A DNA stretch of 53,572 bases from Deltaproteobacteria bacterium. GTDB taxonomy: Bacteria; Desulfobacterota; Deferrisomatia; Deferrisomatales; BM512. Made by a program: the position numbers and the translations under genes. Under the pieces are notes generated by a model. That model was not told the origin of the DNA, ran no database searches, and saw only the letters and a program-made list of their open reading frames with translations. Position 1 is the stretch's first letter; every line of letters begins with the position of its first letter. Positions 1 to 53,572 of the stretch are shown here, piece after piece. The stretch spans positions 1-53,572 of the forward strand of contig PKTU01000002.1 of assembly GCA_002869005.1 (NCBI GenBank), read 5' to 3'.

Positions 1-7
1 AGGAGCG

Positions 8-1120
8 TTGGCAGGAGCAACCACTGGCGATATCCTCGATTTGGTCGAGCGCCTCGCGCCGCCATCCCTGGCGGAGGAGTGGGACCGGTGCGGTCTCCAG
101 ATTGGAGAAAGGAGGTCGCCCGTTTCAAAGCTCCTGATTGCTCTTAGTCCCACATTAAGGGCGGCGGAGGAAGCGGTTAAACGAAAAGCCGACCTCCTCC
201 TTACACACCATCCACTCCTCCTCGCACCAATCCAAGCTCTAGACTTTTCCAAAACAACTGCAAAGATAATCGGCACCCTGGTTAGAGGCGGTGTTGGCCA
301 CATATGCGCCCACACAAATCTGGATAAAGCCGACGGGGGAGTAAACGACTGCCTCGCCGCGCAGCTTGGCCTTGTCGATGTTGAGCCGCTTGGCCCGGGT
401 GAGCCCCTAAAAAAAATAGTCGTTACTATTCCCAGTGACCATTTTGAGGTGGTGCGTGTCGCTTTAAAGGAGGCCGGAGCTGGCAGCATCGGCCCTTACA
501 AGGGATGCTCCTTCGCTGTTTTTGGAGATGGATATTTCACTCCGCTTGAGGGCTCCGATGCTTTTATTGGCGAGGTGGGGAGAGAAGCTTCCGTGAAGGA
601 AGTTCGCCTTGAAGCGGTGGTTACCCTCTCCCGTCTTGACGGCGCAATGAGAGCGCTTATCAGCGCTCATCCCTATGAGCGCCCGGCTGTGGATGTATAT
701 GAGCTCTTGAACAGAGATGAGCGAGGGGCCATGGGGAGGGTCGGCAGCCTTAAGGAGGCGGCATCGCTTGCAAGTTTGGCGGCGGATGTCAAAAGGCGAA
801 TCAAAGCGCCGGGGGTAAGATACGTTGGAGATGGCGCCAAGACCATTAAGAGAGTTGCCGTCTGCGGGGGGTCGGGTGGAGACCTTTGGAGAGAAGCCCT
901 AAGGTCTGGGGCGGACGCTCTGGTAACGGGGGACCTTAAATATCACACCGCGCTCGATGCTGTCGAGGAGGGCTTTGCCCTTATAGACGCCGGGCACCAC
1001 TCCACGGAGGCGTCAGTCCTTGAGCCGCTGGCTAAGTTTCTGGCCGCCGAGAGCGCTAAAATTGGAGCGGACTTGGAGGTTGACGTATTTTTTGAACAAG
1101 ACCCCTTTGAGTTTATATAA
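8..1120 (+). CDS. Nif3-like dinuclear metal-centre protein (YqfO/DUF34 family)
   Basis: This 370-residue protein belongs to the Nif3/YqfO family, a ring-forming metal-binding family often annotated as GTP cyclohydrolase 1 type 2 homologue; its cellular role is not settled. Visible metal ligands are the His-His pair near residues 67-68, H102 and D106 in the HTNLD motif, and a C-terminal GHHSTE motif near residues 329-334. The length fits the long form, in which an extra PII/CutA-like domain sits between the two metal-binding halves, here roughly residues 130-235. The start is uncertain: TTG at position 8 gives the expected N-terminus, but AGGAG lies only 2 nt upstream and the frame stays open to the window edge. 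The zinc-ribbon gene follows after 44 nt and is probably co-transcribed. Confidence 0.85.
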   Translation: MAGATTGDILDLVERLAPPSLAEEWDRCGLQIGERRSPVSKLLIALSPTLRAAEEAVKRKADLLLTHHPLLLAPIQALDFSKTTAKIIGTLVRGGVGHICAHTNLDKADGGVNDCLAAQLGLVDVEPLGPGEPLKKIVVTIPSDHFEVVRVALKEAGAGSIGPYKGCSFAVFGDGYFTPLEGSDAFIGEVGREASVKEVRLEAVVTLSRLDGAMRALISAHPYERPAVDVYELLNRDERGAMGRVGSLKEAASLASLAADVKRRIKAPGVRYVGDGAKTIKRVAVCGGSGGDLWREALRSGADALVTGDLKYHTALDAVEEGFALIDAGHHSTEASVLEPLAKFLAAESAKIGADLEVDVFFEQDPFEFI

Positions 1121-1140
1121 GACCGTATATATTTGAATGG

Positions 1141-1159
1141 CTCCGGTATTCAGCCGGAG
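1141..1159 (+). promoter_or_regulatory. Small hairpin overlapping the ribosome binding site of the zinc-ribbon gene
   Basis: CTCCGG (1141-1146) pairs with CCGGAG (1154-1159) across a 7-nt loop. The 3' arm contains part of the GGAGAG ribosome binding site at 1156-1161, four bases before the ATG at 1165. The structure could limit initiation or couple it to translation of the upstream gene; that effect is inferred. Confidence 0.4.
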
Positions 1160-1164
1160 AGTAA

Positions 1165-1884
1165 ATGGAGGCACCATTGAAACAGGTACTTGAACAGCTT
1201 GGCGATCTACAGGGGATCTCTGACGAGATCGACAAGATGGAGATGCTCCGAAGAGAGGCGTTAAAAGAGCTGGATGCCATTACGGAGCGCCTTGAGGCCG
1301 CGCGTAGCGTCCTTGAAGACCGCGAAGAAAAGCACCATGCAATTGACATCGAGCGGAGGAAAAAGGAGCTTCAACTCCGCGAGGAGAAGGAGCGCCACCA
1401 GCGGATAAAGGGGCGCGTTGGAGAGGTTAAGACGAGTCGTGAGTATCAGGCGGTTATAGCCGAGACAAGCTCGGTCAAGCAGGCCATCAATCAAGCTGAA
1501 GAGGGCCTTCTGGCGGATATGGAGGCGCTCGAAGGCGCCACTAACGAGCTTAAAAAAGCCAAGGAAAATGTCGCCGGTATCGAGGCTGAGGAGGCCGAGG
1601 CGAAGGCAAAGTACGACAAAGTCTGCGCCGAGACCGAGGAGGGCATCTCCAATGGGCGCACCCGTGAGCGTGAGATTCTAAACCAAATGCCTCCGGCAAT
1701 CGTCTCACAGTATGACTTGATACGCTCCCGATGCGGCGGGGTCGCGGTTGCGGAAGCAAAAGACGAGGCTTGCACAGCCTGTTTCATGAAGATACCGCCT
1801 CAGCGTTACATTGAGGTGCTGAGGGCAAACAAGGTTCATCAGTGCCCGAATTGCTACAGGATACTAATTCCGCCGCGCGGGTAG
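1165..1884 (+). CDS. C4-type zinc-ribbon, coiled-coil protein
   Basis: The 239-residue product has a long charged coiled coil (about residues 1-180, rich in Glu, Lys and Arg heptads) followed by a C-terminal zinc ribbon. The ribbon has two Cys pairs, CTAC near residue 203 and CPNC near residue 228. This architecture matches the C4-type zinc-ribbon family (zf-RING_7, PF02591), widespread in bacteria and thought to bind nucleic acid or proteins, but without a firm function. ATG at 1165 follows a GGAGAG ribosome binding site that lies in a small hairpin. The gene lies between the Nif3-like gene and rnpB, a linkage familiar from delta-proteobacterial genomes. Confidence 0.85.
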   Translation: MEAPLKQVLEQLGDLQGISDEIDKMEMLRREALKELDAITERLEAARSVLEDREEKHHAIDIERRKKELQLREEKERHQRIKGRVGEVKTSREYQAVIAETSSVKQAINQAEEGLLADMEALEGATNELKKAKENVAGIEAEEAEAKAKYDKVCAETEEGISNGRTREREILNQMPPAIVSQYDLIRSRCGGVAVAEAKDEACTACFMKIPPQRYIEVLRANKVHQCPNCYRILIPPRG

Positions 1885-1911
1885 CTTTTAAACGTTCTTT
1901 TAAAAATGGTT

Positions 1912-2275
1912 TGCACGGGCGCGGGCAACCGCCGCGGGGGTTTCCCCGGGGAGGAAAGTCCGGGCTCCACAGGGCAGGATGCTGGATAACATCCAGGCGG
2001 GGCGACCCGACGGAAAGTGCCACAGAGAATAGACCGCCTACCGGAGAGATCCGGCGGGTAAGGGTGAAACGGTGAGGTAAGAGCTCACCAGCGGCCCGGG
2101 CAACCGGGCCGGCTTGGTAAACCCCATCCGGAGCAAGGCCAAATAGGGGGACGTTTGAGGACTGCCCGTCCAAAGTTCCCGGGTAGGCTGCTTGAGGCCG
2201 GCGGTGACGCCGGACCCAGAGGAATGGTTGCCGCCCCGAAAGGGGTACAGGACCCGGCTTACAGCGCCCGTGCAC
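1912..2275 (+). ncRNA. rnpB: RNase P RNA (bacterial type A)
   Basis: This is the catalytic RNA of RNase P, which matures the 5' ends of tRNAs. The outer helix P1 is visible: GCACGGGCGC at 1913-1922 is the exact complement of GCGCCCGTGC at 2264-2273. The conserved core is present, with GAGGAAAGTCCGGGCTCC near 1953-1970, AGAGGAATGG near 2218-2227 and ACAGGACCCGGCTTACAG near 2247-2264 forming the P4/J regions. GC-rich internal hairpins fill the middle. The RNA begins 27 nt after the zinc-ribbon stop codon, and no clear U-tract terminator follows P1, so it may be processed from a longer transcript. Exact ends are estimated from P1. Confidence 0.96.
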
Positions 2276-2298
2276 CTTGTTACTGAAAGCACTTTTGA

Positions 2299-2328
2299 TT
2301 GACAATTGAGGGGCATAATCGTTAAAAT
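2299..2328 (+). promoter_or_regulatory. Sigma-70-type promoter for the first TlpA-like gene
   Basis: TTGACA at 2299-2304 and TAAAAT at 2323-2328 are separated by 18 nt. Transcription would start near 2335, about 43 nt before the chosen start codon. The match to consensus is good but rests on sequence only. Confidence 0.55.
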
Positions 2329-2377
2329 CTTCCAGTTGTGAGTTCTTTCTACTTGTTTTTATTTGGCGAGGGTGATG

Positions 2378-2902
2378 ATGAAAAAGGGTCTTGTTTCAAT
2401 TGCGGTGCTTGTTCTTTCTCTCGTTTTATTTTCAAATGCTTACGCTGACGAGGGGTGGGTGGGTAAACCCTCTCCGGATTTCAGCGTTGAGGACACAAAC
2501 GGCAACACTTACACGCTGAGTGACCTTAAAGGCAAGGTAGTATGGGTCAATTTCTGGGGTCTTCGTTGTGGGCCATGCGTCAGAGAGTTGCCCGCGCTTG
2601 AGGCGCTCAACAAAAAATACGCAGAGAAGGGTTTAGTCATCCTCGGCGTCAATGCCGATGGCGTGGACAGTAACTTCATAAAGAAATCTTTCGACGAGCG
2701 GGATGACCTTAAACAGACAGGCGTTACGTTCCCGCTGGTGCCCGACCTGGAGTTCGTGATGATAGACTCTTTCGAGCTTATGGGTGCGCCACTAAATGTC
2801 ATCATTGACAAGAACGGTTTTGTTCAGTTCCACCACGAAGGTTACGAAGCGGGTGACGAGACCCATTACGAGGAAGTCGTCGCTAAACTCCTGGGAGAGT
2901 AA
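2378..2902 (+). CDS. Exported TlpA/ResA-like thioredoxin-fold protein
   Basis: With the ATG at 2378 the product is 174 residues: a signal peptide (MKK, a long hydrophobic stretch, then SNAYA) followed by an AhpC/TSA-TlpA thioredoxin fold. The redox motif is RCGPC near residue 56, in the context NFWGLRCGPC, typical of ResA/TlpA thiol-disulfide reductases that serve cytochrome c maturation or periplasmic disulfide reduction. Several starts are possible (TTG 2363, GTG 2372, ATG 2375); GGCGAGG at 2365-2371 is best spaced for ATG 2378. A second thioredoxin-like gene follows after 47 nt, so the two probably form one unit. The redox partner cannot be read from the sequence. Confidence 0.82.
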   Translation: MKKGLVSIAVLVLSLVLFSNAYADEGWVGKPSPDFSVEDTNGNTYTLSDLKGKVVWVNFWGLRCGPCVRELPALEALNKKYAEKGLVILGVNADGVDSNFIKKSFDERDDLKQTGVTFPLVPDLEFVMIDSFELMGAPLNVIIDKNGFVQFHHEGYEAGDETHYEEVVAKLLGE

Positions 2903-2949
2903 CTTTCTGGTTTTATTCTTTTTGAATAGGGGGTTTGGGGAGAGGTTAA

Positions 2950-3513
2950 ATGGCTAAAATGGCTAAAAGCTTGTTGACGGTGCTCTTCTGCTTTTCCTTC
3001 GCGGCGGTGGCAATGGCTGGAGAGGGGACCCGCTTGGTCGTCGACCAGATGGGGGAGGGTGATGTAGCCCCCGATTTCACGCTGGAAAATTTCCAGACCG
3101 GAAAAGCTGTAACCCTTAGCGACTACATCGGCAAAAAGATAATCATGCTCGAATTCTGGGCTACCTGGTGCGACATCTGCAAAGAGGAGCTGCCGGAGCT
3201 GGTCAAAGAACATAAAGAGCTCAAAGAGAAGGGGTTCGAGATTCTCGCTATAACCCTCAGCCCCGGCGACAAAGGCGATAGAAAGAAGATCGCGGACCTT
3301 AGAGACAAGCACGGAATCGAGTATCCGATCCTGCTTGATACGAAGTATCAGGTTGCAACCGAGCTCTACCAGCTGAAAGGGCCCATCCCCCTCAAGCTCA
3401 TAATCGACTGCAAGGGCAAGCTGCGTTATGAGCATGTTGGCGATTTCGCCGAAGGCAGCGAGGTGCCCTTCGTTGTTGAAGCGCTCCTCGAAGAGGGTAA
3501 CTGTTCAGAGTAA
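2950..3513 (+). CDS. Second exported TlpA-like thioredoxin-fold protein
   Basis: The product has 187 residues, a signal peptide ending near AMA-GEG (about residue 24) and a TlpA/AhpC-type thioredoxin domain. The active-site motif is WCDIC (C-x-x-C near residues 74-77) in the context EFWATWCDIC, so the two middle residues differ from the CGPC of its upstream neighbour and the redox potential may differ. The ATG at 2950 follows GAGAGG. Tandem non-identical TlpA-like proteins suggest a two-step thiol relay or different substrates; this is inferred. An intrinsic terminator follows 23 nt after the stop. Confidence 0.82.
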   Translation: MAKMAKSLLTVLFCFSFAAVAMAGEGTRLVVDQMGEGDVAPDFTLENFQTGKAVTLSDYIGKKIIMLEFWATWCDICKEELPELVKEHKELKEKGFEILAITLSPGDKGDRKKIADLRDKHGIEYPILLDTKYQVATELYQLKGPIPLKLIIDCKGKLRYEHVGDFAEGSEVPFVVEALLEEGNCSE

Positions 3514-3536
3514 TCTTCCGATTATCAATACACTAG

Positions 3537-3573
3537 CGGCCTGCCGGATGATACGGCGGGCCGTTTTCGTTTT
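3537..3573 (+). terminator. Intrinsic terminator after the TlpA-like pair
   Basis: A 10-bp stem (CGGCCTGCCG at 3537-3546 with CGGCGGGCCG at 3554-3563, one G-T wobble) with a 7-nt loop is followed by the T-rich run 3564-3573. It separates the TlpA pair from trmFO. Confidence 0.85.
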
Positions 3574-3586
3574 GGAGTAATTAAAA

Positions 3587-4912
3587 TTGGGCGAAGAAAA
3601 ATTCAAGGCTGACGAGGTGCTGGTCATCGGCGGAGGCCTTGCTGGTGTAGAGGCAGCGCTGCAACTGGCGAACAGGGGGATACGGGTGCTTCTTCGCGAG
3701 ATGAAGCCCGTGAAGTACAGCGAGGCGCACAGCTCGCCTGCGTTGGGGGAGCTGGTATGCTCCAATTCGCTAAAAGCGATGGGGCTTGGGCAGGCGTCCG
3801 GCCTCCTTCAGGAAGAAATGTCGCGGCTTGGCTCAGTTGTCATTGAAACCGCATTGAATAACCGGGTAGCCGCCGGGCAGGCTCTCGCAGTTAACCGTGA
3901 AGATTTCTCAAAGGCCCTTACCCGGCGGGTCGAGGATGCGCCCCTTATAGAGCTTGTAAGGGGTGAGGCTACCACTCTTCCAAATGACAGGTACACCATT
4001 GCCGCCACGGGTCCGCTGACCTCGGAGCCCATGGCTGAGGCAATATCGTCGGTAACGGGTGATGAAGACCTTTACTTCTACGATGCCATGGCCCCGATAA
4101 TCGAGGGCGATTCGATTGACCGTAGCGTGGTCTTCGCCGCATCGCGTTATGAAAAGGGGGGGCCTGATTACCTAAATTGCCCGATGACGCGTGAAGAGTT
4201 CGGTCGGTTCTTTGCCGCGCTTACGAGCGCGGAGATTGTACCGACTCGTAACTTCGAAAAAGAGAGAGTATTCCAGGGGTGCCAGCCGATAGAGACCTTG
4301 GCGGCAAAGGGTGAGAAGACGCTGCTCTTTGGCCCGATGAAGCCTGTGGGTTTTATCGACCCACGCACCGGAAAGCGCCCACATGCGCTACTCCAGCTAA
4401 GGAGGGAGGATGAGGGCGGGCAACGATGGAACATGGTTGGCTTTCAAACCAAGCTCACCTACCCCGAGCAGAAAAGGGTCTTCAGGTTGATACCCGGACT
4501 TCAAGAGGCCAGCTTTTACAGGCTCGGCTCGCTGCATCGGAATACCTACGTCGATGGACCGCGCGTCCTCGATGGCTACCTCCGGGCGAGGCGAGCCCCC
4601 TGGATACAATTCGCAGGTCAGATTACAGGGGTGGAGGGATACCTGGAGTCGGCGGCGATGGGGATCTGGGCGGGGCTCAATCTGGCTTTAAGGCTCAGCG
4701 GGAAAACCCCCGATCTTCCACCGGAGGAGAGCGGCATCGGCGCGCTCGTCAGACATGTTTATACAGCTCCCGGCAAGCGCTATGAACCGATGAACATGAA
4801 CTTTGGAATCCTCCCGCCGCTCGGAGTAAGGATGAAGGACAAGAAGGAGTCGAAGAGGCTCCGCGCCGAACGCGCGCTTGAGGCGCTTGATAAGTGGATA
4901 GCTACCCTCTAG
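3587..4912 (+). CDS. trmFO: TrmFO, folate/FAD-dependent tRNA (uracil-54-C5)-methyltransferase
   Basis: The 441-residue cytoplasmic enzyme makes ribothymidine at tRNA position 54, using methylene-tetrahydrofolate as carbon donor and FADH2 as reductant. The FAD dinucleotide-binding loop GGGLAG is at residues 15-20, and characteristic GidA-family segments such as HSSPALGELVCSNSLK (about residues 48-63) and YLESAAMG near residue 352 are present. The length is normal. The start is TTG at 3587 with GGAG at 3574-3577, 9 nt upstream. It is convergent with the deoxynucleoside kinase gene and their stop codons share the sequence CTAG (4909-4912). TrmFO and ThyX, both present here, draw on the same methylene-folate and flavin chemistry. 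Confidence 0.95.
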   Translation: MGEEKFKADEVLVIGGGLAGVEAALQLANRGIRVLLREMKPVKYSEAHSSPALGELVCSNSLKAMGLGQASGLLQEEMSRLGSVVIETALNNRVAAGQALAVNREDFSKALTRRVEDAPLIELVRGEATTLPNDRYTIAATGPLTSEPMAEAISSVTGDEDLYFYDAMAPIIEGDSIDRSVVFAASRYEKGGPDYLNCPMTREEFGRFFAALTSAEIVPTRNFEKERVFQGCQPIETLAAKGEKTLLFGPMKPVGFIDPRTGKRPHALLQLRREDEGGQRWNMVGFQTKLTYPEQKRVFRLIPGLQEASFYRLGSLHRNTYVDGPRVLDGYLRARRAPWIQFAGQITGVEGYLESAAMGIWAGLNLALRLSGKTPDLPPEESGIGALVRHVYTAPGKRYEPMNMNFGILPPLGVRMKDKKESKRLRAERALEALDKWIATL

Positions 4913-5529
4913 AGGTGTTTTTCAATGACCTCAAGTAGCTCTATTCGATCTACCAGGTTATGGAGAAAATCCATCCTCGATGCGTCCACCTCGACCACGG
5001 GTGAGATGCCGGCTTCGCGGTACTTTTTTATCCAGCTTTTATAGAGCGCGTTTAAACCTTTGAGGTACTCCGTGTCTATCGAGCTCTCATAATCACGGCC
5101 ACGCTTCGCTATCCTCTTTTTTACCGTGCGTAAGTTCGTCTTCATATAGATGAGGAGATCGGGTGGATTAATGGAGTTTAAAATCGTGGAGTAGAGTCTG
5201 CGGTACGCCTCGTAGTCTCGCCCGGTAAGGATGCCCTTTTTATGTAGGTGCATCGCGAAGACCTCGGCATCCTCATAAATTGTCCGGTCCTGAATAACCG
5301 TCTGTCCGCAAGCGTCGAGCTGTTGGTGTGTTCTGAATTTAAGGGCCAGAAAATAGATTTGCGAGTGAAATGCCCACCTTTTCATCTCCTCGTAAAAATC
5401 AGCAAGGTAGGGGTTTTCCTCATTCCGTTCATAAAAGGGGCGGATATCCTTATAGCGGTTGCACAAAAATTTCACGAGGCTTGATTTGCCGCTGCCCATC
5501 GTGCCCGCGACCGCAATGTATTTTATCAT
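4909..5529 (-). CDS. Deoxynucleoside kinase (dNK/dGK-dAK family)
   Basis: The 206-residue protein phosphorylates deoxynucleosides for nucleotide salvage. The P-loop GTMGSGKSS is at residues 9-17, the ENPYLADFYEE segment typical of the dGK/dCK family at about 38-48, and DRTIYEDAEVFA at 81-92. A lid region rich in Arg and Lys follows near residues 140-160. Which base it prefers cannot be told. I chose ATG at 5529 because an upstream in-frame TTG (5568) would place an intrinsic-terminator-like hairpin inside the coding region. The ribosome binding site is weak. It is probably last in a leftward unit rex / glycosyltransferase / response regulator / kinase, although a terminator-like hairpin lies just before it. 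Confidence 0.85.
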   Translation of the reverse strand: MIKYIAVAGTMGSGKSSLVKFLCNRYKDIRPFYERNEENPYLADFYEEMKRWAFHSQIYFLALKFRTHQQLDACGQTVIQDRTIYEDAEVFAMHLHKKGILTGRDYEAYRRLYSTILNSINPPDLLIYMKTNLRTVKKRIAKRGRDYESSIDTEYLKGLNALYKSWIKKYREAGISPVVEVDASRMDFLHNLVDRIELLEVIEKHL

Positions 5530-5542
5530 TTGGTTATCCGCG

Positions 5543-5565
5543 AAAAAAAAAGGCGCATAAGCGCC
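5543..5565 (-). terminator. Terminator-like hairpin between response regulator and nucleoside kinase
   Basis: On the minus strand GGCGC (5565-5561), loop TTAT and GCGCC (5556-5552) are followed by nine T residues (5551-5543). The stem has only five GC-rich pairs. The U-tract ends about 13 nt before the kinase start codon, so it acts either as a partial terminator or as an attenuator. Confidence 0.65.
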
Positions 5566-5592
5566 CAAATGTCATTACTTAAATAGGGTGCT

Positions 5593-5961
5593 TTAACTAT
5601 TTGGAATGTGAGACTCCAACGCCTCTCCGATTCTTTTTTTCAGTTCGGTGAGGTCGGAGGATTTTACCACGTAGTAGTCCGCGGCGTAGGATTTAATGTC
5701 TTCCTTGAAGGAGCCGTAGGCGGAGCACAAGATCACCGGAAGGTCGTAAAAATTATCGCGTAGCTCCTGCAAGGCGTCCAACCCGCTGCCGTCAACCATC
5801 TTAATGTCCAAGACAACGACATCCGGGGCTGTGCGCGCAACCTTGGAGGATAGGTCCCTCCCGGAGTCTTCCGTGAAGACTTCGTAACCGTCGTCTTCAA
5901 GCTCCAACTTATAGAGGGTCCTGATATGCTCCTCGTCATCCACTATCAATATGCGAGGCAC
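5593..5961 (-). CDS. Single-domain response regulator (receiver only)
   Basis: The 122-residue protein is a stand-alone CheY-like receiver. The acidic pair is D8-D9, the phospho-acceptor is D52 in VVVLDIKM, the switch Ser is S80 in LCSAYG and the conserved Lys is K100. There is no output domain, so it must act by protein-protein contact. GTG at 5961 follows a strong AAAGGAGG ribosome binding site with 6-nt spacing. No histidine kinase gene adjoins it; the only kinase in the window lies about 34 kb away. It sits in a leftward cluster with a glycosyltransferase and rex, so control of that cluster's products is possible but unproven. Confidence 0.88.
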   Translation of the reverse strand: MPRILIVDDEEHIRTLYKLELEDDGYEVFTEDSGRDLSSKVARTAPDVVVLDIKMVDGSGLDALQELRDNFYDLPVILCSAYGSFKEDIKSYAADYYVVKSSDLTELKKRIGEALESHIPNS

Positions 5962-5988
5962 GGTAGCCTCCTTTCATGGACTTGCGTG

Positions 5989-7203
5989 TTACCCCCAACG
6001 TTTCAGCAGGTAGGGTTTCTCCCTCTCGAAGCAGTGGCACTGCTCCTCAATGTATTCCTCGGCTTGTCCAAGCCCCATCTCCATCGTGCTCTTAACAAAG
6101 GAGAGAGTGCGGCCGAAGTAGAGGGGGGCGAGCGATTCCATCAAGGTATCGGTGTCGGTTAGCCTGTCGCGATAGGCCACTGACATGTCGAAGAGGATGT
6201 GCGCCCAGAGCACAGGCGGCAGCTCAAAACGTTTCTCCTCTGCCGCCAGAACCTCCTCCAGCTTTGAAAAAGTCTCCTCCGTCATGGCTTCCCGCCAGAG
6301 GTCGGAATATTTTTTATAGCCGTCATGAAGTTTGGAAAAAAGCGCACCGGTATTAACCGACACGGGGGGCGGCTCATCGCTCTCTCCGAGTCCGAAGCCG
6401 AAGATAGCTGTGGGCTTGGATCTGTGTACGTCTTTCCAGAAATCGTAGAGGGTTGCCTGCAAGTTAAAGAGCGTGCCGACAACCTCCCTGAACATCGGTC
6501 CCAAGCTGGAAGCAGGATCTTTTGCCCTGTGAATCTTTGGCCTGCCCAAAAAAGCCTGCGTAATTGGCTTTCTAAAGTACATAGCCAGGGTGGTCATCCA
6601 TATATCAATGCCGAAGTGGGCAGTCGCATCGCTCCAGCTGTCGTGCTCCAGATAGAACTTTGCCAGCTCCCCGGAGAAACCGAAGTCCCCTCCGATAGGC
6701 TGGCGCACCCGCCGTCCATAGAGCGCGCGGCTCATTGGGTACGCAATGTTGTTGGTTATAGTGCCATCGTATTTATGGCGTAAATAGATTGGGGTTACAT
6801 AGCCGTAGTCGCCGAAGATGGGCTCGCCCAGATTCTTGATCCATCTGGGGGTAATCGACTCGAGGTCTGCATCGACGACGACGACGGCTTCCGATTTCAG
6901 ATCGCATATAAGGCGGAAAAGGTTCCTGAAGTTGTTTCCCTTGCCAAGCACTCCTTCAGGGGTTGAGAGGTATACCCGCGGTACTTGGCAGGGGGCCTGG
7001 AAGAAGGCTTCTTTAGTACCGTCGGTTGAGAAGTTGTCGCAATTGACGATTACCGCTTTTTTGTCAGGGAAGTAACGGGTCAGCCCCAGCGATGCCTGCT
7101 CCGTTGGAAAGGCAATCGTGTCCGCTTCATTACGTGATGGTATCCCGACGATGATATCCGCTTCGGTAACATTGTCGGGGTTATCGATAATCCAGTCGAA
7201 CAT
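5989..7203 (-). CDS. GT-A fold glycosyltransferase (GT2/GT81-like)
   Basis: The 404-residue cytoplasmic enzyme has a nucleotide-sugar-binding GT-A core: GIPSRNEADTI at residues 20-30, GKGNN near 88 and the metal-binding DAD at 111-113 in VVVVDADLES. The segment RQPIGGDFGFSGELA near residues 168-182 resembles glucosyl-/mannosyl-phosphoglycerate synthases and related GT81/GT78 enzymes, which make compatible solutes or polymethyl polysaccharide precursors. The C-terminal 150 residues look helical and are not recognised. The acceptor is unknown. The start ATG lies immediately after a 12-bp hairpin that spans from the rex stop codon to this start, and the AAAGGGGA ribosome binding site lies partly in that stem. 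Confidence 0.75.
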   Translation of the reverse strand: MFDWIIDNPDNVTEADIIVGIPSRNEADTIAFPTEQASLGLTRYFPDKKAVIVNCDNFSTDGTKEAFFQAPCQVPRVYLSTPEGVLGKGNNFRNLFRLICDLKSEAVVVVDADLESITPRWIKNLGEPIFGDYGYVTPIYLRHKYDGTITNNIAYPMSRALYGRRVRQPIGGDFGFSGELAKFYLEHDSWSDATAHFGIDIWMTTLAMYFRKPITQAFLGRPKIHRAKDPASSLGPMFREVVGTLFNLQATLYDFWKDVHRSKPTAIFGFGLGESDEPPPVSVNTGALFSKLHDGYKKYSDLWREAMTEETFSKLEEVLAAEEKRFELPPVLWAHILFDMSVAYRDRLTDTDTLMESLAPLYFGRTLSFVKSTMEMGLGQAEEYIEEQCHCFEREKPYLLKRWG

Positions 7204-7232
7204 AGACTTATCCCCTTTACGGGATAAGTCTA
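7203..7232 (-). promoter_or_regulatory. Perfect 12-bp hairpin filling the rex / glycosyltransferase junction
   Basis: Read on the minus strand, TAGACTTATCCC (7232-7221) pairs perfectly with GGGATAAGTCTA (7214-7203) across the loop GTAAAG. The 5' arm begins with the rex stop codon TAG and the 3' arm ends with the A of the glycosyltransferase ATG, so the junction is one hairpin. The glycosyltransferase ribosome binding site lies in the loop and 3' arm, which would make initiation depend on ribosomes finishing rex or on an RNA-binding factor. Confidence 0.7.
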
Positions 7233-7862
7233 CCCCGCATGTAGATGGTATGCCAGATTGTCGAACTCTGTCGTCAGGTCGACCCTTTTGAGATGTACCT
7301 CTCTGGGTATGTTCAGCTGGGTCGGGGCGAAGTTGAGAATGCCGCGCACACCCGCCGCGACAGCCTTATCCGCTGCGTTTTGCGCGAATTCAGCGGGTGT
7401 TGTGATTATTACTATATCAATGCCGAGGTCCTTTACCAAAGCATCGATCTTTTCCATATCGTAAACGGGAATACCGCAGGGCAAGTCGCTGCCGATTTTA
7501 TCCTTGTCCGTATCGAAGGCAGCCACGAAGTCATACCCGTGGTCTGCGAAATTCTTATAGCTGAGCAGGGCGCGCCCAAGGTTGCCCACGCCGATGAGCG
7601 CGAGGTTGCGGTTTTCATTGAGCCCCAGCACTTTTCTTATATCAAAGCGGAGCTCCTTCACAAAATACCCGACGCCGCGGACTCCGAATTCACCGAAATA
7701 GGTGAGGTCTTTTCTGATCTGCGCGGCGTTGATGCCGCATATCTCAGCAAGGTCGGCGCTGGAAATTACCTCGGTGTTCTTCTTCTCCAGGTCTTTTAGC
7801 ACCCTCATGTATATTGAGAGGCGTTTTATAGTCGCTTCAGGTACTTTTTGTGTTTTAGGCAT
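7230..7862 (-). CDS. rex: Rex, NADH/NAD+-sensing transcriptional repressor
   Basis: The 210-residue protein has an N-terminal winged helix (about residues 1-75, including SADLAEICGINAAQIRKDL) and a Rossmann domain with the NAD(H)-binding loop GVGNLG at 91-96. Rex dimers bind operators when NADH/NAD+ is low and release DNA when NADH rises, typically controlling fermentation, respiratory and NADH-recycling genes. I chose ATG at 7862 (MPKTQ), preceded by GGGAAAGAG; a 19-residue extension upstream has no ribosome binding site. A palindrome resembling a Rex operator lies 108 bp upstream, suggesting autoregulation. The gene is first in a leftward unit with the glycosyltransferase. Confidence 0.95.
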   Translation of the reverse strand: MPKTQKVPEATIKRLSIYMRVLKDLEKKNTEVISSADLAEICGINAAQIRKDLTYFGEFGVRGVGYFVKELRFDIRKVLGLNENRNLALIGVGNLGRALLSYKNFADHGYDFVAAFDTDKDKIGSDLPCGIPVYDMEKIDALVKDLGIDIVIITTPAEFAQNAADKAVAAGVRGILNFAPTQLNIPREVHLKRVDLTTEFDNLAYHLHAG

Positions 7863-7969
7863 GGTGTTCTCTTTCCCGAAAAGTATTTTGTTATGAGATT
7901 TGAAAAATAAAAAATGCATTCAAAACTTTGCCAGGCTTTGCCTGAGAATGCCCACTGATATCAAGGGGC

Positions 7970-7988
7970 TTGTGCAATATATGCACAA
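7970..7988. promoter_or_regulatory. Candidate Rex operator upstream of rex and rpmE
   Basis: TTGTGCA (7970-7976) and TGCACAA (7982-7988) form a perfect inverted repeat around five bases. The known Rex consensus is TTGTGAA-N4-TTCACAA, so the half sites agree at six of seven positions but the spacer is one base longer. Its place between divergent rex and rpmE fits rex autoregulation. Confidence 0.5.
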
Positions 7989-8036
7989 AGATTACAAGTT
8001 GTCAAAAAAAACCTTCTGCAACAGGAGAGAAATCCC

Positions 8037-8114
8037 CCTCGGCACTTGCCGAGGCCGCTGATAAGTGCTATTGTCCCGAATTCCCATAAATACGGATAAA
8101 CGCGCCCGTGCGCG
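8037..8114 (+). promoter_or_regulatory. rpmE promoter and structured leader
   Basis: A candidate promoter has TTGCCG (8046-8051), a 17-nt spacer and TATTGT (8069-8074). Its -35 lies within a hairpin, CCTCGGC (8037-8043) with GCCGAGG (8048-8054). Downstream, just before the AAGGAG ribosome binding site, CGCGC (8101-8105) pairs with GCGCG (8110-8114) and is followed by a short T run. A structured leader is a common device for autogenous control of ribosomal protein genes; that function is inferred. Confidence 0.4.
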
Positions 8115-8134
8115 ATTTTCTAAGGAGAAAGAAG

Positions 8135-8356
8135 ATGAAGGAAGGTATCCACCCCGAATACAAAAAGGCGCAGGTCATCTGTAGCTGCGGCAACAACTTC
8201 GAGACGCGCTCAACTCTCGAAGAGATCAAGACGGAAATCTGCTCCGAATGCCACCCCTTTTACACCGGCAAGGCCAAGATGGTCGATACCGAGGGTCGCG
8301 TCGAGCGTTTCCGCAAAAAGTATGGCCTTGCCTCCGACGAGGATAGCGAGAAGTAG
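8135..8356 (+). CDS. rpmE: 50S ribosomal protein L31, zinc-binding (C+) form
   Basis: The 73-residue ribosomal protein starts MKEGIHPEY and has the zinc ligands of the C+ form: C16 and C18 in CSCG and C36 and C39 in [13 protein letters not shown] at 8135 follows AAGGAG with good spacing; an upstream in-frame start at 8108 lacks one and would add nine non-conserved residues. thyX starts 3 nt after its stop codon. It heads the rpmE-thyX-prfA-prmC-murA-his gene string and has a leader with hairpins. Confidence 0.95.
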
Positions 8357-8359
8357 AGA

Positions 8360-9064
8360 ATGCCGAGGGCGCTTGTGAAGGTCCTCGCCCACACCCCCGA
8401 CCCGGAGAGGGCCGTGGCGGTAGCGGCGCGCCTGTGCTATTCGCCCAGAAGCGTCGAGACCCTTTCGGACTCCCTTACCGGCGCGGAAATAGCCTCCCTA
8501 ATCGATAAAATTGTCGAAATGGGTCACTACTCGCCCCTTGAGCATGCTGTCTTTACTTTTGGTATAGACAACATCAGCCGCGCTTGTTCGCATCAACTCG
8601 TTAGGCACCGCGTCGCCTCCTATTCTCAGCAGAGTCAGCGGTACGTCAAGCTGGACAAGGTCTCGGCTATTGTACCGCCATCTATTGAGGCGGACCACGA
8701 GGCCAAATCGCTCTTTGAGGAGAAGCTAAGAGAGCTCTGGGCCTTCTACTCGGAGTTGGTGGAGCGCGGAGTTGCCCCGGAGGACGCGAGGTACATTCTC
8801 CCCAACGCGTGTGAGACAAAGATAATCGTCACAATGAACGCGCGGGAGCTTCACCACTTTTTCGCCTTGAGGCTATGCCACCGAGCGCAGTGGGAGATAA
8901 GGGATATGGCCCTGGAAGTTTATAAAGCCATAGCCCCCATTGCCCCCGGCCTCTTCAAAGGCGCCGGCCCAGGTTGCGTTAAGGGCGCATGCCCGGAAGG
9001 CGAGTACAGCTGCGGCCGCGCCAAAGAGGTGAGGGCCGAGCTAAGCCAGGCGGTCCCCGCCTAA
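8360..9064 (+). CDS. thyX: ThyX, flavin-dependent thymidylate synthase
   Basis: The 234-residue enzyme converts dUMP to dTMP using methylene-tetrahydrofolate, FAD and NADPH. The signature RHRxxSxxxxSxR is seen as RHRVASYSQQSQR at residues 82-94. The C-terminal part holds the expected substrate-binding segment around RYILPNACETK (about 144-154) and LRLCHRAQWEIR (about 171-182). A Cys-rich tail (CVKGACPEGEYSC) ends the protein. The start ATG lies 3 nt after the rpmE stop codon, so the genes are coupled. A ThyX enzyme fits an organism that also uses TrmFO rather than SAM-dependent U54 methylation. Confidence 0.96.
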   Translation: MPRALVKVLAHTPDPERAVAVAARLCYSPRSVETLSDSLTGAEIASLIDKIVEMGHYSPLEHAVFTFGIDNISRACSHQLVRHRVASYSQQSQRYVKLDKVSAIVPPSIEADHEAKSLFEEKLRELWAFYSELVERGVAPEDARYILPNACETKIIVTMNARELHHFFALRLCHRAQWEIRDMALEVYKAIAPIAPGLFKGAGPGCVKGACPEGEYSCGRAKEVRAELSQAVPA

Positions 9065-9120
9065 GCGCTTCGCCCATCGGCGAAAGCGGAGATTAATCTC
9101 GCATAGGGAAGGAAATAAAC

Positions 9121-10188
9121 GTGGAGTTCATGGACCGCCTTGACGATATCAAGGCGCGCTACGATGAAGTGAGCCAGCAGATAGCGGACCCCGAGGTCAT
9201 CGCAGACAGGGAGGGGTACGCCCGGCTCACCCGTGAACACTCCGAATTAAGAGAGATCGTCGAGTGCCATGAAAGGTATCTGGCGCTTGAGGAGCGGATT
9301 GAGGAGGCAAATGCCCTTCTCGCCGACCCTGAATTGGGCGAACTGGCTAAAGAAGACCTCTTGGAGGCAAGGGAGGAATTCGCCAAAGTGGATGCGGAGC
9401 TAAAGAAACTCTTGGTCCCCACGGATCCGCTTGATAAGAAATCGGCGATCCTTGAGATACGCGCCGGAACCGGCGGAGATGAGGCGGCCCTTTTCGCCGC
9501 CGAGCTCTTCCGCATGTATACCCGCTTTGCCGAGCTTCAGGGCTGGAAGGTGGAGGAGCTATCCTCAAATCCCATAGGGATAGGCGGGTTGAAAGAGATT
9601 GTGGCCCTCGTCAAAGGCTCCGACGTCTTTGGAAAGCTAAAATACGAGTCGGGCACCCATCGCGTCCAGCGTGTGCCTGTTACCGAGTCGGGTGGACGCA
9701 TCCACACCTCCGCGGTGACGGTCGCGGTCCTTCCAGAGGCTGACGAGGTCGATGTTGATATCAGCCCTGAAGACCTCCGCATAGACACCTTCCGCGCCAG
9801 TGGCGCGGGCGGACAGCACGTCAACAAGACCGAATCGGCGATCCGCATAACGCACATGCCCTCCGGGTTGGTAGTTTCCTGCCAGGATGAAAAATCCCAG
9901 CATAAGAATAAAGCCAAGGCGATGAAGATCCTCCAGGCGCGTCTATTCGAGCAGCGGCAGCGCGAGCTCGACAAAGAGCGCAGCGAGGAGCGAAAGTCGC
10001 AAGTTGGCAGCGGTGACCGCTCCGAGAGGATACGCACCTACAACTTCCCCCAAGGGCGCATAACGGACCACCGAATAAATCTCACCATATACAAACTCGC
10101 CGAGGTGCTTGAGGGCAATATTGACCCCCTCATCGAGCCCCTCATCGCCCATGCACAGGCAGAGCTTCTGGTGCACGGTGATGGTTGA
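9121..10188 (+). CDS. prfA: Peptide chain release factor 1
   Basis: The 355-residue RF1 recognises UAA and UAG codons. The stop-recognition motif PVT is at 186-188 and the peptidyl-tRNA hydrolysis motif GGQ at 230-232, within GAGGQHVNKTESA. The start is GTG at 9121 behind AAGGAA; ATG at 9130 is an alternative that removes three residues. Its presence matters for the nuoD finding in this window, because RF1 would terminate at the in-frame TAG there. prmC, which methylates the GGQ glutamine, overlaps its 3' end by 8 nt. Confidence 0.97.
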   Translation: MEFMDRLDDIKARYDEVSQQIADPEVIADREGYARLTREHSELREIVECHERYLALEERIEEANALLADPELGELAKEDLLEAREEFAKVDAELKKLLVPTDPLDKKSAILEIRAGTGGDEAALFAAELFRMYTRFAELQGWKVEELSSNPIGIGGLKEIVALVKGSDVFGKLKYESGTHRVQRVPVTESGGRIHTSAVTVAVLPEADEVDVDISPEDLRIDTFRASGAGGQHVNKTESAIRITHMPSGLVVSCQDEKSQHKNKAKAMKILQARLFEQRQRELDKERSEERKSQVGSGDRSERIRTYNFPQGRITDHRINLTIYKLAEVLEGNIDPLIEPLIAHAQAELLVHGDG

Positions 10189-11041
10189 GCAACCCCGGTA
10201 CACTCCTGTAGAATTGATCCGCCTGACGGCGGAGTATTTTAAGACAAAAAATGTAGACGCTCCGAGGCTGGAAGCGGAGGTCCTGCTCGCCCATCTGCTC
10301 GAAGTCGATCGCCTTAGGCTCTACCTCGATTTTGACAAGCCTTTGACTCAGGATGAGGTGGCGGGCTACCGTGTCTTGGTGCGCCGCAGGGCGTCGGGGG
10401 AACCGACGGCTTATATCTGTGCCAAGCGCGAGTTTTGGTCGCTGGAGTTCGAGGTTTGCCCCGGCGTGTTGATCCCCCGCCCCGAGACTGAGGTGCTTGT
10501 CGAACGGGCGCTGGAGGTGATGGGGGAGACGGGCGAATTTCTTGAGGTAGGGGTAGGCTCAGGCGCGATCTCCACGGCGCTCATGAAGGAGCGGGGAGGT
10601 TGGCGTGGCGCAGGGGTGGAGATCTCAGCGGAAGCGGAAATAGTTGCTGCGAGAAACATTGCAAAGCATGGTCTGGGTGGACGCTACGAGCTTTTTTCAG
10701 GAAACCTCTATGGCCCTGTGGTGGGGCGTGTTTTCAATGTTATCGTATCGAATCCGCCTTACATACCGTCGGGTGAGATTGAGGGGCTGGAGAGAGAGGT
10801 CTCGGAGCACGAACCTCGCCTGGCGCTAGACGGCGGCGAAGATGGCTTGGAGATTATCCGGCGTCTCGCGGAGGGCGCGGCTCCCCACCTTGAAAAAGGC
10901 GGTCATATCATGGTCGAGTTCGGGGCCGGGCAGGGGGGGGCTGTGAAGCGGATATTTGAAGAGACAAATAAGTTTGATCAAGTTGAGCTCTTAAGGGATT
11001 ACTCGGGCAGGGACCGAATCTTGCGGGCTCGCCAGAGTTAA
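10181..11041 (+). CDS. prmC: PrmC, release-factor glutamine N5-methyltransferase
   Basis: The 286-residue SAM-dependent enzyme methylates the GGQ glutamine of RF1 and RF2. It has an N-terminal helical domain (about residues 1-75), a glycine-rich SAM loop [11 protein letters not shown] (121-131) and the catalytic NPPY motif at 191-194. ATG at 10181 overlaps the prfA stop by 8 nt, giving the N-terminus [10 protein letters not shown]. The pairing with its substrate gene prfA is classical. Confidence 0.95.
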
Positions 11042-11054
11042 TGGAGATGAAAAG

Positions 11055-12317
11055 CTGGACGCGATAAAGATTGAAGGCGGGCTCCCGCTCAAGGGGGTTG
11101 TAGAGATAAGCCCTGCCAAAAATGCGGTTTTGCCGCTCATGACGGCGGCGCTACTTGCCGAGGGGCCTTCCGCTATTACGAAGGTGCCCAGCCTTGCCGA
11201 CGTGAAAACTCTCGCCACGCTCTTGGCTCATCTTGGGGTCGCGGTTGAGCGTGGTGATGATAATCTCACGCTCGATACAGCCAAGCTCTCCGGTTTCGAT
11301 GCTCCATACGACTTGGTGAAAACGATGAGGGCGTCGGTCCTCGTTCTTGGCCCGCTGGTCGGGCGCTATGGCCGGGCGCGGGTCTCGCTGCCTGGAGGCT
11401 GCGCAATTGGAGCGCGCCCCATTGACCAGCATTTGAAGGGGCTTGAGAAGATGGGGGCCAAGGTTACCCTGGAGCATGGTTACGTAGATGTGACCGCGAA
11501 AAAACTCAAGGGCGCTCACATCAGCTTTGACATGGTTACGGTCACCGGCACTGAAAACCTTCTCATGGCCGCAGCCTTGGCAGATGGCACCACCGTCTTG
11601 GAAAATGCCGCGCAGGAGCCCGAGGTCGCTGACCTCGCCAAGTGCTTGATAGGGATGGGCGCGAAGATTGAGGGGGTCGGAACACCCGTAGTCACCATTC
11701 ATGGAGTTGACGCCCTGCATCCCTATACCTATAAACCCGTCGGGGACCGTATCGAGGCGGGGAGCTATATGGTTGCAGCGGCTATTACCTCCGGTGACCT
11801 GACTATAAAAGGTTGTGTTCCCAGCCTTATGGAGCCGGTTATCGAGAAGTTGCGCGAGGCGGGAGTTAGTGTGGATACAGAGGGCGCGGGAGATGGCTCG
11901 ATAAGAGTGCGAAACGAAATGCCGCCGACCTCTGTGGATATCGTGACGTCGCCGCACCCCGGCTTCCCTACGGATATGCAGGCCCAGTTCATGGCGCTAA
12001 TGTCGCTGGGTGATGGAACAAGCATCATCTCGGAACGTATTTTTGAGAATAGGTACATGCACGTTCCTGAGCTACAGCGAATGGGCGCGGACATAAGGTT
12101 GGAGAGGGGCTCCGCCATCGTGAGAGGCGTGAGGGAGCTTTCAGGGGCCAGCGTCATGGCGACGGACCTTCGCGCCAGCGCGGCACTTGTGCTCGCGGGC
12201 CTGGCGGCAAAGGGTGAGACTTTAGTCGGGCGTGTCTACCACCTGGACCGTGGTTATGAGAAGATGGAGAGAAAGCTCTCCGCCGTCGGCGCGAGGGTCG
12301 GACGTATAAGCCAGTGA
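11055..12317 (+). CDS. murA: MurA, UDP-N-acetylglucosamine 1-carboxyvinyltransferase, with a CTG start
   Basis: MurA performs the first committed step of peptidoglycan synthesis, adding enolpyruvate to UDP-GlcNAc. No ATG, GTG or TTG lies in frame at the right place. CTG at 11055, 8 nt after GGAG (11043-11046), yields MDAIKIEGG and 420 residues, close to the 419 of the E. coli enzyme. With that start the catalytic residues are K22 and N23 (PAKN), matching standard numbering, and the PEP-binding Cys is C116 in [11 protein letters not shown]. The next usable start, TTG at 11130, would delete K22/N23. The retained Cys predicts the fosfomycin-sensitive form. It follows prmC by 13 nt. Confidence 0.93.
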
Positions 12318-12342
12318 ATATTGGGCGGAAAGGGTTGATTTG

Positions 12343-12987
12343 ATGGGCCAGGGGCGCTTGACTATGGCGCTGCCTAAGGGCAGGATGCTACGGGAGGTTG
12401 TGGACCTCTTCGCTTTAGCCGGCGTTGAGCTGGGGGAGATACTTGAAGACTCCCGTAAGCTGGTCTTTGACCTCAACGATACCAGGGTGCTGGTCGTGCG
12501 CTCTCAGGATGTCATAACATACGTGGAGCACGGCGCCGCTGATATAGGTATAGTTGGCAAGGATGTTCTGCTTGAAGCAGCCCCGGACCTCTATGAGCCC
12601 CTTGACCTCGGGCTCGGCTATTGCCGTTTAGCGGTGGCGGGGCCGGTGGGGGCCACAAACGTAGCTCCGCGTGACGGAGCGCACATAAGAATTGCGACAA
12701 AATACCCACGCCTGGCAGAGGCCCACTTTCGCAAAAAGGGTATGCAGGTCGAAATAATAAAACTTTATGGCTCCATCGAGCTTGCGCCGCTAACCGGTCT
12801 CACGGACTTTATTGTAGATCTGGTCTCGACCGGAGAGACTCTGAGACAAAACGGGATGTGCGAAATAGAGACGATCCTTGAGTCCACCTCGCGGCTCATC
12901 GTCAACAGCGCCTCGATGAAGACGCGTTCGGCGGCGGTTATCGGGTTGGTTGAGAATCTTAAAAGAGTCCTTGGAGATCGGGGATGA
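12343..12987 (+). CDS. hisG: ATP phosphoribosyltransferase, short form (HisG-S)
   Basis: The enzyme condenses ATP and PRPP, the first step of histidine synthesis. At 214 residues it is the short form that lacks the C-terminal ACT-like regulatory domain, recognisable by LTMALPKGRM at the start and ELAPLTGLTDFIVDLVSTGET near residues 146-166. Short HisG needs HisZ as partner for activity and feedback control, and no hisZ is present in this window. ATG at 12343 is preceded by GGCGGAAAGG; an adjoining TTG at 12340 is possible. hisD overlaps by 4 nt. Confidence 0.95.
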   Translation: MGQGRLTMALPKGRMLREVVDLFALAGVELGEILEDSRKLVFDLNDTRVLVVRSQDVITYVEHGAADIGIVGKDVLLEAAPDLYEPLDLGLGYCRLAVAGPVGATNVAPRDGAHIRIATKYPRLAEAHFRKKGMQVEIIKLYGSIELAPLTGLTDFIVDLVSTGETLRQNGMCEIETILESTSRLIVNSASMKTRSAAVIGLVENLKRVLGDRG

Positions 12988-14297
12988 AGAAAATCTTCCT
13001 TTATGGAGAGGATGGTTTCGCCGAGGAGGCGGAGCGTATAGTCTCGCGCGGCATTGAGGACTCCAGCCGGGTTGCGCCCGCCGTATCCGAGATCATGGCT
13101 GCCGTCAAAAAAGATGGCGATGAAGCGCTCCTGAGTTATACCGCCACCTTTGACAAGGTGAACCTTACCGTAGAAACACTCAAGGTCTCAGCCGACGAGC
13201 TCAAGGCAAGCTACAACATGATCCCTGCCTCTGACAGAGAGGCTTTGGAGCTTTCCGCCAAGCGGATAAGGGTGTTTCACGAAAAGCAGCTTGACCGTTC
13301 GTGGATCACGGAGGAGGCTGAGGGGGTAATTCTCGGTCAAAGGGTAACACCCCTCGATGCAGTGGGCCTCTATGTGCCAGGCGGCAAGGCCAGCTATCCG
13401 TCCACGGTTTTGATGAACGCCATCCCCGCAAAGGTTGCCGGAGTAGGCCGTCTGGCAATGGTCAGCCCAACTCCAGGCGGCGTGGTCAACCACCATGTAC
13501 AGGCGGCGGCATATATCGCAGGTGTGGATGAACTCTACCGCGTCGGCGGGGCCCAGGCTGTAGCCGCGCTAGCCTTTGGCACAGAGAGCATCGCCCCGGT
13601 GGATAAGATCGTAGGCCCCGGTAATATCTATGTCGCAACCGCCAAGCAGCTCGTTTACGGCAGGGTGGATATAGACATGATTGCTGGCCCAAGCGAGATA
13701 TTCATAGTAAGTGACGGCTCCGGGAACCCCTCCCACATCGCCGCCGACCTACTTAGCCAGGCGGAACACGACGAGCTTGCCACCTGCGTTCTTGCGACCA
13801 CCGATGGCGCTTTCGCCGAGGCGGTGGCCCTTGAGGTGGAGGCGCAGCTCCTTGAAATCGACAGAGGTGGAATCGCACGAAAAAGCTGGGAGGAGCGCGG
13901 CGCTATCTTCCTGATGGAAGACCTTGGCAGCGTTTGCGACCTTGCCAACAACTTTGCCTCTGAGCACCTGGAGCTTGCTGTGGAGAACCCCTTCGAGGTT
14001 CTTACCATGATACGCCACGCCGGAGCGATTTTTCTCGGGCATAACACACCGGAGGCTTTGGGAGATTACGCCGCGGGGCCAAACCATGTGCTGCCGACGG
14101 CAGGAACGGCCCGCTTCAACTCACCCCTCGGCGTGGAGGACTTCATTAAGCGTTCAAGCCTAATCTCTTTTTCCCGCGAGGCGCTGGAGAAGATTGGCGG
14201 CCCAGTCGCGCACATTGCGCGGATGGAGGGGCTCGACGCCCACGCGAGGGCGGTTGAGATGAGGCTGGCACCCCGTAAGGGTGAATCGGAGGAATGA
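12984..14297 (+). CDS. hisD: Histidinol dehydrogenase
   Basis: The 437-residue NAD-dependent, zinc-containing enzyme carries out the last two oxidations from histidinol to histidine. Visible landmarks are DAVGLYVPGGKASYPSTVLM (about 119-138), the zinc-binding QAEHDE near 257-262 and GHNTPEALGDYAAGPNHVLP near 352-371. The start ATG overlaps the hisG stop (ATGA) and the stop overlaps hisB in the same way, so translation is coupled along the operon. Confidence 0.96.
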   Translation: MKKIFLYGEDGFAEEAERIVSRGIEDSSRVAPAVSEIMAAVKKDGDEALLSYTATFDKVNLTVETLKVSADELKASYNMIPASDREALELSAKRIRVFHEKQLDRSWITEEAEGVILGQRVTPLDAVGLYVPGGKASYPSTVLMNAIPAKVAGVGRLAMVSPTPGGVVNHHVQAAAYIAGVDELYRVGGAQAVAALAFGTESIAPVDKIVGPGNIYVATAKQLVYGRVDIDMIAGPSEIFIVSDGSGNPSHIAADLLSQAEHDELATCVLATTDGAFAEAVALEVEAQLLEIDRGGIARKSWEERGAIFLMEDLGSVCDLANNFASEHLELAVENPFEVLTMIRHAGAIFLGHNTPEALGDYAAGPNHVLPTAGTARFNSPLGVEDFIKRSSLISFSREALEKIGGPVAHIARMEGLDAHARAVEMRLAPRKGESEE

Positions 14298-14884
14298 TGG
14301 AGAGAAGAGCTAACATTGAGCGGGAGACCAATGAGACCAAGATAAAGATCGCCCTCGCCCTCGACGGCAAAGGGGAGTGCATGGTCTCGACCGGAATAGG
14401 ATTTTTCGACCACATGGTCTCGCAGCTTGCACACCACGGTCTCTTCGATTTGGCAGTTCAGGCTGAAGGCGACACCCATGTCGACTTTCACCACACCGTC
14501 GAGGATGTGGGGATTGCTCTAGGCGCAGCCTTTGACGATGCGCTGGGTGGACGCGAGGGCATAAACCGTTACGGCTCCTCGCTGGTCCCTATGGATGAGG
14601 CGCTGGCAAGAGTTGTCCTTGATTGCTCCGGGCGCTCGCACCTCTCTTATGATGACAAACTGAAGTTCGGCAAGATAGGTGAGATGGACACCGAGCTCTT
14701 CAGGGAGTTCTTCGCCGCCTTCGTGAGGTCCTACAAGATGACGGTGCATGTCGACGTTGAGCGTGGCTCAAATGCCCACCACACTGTCGAAGCTATCTTC
14801 AAAGCTTTCGCCCGTGCGCTTAGAGCGGCTGTCGAGGCTGACCCTCGCAGGCAGGGGGTGCCCTCCACAAAAGGGGTGATATGA
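14297..14884 (+). CDS. hisB: Imidazoleglycerol-phosphate dehydratase
   Basis: The 195-residue monofunctional dehydratase (no fused phosphatase) carries the metal-binding histidine motifs: GFFDHM near residue 35, HVDFHHTVED near 61-70 and the second set NAHHTVEAIFKAFARAL near 159. Two adjacent ATG codons exist (14294 and 14297); GGAGG at 14288-14292 is better spaced for 14297, though 14294 would make the usual 4-nt overlap with hisD. hisH starts 4 nt before its end. Confidence 0.95.
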   Translation: MERRANIERETNETKIKIALALDGKGECMVSTGIGFFDHMVSQLAHHGLFDLAVQAEGDTHVDFHHTVEDVGIALGAAFDDALGGREGINRYGSSLVPMDEALARVVLDCSGRSHLSYDDKLKFGKIGEMDTELFREFFAAFVRSYKMTVHVDVERGSNAHHTVEAIFKAFARALRAAVEADPRRQGVPSTKGVI

Positions 14885-15531
14885 GCCGTCCGGTAGTTAT
14901 TATAGATTACGATTCCGGCAACCTACGCTCGGTGCAAAAGGCGCTTGAGTCGGTGGGCGCGCCCGCCGTGCTCACGCGTGACCCCGGCCTTATAAAAGAA
15001 GCCGGCGCGGTAGTGCTGCCCGGGCAGGGCGCTTTTCGCGATTGCGTGACGAAGCTTGAAAATTACGGCCTCTTCGACCTCGTGCGCGACAAGATAGCTG
15101 AGGATGTGCCCTTCCTTGGCATATGTGTAGGCTTTCAGCTGCTCTTCGATGAGTCGGAGGAGCATGGCGTGACGCCAGGGTTTGGGGTGTTCAAAGGCAA
15201 GGTGGTGCGCTTCCCCCATGATATGAAGGGCGGCGACGGTAGCCTCCTCAAGGTGCCTCACATGGGGTGGAACTCCCTCAAGAAGGTGCGCGATGTCGAC
15301 CTGCTTGGCGGGGTAAAGGATGGCGATTATGTCTACTTCGTCCACTCCTACTACCCGGTCCCGGAGGAGGCGGAAGTGGTGGCTACGAAGACCACCTACG
15401 GCCTTGAGTTTGCATCTTCCGTAGCGCGCGGCAACCTTTACGCATGCCAGTTTCACCCTGAAAAAAGTCAACGGGTGGGGCTGGAGATACTGAAGGCGTT
15501 CTGGGCCAAGGCCAGCGCCGCGATAGGCTAG
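14881..15531 (+). CDS. hisH: Imidazole glycerol phosphate synthase, glutaminase subunit
   Basis: The 216-residue class I glutamine amidotransferase supplies ammonia to HisF. The nucleophile is C82 in FLGICVGFQLLF, and the His-Glu pair is in CQFHPEKS near residue 189. It overlaps hisB by 4 nt (ATGA). A 70-nt gap with a small hairpin (15570-15584) separates it from hisA; this is the widest gap in the his operon. Confidence 0.95.
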   Translation: MSRPVVIIDYDSGNLRSVQKALESVGAPAVLTRDPGLIKEAGAVVLPGQGAFRDCVTKLENYGLFDLVRDKIAEDVPFLGICVGFQLLFDESEEHGVTPGFGVFKGKVVRFPHDMKGGDGSLLKVPHMGWNSLKKVRDVDLLGGVKDGDYVYFVHSYYPVPEEAEVVATKTTYGLEFASSVARGNLYACQFHPEKSQRVGLEILKAFWAKASAAIG

Positions 15532-15601
15532 CGTTTATACCCATTTATTTTATGAACGACTTGAGTCCGGTACGGCATCCGTACATTGAGAAGGAAATAT
15601 A

Positions 15602-16336
15602 ATGCTCATTATACCGGCGATCGACCTTAAGGGCGGGCAGTGTGTCCGCCTGAAGCAGGGTCGTATGGACGACGACACCGTATATTCCAGCTCACCCGGA
15701 GAGACCGCAAAGAGGTGGGCTTCAGAGGGGGCGGAGCGCATTCATATCGTCGACCTTGACGGGGCTTTCTCCGGTAAGCCTGAGAACATGGAGGCGATAA
15801 GGGCGATAAGAAGGGCTGTCGATATCGAGCTCGACCTCGGCGGAGGTATTCGTGATGAAGCTACCGCAACCCGCCTTCTGGAGGAGGGCCTTGACTTCGT
15901 CATCCTGGGCACCGCCGCTCTTGAATCACCGGAGTTGGTGGGTAAGCTAAGCGACAGATTCCCGGGCAAGGTGCTCGTGGGAATAGACGCAAATGATGGA
16001 ATGGTAGCAGTGCGCGGCTGGGCGGACGTCTCGAAGACTCCGGCTGTTGACCTTGCCGCTGACCTCTCCGACCGGGGCGCAGCGGGGTTCATCTTCACCG
16101 ATATTGCCCGTGACGGAATGCAGACGGGGGTCAACGTCGAGGCTACAGCGGCTTTTGCACGCGCAGCACGCGGCGAGGTTATAGCCTCAGGCGGGCTCAA
16201 CGATATAGAGGGCGTGCGGGAGCTCCTGAAGTTTGAGGGCGATGGAATCACAGGGGTCATAACCGGCCGGGCTATCTATGAGGGCACCCTCGATCTGGCT
16301 GAAGCGATCGCCTTGACAAAAGGAGCTGTAGGCTGA
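15602..16336 (+). CDS. hisA: ProFAR isomerase
   Basis: The 244-residue TIM barrel isomerises the 5'-ProFAR intermediate of histidine synthesis. The catalytic acid D8 is in IPAIDLKGG and the second Asp is in [14 protein letters not shown] near residue 127. The half-barrel repeat typical of HisA/HisF is evident (GGGIRDE and SGGLND segments). ATG at 15602 follows AAGGAA. The stop overlaps the hisF start by one base. Confidence 0.96.
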
Positions 16337-17106
16337 TGCTCGCCAAGAGGATAATACCCTGCCTGGACGTAAATGAGGGGCGGGTCGTGAAGGGCACAAA
16401 CTTCGTCAACTTAAGGGACGCGGGCGACCCCGTCGAGGCTGCCGAGCTCTACGACGGGCAGGGCGCCGACGAGTTGACCTTCCTAGATATAACGGCGTCG
16501 AGCGATGCGCGGGATATAATAATCGACGTGGTTAGCGCCACCGCTGAGCGTGTCTTCATGCCGCTAACAGTGGGGGGCGGCGTGAGGGAGATAGCCGACG
16601 TGAGGAGGCTTCTCCTCGCCGGGGCGGACAAGGTCTCCATAAATACGGCGGCAGTACACCGCCCGGCTTTCGTTGAGGAGGCTGCCCTTAAGTTCGGAAG
16701 TCAATGCATAGTAGTCGCGGTTGACGCCAAGATGCGCGGCGATACCCCTGAAGATGGGTGGGAGGTCTTCACCCACGGAGGGAGAAACCCCACGGGCATA
16801 GACGCCATAGAGTGGGTGAAGAAGATGGCGGCCCTTGGCGCCGGCGAGATTCTTTTAACTTCGATGGACGCCGACGGCACCAAGGATGGCTATGATATAG
16901 CGCTCACCCGCGCCGTTGCCGAAGCAGTCGAGATTCCTATAATAGCTTCCGGTGGAGCAGGCAACGCGGAGCACCTTATCGAGGCGTTGACCGAGGGTAG
17001 GGCCGATGCCGCTCTTGCCGCCTCCATCTTTCACTTCCGGGAGACTACCGTGGACGAGGTCAAGGATAAACTCTCCGCGAGAGGTGTTCCCGTGAGGAAG
17101 GTGTGA
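16336..17106 (+). CDS. hisF: Imidazole glycerol phosphate synthase, cyclase subunit
   Basis: The 256-residue TIM barrel joins ammonia from HisH to PRFAR, giving imidazole glycerol phosphate and AICAR. The catalytic D11 is in [15 protein letters not shown] and D130 is in [20 protein letters not shown] near residues 175-186 is the other signature. The start is fused to the hisA stop as TGATG, and hisE begins 1 nt after the stop. Confidence 0.97.
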
Positions 17107-17107
17107 G

Positions 17108-17425
17108 ATGAGCGATATCATAGCGAGGGTGGAGGGGGTTATCCGCGAGCGAAAGGAAGCCTCCGCCGAAAGTTCTTACGTTGCCTCGCTCTTCGCCAAG
17201 GGGGAGGACAAGATACTCTCCAAGGTAGGAGAGGAGGCGGTAGAAGTCATACTCGCATCCAAGGAGGGTGACGAGGTTCACCTTGTCAAAGAGGTTGCGG
17301 ATCTCCTTTTTCACACCCTCGTCCTCCTGGGTCATAAGGAAATACCCTTTGAGATGGTCGAGGCGGAGCTTGAGGCCCGTTTCGGTGTTTCAGGTATAGT
17401 CGAGAAAAACTCCAGAAAGGGTTAA
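17108..17425 (+). CDS. hisE: Phosphoribosyl-ATP pyrophosphohydrolase
   Basis: The 105-residue all-alpha MazG-like hydrolase performs the second step of histidine synthesis. The metal-binding motif KVGEEAVEVILA (about residues 39-50) and EVADLLFHTLVLL (about 62-74) are typical. It is a stand-alone HisE; the partner activity HisI (phosphoribosyl-AMP cyclohydrolase) is not in the window, and neither are hisC, histidinol phosphatase or hisZ. Confidence 0.95.
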   Translation: MSDIIARVEGVIRERKEASAESSYVASLFAKGEDKILSKVGEEAVEVILASKEGDEVHLVKEVADLLFHTLVLLGHKEIPFEMVEAELEARFGVSGIVEKNSRKG

Positions 17426-17427
17426 TG

Positions 17428-17730
17428 ATGCAGATTAAGAGCGTTGGCGACCTAACCGCCTTTTCGCCTGAAAAAGCGACCAAGAACCTCTTCGCCAAGG
17501 GGGAACACTGCCGTGTGACCCTTTGGTGCCTGGAAAGTGGGCAGAGTATCGAGCCGCACATCCACGCAGGCGATCATTTCTGGTCGATCCAGGAGGGCGA
17601 GGGGTTCTATCTTGATGGAGAAGGTGAGCATAAAGTCAGCGCTGGACAGATGATATTCGCACCTGAGGGAGAGCCGCACGGCATGCGAGCGGTTGAAAAA
17701 ATGACATTCATTTCCGTCAGTGCCGGTTAA
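17428..17730 (+). CDS. Small cupin-domain protein at the end of the his operon
   Basis: A 100-residue single-domain cupin (cupin_2 type) with the metal-binding motif IEPHIHAGDHFWSIQEGEG (His, His, His, Glu near residues 42-55) and the second motif around GEPHG near 82. The substrate is unknown. ATG at 17428 follows AAAGG with 7-nt spacing; the ATG at 17425 overlapping the hisE stop is also possible. Its close fit to hisE suggests co-transcription, but nothing ties it to histidine chemistry. Confidence 0.8.
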   Translation: MQIKSVGDLTAFSPEKATKNLFAKGEHCRVTLWCLESGQSIEPHIHAGDHFWSIQEGEGFYLDGEGEHKVSAGQMIFAPEGEPHGMRAVEKMTFISVSAG

Positions 17731-17746
17731 AAAGAGCTGTTTTTGT

Positions 17747-17782
17747 AAGTTGCTTTTGATGGTTACGCTACAAAAGCAACTT
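17747..17782. repeat. 12-bp perfect inverted repeat after the his operon
   Basis: AAGTTGCTTTTG (17747-17758) and CAAAAGCAACTT (17771-17782) are perfect complements across a 12-nt loop. No T run follows on the plus strand, so it is not a canonical intrinsic terminator. It lies 16 nt after the cupin stop codon and may still end or stabilise the his transcript. The rest of 17783-17929 is AT-rich with no coding sequence. Confidence 0.7.
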
Positions 17783-17929
17783 GTGTGTATGAATATTAGG
17801 CAGTAGGATTTAATCCCTTTTATTTCAAGTCTTTATCTTAGTTATTTCTTATTTCATATAGCTGTTTGTGTATATATAATAGGCAAAACATTGCCGCCCG
17901 TGTCAAGTGCTGCCAGGTGAAAAGCCAGT

Positions 17930-17977
17930 CATATCGATATGTTGCAGGTTTATATCGGCAGTGGCACGGTAGTTGCT
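17930..17977 (+). promoter_or_regulatory. Sigma-54 (RpoN) promoter of the glutamate synthase operon
   Basis: TGGCACG at 17962-17968, four bases, then TTGCT at 17973-17977 match the sigma-54 consensus TGGCACG-N4-TTGCW at every fixed position. The -24 GG and -12 GC are correctly 12 bp apart. Transcription would start near 17988, about 41 nt before the ATG at 18029. A 12-bp perfect palindrome, CATATCGATATG (17930-17941), lies 20 bp upstream. Nitrogen control through an NtrC-type activator is the natural inference, but no clear NtrC site was found. Confidence 0.85.
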
Positions 17978-18028
17978 GAATATCTTCTTCCCGCTATATT
18001 GGGAAATTTTATCTTCAAGGAGTTTTAA

Positions 18029-19168
18029 ATGTGTCGATTGAGTGCGCTGGTTTCGGCGGAGTACATCTCCCCAATGGAGCCGATCCTCGCCCTTGAGACG
18101 ATGAAGGAGGGGCACGACGGTTCCGGCCTCGGCCTCATCATGCGCGATCTCGGTGGCGAGTTTGAATCCCTGAAGGAGTACCCGGTACTCTCGGCCATTA
18201 CGACCCACGATGGCTATCATACACTTCAGGATTATATGGTCGATAAGGGGTTTCGCGTAAAACACCGCTGGGAGCCGCGCCTTAAGGTGACCCCCGGCAT
18301 GAAGATACAAAAGCGCGACAAATACCTCGTTAACCTCTACGAGTATCCGGAGAGCTATGAGGAGGCCACTAGTGAAGAAAAGGCGGCGCTGCTAACGCGT
18401 ACGCGCCTTGAGCTGCGCGCCCTTGGCGAGGCGGATAAGTCGATTACCGTCTTCTCCTTCTGGCCCGACGTCGTGACCCTTAAAGAGGTTGGGGACCCCT
18501 TGGAGGTCGGAGAGTTCTTCGGCTTGGATAAAAACCCCGTAACCGCGAAGACCGTCTTCGCGCAGGGCCGCCAGAACACAAACTACGCCATCAACCTCTA
18601 CGCATGTCACCCCTTCTTCATCCAGGGGTACTTCACCATGACCAACGGCGAGAACACGGCATTTATCCCGATACGCGAATATCTGGGGTCACGCGGCGTC
18701 GAGGGCTATGTGGGGTACAACTCCGACAGCGAGGTTTTCGCGCACATCCTCCACTATACACGGAAGAAGCTGGGCTACCCGCTCAGCTACTATAAGGATG
18801 TCATCACCCCCCTTAAGGGCGAGGAGATGCAGCGACGCCCCGATGCCGCCATCCTTGAGCTGATGAAACGCTCTTTGAGGATGCTGACTATTGACGGCCC
18901 CAACTGCGTCATCGGCTGTGATATCGACGGAACGGTCTTTATGACGCAGGACGCAAAGAAGCTTCGCCCCGGCGTCGTCGGCGGCGTAAATGGGCGCGTT
19001 GGCTTCATGAGCGAGGTTTGCGGCCTTAGCGAGGCTGTTCCCGGCCGCGACACGAGTAACGATGTTTTCCCGATGAAATATGACCTGGTGATGGTAAGGC
19101 CGGGCGCGAAGGAGATAGAGGTATGGAATCAGCTGAACGGCTCGATGTCAACCATCAGCTTGGGCTAA
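18029..19168 (+). CDS. Glutamate synthase amidotransferase subunit (GltB domain 1-like, class II GATase)
   Basis: The 379-residue protein begins MCR, so removal of Met exposes a Cys nucleophile as in N-terminal-nucleophile (class II) glutamine amidotransferases. GHDGSGLGL near residues 28-36 and the overall content match the stand-alone amidotransferase part of archaeal-type split glutamate synthases. It would hydrolyse glutamine and pass ammonia to the synthase subunit downstream. ATG at 18029 follows AAGGAG. The next gene starts 46 nt inside its 3' end in another frame. The operon is preceded by a consensus sigma-54 promoter. Confidence 0.85.
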   Translation: MCRLSALVSAEYISPMEPILALETMKEGHDGSGLGLIMRDLGGEFESLKEYPVLSAITTHDGYHTLQDYMVDKGFRVKHRWEPRLKVTPGMKIQKRDKYLVNLYEYPESYEEATSEEKAALLTRTRLELRALGEADKSITVFSFWPDVVTLKEVGDPLEVGEFFGLDKNPVTAKTVFAQGRQNTNYAINLYACHPFFIQGYFTMTNGENTAFIPIREYLGSRGVEGYVGYNSDSEVFAHILHYTRKKLGYPLSYYKDVITPLKGEEMQRRPDAAILELMKRSLRMLTIDGPNCVIGCDIDGTVFMTQDAKKLRPGVVGGVNGRVGFMSEVCGLSEAVPGRDTSNDVFPMKYDLVMVRPGAKEIEVWNQLNGSMSTISLG

Positions 19169-20778
19169 GCGACCTCCCCTACGTTATCCAGTGGAATGAC
19201 GCCGCCTGCACCCGCTGTGGCAGGTGTACGTCGGTCTGCCCGGTGCAGGCTATTGAGCCCGGAGTCTACGAGCGGCGCGTCGTTGAGTCGACCGGGGCCA
19301 CTCCGCTTCCGACCACTGTGAGGAGGGTTGGCTCCTGCATCAAACAGGTCGTGGACATCAACAGACGGTGTATAGGCTGCGCAACCTGCCGGCAGGTATG
19401 CCCAAACGATGCCATAGTGCCGGTGTTCAACCCGCGCAACAAGTTCGCATGGCACATGAATCAGGGCGGCGAGCCCTATAAGCGCGGCGGCAGGAGAAAC
19501 GATACCGACGCGTCGGTGCTTGACCAGCTTAAGTTTACGCGAATTTCCATGCTCACGGACCCGGCGCTTGACGCTGGCCGCCACGAATTCCGCGTAAGGA
19601 CCTACCTTGGCAGGAACCTACCTCCGGAGAAGTTGCCGATCAAGGTTGAAGACGGCCTGCTATTGCCCGACGGTATGCCCTTCATCCCGCCGGTGAGAGA
19701 GATATTCCCAATCCGCATCGGCGGCATGAGCGTTGGCGCCCTGTCTCCCCACATGTGGGAGGGGCTAGCGATGGGTATAGCCTACCTCAACGAGGTGGAG
19801 AACATACCCGTCATCATGTGTACCGGTGAGGGCGGTATGCCCCCAAGGCTTCTGAAGTCGCCATTCCTTAAGTATTTTATCCTCCAGATCGCCTCCGGCT
19901 ATTTTGGGTGGGATGAGATTGTGCATGCGATTCCGGAGATGCAGTGCGACCCGGCGGGCATAGAGATCAAGTACGGGCAGGGCGCGAAGCCCGGCGACGG
20001 CGGATTGCTTATGGCCTCAAAGGTTCTTAAGCACATTGCCAAGATTCGAGGTGTTCCGGAGTTCGTGGACCTCGCCTCTCCCCCGACGCACCAGACCAAA
20101 TACTCAATTGAGGAGGCCGTCGCCAAAATGGTCACCGCGATGAGCATGGCGTGGGACTTCCGCGTTCCCGTATATCCCAAAATTTCCGGCACGCGCACCG
20201 CCTTGGCGGTTCTCAATAACCTTGCCCGCAACCCCTTTGCGGCGGCCCTCGGTATCGACGGCGAGGATGGCGGTACAGGGGCTGCGTATAACGTCTCTCT
20301 CGATAAGATGGGGCACCCGATAGCCTCAAACCTTAGGGAATGTTATCTGAACCTTGTCAAGATCGGCGCGCAAAATGAGCTGCCGCTCTTCGCGGCGGGC
20401 GGTGTCGGCAAACACGGCAACCTCGCGGCCAACGCCGCGGCGCTCATAATGCTCGGCGCATCAGGCGTCGACTGCGGCAAATATATCATGCAAGCGGCCG
20501 CCGGCTGCCTCGGCGACGAGCACAACCGCTGCAATATATGCAATACGGGCAAGTGCCCCAAGGGAATCACGACGCAGGATCCGCGAATATTCCGCCGCCT
20601 CGACCCAGACAAGGTCGCGCAGCGAGTGGTTGACGTATTCGTCGCCGCGGACAAGGAGCTGAAGAAGATTTTCGCTCCGATGGGACGCTCAACCGAGCTG
20701 CCCATAGGTATGTCCGATGGCCTCTCCGTGAGCGACGCCGCCGTGGCGAAGCGCCTCGAAATAAACTACGCCTGCTAG
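19123..20778 (+). CDS. Glutamate synthase central/FMN subunit with N-terminal ferredoxin domain
   Basis: The 551-residue protein has an N-terminal double-cluster ferredoxin domain (CTRCGRCTSVCP near residues 26-37 and CIGCATCRQVCP near 82-93) followed by the FMN-binding glutamate synthase barrel (about 160-520). The Cys set CNICNTGKCPKGI near residues 470-482 is the iron-sulfur site of the family. It forms glutamate from 2-oxoglutarate and ammonia using electrons relayed through the clusters. ATG at 19123 overlaps the amidotransferase gene by 46 nt. This is the archaeal-type arrangement, in which the parts of GltB are separate polypeptides. Confidence 0.93.
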   Translation: MESAERLDVNHQLGLSDLPYVIQWNDAACTRCGRCTSVCPVQAIEPGVYERRVVESTGATPLPTTVRRVGSCIKQVVDINRRCIGCATCRQVCPNDAIVPVFNPRNKFAWHMNQGGEPYKRGGRRNDTDASVLDQLKFTRISMLTDPALDAGRHEFRVRTYLGRNLPPEKLPIKVEDGLLLPDGMPFIPPVREIFPIRIGGMSVGALSPHMWEGLAMGIAYLNEVENIPVIMCTGEGGMPPRLLKSPFLKYFILQIASGYFGWDEIVHAIPEMQCDPAGIEIKYGQGAKPGDGGLLMASKVLKHIAKIRGVPEFVDLASPPTHQTKYSIEEAVAKMVTAMSMAWDFRVPVYPKISGTRTALAVLNNLARNPFAAALGIDGEDGGTGAAYNVSLDKMGHPIASNLRECYLNLVKIGAQNELPLFAAGGVGKHGNLAANAAALIMLGASGVDCGKYIMQAAAGCLGDEHNRCNICNTGKCPKGITTQDPRIFRRLDPDKVAQRVVDVFVAADKELKKIFAPMGRSTELPIGMSDGLSVSDAAVAKRLEINYAC

Positions 20779-20788
20779 GAGAATCGTT

Positions 20789-23122
20789 ATGCGGTCGTTT
20801 GAAATAACAGGTAGAGATGACAAAGGTCGCGTTCCCTCCAAGGAGCTGGACGCGCGTATACAGGCGGCGGTTAAGGGCGGTGAAAAGCACCTGACCATCG
20901 ACGCCGACGGGCAGCACGGAATCGGCGGGCGCATCTGGCCCACGGAGGATGGAGTAACTCTTGAGGTCAACGGGTATCCCGGTCAGCGCCTCGGCGGCAT
21001 GGGTATGCTGGGGACGAAGATCCTTGTAAACACCTCCGCCTCCGATGACGTGGGTTGGGTAAACTGCGGCGCGGAAATTACCGTCCTGGGAGATGTATCC
21101 AATGGCGCCCATAACGCCGGCGCACAGGGGAAACTCTACGTGCAGGGCGGCGGCGGCGCGCGCTGCGATACGCTGACGAAGTTCAACCCCCGCTTTGCGC
21201 CGGTTGAATCATGGTACTTTCGAGATGTGGGTGACTCCTTCGCCGAGTTCAAGGCAGGTGGAATTGCCGTAGTCTGCGGTGTTGACCCCAGAAATCCCGA
21301 GAATATTCTCGGCTATCGCTCCTGCGTTGGGATGGTCGGAGGTACGATTTATTTCCGGGGGCCGGTAGAGGGCGTAAGCGAGAAGGACGCCAGGATTACA
21401 GAGCTTACGGATGCGGATTGGGAGTGGCTGACCTCAAACTTCCCCGCCTACCTTGAGGCAATTGACCGCGCCGGTTACCTGGAGGAGCTGACGAAATCTA
21501 AAGGCGATTGGAAGAAGATTGTTTCGCTTACTCCGCAGGAACGAGTTACAAAAGGCGCCAACCGTCTTTCAATGGAAGCCTTCCGCCGCGACAGCTGGGA
21601 GCCGGGAGTTGGCAGGGGCGGCATCTTTGCCGATTATCTGGACATTGACCACACCATAATCCCCTTCGTTGTTACAGGAGAGAATCGCCGCTTCGTTCCC
21701 TCTTGGGACAATGATCGCTACGCTCCGCCATGCGCCTACAACTGCCCCACCGGCATCCCCACCCATGAGCGCACCAAGCTAATAAGGGAGGGCAAGGAAG
21801 AGGCGGCGCTAGATATGGTCCTGCGCTACTCACCCTTCCCCGGCACGGTATGCGGTTATGTATGCCCCAACCTCTGCATGGAGTCATGTACCCGCTCAAT
21901 CTTTTTAAGCGATCCCGTTGACGTTACGCTCCTCGGAAGGTTGTCGATCGACCGCCCGGCGCCTGCTAAGGAGAAAGCCAGGAAGGAGAGGGTCTCCGTA
22001 ATCGGCGGCGGTCCCGCAGGTCTGTCGGCGGCCTACCAGCTGGTGCTCAAAGGCTATAACGTCTCCCTCTACGAGGGTGAGGATAATCTTGGCGGCAAGA
22101 TACATTATTGCATCCCCGAGGATAGGCTTCCCGGCGAGGTGCTTTCCAAAGAGCTTGAGCGCTTTAAGGGGCTGGGGGTAGACATTCACCTCTCCACAAA
22201 GGTCGACGCTGACCTCTACGGTAAAATACACGACGAGTCCGACGCGGTTGTGCTGGCCACGGGTAGCCACTCGCCCCGCACCATTCCCTTCCCCGGTTAT
22301 GAGCATGTGCTCCCCGGCATAGTCTTCTTGAAGGAGGTCACCGCCGGAATCGAGCGGGACCTGTCCGGCAAGAAGGTGGTTGTGATTGGCGCGGGTAACG
22401 TCGGCATGGATATATGTGTTGAAGCGTTCAACTGCGGCGCTGCTGAGGTGGTAGCGGTTGACATCCAAAAGCCCGCCTCCTTCGGCAAGGAGCAGAAGAT
22501 GGCGGCGGCCAGGGGCGCTACGATTCAGTACCCCAAATTCACCGACCATTACGACTTTGAAGGTAAGAAGATTCACTTTACAGATGGGACCTACTTAGAC
22601 GCGGACCTCGCAATCATCTCAATCGGCGAGACTCCGGAGCTTGAGTACCTGCCCAAGGAGATCGACCTTGACCGCGGACACATAAGAGTGGACGGGGTAG
22701 GTCAATCCAATGATCCCAAGGTCTTCGCCGTAGGCGACGTTACCAAGCCCGGTCTTATAACGAACGCCATCGGCGACGGCGTAAGGGTGGCTGAGTACGT
22801 GCACTCCCTAATCACCAAAACGGAGTACGAGGACGACAAACGCACTATAGTTCCCTACGAGAAACTCTCCTTTGAGTGGTTCGACCGTGAGCGGGAGGGT
22901 GGCGCGGTCAGCTGCTCCACCGAGGGCGGCAAGTGCATGAGCTGCGGCTCCTGCCGTGATTGCCACATCTGCGAGCATAGCTGCTACTGGAACGCCATTA
23001 GCCGCGTGGAGCATGAAAACGGCACCTATGAATATGTGGTGGACTCCGATAAGTGCATAGGATGTGGGTTCTGCGCGGGGGTCTGCCCTTGCGGTATCTG
23101 GGACTTAACCGCTGCGGGCTAG
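20789..23122 (+). CDS. GXGXG domain / GltD-type oxidoreductase / ferredoxin fusion of glutamate synthase
   Basis: The 777-residue protein joins three modules. Residues about 1-250 are the GltB C-terminal GXGXG beta-helix (GAHNAGAQGKLYVQGGGG near 108-125). Residues about 300-700 are a GltD-like NAD(P)H oxidoreductase with the Cys-rich entry domain (CAYNCPTGIPTHE, CGYVCPNLCMESC), FAD loop VIGGGPAG near 405 and NAD(P) loop VIGAGNVG near 530. The C-terminus adds two ferredoxin-type clusters (CMSCGSCRDC near 710 and CIGCGFCAGVCP near 756). It probably brings NAD(P)H or ferredoxin electrons to the FMN subunit. AGGAG precedes the ATG. The operon ends at a strong terminator 29 nt on. Confidence 0.93.
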   Translation: MRSFEITGRDDKGRVPSKELDARIQAAVKGGEKHLTIDADGQHGIGGRIWPTEDGVTLEVNGYPGQRLGGMGMLGTKILVNTSASDDVGWVNCGAEITVLGDVSNGAHNAGAQGKLYVQGGGGARCDTLTKFNPRFAPVESWYFRDVGDSFAEFKAGGIAVVCGVDPRNPENILGYRSCVGMVGGTIYFRGPVEGVSEKDARITELTDADWEWLTSNFPAYLEAIDRAGYLEELTKSKGDWKKIVSLTPQERVTKGANRLSMEAFRRDSWEPGVGRGGIFADYLDIDHTIIPFVVTGENRRFVPSWDNDRYAPPCAYNCPTGIPTHERTKLIREGKEEAALDMVLRYSPFPGTVCGYVCPNLCMESCTRSIFLSDPVDVTLLGRLSIDRPAPAKEKARKERVSVIGGGPAGLSAAYQLVLKGYNVSLYEGEDNLGGKIHYCIPEDRLPGEVLSKELERFKGLGVDIHLSTKVDADLYGKIHDESDAVVLATGSHSPRTIPFPGYEHVLPGIVFLKEVTAGIERDLSGKKVVVIGAGNVGMDICVEAFNCGAAEVVAVDIQKPASFGKEQKMAAARGATIQYPKFTDHYDFEGKKIHFTDGTYLDADLAIISIGETPELEYLPKEIDLDRGHIRVDGVGQSNDPKVFAVGDVTKPGLITNAIGDGVRVAEYVHSLITKTEYEDDKRTIVPYEKLSFEWFDREREGGAVSCSTEGGKCMSCGSCRDCHICEHSCYWNAISRVEHENGTYEYVVDSDKCIGCGFCAGVCPCGIWDLTAAG

Positions 23123-23151
23123 CGGATATGTACCGGGATTAAGAGCATGAT

Positions 23152-23182
23152 AAAAAGGCGGCCATCCGAGGCCGCCTTTTTT
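23152..23182. terminator. Bidirectional terminator between glutamate synthase and the TPR lipoprotein gene
   Basis: AAAAAGGCGGCC (23152-23163) pairs with GGCCGCCTTTTT (23170-23181) across a 6-nt loop. A T run ends the plus-strand copy and the A run serves the minus strand. The minus-strand TPR gene's stop codon (23181-23183) overlaps its edge, so it can end both convergent transcripts. Confidence 0.93.
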
Positions 23183-24434
23183 ATTGCGCCGAATCTTCGT
23201 AGGCCTTGGCGCGAGTGCGTTCAACCAGGGTCCGCATATCGTTGACCATCTTCTCCCCCGCTTCTTCCGAACGCTCAAGGCCCTCTAAGGCGCGTTCGTA
23301 GCAGGCTAGAGCGATGGGAAGCTCATCCCACAGCTCTGCAACTCTCCCCAGGTTTGAAAGCGTCGCAGCGCATTCATAAGGGTCCCTGTAATTTCTCTCT
23401 ATAAGCTTTTTGATGATGCCCTTGTCTATCCCAGCTATTCCGGCGCCGGATAGGAAGTCGAGATATGCGGGAAAGAGCGGCGAGAGTGAAGGGGGGTTGC
23501 CAAGTCCATTCAAGACCTCCTCCTCATAGCTTGAAAACCTCTCTCTGTTTCTCAAGAAGTTTAGATATGAAGAGAAGGCGTAGGTGTGGGCTGGTGACAG
23601 GTCGAGAGCCTTTCGATACATCGCGTCCGCCTCTATGTAGTCACCCTCCGCCTCCTTGATCCTTGCCAACAGGTAATATGTATCCGCATCCTTCCCCGGC
23701 ACTCCATACCCGCCGAGGGCCGCCCGGGCGTGTTCTTCGGCGCGTGACAGCTGCCCGGTCATCAGGGAGAGGACTCCATAATTGTAGCGCAGGGGGATAA
23801 AATCATCTTTTAGCTCAAGGGATTTTTTGTAGAAAAAGAGGGCTTTTATAGTCCCGGCCTCATCTCCGGCCATCTGATTCGCCAACCCCATGCGAAAGAG
23901 GGACCAGTAATTGTAAATACCCTCGTTGTAAGCCTTTTCGAAGTAATCGACCTCGTCTCCGCGACCGGAGGGCAGCGAGACGAAGTTTGCGCAGCCGCAC
24001 TCCGAGCCACGCGAAACTAGAAGGCCCGCTGCGAAGTTCAGATAAGGCGAGTCCGGCCTTAAAGCCAACCGAGTGTTGACCAGTTCCTCAAGATTCAGCT
24101 CATTGGGCGGGGCGGGGGTTGCATTTCTTCGGGCAGAGAGCAGATCCTCCCCGGAGTCAAGGTCCTTCACCAGAAAGTCGCGGAAATTTGGGGTGAAGAG
24201 GTAGCTGGAGGTTACTATGTCCACATACTGCGCTACCAGTTCGTCTGAGTTGGTGAAGGCAGGAGACTCTCGCAGAAGTTCAGCGGCTTGCTCAAAGCTC
24301 TTTTTCTCCGCTAGGGCTGTAGCTCTTTCCTTAACTGTTTTTGAGGGTTGTCCTGTGCATGCGGTAAGGATGAGGATAACCAGAGCCGCCGCCAATAAAA
24401 TATATTCTATCCGCCGAGGCTCTTTGTGGGTCAT
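23181..24434 (-). CDS. TPR-repeat lipoprotein
   Basis: The 417-residue protein has a lipoprotein signal peptide: basic N-terminus, hydrophobic stretch and lipobox LTAC with the lipidated C26. The rest is helical with several tetratricopeptide-like repeats, clearest at residues about 225-300 (for example YYLLARIKEAEGDYIEADAM) and 355-400. TPR lipoproteins usually scaffold envelope complexes; no specific partner is suggested here. ATG at 24434 follows AAAGGA on the minus strand. It is convergent with the glutamate synthase operon and shares its terminator. I do not recognise a named family. Confidence 0.8.
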   Translation of the reverse strand: MTHKEPRRIEYILLAAALVILILTACTGQPSKTVKERATALAEKKSFEQAAELLRESPAFTNSDELVAQYVDIVTSSYLFTPNFRDFLVKDLDSGEDLLSARRNATPAPPNELNLEELVNTRLALRPDSPYLNFAAGLLVSRGSECGCANFVSLPSGRGDEVDYFEKAYNEGIYNYWSLFRMGLANQMAGDEAGTIKALFFYKKSLELKDDFIPLRYNYGVLSLMTGQLSRAEEHARAALGGYGVPGKDADTYYLLARIKEAEGDYIEADAMYRKALDLSPAHTYAFSSYLNFLRNRERFSSYEEEVLNGLGNPPSLSPLFPAYLDFLSGAGIAGIDKGIIKKLIERNYRDPYECAATLSNLGRVAELWDELPIALACYERALEGLERSEEAGEKMVNDMRTLVERTRAKAYEDSAQ

Positions 24435-24547
24435 TTCATTCCTTTGGGTATCCGCTGATTATTGCCGCAAGTATTTTCTTTCTTGAGCTTGTCACGGTAG
24501 AAAGTTCTTGTCAACGCCCTTAGAAAAGCCTATCTGACAAATGCGTA

Positions 24548-25036
24548 TTACCAATGGTTGCCAAAGGGGGTGATCTTTCTCTTCTCACGCAGCACCCGTG
24601 AATCAGCCGCAACGCTTTTTTTAGCTGTCTCCTTATTGCGTTCGCCCATAGACTGTGCGACCGAGGCGACCAGCTTTATGCAGTGTTCGTCCAGCCCCAT
24701 CATGCGTTCCACGGCTTGCCTGAAGGCTGGAGACCCCTTTATCTTCCCAAGGAGCTCCACCTCGGAGGGCGCCAGCTCTATGCCGGTGCTCCTCTCTATT
24801 ACCTTTTCCTCATAGGGTGGCAGCTCCCCATAACTTAGCCACTGCCACCTTATGTTATGGCGGTGGCTGGCCTCGGCCAGCTTCTTCGCGGGGATAGTAT
24901 CTTTATTTCGATTAACCCAGTCGCTTATTGCCGACGGGCTGACACAAAAAAAATCCGCTAACTCCCTCTTTGTCCTAAAACCCTTAAGCTTTTGAATGTT
25001 TGAGTAGACCTCCTTCGCCCCAAGAACTCTCTTCAT
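24548..25036 (-). CDS. CI-like phage repressor-type DNA-binding protein
   Basis: The 162-residue protein has an N-terminal helix-turn-helix (about residues 20-45, RTKRELADFFCVSPSAISDW) followed by the WLSYGELPP segment characteristic of the bacteriophage CI repressor helix-turn-helix family. The C-terminal 90 residues are not a LexA-type autoprotease: no clear Ala-Gly cleavage site or Ser-Lys dyad is seen. It starts at ATG 25036 behind GAGGAG. It is divergent from three small genes across an AT-rich control region with repeated TACGT motifs, the usual layout of a repressor switch. A prophage remnant or captured regulator is likely. Confidence 0.8.
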   Translation of the reverse strand: MKRVLGAKEVYSNIQKLKGFRTKRELADFFCVSPSAISDWVNRNKDTIPAKKLAEASHRHNIRWQWLSYGELPPYEEKVIERSTGIELAPSEVELLGKIKGSPAFRQAVERMMGLDEHCIKLVASVAQSMGERNKETAKKSVAADSRVLREKRKITPFGNHW

Positions 25037-25069
25037 AATTTTCTCCTCACCAGAGTGTTATTTTCTTGG

Positions 25070-25139
25070 TACGTCAAAGACGAATATATATAATTCTAAA
25101 AAAAAGAAATACGTTGAAACAGTATACTAATAAATACGT
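25070..25139. repeat. Three TACGT-type direct repeats in the divergent control region
   Basis: TACGT occurs at 25070-25074, 25110-25114 and 25135-25139, each followed by two variable bases and an A-rich run. The stretch 25037-25165 is markedly AT-rich compared with its surroundings and holds no convincing gene. These repeats are candidate operator sites for the CI-like protein; no unambiguous promoter hexamers could be assigned. Confidence 0.4.
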
Positions 25140-25168
25140 AAAAATCAAATATTTCACAATCTATTCAG

Positions 25169-25220
25169 CAGGCTTCGCCGCCCGGGGGGGTATAGGCGGT
25201 CTGCAAAGGGGCGAAGCCTG
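25169..25220 (+). promoter_or_regulatory. GC-rich long-loop hairpin ending at the start codon of the first small gene
   Basis: CAGGCTTCGCC (25169-25179) is the exact complement of GGCGAAGCCTG (25210-25220), enclosing 30 nt. The 3' arm ends on the first base of the GTG start at 25220 and covers part of the AAGGGG ribosome binding site (25206-25211). A competing pairing CCGCC (25178-25182) with GGCGG (25195-25199) overlaps the 5' arm. The layout could act as a translational switch; function is inferred. Confidence 0.55.
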
Positions 25221-25504
25221 TGGGCAAATTTGTCAGCGCAAAATCCGATTCAACTATCCCAACTTATAAAGAGTGCCGAGAGGCCGCAACTTGTCCGCTG
25301 GTCGCTGAATCGGCTACCTGTCAAGAGGTTTCGCTGAATGATTTGGTGGAGCGCCTGCTCGATTGCAGGGGGTTCCTCTGGGATATCCTGCTGGATGGAG
25401 AGTGGACTCATTGCTCAAGACGCTTGGTAAGGAGTTTGGTTGATGTCTTCGGAAGCGAGGATGTTTCAAAAGCCTTTGGTGAAGAGCACAAACAAGGAGA
25501 TTGA
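25220..25504 (+). CDS. Small Cys-containing hypothetical protein (repressor island gene 1)
   Basis: A 94-residue product, not recognised. It has five cysteines (positions 19, 25, 34, 49 and 65), no signal peptide and no membrane segment; the second half (about residues 38-88) looks amphipathic-helical. The proposed start is GTG at 25220, 8 nt after AAGGGG, with both elements inside a long-loop hairpin. It is followed by two further small genes in the same direction. Reality is supported by the ribosome binding site and operon layout only. Confidence 0.5.
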   Translation: MGKFVSAKSDSTIPTYKECREAATCPLVAESATCQEVSLNDLVERLLDCRGFLWDILLDGEWTHCSRRLVRSLVDVFGSEDVSKAFGEEHKQGD

Positions 25505-25525
25505 ATAAGGCTTTAAGGGGGGAAT

Positions 25526-25912
25526 ATGAGAAGTTGGCAGGATAACGGCATGCCCTTTTATGGGGCTAAATATACTGCGCTCTGCGACCATAGGGGTTGG
25601 GACGGTGGAGTTCACTACTGGTCCGGGATGGCTGTGCCTCAGATGGGCGATCAAAACCCGGATAATTACAACTGCTGCCCGGAGCTTATGCAGTACGAGG
25701 GGGAGGAGGTTGACCTTGATGAGAGCTCCCTAAGAGGGCTTAGGGCTCGCTTGAAAAGCTCGGGCTACACCCACCGTGGGGCAGGGGCCAGGTTGGGCAT
25801 GGGGCTTAGCCATATACGTCAGCGTCTTTATGGTCAGAAGAGATTCAGAAGGGGCGAGCTCAATATCCTGAGCCAGCTTTCAGGTTTTGTATGTGCGCGG
25901 GGGCAAAGATGA
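25526..25912 (+). CDS. Small hypothetical protein with C-terminal helix-turn-helix-like segment (island gene 2)
   Basis: The 128-residue product has an N-terminal part rich in Trp, Tyr, Cys and His (C20, H22, C50, C51 could form a metal site) and a basic C-terminal half. Residues about 80-102 (YTHRGAGARLGMGLSHIRQR) resemble a helix-turn-helix of the XRE/Cro type, so DNA binding is plausible. A strong AAGGGGGG ribosome binding site precedes ATG 25526. It overlaps the third small gene by 4 nt (ATGA). No family was recognised. Confidence 0.6.
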   Translation: MRSWQDNGMPFYGAKYTALCDHRGWDGGVHYWSGMAVPQMGDQNPDNYNCCPELMQYEGEEVDLDESSLRGLRARLKSSGYTHRGAGARLGMGLSHIRQRLYGQKRFRRGELNILSQLSGFVCARGQR

Positions 25913-26154
25913 TAGTTGAGGAGAGGCTCCTTCGAAACTTTCCAATCCTGCGCAAAAAATTCGCTGAGTGCGAGAGGGCCGTCAGGGACGTAAAGGTATG
26001 GATAGTCTACGACGAGCTTAGAAGAAGGGGCGAGAGTTACAGTGAAACGATAAGGCATCTGGCGAGCCGCTTTGGCGCCTCAGCTTCAACCATTAAACGC
26101 GCGGTAAGGAAGATGGAGGCTTACCAGGATTACCCTGACCGTTCACTCCATTGA
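25909..26154 (+). CDS. Small helix-turn-helix protein (island gene 3)
   Basis: With ATG at 25909 the product has 81 residues. The segment SETIRHLASRFGASASTIKR (about residues 46-65) is a convincing helix-turn-helix, similar in kind to Mor/C-type or transposase-associated DNA-binding domains; I cannot name the family. The start overlaps the previous stop as ATGA, so the two are translationally coupled; ATG 25891 is a possible longer start. Its 3' end overlaps the convergent HEAT-protein fragment by 12 nt. Confidence 0.6.
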   Translation: MIVEERLLRNFPILRKKFAECERAVRDVKVWIVYDELRRRGESYSETIRHLASRFGASASTIKRAVRKMEAYQDYPDRSLH

Positions 26155-26796
26155 CGTTGAGCCTTCGCTTTTGATGTATTCTTGCCATTTTTTGGCGGAG
26201 GGTGGAAATGTTTTTCCTGAAATCTCTTTTAGGGCATCGTAGGCCTTTTCTCTTACCAACGCCGAAGGGCTCTCAAGAAGGTTCGCCAAGATGGGCATTG
26301 ATGTTTCGTCATGAATGGCGCCCGCTACCTCTGCGGCTTTGGCTGATACTATAGCGCTCTCTTCATTCAGTAACGCCATTACGTGGGCGCGGATTGAAGC
26401 AGTAAGCCTTCTAAGCTCAACATCAGGGCTGAAGTCCGATGCTCTTATCCTATCTGCCAACTCAAGGCAAAGCGAAAGCGCGGAGAGGGCGTCATTTTCG
26501 TTGGCGTTGTCAAACTTGGTATCCACCATCTTCAAGATAACGCGGTCGCCGACTCGCGAAGCGGTCTCCGGGGGAGTATGGACGATAGAAGGGGTCTTTC
26601 CCTCTTCAGAGGATATTTTCCCATCACCACTTTGAGGCTTGGTGATCTCCTTCATTGATATGGTTTTTACAGAGACTGTTCTAGTTGTGGTCGGCCTGGG
26701 GGCGTTTACCTTAACCGCAACGCCGGATTTGATGGTGACTCTCGTAGGTGCGGCGGAGGCCTTCTCCTCGACAATGCCCATATCTTTCAGAGACAC
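26143..26796 (-). pseudogene. HEAT-repeat protein, C-terminal part (cut off by an in-frame TAA)
   Basis: This 217-codon segment encodes a Pro/Thr/Lys-rich linker followed by HEAT/PBS-type repeats at about residues 100-205 (for example AKAAEVAGAIHDETSMPILA), ending in the motif ISGKTFPPSAKKW that also closes the HEAT protein at 38.6 kb. It lies in exactly the same frame as the upstream segment 26833-27474, separated by one TAA (26835-26833) and 12 sense codons. Its only nearby start, GTG 26796, lacks a spaced ribosome binding site. The simplest reading is one gene, 27474 to 26143, broken by a nonsense codon or a sequencing error. Confidence 0.7.
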
Positions 26797-26832
26797 CCTC
26801 TTGACGGCGGGGGTTTGAGTTGGCGCCAGCGT

Positions 26833-27474
26833 TTAAGGAGTCTTGGGTGGCTCAACCTTTACGGGGGGCTCGGGAGGGGGATTTTCTGCCTTGGTCACCT
26901 CCGTAATTGCCGTTTCCTCCTCAGGGACACTTTGCCCTTTGGCAGCCGGTTTATCCATCTCGGTTTTTTCATCCTGCGATGGAGGTGGCTCCACGGCAGC
27001 TAAAGGCATTGATTTTATATCGGGTTTTTTTGCGCCTCTCTCATCAAGAGCTTCTCCAATCTTCGCTCTAATCTCTTCATCCGGGGCTACGGGATAAATG
27101 CTTTGCAGGAGCTGCGTCGAGTTCTCAACCAGACCCATCTCGATTATCGAATCAGTAAAGCCTTCAAGTAGGCGCGCGGTGCGTAAACGTATGGTGGATT
27201 TATCAGACTCAGTGAGGGGTGCCAGGGCCTTGTAAAGCTCTTCAAGATATATCGGCGACTCCTCGTCAGTTGAGAAGTCGCGCAAATTGTTTTCGATGTC
27301 TCTTTCAATTTTTTTAGCGCCGTCTCGCCTAACCGTTGGAGATTCATCGACCAGCATACCCGCTACCCGGTCCGCCCGTGCCGCCATCTCCTCTCTTAGA
27401 TCGGCGAGAGAACCCGTGCAAGGGAATATGAGAAGCGACAAGGCGAGTATCGCTGTTAGCGTTTTGCGTTGCAT
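26833..27474 (-). pseudogene. HEAT-repeat exported protein, N-terminal part (ends at in-frame TAA)
   Basis: The 213-residue segment starts MQRKTLTAILALSLLIFP, a signal peptide, then has helical repeats (about residues 25-150) and a Pro/Glu/Lys-rich tail (about 155-213) that runs on in the same frame into the downstream segment after the TAA at 26835-26833. Joined, the two would make a 438-residue exported HEAT protein (if the TAA encoded a residue) with a low-complexity linker. On its own this part might still be made as a truncated protein. About 150 nt upstream of it hold no gene, only a weak GTGAC/GTCAC hairpin after the thioesterase. Confidence 0.7.
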
Positions 27475-27625
27475 ATCCGTTCCATATGAGATGTAGAAAA
27501 CGAGTGAATTATTGCACAGGCACCGGTTCTCTTCAACTTCGCCGCCAAAACCTATCTCTAAAAGGTACTCCCATTAAAATAATACCTAAAAAAAGATGCG
27601 GCTTTAGCTATTGTAAAAGTGACGT

Positions 27626-28099
27626 TCATTTGTCAGTCACGATAAAGAGCGCATTGAAATCAGCGACATGCTCCTCGTGTTCATTAAAGATCCTTGCTGA
27701 AGCATGGAGTTTTTTGCCCTCGCTTCGCTCAACTTCCGCTTTAGCGAAAGCGGTGCCCTCCCTCATCGGAGCTATGAAAGTGCTGTTTAAAGAGAGAGTG
27801 ACGAAGGTGGAACCCTCCGGCAGGAGTGACTTAACCGCCATAGCTATCGCGGTATCCGCCAAGCTGACCAACGCGCCGCCATGCATAAGCCCTCCACCCA
27901 TTGAGAGCTTGACCCTATACGGCATGCTAACGAGAGCTTTACCCTCTTTGGCTTGTATTATCTCCATGCCGCACAGCTTCTCAAAGGGCCCCTCCGATAT
28001 CCACCCGTCAAGATTAAACTGTGCCGGGCCGCTGGGGTCGCGCATCGCCTCGCCGTCGTAATTTTGTCTATATGCTTTTATCGCTTCAAAATCAGACAT
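27626..28099 (-). CDS. PaaI-family hotdog thioesterase
   Basis: The 157-residue protein has the single hotdog fold of PaaI/YbgC-like acyl-CoA thioesterases: GGGLMHGGALVSLADTAIA (about residues 68-86) contains the catalytic HGG motif and the helix that follows it. The substrate is unknown; roles in removing dead-end acyl-CoA or aryl-CoA esters are typical. ATG at 28099 lies 22 nt inside the 3' end of the methyltransferase gene, so the two are probably translationally coupled. Confidence 0.87.
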   Translation of the reverse strand: MSDFEAIKAYRQNYDGEAMRDPSGPAQFNLDGWISEGPFEKLCGMEIIQAKEGKALVSMPYRVKLSMGGGLMHGGALVSLADTAIAMAVKSLLPEGSTFVTLSLNSTFIAPMREGTAFAKAEVERSEGKKLHASARIFNEHEEHVADFNALFIVTDK

Positions 28100-29022
28100 T
28101 CGTACTCTTTCACATGGTTTAGAAATTCGTGGATGATCTCTGAACGCTCATTGCCGACACATTCGGTGCCGGCCATGAAGCGGGCACCGGCGTCATCCCT
28201 TACCTTCAAGAGCTCCAACATTGGAAAGCGCTCCACCTGCCAGCCATCCGCCAATGCCGCGCTTTCAAGGTCACCAAAGCGTATTGAATATTCGGCATGT
28301 CCCTTGAGAGATATCCGCCTGGGCCTACCTGTGGCGGTAGGTGTTAAAAAGTCGCTCCAAGGGCTCCCCAGCTCAATGTCGGCGCTGTGCTCGCTTAGAA
28401 ATACCGTCTCCGCGCGCCCCTTTAGCAGTTCGACGTACTCAAGCGCTCCCAGGTTGAACGCGAAGGGGTCGTTGTCATCAGGCATGTGTAGATTGTATCG
28501 GCTAATCAGCCTTGCCGCTCTCCCCTCTACACTGTCGTCAAAGACGCCCTTCTCGACAATCCTTGATATCTCATCAGCCCTCAACCCTTCTGCAGTTGGA
28601 AAGTCACCTATATTTTCATTTGATATGAGGAGGCTTGCTTCTAAATGCTCTCTCCTGAGCACCTCAAAGATATCACCCTCTATTACCTCGCCTAACGGGA
28701 AGCCGGACAACACCCTTCTTTGCAGGTCAGCAAAGCGAGGCGAGAGCTCTACCATCGTCACCTTGCAGGTGGGTAGCAAAGGCAGGATGCTCCTCATCAA
28801 GGTTCCATATCCACCGCCTACCTCGATAATATGCGGCTTGGAGCCAAGCGATATTGAATCGTAAAGACGCGCCATCAAAAGCTCGCCAAAGGTAAACGCT
28901 TCGCGCAACGCCCCCATGTAAGGGGAAGCGCGGTCGGAGAGTGATTGGCAGATGGTCATCTCCCAAAAGAGGGAGGCATCGCTGCCTTTGTAGAATGCGC
29001 TGGTTTCATTGAGGGAGGCCAT
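28078..29022 (-). CDS. SAM-dependent methyltransferase, possibly MidA-like
   Basis: The 314-residue protein has a class I methyltransferase fold: the SAM loop IIEVGGGYGTLM at residues 65-76 and the following acidic motif VTMVELSPRF near 88-97. VELSPRFADLQRRVL resembles the corresponding part of MidA/NDUFAF7 enzymes, which in mitochondria methylate an arginine of the NuoD homologue; membership is only a suggestion, since the MidA NELLDALP motif is not evident (SNENIGDFPT instead). It overlaps the thioesterase gene by 22 nt. It follows acs, but a strong terminator lies between them. Confidence 0.65.
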   Translation of the reverse strand: MASLNETSAFYKGSDASLFWEMTICQSLSDRASPYMGALREAFTFGELLMARLYDSISLGSKPHIIEVGGGYGTLMRSILPLLPTCKVTMVELSPRFADLQRRVLSGFPLGEVIEGDIFEVLRREHLEASLLISNENIGDFPTAEGLRADEISRIVEKGVFDDSVEGRAARLISRYNLHMPDDNDPFAFNLGALEYVELLKGRAETVFLSEHSADIELGSPWSDFLTPTATGRPRRISLKGHAEYSIRFGDLESAALADGWQVERFPMLELLKVRDDAGARFMAGTECVGNERSEIIHEFLNHVKEYECLILKR

Positions 29023-29035
29023 GATGGGATAATAG

Positions 29036-29071
29036 CAAAAAAAGAGGGGGCCGGCACTCGCCGACCCCCTC
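29036..29071 (-). terminator. Intrinsic terminator of acs
   Basis: On the minus strand GAGGGGGTCGGC (29071-29060), loop GAGT and GCCGGCCCCCTC (29055-29044) form a 12-bp stem with one wobble, followed by a T run (29043-29036). It lies 20 nt past the acs stop codon. Confidence 0.94.
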
Positions 29072-29091
29072 AGTATTGATTTTAATATTGT

Positions 29092-31065
29092 TTAGCTACG
29101 GTTCTCGCGTGTATCCACCAGCGTATCGACTACTGTCGGATCCAGCAGGGTGGAGGTGTCGCCGAAACCCGCGTCCACTTCGTTGGCGGCAATCTTGCGG
29201 AGAATTCGACGCATGATCTTGCCGGAGCGGGTCTTAGGCAGGCCTGGTGCCCACTGGATGAAGTCGGGGGTCGCGATGGGCCCGATCTCCTTGCGCACCA
29301 ATTGTACCAGCTCCTTCTTGAGCTCGTCGCTTGGCTCTACCCCTGCGTTTAGTGTGACGTAAGCGTAGATACCCTGCCCCTTCATCTCATGGGGGTAGCC
29401 AACAACTGCCGCCTCAGCGACGTGTGCGCTAAGGACAAGTGCTGACTCGACCTCGGCGGTGCCCATGCGGTGGCCGGAGACGTTGATGACGTCGTCGATG
29501 CGGCCTGTTATCTGGTAATCGCCGTCGGCGTCTCTGTTGGCTCCGTCACCAGTGAAGTAGTAGCCGTCATACTGGATGAAGTAGGTTGTGCGGAAACGGT
29601 CGGAGTCGCCGTAGACGCCACGCATCTGCCCTGGCCAGGGCTTACGGATGCAGAGCGCGCCTTCGCAAACGCCCTCAAGCTCGGTGCCCTTCTCGGGGTC
29701 GACAATGACAGGCTCGACGCCGAAGAAGGGGGTTTGCGCCTTGCCGGGCTTCATGTCAATGGCGCCGGGGAGCTGGGTTATGAGGTGTCCACCTGTCTCC
29801 GTCTGCCACCAGGTATCGACGATGGGGCATTTGGAGCGGCCCGGGAGCTCGAAGTACCACTTCCACGCCTCCGGATTGATGGGCTCGCCAACTGTGCCGA
29901 GGAGCCTCAAAGTGTCCAGCTTGTCAAGGCGTGAGGTCACGTACTCGTCTCCCTGCGAGGCGATAGCGCGTATTGCCGTCGGGGCGGTGTAGAGGGTCGC
30001 GACCTTGTGCTTGCCGATAATATCCCAGTAGCGGCCGGCATCCGGGTAGTTCGGCACACCCTCGAACATGAGGGAGATGGCGCCGTTGCAGAGGGGCCCG
30101 TAGACGATATAGGAGTGGCCTGTTACCCACCCGATGTCAGCGGCGCAGAAATATACGTCGCCGTCATGGTAGTCAAAGACATATTTATGGGTCAGAGAGG
30201 TCCAGACGAGGTAGCCGCCGGTGGTGTGCATAACTCCCTTTGGCTTACCCGTGGAGCCGGAGGTGTAGAGGATGAAGAGCGGGTCCTCAGCGTCCATCTC
30301 CTCGCACTGGCAATCCGGGGATGCCGCGTCGACCTCTTTTTGCCACCAGCAGTCGTTGGGACCCATAGGCACTTCGAGTGCGCCTGCGCCAACGCGTTCT
30401 ACGACCACCACGTTCTCGATTGTGGGGCACTGTGATACGCCCTCGTCCGCCTGAGCCTTCTGATTGACGAGCTTCGCGCCGCGGTAGTAGCCGTCACAGG
30501 TTACGAGAAGATTGGACTTGCAGTCCTGGATACGATCGCGGAGCGCGTCAGCGGAAAAGCCGCCGAAGACTACAGAGTGGATAGCGCCGATACGGGCGCA
30601 AGCGAGCATCGCCATGGCGAGCTCTGGAATCATCGGGAGGTAGAGGGTGACGACATCGCCCTTCTTTATGCCCTTGGCCTTGAGGACGTTGGCGAAGCGG
30701 CAAACCTGATCGTGCATCTCTTTATAGGTGATGTAGCGGTCCTCGGTGGGCTCGTTGCCCTCCCAGATGATGGCCGTCTGGTCGCCGCGCTTTTCAAGGT
30801 GGCGGTCGAGGCAGTTGTAGGAGATGTTGAGCTTGCCGCCCATGAACCACTTAACATAGACCTCGTCCTTTGAATATTTATAGTCCGAGACCGCATCGAA
30901 ATCCTTGAACCAGGTGACCTGCTCCTTAGCCATCCGCGTCCAGAAGGCATCGCTGTCGTTTATCGATTCATCATAGAGCCTCTGATACTCTTCGCGACTC
31001 TTGATGAGGGCCGTCTTTCTGAATTCTTCAGGTACAGGATAGATCGCTTTGATGTTGTCGGACAT
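29092..31065 (-). CDS. acs: Acetyl-CoA synthetase (AMP-forming)
   Basis: The 657-residue enzyme activates acetate to acetyl-CoA with ATP. The AMP-binding core motif [18 protein letters not shown] is near residues 258-275; [10 protein letters not shown] near 408-417 and the C-terminal [15 protein letters not shown], whose Lys is the classical acetylation-control site, are present. ATG at 31065 follows AAAGGAG; an upstream start would add 17 unconserved residues. A good sigma-70 promoter (31199-31171) and a long palindrome-rich upstream region serve it. It suggests acetate use as carbon or electron source. Confidence 0.97.
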
Positions 31066-31170
31066 ATCTGTCTCCTTTCGCCTATATAATAAAGTGATGA
31101 TTAGCTCAGGTACCACGAGCGCCTAGGCGAGGCGTACGAGGGCTCCTCCCTGAAAATCAAACGAGGGTTT

Positions 31171-31199
31171 ATAATACCCACAACGCATGGACGTATCAA
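31171..31199 (-). promoter_or_regulatory. acs: Sigma-70 promoter of acs
   Basis: On the minus strand TTGATA (31199-31194), a 17-nt spacer and TATTAT (31176-31171) make a near-consensus promoter, starting transcription roughly 100 nt before the acs ATG. The 5' leader contains the short palindrome CGCCTAGGCG. Confidence 0.65.
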
Positions 31200-31540
31200 G
31201 GCTTAATCAATGACCCATTAAGCGGTGATTCCAGTGAGGATATTTCATAGTAAACACTATGTAAAACAGATGGTTATGAAGTAGCTATAAAGTAATTCAC
31301 TAGGGCACAATGCAGGGTTTGGCGCAGCAAGAAATTCGACTTAGTGCACAAGTGATTTATTTCACCGGAGCCCGTTGGCCTTAGGCGCATTGGCTTAACC
31401 AGTAGCTTGGGCTTCCTCAGGCCAATTTAATCGGCAGTGGTGCGAATAAAATATTACCCGGCGGTCAAGATAGCGCAAGAATTTGCGGGCCCTAAAACGA
31501 TTTATATGGAGTCGATTACGGGAAGCTGAGGCGGGAGTTA
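31200..31540. other. Non-coding region upstream of acs with several inverted repeats
   Basis: No convincing gene. Directly upstream of the acs -35 box are GCTTAAT/ATTAAGC (31201-31207 and 31217-31223) and CATAGT/ACTATG (31246-31251 and 31256-31261). Further up, AGTGATTTATTTCACC (31351-31366) matches eight of ten fixed positions of a CRP-type site (TGTGA-N6-TCACA). These could be activator or repressor sites for acs; none is proven. Confidence 0.4.
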
Positions 31541-31589
31541 TAAAAAAGGGGCTCCCGGCGGAAATCCGCAAAACCGCGTGAGAACCCCT
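31541..31589 (-). terminator. Terminator after the Spy/CpxP-like gene
   Basis: On the minus strand AGGGG (31589-31585) and CCCCT (31551-31547) close an imperfect GC-rich hairpin followed by six T residues (31547-31542). It lies 32 nt past the stop codon of the minus-strand gene ending at 31621. Confidence 0.65.
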
Positions 31590-31620
31590 GTGGAGGGCTG
31601 TTTTTAGATTACTTTCAAGT

Positions 31621-32139
31621 TTATCGACGGCGGCGCCCGTAACCTTCATTAGCGCCGTATCGGCGGTCTCTGTTAGGCATCATCGGGCCACCGAAGTTGT
31701 CGCAAAAATGATCGCCGCGCCTAAAATTTTCTGAGTGGTTATTGCGGCCCGGCATAGGGCCCGTGGAGCAGTCGTAGCGGTTGAAGGCCTTAATTTTTCT
31801 TCTGCCGGTGAAGTTTGCCCCGGCGACCCTTTCAACCGCTCTCTTTTCATCATAGCGAAGCGCCCTCATCTCACGCCTTAGCTCCCTATGTTCGTTTTTG
31901 AGGCGTCTCACCTCGCCGATTGTTGTCTTTTCATCTGAGAGCGCTGCATTTAAGCGGTCCCTCGAGCGAAAGATTTCGCCGCGGAGCGCCCTTGCCTGCG
32001 TAGTGAAAGCGTTATGTATCCCCCTAACCTCGGCGCGTTCACCGGGGGTTAAGAGAGGGCCTTTGTCACAGTAGCCTGCCCAGCTGGAAGTCGCAAAGGC
32101 AACGGCCGAAAAAATCAAGATGGTTTTTAAAGATTTCAT
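31621..32139 (-). CDS. Spy/CpxP/ZraP-like periplasmic protein
   Basis: The 172-residue protein has a signal peptide (cleavage near SSWA-GYC, residue 21) and a long helical charged region (about residues 30-110) with the LTPGERAEVRGI start typical of Spy/CpxP or heavy-metal-resistance proteins. The C-terminus is Asn/Gly/Arg-rich and ends in a basic run (GRRRR). A role as periplasmic chaperone or metal-stress protein is inferred from the architecture only. ATG at 32139 follows AAGGAG. It is divergent from the exporter operon across 245 nt in which no clear promoter was assigned. Confidence 0.65.
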   Translation of the reverse strand: MKSLKTILIFSAVAFATSSWAGYCDKGPLLTPGERAEVRGIHNAFTTQARALRGEIFRSRDRLNAALSDEKTTIGEVRRLKNEHRELRREMRALRYDEKRAVERVAGANFTGRRKIKAFNRYDCSTGPMPGRNNHSENFRRGDHFCDNFGGPMMPNRDRRYGANEGYGRRRR

Positions 32140-32384
32140 TGTGCGCTCCTTGGTGTTTTGCGGTTGGTCTTTGTTGGTAAGACGGGGCTTCTCCGACGGT
32201 GGGTTACCAAAAAACGCAAACTATGCGCAAATAATCTTTCCTTTCCTGCGTAATTACATATTGATCTCCAAAAGTGTCCATAATTTTGATAAATTACAAA
32301 ACTCCGTTATCGTTATTGAATCCATTTGGTCATTGACTGCATCAAAGTCGGCAAACCCTTAAATACGCTCCTATAGGAATAGAA

Positions 32385-35021
32385 ATGGGCAAAAAATTAA
32401 CGGAACTGTCGATAAAGCATCCCAAAATTCTCCTTGCGCTTGCGCTTTTGTTAACCGCGTTGTCACTCATCAAGGTTGGCGACATAAAGGTTGACACCGA
32501 CCCCGAGAACATGCTCGGAGCGGACGAGCCCGTGCGTGTTTTCCACAATGAGGTGAAGGAGCGCTTCTCCCTCTCCGATATGCTCGTGGTGGGCGTGGTA
32601 AACGAGAAAGACTCCGACGGTGTTTTCAACCCCGAGACGCTGAGAAAGGTCTATGAGCTTACCGAGGGAGCAAAGCTCATCGACGGGGTGGTCGTTCAGG
32701 ATCTGATGGCTCCCTCAACCGTGGATGACATTCTCCAGGCGGGGATGGGCTCGGTCAGCTTCAAATACCTTATGGACGAGCCCCCTCAAACACGCGAGCA
32801 AGCTCTCCATATCCGCGACCGCATCATGGCGAACCCGATGCTCTACGGCACCCTCGTAAGTGAGGATGGTAAAGCAATCGCTATTTATGTGCCGATTGAA
32901 CAAAAGGATATGGCGCATCGGGTCAGCGTTGAGCTCAAGAAGCTGGTGGACAAGGAGGGCAAAGGTGCTGAGGAGTACCATATAACCGGGCTGCCGGTAG
33001 CAGAGGACACCTTCGGCGTCGAGATGTTTCAGCAGATGGCTATATCCGCGCCGCTTGCGGGACTCGTTGTATTTTTGCTTATGCTATTCTTTTTCCAGAA
33101 GCTTGTGCTTGTTATCTCCCCGATGATGGTGGCGATGCTTACCGTCGCTATTACAATGGGCACGCTGATTTCAACGGGTAACACAGTCCACATAATGTCC
33201 TCCATGATCCCCATCTTTCTTATGCCCATAGCGGTAGTGGACTCGGTTCACATCCTCTCGGTCTTCTTCGACCGCTACCAGCGCCACCGAAACCGGGCCG
33301 CAGCGCTGAGAGAGGTGATGAACGAACTCTTTATGCCGATGCTCTACACCTCGGTGACTACGATGGTTGGTTTCGCGAGCCTCGCGATGACCCCGATTCC
33401 TCCCGTGCAGGTATTTGGCCTCTTCGTTGCCCTTGGCGTTGGCGTGGCGTGGCTCTTCACGGTTATGCTGGTGCCCGCCTATATCCTCCTCTTCATACCC
33501 GAGAAGAGCCTCGATAACTTCGGCCAGGCGGCAAGCACGAAGGGCAAAGGGGAGGGCCGCTCCCCTCTGGCAAAGATCCTGCGCTCTTCCGGCGCTTCGA
33601 CTCAGCACAGAGCTAAACTATATATAGCCCTTACGATGGGTGTGGTAGCGGTATCGGTCTTTGGAATCAGTAAGATCGAGATCAACGACAACCCGGTTAA
33701 ATGGTTTGTCGACGACCACCCGATCCGCGTAGCCGATAAAGTTTTAAATGAGCATTTCGGCGGCACGTACGGAGCGTATCTGGTGCTTGAGCCGGCTGAC
33801 GGCGTAGGCGCTCTTAAGGCTGCTCTGGGTGAGGTGAAGGGGTACTTTGACAGCGTTGCCGCAGACTCAAAGAGCCCGGAAGCGCTCCTTGCCGCAAGGG
33901 ACATGTCCTCATTCTCCGAGGACCTTGCGGCCGAAGCGGATGCAAAAGGCTCAGCCGACCCTGCGCCGTACTTCAAAGCGCTGGACAACGAACTCTCCTC
34001 AAAATATGAAGGCGTCGCGGGTGACAACTATGACCTCTTGGACGAACTTGACATTATGTCGGAGGGGCTTGAGGAGATAAGGCTTTCCACGCACATCTTC
34101 AAAAATCCGGATGTTTTGAATTACATAGATACCTTCCAGAAGGAGCTTGCCAAAGACCCCGTCGTGGGCAAATCAAACTCCCTCGCGGATATGGTTAAGA
34201 AGGTCTATATGGAGCTTCTGGAGGGTAACCCGGAGGAGTTCCGCATACCGGACACCTCAGCGGCCGTGGCTCAGTCTATCCTCTCATTCCAGTCGAGCCA
34301 CGATCCGGACGACCTCTGGCACCTGGTTACCCCCGACTACAGGAACCTCAATATATGGGTTCAGCTTAAATCGGGCGACAACCGCGACATGGAGGAGGTC
34401 GTAAAGGACGTCGATGATTATTTCGCCGCAAATCCGCCTCCGGGAGGTCTTGAGCACAAATGGGCAGGGCTCACCTATCTCAACACGGTATGGCAGGAGC
34501 GCATGGTTAGCGGTATGCTCTCTTCGCTCCTCGGCAGCTTCCTCACCGTGTTGGTGCTGATGGCGCTGCTTTTCCGTTCGTTGCTATGGGGAGTCCTCTC
34601 AATGATCCCCCTTTCGGTGACCATTGCATTTACTTATGGGCTCATAGGTCTTTTGGGTAAGGACTACGATATGCCTGTCGCCGTGCTTTCAAGTTTGACT
34701 CTGGGCCTATCGATTGACTTTGCGATTCATTACATAGAGCGTGCCAGAGAGCTCGTCGCAGAGCGCGGCAGCTGGTATGAGGCTGCGCGGGAGATGGCGG
34801 AGGCCCCCGCAAGGGCCATTTCAAGGAACGCCATAGTAATTGCGCTGGGCTTCTTGCCGCTGCTCTTCGCAAATCTGGTGCCCTATCAGACCGTGGGCTT
34901 TTTCCTCGCCGCGATCATGGCTATATCCGGGGTCGCGACACTGGTAATACTACCTTCACTCATCAAAGTGCTTGCTCCATTCCTATTCAAAAAGGAGCTT
35001 GGCAGGTTTGAGGCGAGATGA
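32385..35021 (+). CDS. RND-superfamily exporter, MMPL/HAE3 type
   Basis: The 878-residue inner-membrane protein has the two-fold RND layout: an N-terminal membrane helix (about residues 15-35), a periplasmic loop (about 36-215), a bundle of helices (about 215-375, with the sterol-sensing-like segment), a second anchor near 412, a second loop (430-705) and the final bundle (710-865, including TLGLSIDFAIHYIERA). HAE3/MMPL members move lipids, hopanoids or other hydrophobic molecules using the proton gradient. The following LolA-like and barrel genes suggest a lipid export route to the outer membrane. AGGAA precedes ATG 32385. Confidence 0.9.
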   Translation: MGKKLTELSIKHPKILLALALLLTALSLIKVGDIKVDTDPENMLGADEPVRVFHNEVKERFSLSDMLVVGVVNEKDSDGVFNPETLRKVYELTEGAKLIDGVVVQDLMAPSTVDDILQAGMGSVSFKYLMDEPPQTREQALHIRDRIMANPMLYGTLVSEDGKAIAIYVPIEQKDMAHRVSVELKKLVDKEGKGAEEYHITGLPVAEDTFGVEMFQQMAISAPLAGLVVFLLMLFFFQKLVLVISPMMVAMLTVAITMGTLISTGNTVHIMSSMIPIFLMPIAVVDSVHILSVFFDRYQRHRNRAAALREVMNELFMPMLYTSVTTMVGFASLAMTPIPPVQVFGLFVALGVGVAWLFTVMLVPAYILLFIPEKSLDNFGQAASTKGKGEGRSPLAKILRSSGASTQHRAKLYIALTMGVVAVSVFGISKIEINDNPVKWFVDDHPIRVADKVLNEHFGGTYGAYLVLEPADGVGALKAALGEVKGYFDSVAADSKSPEALLAARDMSSFSEDLAAEADAKGSADPAPYFKALDNELSSKYEGVAGDNYDLLDELDIMSEGLEEIRLSTHIFKNPDVLNYIDTFQKELAKDPVVGKSNSLADMVKKVYMELLEGNPEEFRIPDTSAAVAQSILSFQSSHDPDDLWHLVTPDYRNLNIWVQLKSGDNRDMEEVVKDVDDYFAANPPPGGLEHKWAGLTYLNTVWQERMVSGMLSSLLGSFLTVLVLMALLFRSLLWGVLSMIPLSVTIAFTYGLIGLLGKDYDMPVAVLSSLTLGLSIDFAIHYIERARELVAERGSWYEAAREMAEAPARAISRNAIVIALGFLPLLFANLVPYQTVGFFLAAIMAISGVATLVILPSLIKVLAPFLFKKELGRFEAR

Positions 35022-35049
35022 GATGGCTTTAAGGTTGAAAGGAACTATG

Positions 35050-35841
35050 ATGAAAACTATTAAGATACTGGGTGTTTTACTGCTTGCTTCAATGGTTGGC
35101 TTTACTTCCGCCATGGCAATGGATGTCGATGAGATAGTGAACCGCGCCAACCTCGCATCCTATTACGGGGGTGATGACGGCAAGGCGCGCGCAAAGATGG
35201 TGATTAAAAACGATAAGGGCGACGAGCGTACACGCGAATTCACAATACTCCGTCTCGACAAGGAGGATGGTGGAGACCAGTTCTTCTACCTCTACTTTCA
35301 CAAGCCGGGAGACGTGGCGAAGACCGTCTTCATGGTCCACAAAAAGGTAGGCGGAGATGACGACCGTTGGCTGTATCTACCCGCCCTCGACCTCGTCAAG
35401 CGCATCGCGGCCTCCGATAAACGCACCAGCTTCGTTGGCTCAAACTTCTTCTATGAAGATGTTTCCGGTAGGCAGGTTGATGACGATACCCATACCCTCC
35501 TTGAGGAGACCGGTGACGCATACATACTGATGAACGTGCCGAAAGACCCGGACTCAGTGGAGTTCTCACGCTATAAGCTCTGGATTGACAAGAAAACCTT
35601 TCTCCCCGTAAAGGCGGAATATGAGGACAAACAGGGCAAGCTCTATAGGGTCGTCGAGGCGCTCAAGTTCGGTGAATTCGACGGCGTCCCGACAGTCACC
35701 GAGTCGCGGGTCAAGGACCTTGTTTCAGGGGGAGAAACAGTGCTCACCTTCAGTGACATAAGCTACGGGGTTGGCCTCGATGAGTCGCTTTTCACAGAGC
35801 GCTATTTAAGAAAACCGCCCCGCAAATACATCCGTCGCTAA
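35050..35841 (+). CDS. LolA-like periplasmic carrier (outer membrane lipoprotein-sorting family)
   Basis: With ATG at 35050 the product has 263 residues and a signal peptide (MKTIKILGVLLLASMVGF, cleavage near AMA-MD). The remainder fits the LolA/LolB-like half-barrel family often labelled outer membrane lipoprotein-sorting protein, with DDRWLYLPALDLVKRI (about residues 101-116) and FVGSNFFYEDVSGR (about 124-137) as family-like segments. In RND-linked operons such proteins are thought to carry the exported lipid across the periplasm. AAAGGA precedes the start; ATG 35023 and 35047 are alternatives. The stop lies 12 nt before the barrel gene. Confidence 0.85.
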   Translation: MKTIKILGVLLLASMVGFTSAMAMDVDEIVNRANLASYYGGDDGKARAKMVIKNDKGDERTREFTILRLDKEDGGDQFFYLYFHKPGDVAKTVFMVHKKVGGDDDRWLYLPALDLVKRIAASDKRTSFVGSNFFYEDVSGRQVDDDTHTLLEETGDAYILMNVPKDPDSVEFSRYKLWIDKKTFLPVKAEYEDKQGKLYRVVEALKFGEFDGVPTVTESRVKDLVSGGETVLTFSDISYGVGLDESLFTERYLRKPPRKYIRR

Positions 35842-35853
35842 GAGGGGCAAAAG

Positions 35854-37086
35854 ATGAAGAGGATCGCCTTAGCTGCTCTGATCGTTACACTTTCCCCCCT
35901 CTCATTTGCCGCTGAGCTGCCCTTCACAGGCTTTCTTGAGGCAGGGATAGCATCCCGCATAGTCGGTGACGACAACGCAGATGATGAGATAGTCATGCAG
36001 GAGGGACGCTTTCAGCTGGACTTCTTGAATGACGGCGACTATGGAACCCTCCAGTTCAAAGGGGACTTCGTCTCCGATGGCGTGACGGAGGAGAGCCGCC
36101 TGGAGCTTAGGGAGCTCTCCATAATCATGACACCCCATGAGCAGATCGACCTCAAAGTGGGGAGGCAGACCCTTACCTGGGGCACCGGCGACCTGCTTTT
36201 TTTAAATGACCTTTTCCCAAAGGATTGGCAGTCATTCTTCATAGGGCGCGATGACGAATATCTAAAGAAGCCCTCCGATGCCCTGCGTGCCAGCTGGTTC
36301 GGCGATACATGGAACGTAGACCTTGCCTGGACGCCGACCTTCACCCCCGACGGCTTTGTGGATGGCGAACGCCTCTCCTACTGGGGCGGCTCTGGAAAGG
36401 CGGGCCCAAAGAGCGGTTACACCATAGACCCTGTCGAAGTCGATAAAACTATCGACAACGGCGAGTTGGCGGGGCGAGTATACGCCAACCTCGGCGGCAA
36501 TGAAGTTGCCTTCTATGGTTATAGGGGCTTTTACGGACAACCCCTTGGTTATGATGCCGGCGAAAACAACCTCTATCACCCGGAGCTTGTAAGCTATGGC
36601 GCATCCGTCAGATCCGCCCTCTTCGGCGGCGTAGTGAACATCGAGGTGGCAAGATACCAATCGGAGGATGACTCCTCCGGCGACAACCCGATGGTCCCAA
36701 ATTCCGAGGTTCGGGGGCTAGTGGCCTTCTCTCGCGAAATACTTCCCGAGCAAACCCTTGGTGTGCAGTTTTACATAGAGCACATGGATGATTGGGATAG
36801 TTCGGCAGAGGATGCGGGAGGCTTTGACCGGGGTGAGGACCGTGTATGGTGGACCCTCCGCTACAGGGGGATGTTCATGCAGCAAAATCTAATCCTCTCC
36901 CTCTTCACCTTCTACTCACCCACGGACGATGACGGATACGCGCGCCCCAAGGTCACTTACAAAATTTCCGACAAGCTCCAATATACGATAGGCGGCAATA
37001 TATTTTTCGGAGAGGAGGATAACTCCTTCTTCGGCCAGCTTGAGGACAACACCAACATATATGCAAGGCTTCGCTACAGCTATTAG
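35854..37086 (+). CDS. Outer-membrane beta-barrel protein of the RND/LolA-like operon
   Basis: The 410-residue protein has a signal peptide (MKRIALAALIVTLSPLSFAA) and then alternating strands rich in Tyr, Phe, Gly and Asp with a C-terminal aromatic residue (ARLRYSY), the hallmark of outer-membrane barrels. LKVGRQTLTWGTGDLLFLND (about residues 101-120) resembles the DUF1302/alginate-porin-like barrels that accompany MMPL transporters. It may be the outer-membrane acceptor for the exported cargo; the cargo is unknown. GAGGGG precedes ATG 35854. Confidence 0.82.
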   Translation: MKRIALAALIVTLSPLSFAAELPFTGFLEAGIASRIVGDDNADDEIVMQEGRFQLDFLNDGDYGTLQFKGDFVSDGVTEESRLELRELSIIMTPHEQIDLKVGRQTLTWGTGDLLFLNDLFPKDWQSFFIGRDDEYLKKPSDALRASWFGDTWNVDLAWTPTFTPDGFVDGERLSYWGGSGKAGPKSGYTIDPVEVDKTIDNGELAGRVYANLGGNEVAFYGYRGFYGQPLGYDAGENNLYHPELVSYGASVRSALFGGVVNIEVARYQSEDDSSGDNPMVPNSEVRGLVAFSREILPEQTLGVQFYIEHMDDWDSSAEDAGGFDRGEDRVWWTLRYRGMFMQQNLILSLFTFYSPTDDDGYARPKVTYKISDKLQYTIGGNIFFGEEDNSFFGQLEDNTNIYARLRYSY

Positions 37087-37103
37087 AAGAGAGGAGGGGC
37101 CCG

Positions 37104-37538
37104 TTGGAGCTTGATATCGCCGAGTGGGGCCTCCCGGCTCTCTTCATAGTAAGTTTCGTTGCGGCAACCCTCGCGCCGGTGGGCTCCGAATGGCTGCTCG
37201 CGGTGATAATACTCCGGGGAGGCGACCCCGTACCGGCGGTATTGGTCGCCTCTTCGGGGAATTTTCTGGGCGCGCTGACTACCTATGGCATTGGCCGCTG
37301 GGGCGGAGAAGTCCTTGAGCGAAAGGGTGTGATTGAAGACAACGTAAGGTATGACCGGGCGGAGTCTGCTTTCCTGCGCTACGGAGCGTGGACGCTGCTC
37401 CTTAGTTGGCTGCCTCTGGTTGGAGATGCTCTCTGTCTCGTTGCAGGGCTATTCAGGGTAGGGATTTGGCGCTTTACCATACTCACCCTTACGGGCAAGG
37501 CGGCCCGCTACGCCGCCGTGGCAGCGGTCCTAGCGTAA
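37104..37538 (+). CDS. YqaA-like small membrane protein (DedA/SNARE-associated superfamily)
   Basis: The 144-residue protein has about four membrane segments and the family signature APVGSEWLLAVIILRGGDP (about 22-40) and SSGNFLGALTTYGIGRWGGE (about 46-65). YqaA/DedA proteins are implicated in lipid scrambling or envelope homeostasis. The start is TTG at 37104 with GAGGAGG upstream. It lies 17 nt after the barrel gene, so it may belong to the same operon. Confidence 0.82.
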   Translation: MELDIAEWGLPALFIVSFVAATLAPVGSEWLLAVIILRGGDPVPAVLVASSGNFLGALTTYGIGRWGGEVLERKGVIEDNVRYDRAESAFLRYGAWTLLLSWLPLVGDALCLVAGLFRVGIWRFTILTLTGKAARYAAVAAVLA

Positions 37539-37631
37539 TAGGTACGGTTTTAACCCTCCATTTATCGCCACCGATGTGGTAATTTACGCCCTTCCGAACT
37601 TTATTGTTGCATCGTGCGCAGGGGAACTCCA

Positions 37632-38624
37632 ATGGGCGGACTTGACCTCAAAAGACTTGAGTCGATAAAGATTCCCAGGGTGCCTCTCCTCCAGAAGTGT
37701 ATGCTCTACGGAGTGCTCCATCCGAATTTTGCTTATTGCCCGGGAGTTGAGATCGTCTATGAAAACCTTCCCGATCTGGATGCCGGACCATTTATCTTCG
37801 CTGTAAACCATACGGACCGATACAACTACTTTCCGGCGATGTACCCGCTTTACATGAAAGGGCGGGTGGTATCGTTTTGGGCCAAGGGCAAGTATTACGA
37901 AAATCCCATCCTTGGCGGGATCCTCTCCCATCTGGGGACTCTTCCCACCGTTAGCCGGGGATATATAATAGCCAAAGACTTCAAACAGTTACGGGGACGG
38001 ACCCCCGGAGGGGAGGAGTACCGGATTCTGCGGGAGGTAGTGGAGAGCTCGGGGGATGCCAAGAACGCCTCCGGCGTTCCGGAAGAGATATACAAGAGAC
38101 GCCGCAACATACTCGGGTACGAGTTTGACCCCGATATGGAGAGCTACGGTGAGGCGGTGAACAACCTCTTCGTGAAGATGATGAAAATCTTTGTGGAGCT
38201 GCATAGTCAGAGCTTTAAAAAAGGGAGGGACCTCTTCATCTTCCCCGAAGGGACTCGCTCCAAAACTTTGCTCAAGGGCCGCCCGGGGATAGGCCAGATA
38301 GCTCTCTACTTCAAGGACTACCCTATTCTTCCAATAGGTTGCAGCGGTTCAGACAAACTTTATCCGGGCTCTTCACCTTTTGCAAAGAAGGGGCGTGTGC
38401 TGCTTAGATGCGGTGACCTGATAACCGGTAAGGCTTTGGAGCAGTTCGCCATAGGTGAGGATTTCACCCCTTTTACTCCGGAAGCAGAGGCAAAATGGGG
38501 CGCAAACTTTCAGGGGGTCGCAGACGTCGTAATGGAGAGGATAAATGAACTTATAGAGCCGGAGTACCGGTTCGGCGCCGACCGTGAATCGGGTGTCGTT
38601 GAGGGAGCAAATCGCTTTATATGA
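37632..38624 (+). CDS. PlsC-like acyltransferase with an atypical HX4N motif
   Basis: The 330-residue protein resembles 1-acylglycerol-3-phosphate acyltransferases: motif III FPEGTRS is at 204-210. The catalytic HX4D motif appears as NHTDRYN, with H60 but N65 where Asp is usual, and an 85-residue insertion-like stretch separates motifs I and III. It may be a subfamily with altered catalysis or a different acyl acceptor. ATG at 37632 follows AGGGG; GTG 37614 is an alternative. The next gene starts inside its stop codon (ATGA overlap). Confidence 0.78.
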   Translation: MGGLDLKRLESIKIPRVPLLQKCMLYGVLHPNFAYCPGVEIVYENLPDLDAGPFIFAVNHTDRYNYFPAMYPLYMKGRVVSFWAKGKYYENPILGGILSHLGTLPTVSRGYIIAKDFKQLRGRTPGGEEYRILREVVESSGDAKNASGVPEEIYKRRRNILGYEFDPDMESYGEAVNNLFVKMMKIFVELHSQSFKKGRDLFIFPEGTRSKTLLKGRPGIGQIALYFKDYPILPIGCSGSDKLYPGSSPFAKKGRVLLRCGDLITGKALEQFAIGEDFTPFTPEAEAKWGANFQGVADVVMERINELIEPEYRFGADRESGVVEGANRFI

Positions 38625-39613
38625 TCTTACAGGATAAAGTAGAAATTCTTCTGAACAAAACATTGCAGCTTTTGACCCTGGCGGCACTTCTTATTTCGAC
38701 ACCCTCCTTTGGGGATTTGCCGAGCGCGAGAGAGCTCTCTGCGGAGCCCCCGTCGAGGGCGGTCCTGCTGCTCAGCCGGGCACTCGGCATCGGAGAGGCC
38801 GGCGCCGAAGAGGTTTACCGTGAATCGATTATCCTCCACCTAGGGTCGATTGGCGGTGGCAAATCCCATCTCGAATTTCTCTCTGGGGCGATCGATAGGC
38901 TTATCGGGCTGCTATCCAATGAAGATATAACGGTTAGAAATAGGGCTGAGTCGCTTTTGGAGGCCCTGATTACAGAATCATCAAAGAATTTGGCTACACA
39001 GGAGCAGGTCCGGCGTGGACGCATTTTCAATATTTTAAAGCGCCTTCGCGGGTGGCTTGTGGAGGTGGGCGACAACGCGCTGGCTGAACACTCGGCGAAA
39101 CGCCTCATGGTCCTTATGGACGGCTATTTGCCGCCGTCGATCTATGGTGAGGAGATCGTCTTTGAAGATGATGAAGAAACTCTCACTGAAATGGTGGACG
39201 TGCCCGCTGACCCGGGTGAGATCAGTATTTTGCTGGGCATAATTACAAGAGGTTTCTCGGACAAGTCTTCCGAGGTCAAGATAAGCTCCCTCAAAATGGC
39301 GGCAAATTTGGGATCGGTAGTGGTTGAAGCGGCGCGCGGACAATTTGGGACCCAACCCAGAAAAAAAAGCGAGTTTGTTCTCTCGGCCGTATCAAGGCTC
39401 ATAAAGGACAATAACCCCGAAATCAGATACAACGCCGTAAGGGCTGCGGGAGAGATTGGCGGCATGGATAATGCCTCGGAGCTGGTAAACCTCCTTGAGG
39501 ATAGGGAAGAGGCCGTTAGAAACGCCGCCGTTGTGGCTTTGGAAAAAATTTCAGGAGCCGATTTCGGCTATGAACCAGAGCGTTGGAGGGGGTGGCTCCA
39601 AGAAGTTCAGTGA
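38621..39613 (+). CDS. Exported HEAT-repeat protein
   Basis: The 330-residue protein starts with a probable signal peptide (LLTLAALLISTPSFG near residues 17-31) and consists of helical HEAT/PBS-like repeats, clearest at about 265-315 (PEIRYNAVRAAGEIGGMDNA, then EAVRNAAVVALEKISG). It ends with ISGADFGYEPERWRGWL, the same closing motif as the broken HEAT gene at 26.1-27.5 kb, suggesting paralogues. It overlaps the acyltransferase gene by 4 nt. It is convergent with the histidine kinase gene, the two stop codons being directly adjacent (39613/39614). Confidence 0.75.
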   Translation: MILQDKVEILLNKTLQLLTLAALLISTPSFGDLPSARELSAEPPSRAVLLLSRALGIGEAGAEEVYRESIILHLGSIGGGKSHLEFLSGAIDRLIGLLSNEDITVRNRAESLLEALITESSKNLATQEQVRRGRIFNILKRLRGWLVEVGDNALAEHSAKRLMVLMDGYLPPSIYGEEIVFEDDEETLTEMVDVPADPGEISILLGIITRGFSDKSSEVKISSLKMAANLGSVVVEAARGQFGTQPRKKSEFVLSAVSRLIKDNNPEIRYNAVRAAGEIGGMDNASELVNLLEDREEAVRNAAVVALEKISGADFGYEPERWRGWLQEVQ

Positions 39614-41722
39614 TTAAAGGAAGAGTTTTTTAAGGCTCGCGGAGAGGGTGGCCGCGCGGAATGGTTTTGCAACTACCGCGTTGAACCCATACTCCTTGGG
39701 TTTTGACATCACCGGGTCGTTGGAATAGCCGCTTGATGCCAATGCCTTCAAGGAAGGGTCGAGCTTCCTTAGCTCCTTTACCGTCTCCTTCCCGCCCATG
39801 CCTCCGGCGATAGTCAAATCCAAAATAACGGCATCAAAGGGTTTGCCGTCATGGAGAGCCTGGGAATAGAGCGCTATCGCATCCTCGCCGTTCATCGCCT
39901 TTGAGACATCATATCCAAGGTATACAAGTAATTCAGATACGAGCTCCACGACCATCTTGTCGTCATCCATCACCAATAGACGTTTTTTTAAACCGTTGAC
40001 GTCATTTGATTCAGTCGCCGCCCCGCTTTCGGCAGAGTCCCCACTCTCGCTACCCGCCTTTGCGGGAAGGTGGATTGTAAAGGATGTACCGTCGCCGGGG
40101 GTTGATTCGACAGCTATATACCCTCCATGGTTTCTAACCACGGAGTATACAGTGGCGAGGCCGAGCCCCATCCCCATCTCGCGCGTTGAAAAGTAGGGGT
40201 CGAATATCTTGTCCAGATCATCGTAATCTATCCCCACGCCCTCGTCGGAGATGGTGAGGCAGATTAATGGCGCAGCAGCTATTGGCAGATGTAATTCCGC
40301 CGCCTCGTCAACCGGCAGGTTCCTGCCGCTGATTGTTATCTCTCCCCCGTCAGGCATAGCATGGATGGAATTGTTAAAGAGATTTTGAAAAACCTGATCT
40401 ATCTGTCCGGGGTCCGCCTCAACGGGCCAAAGACCCTTTTCAATATCAAGTTTATATGTGACATTGGTATTTGATGTCGCGAAATTCGCCGAGTCCGAGA
40501 TCAGCTCCTCCAGCCTGATGAGTTTTTTTACCGGTGCCCCGCCTTTGGCAAAGGTAAGCAGCTGGGCTGTTAGATTTTGAGCGCGTAAAATAGCTTTTTC
40601 AGCATCAGCCAGTTTGGGCTCGATGTCGATGCCCTCTTCTTTGTATAGCCGGGCAAGGGAGATGTTGCCCAGGATGCCTGTGAGAAGATTATTGAAATCG
40701 TGAGCTATTCCACCGGCGAGGAAGCCTACCGATTCCAGGCGCTGCGCTTTGTTCGATTCTTCCTCCAGTTTTTTTTGCAGGGTTATGTCGCGGAATATGC
40801 CCCTGAAGAAGGGCTTTTCGCCGGCTTCGCTGGACACCGTGACGTTTCCGTCGAGGATCAACTTTTTCCCTGAGCGGCTTATGAAGCTCGTCTCCATGCT
40901 TACGTTGCCGCCACCCCTCCTCAGCATCTCCATCGATTGGAAGAATTCACGTTTGTATTCAGGCGCCACCGTATCGGCGATCTTGGCTTCATCGAGGTCT
41001 TCAGGTCTCCACTCCAGAGCGTTTTTCCATTTACTGTTTACATATAAAAAGGCCCCATCGGAGGAGAAGGCTGCAATCAAATCGTTGGCATTCTCGAAGA
41101 GGTCACGGTATTTCTTCTCGCTCTTTTCCATGGCCTTAAGGGCGTTGTCGCGTGCGGTAACATCAGCGTAGGTCATCACCACATGGTCTATATTTTGGTC
41201 TTCGTCGAATACCGGGATGCCCGTTACTTCATAGATGTTTCCGCCGAAACCGATCTCTTTGGAGCTGAGAGGTTTCTTGGTTTCAAGAATGTTGATGAGC
41301 GTGCAACCCTCCGGCGGAGCCTCCTCACCACAAATTCCCTCATAGCAGTGCTTGCAGTCCTGGGTTTTTAAAATCCGCGCCGCTGTGGAGTTTTTGGCGA
41401 TTATGTTCATTGACGGGTCTAGGACGAGGATGGCTACCCCCGCCGAGTCGAAAAAAACGCGCAGCTCTTCATGGGCGTCGTTCAGGCGTTGGTTGGTGTC
41501 GTTCAGGTGGTCGAGTACCTGCCCAAAGGAGCCGGAAATTATCCCCAGCGGGTCGAGCTCGATTAGGTCTTCATCATCAATCTCTTCAGGGCTTAATGGT
41601 AGAGTGCCCATAACCTCAAGGAGCGAGTTGATCGATTTGCGAAGGTATTCGTATACGGGCTTTGCTCCCGCAGCCTCTACGGCTTTATCACGCTCTCCAA
41701 CTTTAATCATGTCGTCATTCAT
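39614..41722 (-). CDS. Hybrid sensor histidine kinase (PAS-PAS-kinase-receiver)
   Basis: The 702-residue protein has a PAS domain (about 85-195), a second PAS/PAC (about 205-320), a dimerisation helix with phospho-acceptor H341 in GGIAHDFNNLL, an ATPase domain (N box NLFNNSIHAMPDGG about 448-461, DEGVGI, GMGLGLATVY) and a C-terminal receiver with acidic residues near 586-588 and phospho-acceptor D635. The first PAS holds four cysteines (C123, C126, C131, C140), a possible redox or metal site. No membrane segment is evident, so it senses a cytoplasmic signal. Its partner is unknown. Confidence 0.92.
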   Translation of the reverse strand: MNDDMIKVGERDKAVEAAGAKPVYEYLRKSINSLLEVMGTLPLSPEEIDDEDLIELDPLGIISGSFGQVLDHLNDTNQRLNDAHEELRVFFDSAGVAILVLDPSMNIIAKNSTAARILKTQDCKHCYEGICGEEAPPEGCTLINILETKKPLSSKEIGFGGNIYEVTGIPVFDEDQNIDHVVMTYADVTARDNALKAMEKSEKKYRDLFENANDLIAAFSSDGAFLYVNSKWKNALEWRPEDLDEAKIADTVAPEYKREFFQSMEMLRRGGGNVSMETSFISRSGKKLILDGNVTVSSEAGEKPFFRGIFRDITLQKKLEEESNKAQRLESVGFLAGGIAHDFNNLLTGILGNISLARLYKEEGIDIEPKLADAEKAILRAQNLTAQLLTFAKGGAPVKKLIRLEELISDSANFATSNTNVTYKLDIEKGLWPVEADPGQIDQVFQNLFNNSIHAMPDGGEITISGRNLPVDEAAELHLPIAAAPLICLTISDEGVGIDYDDLDKIFDPYFSTREMGMGLGLATVYSVVRNHGGYIAVESTPGDGTSFTIHLPAKAGSESGDSAESGAATESNDVNGLKKRLLVMDDDKMVVELVSELLVYLGYDVSKAMNGEDAIALYSQALHDGKPFDAVILDLTIAGGMGGKETVKELRKLDPSLKALASSGYSNDPVMSKPKEYGFNAVVAKPFRAATLSASLKKLFL

Positions 41723-41757
41723 GAAGATCCAGAGGCATGTATGGAGCTACTGAGCCG

Positions 41758-42009
41758 TTATTCCGCTCCAATTTCAATCCTGTAATGGGAGTTCTCCCTC
41801 TCTACATTTACCTTGTAGCCCATATTCTCAGCGGCATTGGGGATTGTCGAGGTCGCGTTGCGATTTGTTGTAAGGACTATTATTTTAACCTCGCCAGACC
41901 TGATATCGTCCCTGTGGTCATTTATCTCTTTTAACGCCGTCAACAAGGTTGAAGGGCAAATCTGCCCCCTTATATCAACGACGAACTCCTGAGGCTTTTC
42001 AGGCATCAT
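41758..42009 (-). CDS. TusA/SirA-family sulfur carrier
   Basis: The 83-residue protein has the TusA fold with its conserved Cys, C18 in RGQICPS, which can bind sulfane sulfur. The usual CPxP is CPST here. It overlaps the YeeE-type transporter gene by 4 nt (ATGA), a pairing known from thiosulfate/sulfur uptake systems (TsuA-TsuB) and selenium-related YedE loci. It would accept or pass on sulfur delivered by the transporter. ATG 42006 is a possible start one codon later. Confidence 0.85.
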   Translation of the reverse strand: MMPEKPQEFVVDIRGQICPSTLLTALKEINDHRDDIRSGEVKIIVLTTNRNATSTIPNAAENMGYKVNVERENSHYRIEIGAE

Positions 42010-43127
42010 TTTCCCCGTAATTCTTCGACGCCATGCGTCATTATGATTCTATTTTTCAAGATTAGGCCGCCCAAATAGCTACCCGGAAAAAGGCCCGCCA
42101 AAAATAGCAAGGATGATATCGAAAGGTAAGGCAGGCCGCCTAAAAGGTGCCAGACGTTGCACCCCTCCGCTATCCGGGCTGATATAGCCATTATCACCCC
42201 CCCCGCGAAGGCCGATAAGTATTGGCGCGGAGGAATGCGGAAATTAACTTCGTAATCACCCGCCATTTTAGCAGAAAACAGCGCTCCAAAAAATATCCCA
42301 ATAAATAAAGCGCCCTGGGCAATGAAGAGGGTATCCGTAACGGGGCCGTTATTTATGGTGATGGAGCCGCCCTGAAATTCAAGGGGAATGGCGACGCTTT
42401 TAGAAAAATATGAGGCTCTTGCAATATGACCGGGGAATATTGCTGCCTCAATTGTTGTGGCCACCTTAGCGTATAGCGTGGAGATGGAGATAGGGGTCCC
42501 GAAAAAGAAAATCGATAGCGCGCCCAAAAAGGATATCGCTACCGCAGCCTTCCAGGGTTGCAGGTAGGTGGGGATGAAGCTCTTCAATGTAAGCTTGCCC
42601 CCTCTTGCCCAAGAGATGATAAATAAGCTCCCTGCTAATGCCGAGGGCAGGACTACATAGAGCGGATCGGCACCTAACAACTCCGGTATGGTAGCAGCCT
42701 CAAATAAAGAGATCCGTTTGAAAAATCCGCTTATAGGAATTGCCAACTCAAAGAAGATCAAACTTCCGAATATTAGCCCTAAAATTGTTGCCGCGCCCGT
42801 CACCTCGCCTCCACCGAACCTGTAGACAGAGCCGACGACACAGCTTCCGGCGAGGGTCATCCCCACTCCGAAACCTATGCCTCCCAGAAGATGCGCCGCA
42901 CTCGGCGAACCGAAAACCTGAATAGAAACACCAAAACGGCGCAGAATCTCAAAGGTTAGGGTGGAGATAACTACTGAGAGGAGTAGCGCGCGGAGCAAAA
43001 GAAAGGATCTCGTTAAGAATACGTCCCTTACCATACCTGTAAGGCAGAAATCGGACCGGTGCATCACCCACCCCGCGAGGCTTCCTATAGCTAGCATGAC
43101 CAGGAATGTCTTAAGAGTGAAATCCAT
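42006..43127 (-). CDS. YeeE/YedE-family (TsuA-like) sulfur-compound transporter
   Basis: The 373-residue integral membrane protein has about 9-10 hydrophobic segments. The conserved Cys residues in HRSDFCLTG (near residue 27), TLAGSCVVG (near 94) and EGCNVWHLLGG (near 329) match the thiosulfate-conducting cysteines of TsuA/YeeE. With the overlapping TusA-like gene it probably imports thiosulfate or another sulfur species. ATG at 43127 follows AGGTGA; an upstream in-frame start adds 11 unconserved residues. Confidence 0.87.
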   Translation of the reverse strand: MDFTLKTFLVMLAIGSLAGWVMHRSDFCLTGMVRDVFLTRSFLLLRALLLSVVISTLTFEILRRFGVSIQVFGSPSAAHLLGGIGFGVGMTLAGSCVVGSVYRFGGGEVTGAATILGLIFGSLIFFELAIPISGFFKRISLFEAATIPELLGADPLYVVLPSALAGSLFIISWARGGKLTLKSFIPTYLQPWKAAVAISFLGALSIFFFGTPISISTLYAKVATTIEAAIFPGHIARASYFSKSVAIPLEFQGGSITINNGPVTDTLFIAQGALFIGIFFGALFSAKMAGDYEVNFRIPPRQYLSAFAGGVIMAISARIAEGCNVWHLLGGLPYLSISSLLFLAGLFPGSYLGGLILKNRIIMTHGVEELRGK

Positions 43128-43227
43128 ACTCTTCACCTGCCTGAAAGTGAGCCTTTGCACAAGATATTAACATGATTTTAGCTGCGGCTGGAAGTTGCGG
43201 GCAAATCTTTGAGGCGCCCGGAAAAGA

Positions 43228-43253
43228 TTTTTGATACTTTGCCTTATCAAAAA
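43228..43253. repeat. 9-bp inverted repeat between the YeeE-type and NUDIX genes
   Basis: TTTTTGATA (43228-43236) and TATCAAAAA (43245-43253) are perfect complements around 8 nt. It lies in the 150-nt divergent gap. It could be an operator, or an AT-rich hairpin in the leader of the NUDIX gene. The spacing does not fit an FNR site. Confidence 0.4.
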
Positions 43254-43279
43254 AATAAAGGTGTATGAAGGAAATTGTA

Positions 43280-43681
43280 ATGAGTTTAAAAGCATTGCAC
43301 GTAGTTGCCGGTGTACTGAGAAGGGGTGAGGAGATATTGATCTCAAAGCGCTTGCCCGGCGGACCGCACGGCGGGTTCTGGGAGTTTCCCGGAGGCAAGG
43401 TTGAGCAGGGCGAGGGCGAGCGCGAAGCGCTTTGCCGTGAGCTTATGGAGGAGCTTGGCATAGCAGTTCAGGTAGGCCCCCGTTGGGGCGAAGTAACACA
43501 TGCCTACCCCCATGCGACCATAAGGATTGTTTTTTATTTTTGTGAAATAACATCGGGTACCCCCCGGCCTCTTGGGTGTGAAAAAGTCAAGTGGGTGAGA
43601 AGTGAAAATTTGCACCAATACCCAATGCCTGAGGCGGATTCAAAAATAGTGGACGCTATGCACTCTCCACAAAGTAGTTGA
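43280..43681 (+). CDS. MutT-like NUDIX hydrolase
   Basis: The 133-residue protein carries a perfect Nudix box from G39 to I61 (G-x5-E-x7-RELMEELGI). The family includes 8-oxo-dGTP pyrophosphatases (MutT), and the length and N-terminus VVAGVLRRGEEILISKR fit that group. I chose ATG 43280 because AAGGAA lies 6 nt upstream; ATG 43265 is possible. It precedes the rnf operon by 68 nt and is probably functionally unrelated. Confidence 0.88.
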   Translation: MSLKALHVVAGVLRRGEEILISKRLPGGPHGGFWEFPGGKVEQGEGEREALCRELMEELGIAVQVGPRWGEVTHAYPHATIRIVFYFCEITSGTPRPLGCEKVKWVRSENLHQYPMPEADSKIVDAMHSPQSS

Positions 43682-43749
43682 CAGCCTGGAAAAATCGATT
43701 TTATTCTCCAACTTTATTTCAATTACATTTAAAGGTTTTAGAGTAGCGT

Positions 43750-44343
43750 ATGGAGCAATCTTATCTTGTCCAGTTGGCCCTGCTTTTTATAGGGTCGGTG
43801 CTGGTCAACAACTTCGTGCTGTCGCGCTTTCTCGGTATATGTCCCTTCCTGGGGGTATCGAGAAAGACGGAGACCGCGCTGGGCATGGGGATGGCGGTCA
43901 TTTTCGTCATGACCGTGGCCTCCGTTGTAACCTGGCTGATACAGCGCTATCTGCTGGAACCTTTTGGCCTCGAATACCTTCAAACCATCGCTTTCATCCT
44001 GGTAATCGCTTCTTTGGTGCAACTTGTGGAGATGGTGGTGCAGAAGGTCTCGCCCGCACTTTATCAGGCTCTGGGCATATTTCTGCCGCTCATTACTACC
44101 AACTGCGCGGTCCTTGGTGTAGCGGTTCTCAACATCCAGAAAGAGTTCTCCTTCGTTGAGACCATAGTCTTCTCCGCCGGCGCGGCGTTGGGCTTCACCC
44201 TCGCCATTGTGCTTTTTGCCGGCCTCAGGGAACGTCTGGAGCTCTCCGACGTGCCCCAGGCTTTTAGAGGCACCGCTGTAGCATTGGTGACCGCAGGACT
44301 TCTCTCATTGGCGTTTATGGGTTTTGCGGGGCTCGTCAAATGA
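43750..44343 (+). CDS. rnfA: Rnf electron transport complex subunit A
   Basis: The 197-residue protein has six membrane segments and the RnfA/RnfE-type signatures [18 protein letters not shown] (about 20-37) and [12 protein letters not shown] (about 115-126), whose Cys residues hold an intramembrane iron-sulfur cluster in studied complexes. Rnf couples ferredoxin:NAD+ electron transfer to ion pumping, or runs in reverse to reduce ferredoxin. It is first in the string rnfABCDGE, the order seen in gamma-proteobacterial rsx operons. The 3' end overlaps rnfB by 4 nt. Confidence 0.96.
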
Positions 44344-45332
44344 TTGAGGCGGCGATAATCCTTGTAGCTATAGGCGGCGCGGCGGCGCTGGGGCTGGGCA
44401 TTGCCTCGATAAAGTTCTCGGTTTACGTAGACCCGCGCGTTGAAAAAGTTGATGAGCTTCTGCCGGGAGCCAACTGCGGCGCGTGCGGCTACACAGGCTG
44501 CCACTCACTCGCGGAGGCTATAGTGGCCGGCGAGGCAATTCCCTCTGCCTGTATCCCCGGCGGGGAGACCGTTGCAAAGGCGGTTGGCGAAGTCGTCGGG
44601 GTATCCACAGAGATTGCCGAGCGAAATGTAGCTATCGTTCACTGTAAGGGAACCCGTGACAAGTCAACGGTGAAGGGCGTCTATCTCGGCGTTGAGGACT
44701 GCCGGGCGGCGAGGCTCGTCCTCGGTACGCCCAAGGGTTGTTTTTACGGGTGCATAGGGTTCGGCACCTGCGAACACTCCTGCCCCTTTGACGCGATCCA
44801 TGTGGGTGAGGGCGGCGTCGCGGTGGTTGATAATGATAAGTGCACAGGCTGCGGCAAGTGCGTCGCCTCCTGCCCGAAACAAATTATCTCCCTCGCCCCG
44901 ATCTCGCTTGAAGTCCACATAAAGTGCAAATCCCCCGAAAAGGGCAAGGCGGTAAAAAGCGTCTGCGAAGTGGGGTGCATAGGCTGCTCCAAATGCGCGA
45001 AGACATGCCCGGTCGAGGCCATCGAGATGAAAGACGGCCTTGCGGTAATCGATATAGCAAAGTGCATATCCTGCGGGCGCTGCGCCGAGGTTTGCCCCAC
45101 GTCAAATATCGACGATGCCGCAGCGCCAAGGCACTACCTTGAGGTGAAAGAGCAAGATTGTATCGGCTGCACGAAATGCAAAAAAGTCTGCCCCGTGGAC
45201 GCTGTAGCCGGCGAAAAGAAAAAGCCCCACGTAATCGACAAGGCAAAATGCGTGAGCTGCATGAAGTGTTACGAGGCCTGCCCCAAGGACGCCATCGTAA
45301 TGGTCGGCGAGAGGGGAGGCGACGATGGGTAG
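44340..45332 (+). CDS. rnfB: Rnf complex subunit B, extended multi-cluster form
   Basis: The 330-residue protein has an N-terminal membrane anchor, then the Fes domain ([16 protein letters not shown] near residues 45-60), then six ferredoxin-type Cys motifs: [13 protein letters not shown] (about 139-151), [48 protein letters not shown] and [12 protein letters not shown]. It takes electrons from soluble ferredoxin and passes them to RnfC. The canonical short RnfB has only two ferredoxin motifs, so this is a much extended electron wire of the kind seen in anaerobes. Confidence 0.96.
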
Positions 45333-46653
45333 ACACCTCTTCAGGGGTGGCATTCATCCCCCCGATGAGAAAAAACGTACAGCGCACCTGCCCACAGAGG
45401 TCGCGCCGTTGCCGGAGCTAATATTCCTCCCGGTCAGCCAGCACATCGGCGCTCCCGCGAAGCCTGCGGTGAAAAAGGGCGACAAGGTTCTCAAGGGGCA
45501 AGTTGTCGCGACGGCGTCAGGATTCGTCTCGGTGCCGATACACGCATCCACCTCCGGTGTGGTCAGAAGCGTTGGTCCCTACCATCACCCGATGGGCGCA
45601 AAACAGCTCGCCATTGAAATCGAGGTTGATGGCGAAGATCTTGCCGCCGAGCCGCTGGCGCCCATAGAAGACCCGCTTAATGCCGACCCCAACGTCATAA
45701 AGAGCCGCATACTGGAAGCGGGTATAGTCGGCATGGGAGGGGCTACCTTCCCCACACATGTGAAGCTCTCCCCGCCGCCTGAGTCGCCGATAGATTCAGT
45801 AATTTTAAATGGCGTCGAGTGCGAGCCCTTCCTCACCGCGGACCACAGGCTGATGCTTGAGCGCGGCGACGATATAATGTGCGGGCTAAAGCTCATATTG
45901 AATATCTTCGGCTTAGAGCGCGGCTACATCGGAATAGAGATGAACAAGCCCGACGCAATCGCCGAGATGGCGCGCTTCGCAACTGAGCGGGGCTGGTGCG
46001 ATATAAGGGGACTTGAGGTTCGTTACCCGCAGGGCGCGGAGAAGCAGTTGATCCACGCAATCCTCGGCCGCGACGTGCCCTCCGGGGCGTTGCCGATGGC
46101 CGTTGGCACTGTTGTCCAGAATGTCGCCACCGCTGTGGCGATTTGGGAGGCGGTAACTAAAGGGAAGCCGCTCATAGAGCGCGTCGCGACAGTTACCGGC
46201 GATGGTGTTAAAGAGCCCAAGAATATCCTCATTCGCACCGGGATGACTCTACAGCACCTCGTAGATCAGGCTGGCGGTCTCACCGACGATTGCCAGAAGG
46301 TCATTATGGGCGGCCCGATGATGGGTATGGCGCAGCACACCCTTGAGGTGCCCGCGACAAAGGGAACCTCCGGCGTTTTGTGTCTCCCGGCGGCTGAAGT
46401 ACGCGCAACGGGCCACCGCGACTGCATATCCTGCGGCCGCTGCGTTTCGGCATGCCCCATGGGACTCTCTCCGACGACGATATTCAACCTCATAGACAAG
46501 GACAAGGTCGCCGAGGCTGACGAATGGAGCGCGCTGGATTGCATCGAATGCGGCAGCTGCTCCTACGTATGCCCCGCATGGATACCCCTGGTCCAGTATA
46601 TACGCTATGCGAAGGGGCGCGTAATGGCGCGGAGGAGGGAGCTTAAAGGATGA
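45325..46653 (+). CDS. rnfC: Rnf complex subunit C (NADH/FMN module)
   Basis: The 442-residue peripheral subunit resembles NuoF: RnfC N-terminal domain (GGIHPPDEK near residues 8-16), FMN/NADH-binding core with MGGATFPTHVKL (about 137-148) and NGVECEPFLTADHRL (about 161-175), SLBB-like part, and two C-terminal clusters CISCGRCVSACP (about 371) and CIECGSCSYVCP (about 411). It exchanges electrons with NAD(H). It overlaps rnfB by 8 nt and rnfD by 4 nt. No long C-terminal Ala/Lys extension like that of the E. coli protein is present. Confidence 0.96.
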   Translation: MGRHLFRGGIHPPDEKKRTAHLPTEVAPLPELIFLPVSQHIGAPAKPAVKKGDKVLKGQVVATASGFVSVPIHASTSGVVRSVGPYHHPMGAKQLAIEIEVDGEDLAAEPLAPIEDPLNADPNVIKSRILEAGIVGMGGATFPTHVKLSPPPESPIDSVILNGVECEPFLTADHRLMLERGDDIMCGLKLILNIFGLERGYIGIEMNKPDAIAEMARFATERGWCDIRGLEVRYPQGAEKQLIHAILGRDVPSGALPMAVGTVVQNVATAVAIWEAVTKGKPLIERVATVTGDGVKEPKNILIRTGMTLQHLVDQAGGLTDDCQKVIMGGPMMGMAQHTLEVPATKGTSGVLCLPAAEVRATGHRDCISCGRCVSACPMGLSPTTIFNLIDKDKVAEADEWSALDCIECGSCSYVCPAWIPLVQYIRYAKGRVMARRRELKG

Positions 46654-47639
46654 GCCGCACCTTCTTCATAACCTCCTCGCCCCATGTAAACGACGGCGAC
46701 TCAATTTTCCGCATAATGTGGTCTGTTGTGGGTGCTTTGTTGCCTGCGACCCTCTGGGGCTTTTACCTCTTCGGTATGCCTGCGGTAAGGGTGACCCTCT
46801 TTACCGTCGCCGCTGCCGTCTTGGCAGAGGCCGCGGCGAACAAAATGAGGGGCCGCGCCGACACAACCCTGGATGGCTCCGCTGTCCTTACAGGGCTGCT
46901 CCTCGCGCTAAATCTGCCACCCTCCGCGCCCTGGTGGCTCTGCGTCTTCGGCGGCGCGGCGGCCATACTACTCGGCAAACAGGTTTTCGGCGGGCTTGGA
47001 CACAACCCCTTCAACCCCGCCCTTGTGGCGCGTGTGCTGCTCCTCGTATCGTTCCCCGCTTTCATGACTGATTGGGCGGTTGACGCCGGCTACCTTGCAG
47101 ATGCCGTCTCCTCCGCGACAGTGCTTGGGGAGGCTAAGACCTTCCTCATGACACCTGCGCTCGGCGCGCTCCCCGACGTTGACTACCTGGACCTCTTCAT
47201 CGGTTTTAGGGCGGGGTGTATCGGGGAGGTCTCTCCGCTTCTCCTGCTGGCTGGCGCGGCATACTTATACTGGCGCAGGATTATCACGATTGACATACCG
47301 CTCGCCTTCATCGCAACGGTTTTTGTTATAACCACGGCTGCGTGGGGCTTCGCTCCTGAAAAATATCTAAACCCGATGGCGCACCTCATGACGGGCGGCC
47401 TTATGATAGGCGCGCTCTTTATGGCGACCGACATGGTAACAAGCCCCTTGAATACAAAGGGGCGCTGGATATTCGGCTTAGGGTGCGGGCTTTTAACCGC
47501 AGTGATACGCCTCTGGGGCGGTTACCCGGAGGGCGTCTCCTTCTCCATCCTCCTCATGAATGCGTGCGTGCCTCTAATAGACAGGTACACAAAGCCCAGG
47601 AAATTCGGGCTTGCCGCGCCTGCGAAGGGGGGTGGTTGA
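46650..47639 (+). CDS. rnfD: Rnf complex subunit D
   Basis: The 329-residue integral membrane subunit has about nine helices and the family motifs DGSAVLTGLLLALNLPP (about 75-91) and GLGHNPFNPALVARV (about 115-129). The site expected to carry covalent FMN is the Thr in DAVSSATVLGE (about 151-161). RnfD is an ion-translocating part of the complex. The gene overlaps rnfC by 4 nt and rnfG by 1 nt. Confidence 0.95.
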   Translation: MSRTFFITSSPHVNDGDSIFRIMWSVVGALLPATLWGFYLFGMPAVRVTLFTVAAAVLAEAAANKMRGRADTTLDGSAVLTGLLLALNLPPSAPWWLCVFGGAAAILLGKQVFGGLGHNPFNPALVARVLLLVSFPAFMTDWAVDAGYLADAVSSATVLGEAKTFLMTPALGALPDVDYLDLFIGFRAGCIGEVSPLLLLAGAAYLYWRRIITIDIPLAFIATVFVITTAAWGFAPEKYLNPMAHLMTGGLMIGALFMATDMVTSPLNTKGRWIFGLGCGLLTAVIRLWGGYPEGVSFSILLMNACVPLIDRYTKPRKFGLAAPAKGGG

Positions 47640-48211
47640 TGAAGGATATATCGAGGATGGTGCTTGTCCTCGCCACCGTTTGTTTGGCGGCGGCGCTCGG
47701 CCTCTCAAAGATATACGATATGACCAAAGCCCCGATCGCGGAGGCGATGAGACAGGAAAAACTTTCGGCGATCAAGGCCGTTCTCCCGGCCTATGACAAC
47801 CAGCCCGACGTGGACGCGGTTGACTCCGGCGGGGCCACCTATTACATAGGCATGAATGAGGGCACGGTGAATGGAGTCGCCTTCGAGGTTTCCTCCATGC
47901 AAGGCTACGCCGGTCTTATTACGGCGATGGTAGGGGTGACACCGGCTGGAGATGTCACCGGGGTGCGGGTGCTTTCTCACGCCGAGACCCCCGGCCTCGG
48001 GGCCAAATTCACCGGTGAAGAGTACCTCTCCATGTTCAAGGGCAAAAACCTATCAGCCGCAAAGTGGGCGGTGAAGAAGGATGGCGGCGATTTCGACCAG
48101 ATAACCGGTGCGACGATCTCACCGCGCGCGCTGGTCGGCGCTGTGAAGGCCGGGCTGGAGGGTTTTTCCCGTGCGGCCTCATCCCTTGGCATCGTCAAAG
48201 GGGGTGAATGA
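47639..48211 (+). CDS. rnfG: Rnf complex subunit G (covalent FMN)
   Basis: The 190-residue protein has one N-terminal membrane helix (about residues 6-24) and a periplasmic FMN_bind domain with the flavin attachment motif ITGATIS near residues 158-164, and HAETPGLGAKF near 120-130. It passes electrons across the complex. The start ATG is fused to the rnfD stop as TGATG and follows GGGGGGTGG. It overlaps rnfE. Confidence 0.95.
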   Translation: MKDISRMVLVLATVCLAAALGLSKIYDMTKAPIAEAMRQEKLSAIKAVLPAYDNQPDVDAVDSGGATYYIGMNEGTVNGVAFEVSSMQGYAGLITAMVGVTPAGDVTGVRVLSHAETPGLGAKFTGEEYLSMFKGKNLSAAKWAVKKDGGDFDQITGATISPRALVGAVKAGLEGFSRAASSLGIVKGGE

Positions 48212-48810
48212 TGGGCGCCGTTGAAAATTTCACCCGCGGTCTATTCAAGGAAAACCCTGTCTTCCGACTGCTCCTCGGTATGTGCCCGACCCTCGCCGTA
48301 ACCACGGAGGCCGTCAATGGGCTTGGGATGGGCCTCGCGACGACCTTCGTCCTCATCTGCTCCAACGCTGTTGTAAGCCTCCTGAGGAATGTCATCCCCG
48401 CCAAGGTGCGCATCCCCTGCTTTATCGTCATAATCGCGACGTTCGTCACTATCGTCGATTTGGTTATGAATGCTTACCTCCACGACATGCACAAGACCCT
48501 CGGGGTATTTATCCCATTAATCGTCGTAAACTGCGTAATTCTGGGGCGCGCCGAGGCTTTCGCCTCCCGCAACAACCCCCTCGGATCGCTGCTTGACGGC
48601 CTAGGAATGGGTCTGGGCTTCACCGGGAGCCTTATGTTGCTCGGCTCCGTAAGGGAACTCTTCGGCAACGGCACCATCTTCGGGGCCTCGATATTCGGCG
48701 GCGGATACAACCCCGTAATAGTCATGATCCTCCCTCCGGGGGCGTTTATAACGCTTGGAATATTGCTTGCAATTATCAACCGTTTGGCGAGCGCGAAGAG
48801 GGCTTCGTGA
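48211..48810 (+). CDS. rnfE: Rnf complex subunit E
   Basis: The 199-residue integral membrane subunit is homologous to RnfA: LGMCPTLAVTTEAVNGLGMG (about 23-42) and IVVNCVILGRAEAFA (about 109-123) are family signatures with the cluster-binding Cys residues. Two adjacent ATG codons exist (48208, 48211); GGGGG at 48200-48204 suits the second. It is the last rnf gene, and 171 nt with a new promoter separate it from nuoA. Confidence 0.95.
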   Translation: MGAVENFTRGLFKENPVFRLLLGMCPTLAVTTEAVNGLGMGLATTFVLICSNAVVSLLRNVIPAKVRIPCFIVIIATFVTIVDLVMNAYLHDMHKTLGVFIPLIVVNCVILGRAEAFASRNNPLGSLLDGLGMGLGFTGSLMLLGSVRELFGNGTIFGASIFGGGYNPVIVMILPPGAFITLGILLAIINRLASAKRAS

Positions 48811-48859
48811 TTTACTTTTGGAAATACAACACATTTTAAGGGTTTTCGGGAGTTAGCCC

Positions 48860-48889
48860 TTGACAGGCCAACGTCCAGAACAGTATTGT
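48860..48889 (+). promoter_or_regulatory. Candidate sigma-70 promoter upstream of nuoA
   Basis: TTGACA (48860-48865), an 18-nt spacer and TATTGT (48884-48889) lie about 95 nt before the nuoA ATG. This suggests that complex I has its own promoter rather than only reading through from rnf. Confidence 0.5.
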
Positions 48890-48908
48890 TTTGCGCGTTT
48901 GAGGTGGA

Positions 48909-48923
48909 CGAAATAATATTTCG
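48909..48923. promoter_or_regulatory. 15-bp perfect palindrome upstream of nuoA
   Basis: CGAAATA-A-TATTTCG is a perfect seven-base inverted repeat around one central base, located about 20-34 bp past the -10 box of the candidate nuoA promoter. Its place downstream of the likely start site suits a repressor site or an RNA hairpin. The regulator is unknown. Confidence 0.4.
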
Positions 48924-48981
48924 ATCCATGTTCGCTTGTGAAATTCCCCATTTATTCCGATAGCTTGGAAGAGGAAGTTTC

Positions 48982-49338
48982 ATGGTTGAAAACTTTGTCC
49001 CCGTCTTGATTCTATTTTTACTCGCTGCGGCGTTCGGATTGGGAACCGTGGCGATATCCTCCCTCCTGGGCCCAAAGCGCCCAACCAAGGTTAAGCAGGA
49101 AACCTATGAGTGCGGTATGGTGGTCGACCCCCCGGCGTACCGTCCCTTTCACGTAAAGTATTACCTCATCGCGATGGCCTTCGTGGTCTTCGACGTCGAG
49201 GTTGTTTTCCTCTATCCGTGGGCTGTCAAGTTTAAACAACTTGGCCTCTTCGGGCTCGTTGAGATGCTTGTCTTCATCTTCATACTGCTCGTCGGATACG
49301 CCTACATCTGGAAGAAAGGAGTGCTGGAGTGGGAATAG
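48982..49338 (+). CDS. nuoA: NADH-quinone oxidoreductase subunit A
   Basis: The 118-residue membrane subunit of complex I has three helices and the conserved acidic segment [20 protein letters not shown] (about residues 58-77) plus [10 protein letters not shown] (about 42-51). NuoA lies at the junction of quinone site and membrane arm. ATG follows GAGGAA. It overlaps nuoB by 10 nt. Confidence 0.96.
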
Positions 49339-49829
49339 AACAGAAACTCCCCCCCGTACTTGCCACCAACCTTGAGAAGGTAGTCGGCCTCTGCCGCGCC
49401 AACTCCATCTGGCCCATGACCTTCGGCCTCGCGTGCTGCGCGCTGGAGATGATGGTTGCGTCCTCATCCGACTACGATATCGCCCGCTTCGGCGCCGAGG
49501 CGTTCAGGCCTTCCCCCCGTCAGGCGGATATGATGATCGTCGCGGGCACCGTCACCAAGAAGATGGCCCCGATGGTCGAGCGTATCTACAATCAGATATC
49601 AGACCCCAAGTGGGTCATCGCATACGGCTCCTGCGCCTGCTCCGGCGGCATCTTCAACACCTACGGCACAGTGCAGGGGGTGGATGAGATTATCCCGGTG
49701 GACGTCTATGTGCCGGGTTGTCCTCCCCGCCCGGAGGCGCTCCTTGCCGCAATCATGAAGCTACAAAAGAAGATCAAGAGCGAGAAGTTCTCCGACCGTC
49801 CCGACCTCCCCAAGGTGGCGGCGGGCTAA
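49329..49829 (+). CDS. nuoB: NADH-quinone oxidoreductase subunit B
   Basis: The 166-residue subunit carries cluster N2, the last in the complex I chain. The ligands are visible: tandem C36-C37 in [11 protein letters not shown]102 in GSCACSGG and C131 in GCPPRPEA. The start is GTG at 49329, overlapping nuoA by 10 nt, with AAGGAG about 11 nt upstream. The gene is intact and of normal length. Confidence 0.96.
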
Positions 49830-49850
49830 TACGTTTCGCGAGGCTAAGTT

Positions 49851-50324
49851 ATGGTCCAATTAAGCCAAATACTTGAAGGGCTAAAAGGTAGCGTGGAGGG
49901 CGCTGTCCTCTCCAGCGAGACCTTTCGCGGGCAGGATGTAATAAGGGTCGAGGCGTCGGCGATTGTAGACGTCATGACCTACCTGCGCGACAACTGCTCC
50001 TTCGACATGCTCACCGACCTCACCGCCGTGGACTATCTGGGGCGCGAGAAGCGCTTTGAGATGGTCTACATCCTCTACTCCTTTGAGCACAACAGGAGGC
50101 TCCACGTCAAAGCCACGCTGGCCGACGGAGAGAAGATCGCAACTATAGAGGGTGTCTGGAAAGCGGCCAACTGGCTTGAGCGTGAGGTCTACGACCTCCT
50201 CGGCATCCATTTCGAGGGGCACAGCGATCTGCGCCGCATCCTCCTCTGGGACGGTTACGAGGGGCACCCTCTACGCAAGGATTTCCCCTTGAAGGGAATC
50301 CCCCAGAAGACGACGTACCGTTAG
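49851..50324 (+). CDS. nuoC: NADH-quinone oxidoreductase subunit C
   Basis: The 157-residue 30-kDa-type subunit contains the signature ERFEMVYILYS-like region (about 63-73) and EREVYDLLGIHFEGHSDLRR (about 106-125), ending with GHPLRKDFP. It packs against NuoD in the hydrogenase-like core. It is a separate protein, not the NuoCD fusion of enterobacteria. nuoD starts 15 nt later. Confidence 0.95.
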   Translation: MVQLSQILEGLKGSVEGAVLSSETFRGQDVIRVEASAIVDVMTYLRDNCSFDMLTDLTAVDYLGREKRFEMVYILYSFEHNRRLHVKATLADGEKIATIEGVWKAANWLEREVYDLLGIHFEGHSDLRRILLWDGYEGHPLRKDFPLKGIPQKTTYR

Positions 50325-50339
50325 GGCAGGGAGAAGACG

Positions 50340-51110
50340 ATGAGTGAAAAACGTAATATGATCGTTAACTTCGGCCCCTCACATCCGGCGACGCATGGCG
50401 TCCTCAGGGTGATTCTGGAGCTTGACGGCGAGACCGTTGTTGACGCTATCCCTCACATGGGGCACCTGCACCGCGGGCTTGAAAAGCTTGCCGAGCACAA
50501 GACCTACCACCAGGCGCTGCCCCTGACCGACCGCATGGACTACACCGGGGCGCTCATAAACAACCTCGGCTACTCCCTCGCGGTGGAAAAGCTCCTCGAC
50601 ATAGAGGACGCCATACCTGAACGCGCAACGGTTTTGCGTGTGCTTCTGTGCGAACTTCAGCGCATCGCGGCGCACCTGCTATGGTTCTCGACCCACGCCC
50701 TCGATATTGGCGCGATGACAGTCTTCTTCTACGCTTTTCGCGACAGGGAGACGATCCACGATATCCTGGAGCAGGCAACGGGCGCGCGGCTAACGCCGAG
50801 CTTCATCCGCCCCGGCGGCGTCGCCGCCGACATCAACGACAAGTTCATTGAAAAGGCGAGGGCCTTCGTGAAGTCCTTCCCCGCGTTGATGGATGAGTAC
50901 GAGCTGCTGCTCAATAAGAACAAGATATGGCTGAAGCGTACGCAGAATATCGGCATGATGAGCGCCGAGGAGTGCAAGCAGTATGCGGTGACGGGCCCGG
51001 TGCTTCGCGCCGCGGGCATCAAATGGGATCTAAGAAAGGCCCAGCCCTACTGCGATTACGACAGCTACGATTTTGAGATCCCCACCGGCACCATCGGCGA
51101 CGTTTGGTAG
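50340..51110 (+). pseudogene. nuoD: nuoD, N-terminal two thirds, ending at an in-frame TAG
   Basis: Codons 1-256 of NuoD, the 49-kDa subunit that forms the quinone cavity with NuoB. The family start NFGPSHPATHGVLR (about residues 10-23) and HMGHLHRGLEKL (about 38-49) are present. The frame stops at TAG (51108-51110) after GTIGDVW, exactly where the conserved [12 protein letters not shown] block should follow, and that block continues in the same frame at 51111. A single change from GAG, CAG or AAG would restore a normal protein of about 392 residues. TAG is an ordinary stop here (RF1 present, other genes end in TAG), so this is either a real nonsense mutation or a sequence error. Confidence 0.88.
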
Positions 51111-51518
51111 CGATACCTCGTCCGCATGGAGGAGATGCGCCAGTCGCTAAGGATAGTGGAGCAGGCCCTTGACCGCTTGCCCCCCGGCCCGGTGATGCTC
51201 GACGATTTCCGCTACACCCCGCCGCCGAAGGAGCAGGTGTACAACTGCATAGAAGGGCTCATCCGCCACTTCAAGCTTATGAGCAGCGGCTATAAGGCCC
51301 CCGAGGGCGACGTATATATGTCGGTCGAGGCGACCAAGGGTGAGCTGGGTTATTACCTTGTTTCCGACGGCTCGGAGAAGCCCTACCGCTTCCGCGTACG
51401 TCCCCCAAGTCTCGTAAACCTTGCAGCTCTCAAGGATATGATCGTCGGTCGTATGGTCGCCGACGTCATCGCGGTTATCGGCTCAGTCGATGTCGTCCTT
51501 GGCGAGATTGACCGATAG
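51111..51518 (+). pseudogene. nuoD: nuoD, C-terminal third (same frame, after the TAG)
   Basis: This segment reads [20 protein letters not shown] and continues to [10 protein letters not shown], the standard C-terminus of NuoD, including the [17 protein letters not shown] block (about 61-77) near the quinone site. A start at ATG 51126 would give 130 residues, but no ribosome binding site precedes it. It is in frame with 50340-51110. Its conservation suggests that the interruption is recent or artefactual. Confidence 0.88.
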
Positions 51519-51535
51519 CTCAGGAGAGGCATGAA

Positions 51536-53485
51536 ATGAGCGAATTAGTCTTTTCAAGCTGGGCAAATGCCGACCTCGACAGCAGGAAGACAGTAGCTTC
51601 CGCCGATGAGGTCTCCATACCCAAGGAGATGCCGGACGGAACCGCCCTCGCCGGAATCATGGGGTGGGACGGAATAGCCATCTGGAGCGGGGCCGACCCC
51701 GTGGACATGGCACGTGCCTTCGCAAAGGGCCTTGCCGAGAACTCCTGCGGCCAATGTGTCCCCTGCCGCGTCGGCTCCTCCGTCATATTGCGCACCCTTA
51801 CCAGTATATGCGAAGGCAAGGGCGAGGCAGGTGACGTGGAGAACCTCTCCACCCTTGCAAACCGCCTCAGAAAGCAGGCGATGTGTGACCTGGGGCAGTC
51901 CTGCGGCAAGGCGTTTATCGACTTTGTCGAGAACTTCTCCGACGAACTGTCAAGCCGCATAGCGAACAAGAAGGTGACTCCGGCCGGCGAGTACATAACC
52001 ACGACTACCGCGCCCTGTAAATCAGCTTGCCCCGCCCATCTCGACATCCCCACCTACGTCGAGCGCATAAAGGAGGGCAAGTTTGAGGAGTCTCTGGCGA
52101 TAATCAGGCAGGATAACTGCTTGCCGGGCACAGTCGGCAGGATCTGCGTCAGACCCTGCGAGTTCAACTGCCGCCGGTCCAACGTAGATGGTCCAGTTCA
52201 GATCAAGTTCCTGAAACGTTTCGTTGCCGATTATGAAGTGGAGAGAAAGAGACCCACGAATCTCCCCGCGCCGCCCGCCCCCGGCGGCGGTAAGGTCGCG
52301 GTAGTGGGCGCTGGCCCCGCGGGGCTCTCCTGCTCCTACTTCCTCACCCAGCTTGGCTACGAGCCTGTTGTTTTCGAGGCGCTCGGCGAGCCCGGCGGCA
52401 TGGCCGCTGTCGGCATACCTGATTACCGCCTGCCCAGAAACGTTCTGCGCCACGAGGTAGACCTCATCGCCGCGATGGGCGCTGAGATTCGCTACAATAC
52501 CGACGTTGGCACCGACGTCCCCCTCTCGGAGCTCGCAGGCGGCGAGTACAAAGCTGTCTTTCTCGGCCACGGCGCGCGCCTAGGCACCTCAATGGGCGTC
52601 GAGGGCGAGGGCGATTTCAGGGGCTTTTACAAAGGCGCCGACTATTTGCGCGACGTCGCGCTTGGCCGCGAAGTATACACTGGCGACACGGCGATAATCG
52701 TAGGCGGCGGCAACGTCGCAATCGACTGCGCCCGCACCGCCCTTAGAATGGGCTTTAAAGACGTCAAGATTGTCTACCGCCGCTCCCTAAAAGAGATGCC
52801 TGCCGATGATGTCGAGGTCGCCGATGCGGTGGCTGAGAAGATCGAGATGATGGTGCTCCATAACCCGGTTCGCATCGTCTCCGAGGATGGCAAGGTTACA
52901 GGGGTAGAGGTTGTAAGGATGGAGCTTGGCGAGCCCGACGAGTCCGGCCGCCGTCGCCCTGTGGCTGTTGAAGGCAGCGAGACGGTGGTTCCCGCCGATG
53001 CCTGCATCATGGCAATCGGGCAGGGTATCGACACGGATTTCCTCAAAGGCTCCGACGACATCGATATAACGCGTTGGCAGACCGTCAAGGTCGAGGGGCT
53101 GAACAAGCTCGCGGCAGTGAGAGATGGAGTAGGCATCTTCGCTGGCGGCGACTGCGAAACGGGTCCGCTGACTCTAATCGCGGGGCTTGCGGCGGGTAAA
53201 GAGGCGGCCTTTCAAATTGACCGCTTCATACAGGAAGGCTCCTCCAAGGCGATGGACGAGTGGGTCTTAAACAAGTATGTAGAGGGCTTGAAGCCCTATG
53301 ATGGTAATGAGGACGTGGGCCAAAAAGCCGCCCTCGAACCCGCTAAGATACATCACCTGCCGGTGGAGTCGCGGGTCAAGACAATGGATGAGGTCGAAAT
53401 CGGTTTTACCCATGAGGAAGCCATTCGCGAGGCCTCCCGCTGCCTGCGCTGCTACCGCCTTCTGGTGGCCGCGAAGGCCGGTTAA
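51536..53485 (+). CDS. NuoF iron-sulfur domain fused to a GltD-type NAD(P)H oxidoreductase (SfrB-like)
   Basis: The 649-residue protein starts with the C-terminal iron-sulfur domain of NuoF: C71, C74 and C77 in SCGQCVPCRVG plus C117, the ligands of cluster N3. The FMN/NADH-binding part of NuoF is missing. Residues about 155-240 form the Cys-rich entry domain of GltD (CKSACPAHLDIPTY, CLPGTVGRICVRPCEFNC), followed by the FAD loop VGAGPAG (257-263) and an NAD(P) loop VGGGNVAID near 396-404. This layout matches the beta subunit of Geobacter SfrAB. It sits where nuoE/nuoF are expected and may feed NAD(P)H electrons to complex I. Confidence 0.9.
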   Translation: MSELVFSSWANADLDSRKTVASADEVSIPKEMPDGTALAGIMGWDGIAIWSGADPVDMARAFAKGLAENSCGQCVPCRVGSSVILRTLTSICEGKGEAGDVENLSTLANRLRKQAMCDLGQSCGKAFIDFVENFSDELSSRIANKKVTPAGEYITTTTAPCKSACPAHLDIPTYVERIKEGKFEESLAIIRQDNCLPGTVGRICVRPCEFNCRRSNVDGPVQIKFLKRFVADYEVERKRPTNLPAPPAPGGGKVAVVGAGPAGLSCSYFLTQLGYEPVVFEALGEPGGMAAVGIPDYRLPRNVLRHEVDLIAAMGAEIRYNTDVGTDVPLSELAGGEYKAVFLGHGARLGTSMGVEGEGDFRGFYKGADYLRDVALGREVYTGDTAIIVGGGNVAIDCARTALRMGFKDVKIVYRRSLKEMPADDVEVADAVAEKIEMMVLHNPVRIVSEDGKVTGVEVVRMELGEPDESGRRRPVAVEGSETVVPADACIMAIGQGIDTDFLKGSDDIDITRWQTVKVEGLNKLAAVRDGVGIFAGGDCETGPLTLIAGLAAGKEAAFQIDRFIQEGSSKAMDEWVLNKYVEGLKPYDGNEDVGQKAALEPAKIHHLPVESRVKTMDEVEIGFTHEEAIREASRCLRCYRLLVAAKAG

Positions 53486-53511
53486 CTTCGCCGGATAATG
53501 GGGAATCAACG

Positions 53512-53572
53512 ATGATAAAACTGACTGTCAACGGGATTGAGATCGAGGCCGAAGTAGGCGCGACGATCCTTG
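53512..53572 (+). CDS. nuoG: NuoG-like / 2Fe-2S ferredoxin-domain protein, 5' end only
   Basis: Only 20 codons lie in the window: MIKLTVNGIEIEAEVGATIL, the beta-grasp start of the 2Fe-2S domain found at the N-terminus of NuoG, HoxU and SfrA-type subunits. It starts 26 nt after the fusion gene, behind GGGGAATC. The NuoG identity is inferred from position and fold. Confidence 0.7.
   Translation, partial: MIKLTVNGIEIEAEVGATIL

Follow-up and report, generated by a model that had tools for sequence, protein, structure and literature searches.

Proteins in which the N3 iron-sulfur domain of NuoF is joined to a GltD-type flavoprotein are known from the NADPH-linked SfrAB of Geobacter, where SfrB of this build is paired with a NuoG/formate dehydrogenase-like partner. 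To our knowledge, SfrAB has not been reported as part of complex I. The NADP-dependent formate dehydrogenase (FDH) of Moorella thermoacetica, a tetramer of the two subunits SfrB2 and SfrA2/FdhF3, likewise combines an SfrB-type beta subunit with an FDH alpha subunit, the latter annotated as two genes (PMC13040438). Replacement of NuoEFG in complex I by another input module has been described for Nuo-Bfu of Geobacter and other bacteria, in which the module is BfuABC; BfuB retains an FMN/NADH domain, and confurcation of NADH and ferredoxin has been proposed (PMC9304861). Formate dehydrogenases are attached to complex I-like membrane machines in formate hydrogenlyase and Fdh-Ech complexes, which end in a NiFe hydrogenase and H2. 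Finally, the CISM-linked nuo cluster of Thermodesulfovibrio has no nuoEFG and has an adjacent molybdopterin subunit, which is classed as a thiosulfate/polysulfide reductase, and the passage describing it mentions no SfrB-type partner (PMC5165239).

The window analysed here, a stretch of 53,572 nucleotides from a deltaproteobacterial genome (contig C110), resembles the Moorella system in pairing an SfrB-type beta subunit with an FDH alpha subunit, whose reading frame is split here by an in-frame TGA, but the pair stands where nuoEFG would be in an otherwise complete complex I operon. Unlike the partner in Geobacter SfrAB, the partner in this pair has an intact selenocysteine (Sec) FDH site; unlike BfuB, the SfrB-type protein has no FMN domain; and unlike formate hydrogenlyase and Fdh-Ech, the operon encodes a true NuoD of the quinone type. 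We consider it probable that the operon specifies a complex I of 13 subunits in which an NADP-formate dehydrogenase module (SfrB and FdhA) replaces NuoE, NuoF and NuoG. An FDH-SfrB module in complex I was not described in the open-access literature searched, and novelty is claimed solely against that searchable literature.

The window contig stops 62 bp inside the gene that follows the sfrB-type gene. Contig C10 overlaps the last 92 bp of the window exactly and carries the rest of fdhA, then nuoH, nuoI, nuoJ and nuoK, and contig C23, which overlaps C10 by an exact 83 bp, carries nuoL, nuoM and nuoN. The full operon, rnfABCDGE-nuoABCD-sfrB-fdhA-nuoHIJKLMN, is therefore distributed across three contigs of the same genome. 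Both joins are supported by the sister MAG of an uncultured deltaproteobacterium (L017/L048), in which the identical gene order is uncut, and the relatives from the same order show this gene order wherever their contigs extend far enough. Rnf genes lie beside nuoA in several of these relatives and are absent from that position in others. Upstream of rnfA, the window encodes a YeeE/YedE-family membrane protein (42009-43160, minus strand) that matches the models for thiosulfate TsuA and selenium YedE weakly, in each case below cut-off.

Table 1. Features of the operon in the window and of the fdhA body on contig C10.
Feature	Position	Strand	Remarks
rnfA-rnfB-rnfC-rnfD-rnfG-rnfE (Rnf complex)	43750..48810	+	ends 171 bp upstream of nuoA
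nuoA	48982..49338	+	Pfam PF00507, E 2.5e-38
nuoB	49329..49829	+	Pfam PF01058
nuoC	49851..50324	+	Pfam PF00329
nuoD	50340..51518	+	two ORFs, Pfam PF00346 on each half
In-frame TAG in nuoD	51108..51110	+	context GDVW*RYLVRM
sfrB-type gene	51536..53485	+	ORF, 649 aa
N3 [4Fe-4S] domain of sfrB-type gene	51704..51952	+	PF10589, E 1e-20; residues 57-139
GltD-like module of sfrB-type gene	51995..53233	+	PF14691, Pyr_redox_2
FAD loop GAGPAG, SfrB residues 258-263	52307..52324	+	
NAD(P) loop GGGNVA and VYRRS...EMPA arginines, SfrB residues 390-416	52703..52783	+	
fdhA 5' end, first ~20 codons	53511..53572	+	remainder on contig C10
fdhA body	C10 (L111) 2312-4987	minus	891 aa; Sec349, His350, Arg544

A sequence-only reading of the window had described the 649-residue protein as a fusion of the NuoF N3 domain (with C71, C74, C77 and C117) and a GltD-type flavoprotein, devoid of the FMN site and embedded in a nuo operon with neither nuoE nor a full nuoF between nuoD and the next gene. 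All of this held up. Pfam places NADH_4Fe-4S (the N3 domain of NuoF) at residues 57-139, Fer4_20 at 154-237 and Pyr_redox_2 at 253-545, and there is no Pfam match in the protein to the FMN domain Complex1_51K (PF01512). C71, C74 and C117 are identical in all 25 homologues, as are the cysteine motifs C161/C165 and C204/C208/C212 of the GltD module, and C77 is kept in 24 of the 25. The gene begins 17 bp after the end of nuoD and is followed after 25 bp by the next start codon, with nuoABCD upstream and nuoHIJKLMN after fdhA. Judging by its domains the protein is of the SfrB type, an N3 domain fused to a complete GltD FAD/NAD(P) module, and its closest solved relatives are NfnL and the GltD-like halves of Stn/Nfn enzymes (1e-77 to 1e-106 for NfnL-type PDB matches). 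The RR pair associated with the NAD(P) loop is present in every one of the 25 aligned homologues, and this arginine motif suggests an NADPH-type site. An AlphaFold model built from a 3-row alignment had a mean pLDDT of 39 and was left out of the reasoning. Elsewhere in the window (18029-23122) there is a split glutamate synthase: GltB-like parts are encoded separately, and a 777-aa protein fuses a region resembling the GltB C-terminus to a GltD-like module and ferredoxin motifs.

The gene downstream of sfrB had been taken for a NuoG-like gene from the part visible in the window; its continuation on C10 overturns this. FdhA scores 826 bits against TIGR01591 (Fdh-alpha; cut-off 666) and fails the NuoG equivalog TIGR01973 (416 bits; cut-off 470). 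For the sister-genome protein, the best PDB match is the FDH alpha subunit of R. capsulatus at 780 bits, compared with 263 for the best NuoG. In the window genome's FdhA, U349, H350 and R544 align with C386, H387 and R587 of the R. capsulatus enzyme, and the N-terminus keeps the N1b cysteines (C34, C45, C48, C62), the N5 His/Cys set (H94, C98, C101, C107) and further cysteine motifs. We predict that the gene encodes the alpha subunit of a Sec-containing formate dehydrogenase and not a true NuoG. Because the contig end had hidden this partner, the earlier account stood in part only: an input other than NADH and the lack of a matching nuoEF are both supported, and the module may, as that account allowed, be shared with a soluble enzyme, but formate, which is likely to be a donor as well as NADP(H), was missed, and, while the likeness to SfrB is real, the Moorella NADP-FDH is a closer precedent than the Geobacter SfrAB it had named.

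fdhA has a single in-frame stop, TGA as codon 349, which falls within DHCARL(U)HSATVAGL and occupies the same position in all order relatives in which fdhA can be read through. Among the nuo-linked Sec-FDH genes directly after sfrB, 19 of 19 have TGA at the Sec position. The alternatives of a pseudogene or of two genes were rejected, as the TGA and the frame are constant across families; the frameshifted fdhA of one genome (G010) was excluded from active-site counts. The Rfam model SECIS_3 matches at the Sec codon in all seven loci scanned (32-62 bits, E 0.004 to 5e-12), each match lying below the gathering score of 63, and a hairpin GTGGCC-GGTCT-GGCCAC is visible at the Sec codon of fdhA. The folding energy of the SECIS region does not differ significantly from that of shuffled sequences (z -1.4 to 0.2), so the SECIS assignment is drawn solely from the position of the Rfam match and the apical hairpin. 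The genome encodes tRNA-Sec (75 bits), SelB (373), SelA (575) and SelD (359), all over cut-off, and fdhD adjoins selB. The selD gene (L204, C1:18486-19412) has an in-frame TGA of its own, which makes SelD a probable selenoprotein as well.

The Q and P modules of the complex I core, NuoA-D and NuoH-N, are all encoded, and NuoI, NuoL, NuoM and NuoN exceed their subfamily cut-offs. nuoD is split into two ORFs because of the in-frame TAG; in a profile search it gives 394 bits with this one stop and is otherwise complete. A genome of the same genus has GAA at this codon, and TAG is one base change away from GAG; the stop may be an assembly error, a polymorphism or a real lesion. The C-terminus of NuoD ends in GEIDR and lacks the NiFe motif (DPCxxC), and the sister-genome NuoD has Nqo4 of T. 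thermophilus as its best match, with the quinone-site His and Tyr kept in the alignment. These features mark the window protein as a true quinone-type NuoD of complex I, unlike the large subunit of NiFe hydrogenases.

Neither NuoE nor an FMN-domain NuoF is encoded in the operon. A canonical nuoEFG serving it from elsewhere was rejected, since a search beyond the operon found no NuoF above the curated cut-off in nine genomes, that of the window and eight order relatives. In one relative (G008), a separate nuo cluster includes a NuoF-like gene of its own. In the window genome, three sets of NuoE, NuoF and the NuoG N-terminal region occur (L014, L015 and L016, on contigs C149, C18 and C20), the NuoE/NuoF-like genes on C149 and C18 adjoining HdrA-type genes and the NuoF-like gene on C18 being broken by TAA; these sets are possibly bifurcating (Bfu-like) modules. 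There is also a second, divergent complex I-like cluster (L186, contig C121, 84-8000) with NuoD, H, I, J and K, two NuoL-like proteins and a NuoM-like protein, for which no NuoEFG or other partner module was found on the part read, and a NuoD-like match of this kind is present in all order relatives checked.

A strong SfrB match was found in 71 of 345 genomes of the phylum. We read the genomic contexts by script, in these genomes and in separately sampled relatives, and obtained 53 nuo-linked SfrB loci (52 and that of the window). An intact FDH is present in about half of these clusters, and the usual place of the FDH or NuoG-like gene is between sfrB and nuoH. A Sec-FDH occupies that position, or lies between sfrB and the contig end, in 19 loci; it lies just upstream of nuoA instead in 6, and upstream together with a downstream NuoG-like protein without the site in 3. 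The site-less NuoG-like protein, which has neither Sec/Cys-His nor the Arg, occurs by itself in 16 loci, Cys variants occur in 2 (one of them without the His), and the remaining 7 are cut, partial or gene-less. In two genomes (G034 and G343) there is no FDH or NuoG gene between sfrB and nuoH; both have a Sec-FDH beside etfBA elsewhere (L198 8580-11249 and L199 8325-10994). FDH-like subunits in which Cys replaces Sec and the His is lost (L136 in G080, L068 in G026) possibly have decaying active sites.

In the SfrB phylogeny the order of the window forms one clade (support 1.00), and all its readable members have a nuo-linked Sec-FDH. A tree of the FDH and NuoG-like N-terminal region (about 216 residues) places most nuo-linked FDHs with nuo-linked NuoG-like proteins (support 0.91) and several soluble FDHs apart from them, four soluble FDHs (L158, L167, L198 and L199) falling inside the nuo group; in the C-terminal tree the FDHs cluster together. 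This suggests that docking to complex I may have shaped the N-terminal half.

The proposed complex would comprise NuoA-D, NuoH-N, the SfrB-type protein and FdhA, the last in the position of NuoG. Formate would be oxidised at the Sec-coordinated Mo/W site of FdhA, for which the motifs and the Sec decoding were observed, and, going by the structure of complex I, its electrons would pass from the Mo-proximal [4Fe-4S] cluster through the N4/N5 chain to NuoI, N2 and menaquinone. Quinone reduction would drive the antiporter-like NuoL, NuoM and NuoN and so pump protons. NADP(H) would bind at the FAD of SfrB, whose clusters, together with the N3 domain, would relay electrons to and from N1b of FdhA, an arrangement that would put formate, NADP(H) and quinone on one shared wire; run in reverse, the complex could use quinol to produce formate or NADPH, paying with the proton gradient.

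The most serious competing explanation is that SfrB and FdhA form a soluble NADP-FDH of the Moorella type that is merely co-transcribed with an 11-subunit complex I, itself fed by ferredoxin or another carrier, for example from the Rnf pool. The Moorella enzyme is built from the same pair of subunits and is soluble (PMC13040438), and SfrB-FDH pairs without nuo genes are also present in the phylum, so the module can work alone, which counts against integration. Complexes of 11 subunits that lack NuoEFG are common (PMC11238625), and the location of the FDH upstream of nuoA or elsewhere in some genomes is in line with a free enzyme; the nonsense codon in the window nuoD and the gene-less slot of G034 and G343 also count against an integrated complex. 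Set against this are the fact that, across many families, the genes sit exactly where nuoEFG would, the complex I-type N-terminal half of the nuo-linked FDHs, and the site-less NuoG-like proteins, which could have no FDH function and whose presence in the same slot argues for a role of this slot in passing electrons into complex I. We regard a merely co-transcribed soluble enzyme as fairly unlikely.

It is less likely still that the complex works mainly as an NADPH:menaquinone complex I, with the FDH site a side or ancestral activity. SfrB occurs with the site-less NuoG-like protein in 19 nuo-linked clusters (3 of them with an upstream Sec-FDH too), so complexes linked to SfrB can do without an FDH site in that subunit, and the arginine motif of SfrB is invariant; the order of the window, however, keeps all FDH active-site residues and the Sec codon, and the window genome keeps the Sec and FdhD machinery. 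That the physiological direction is the reverse one, with quinol and proton motive force driving the reduction of CO2 to formate, or of NADP+, to meet the needs of a syntroph or autotroph, seems least probable of all: FDHs of this type are reversible and the lineage is anaerobic, with Rnf and HdrA-linked NuoEF-like modules, but direction is not something that sequence can tell.

The integrated SfrB-FdhA complex I that we favour can also be considered in terms of energy. Published potentials are -432 mV for formate, about -370 mV for NADPH and near -280 mV for NADH (PMC13040438, PMC9304861), and -74 mV for menaquinone (PMC9304861). From these values, two electrons passed to menaquinone would yield ~69 kJ/mol from formate, ~57 from NADPH and ~40 from NADH, so that formate or NADPH would suffice for roughly the number of protons that complex I moves and NADH would not. 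A parallel argument has been made for Nuo-Bfu (PMC9304861), and the SfrB-FdhA input would be another way around the energy deficit with menaquinone for which Nuo-Bfu has been put forward as a solution. Only tentatively do we go further and propose that this complex I pumps protons while linking formate and NADP(H) to menaquinone, with a single input module that reversibly joins the three redox pools.

If this three-pool proposal is true, the cell would be able to respire formate, or to draw on the proton gradient and produce formate and NADPH from quinol, and syntrophic degraders of fatty acids and aromatic compounds would have a direct machine for reverse electron transport. The donors of complex I would extend beyond NADH, ferredoxin, flavodoxin and F420H2. 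NuoG has long been regarded as a dead relative of formate dehydrogenase, and its counterpart here would be a live one, so that the clusters with and without the FDH site would provide natural pairs for testing the loss or gain of catalysis in NuoG. As a candidate for the proton-coupled oxidation or production of formate in menaquinone-using anaerobes, the locus would also be well defined.
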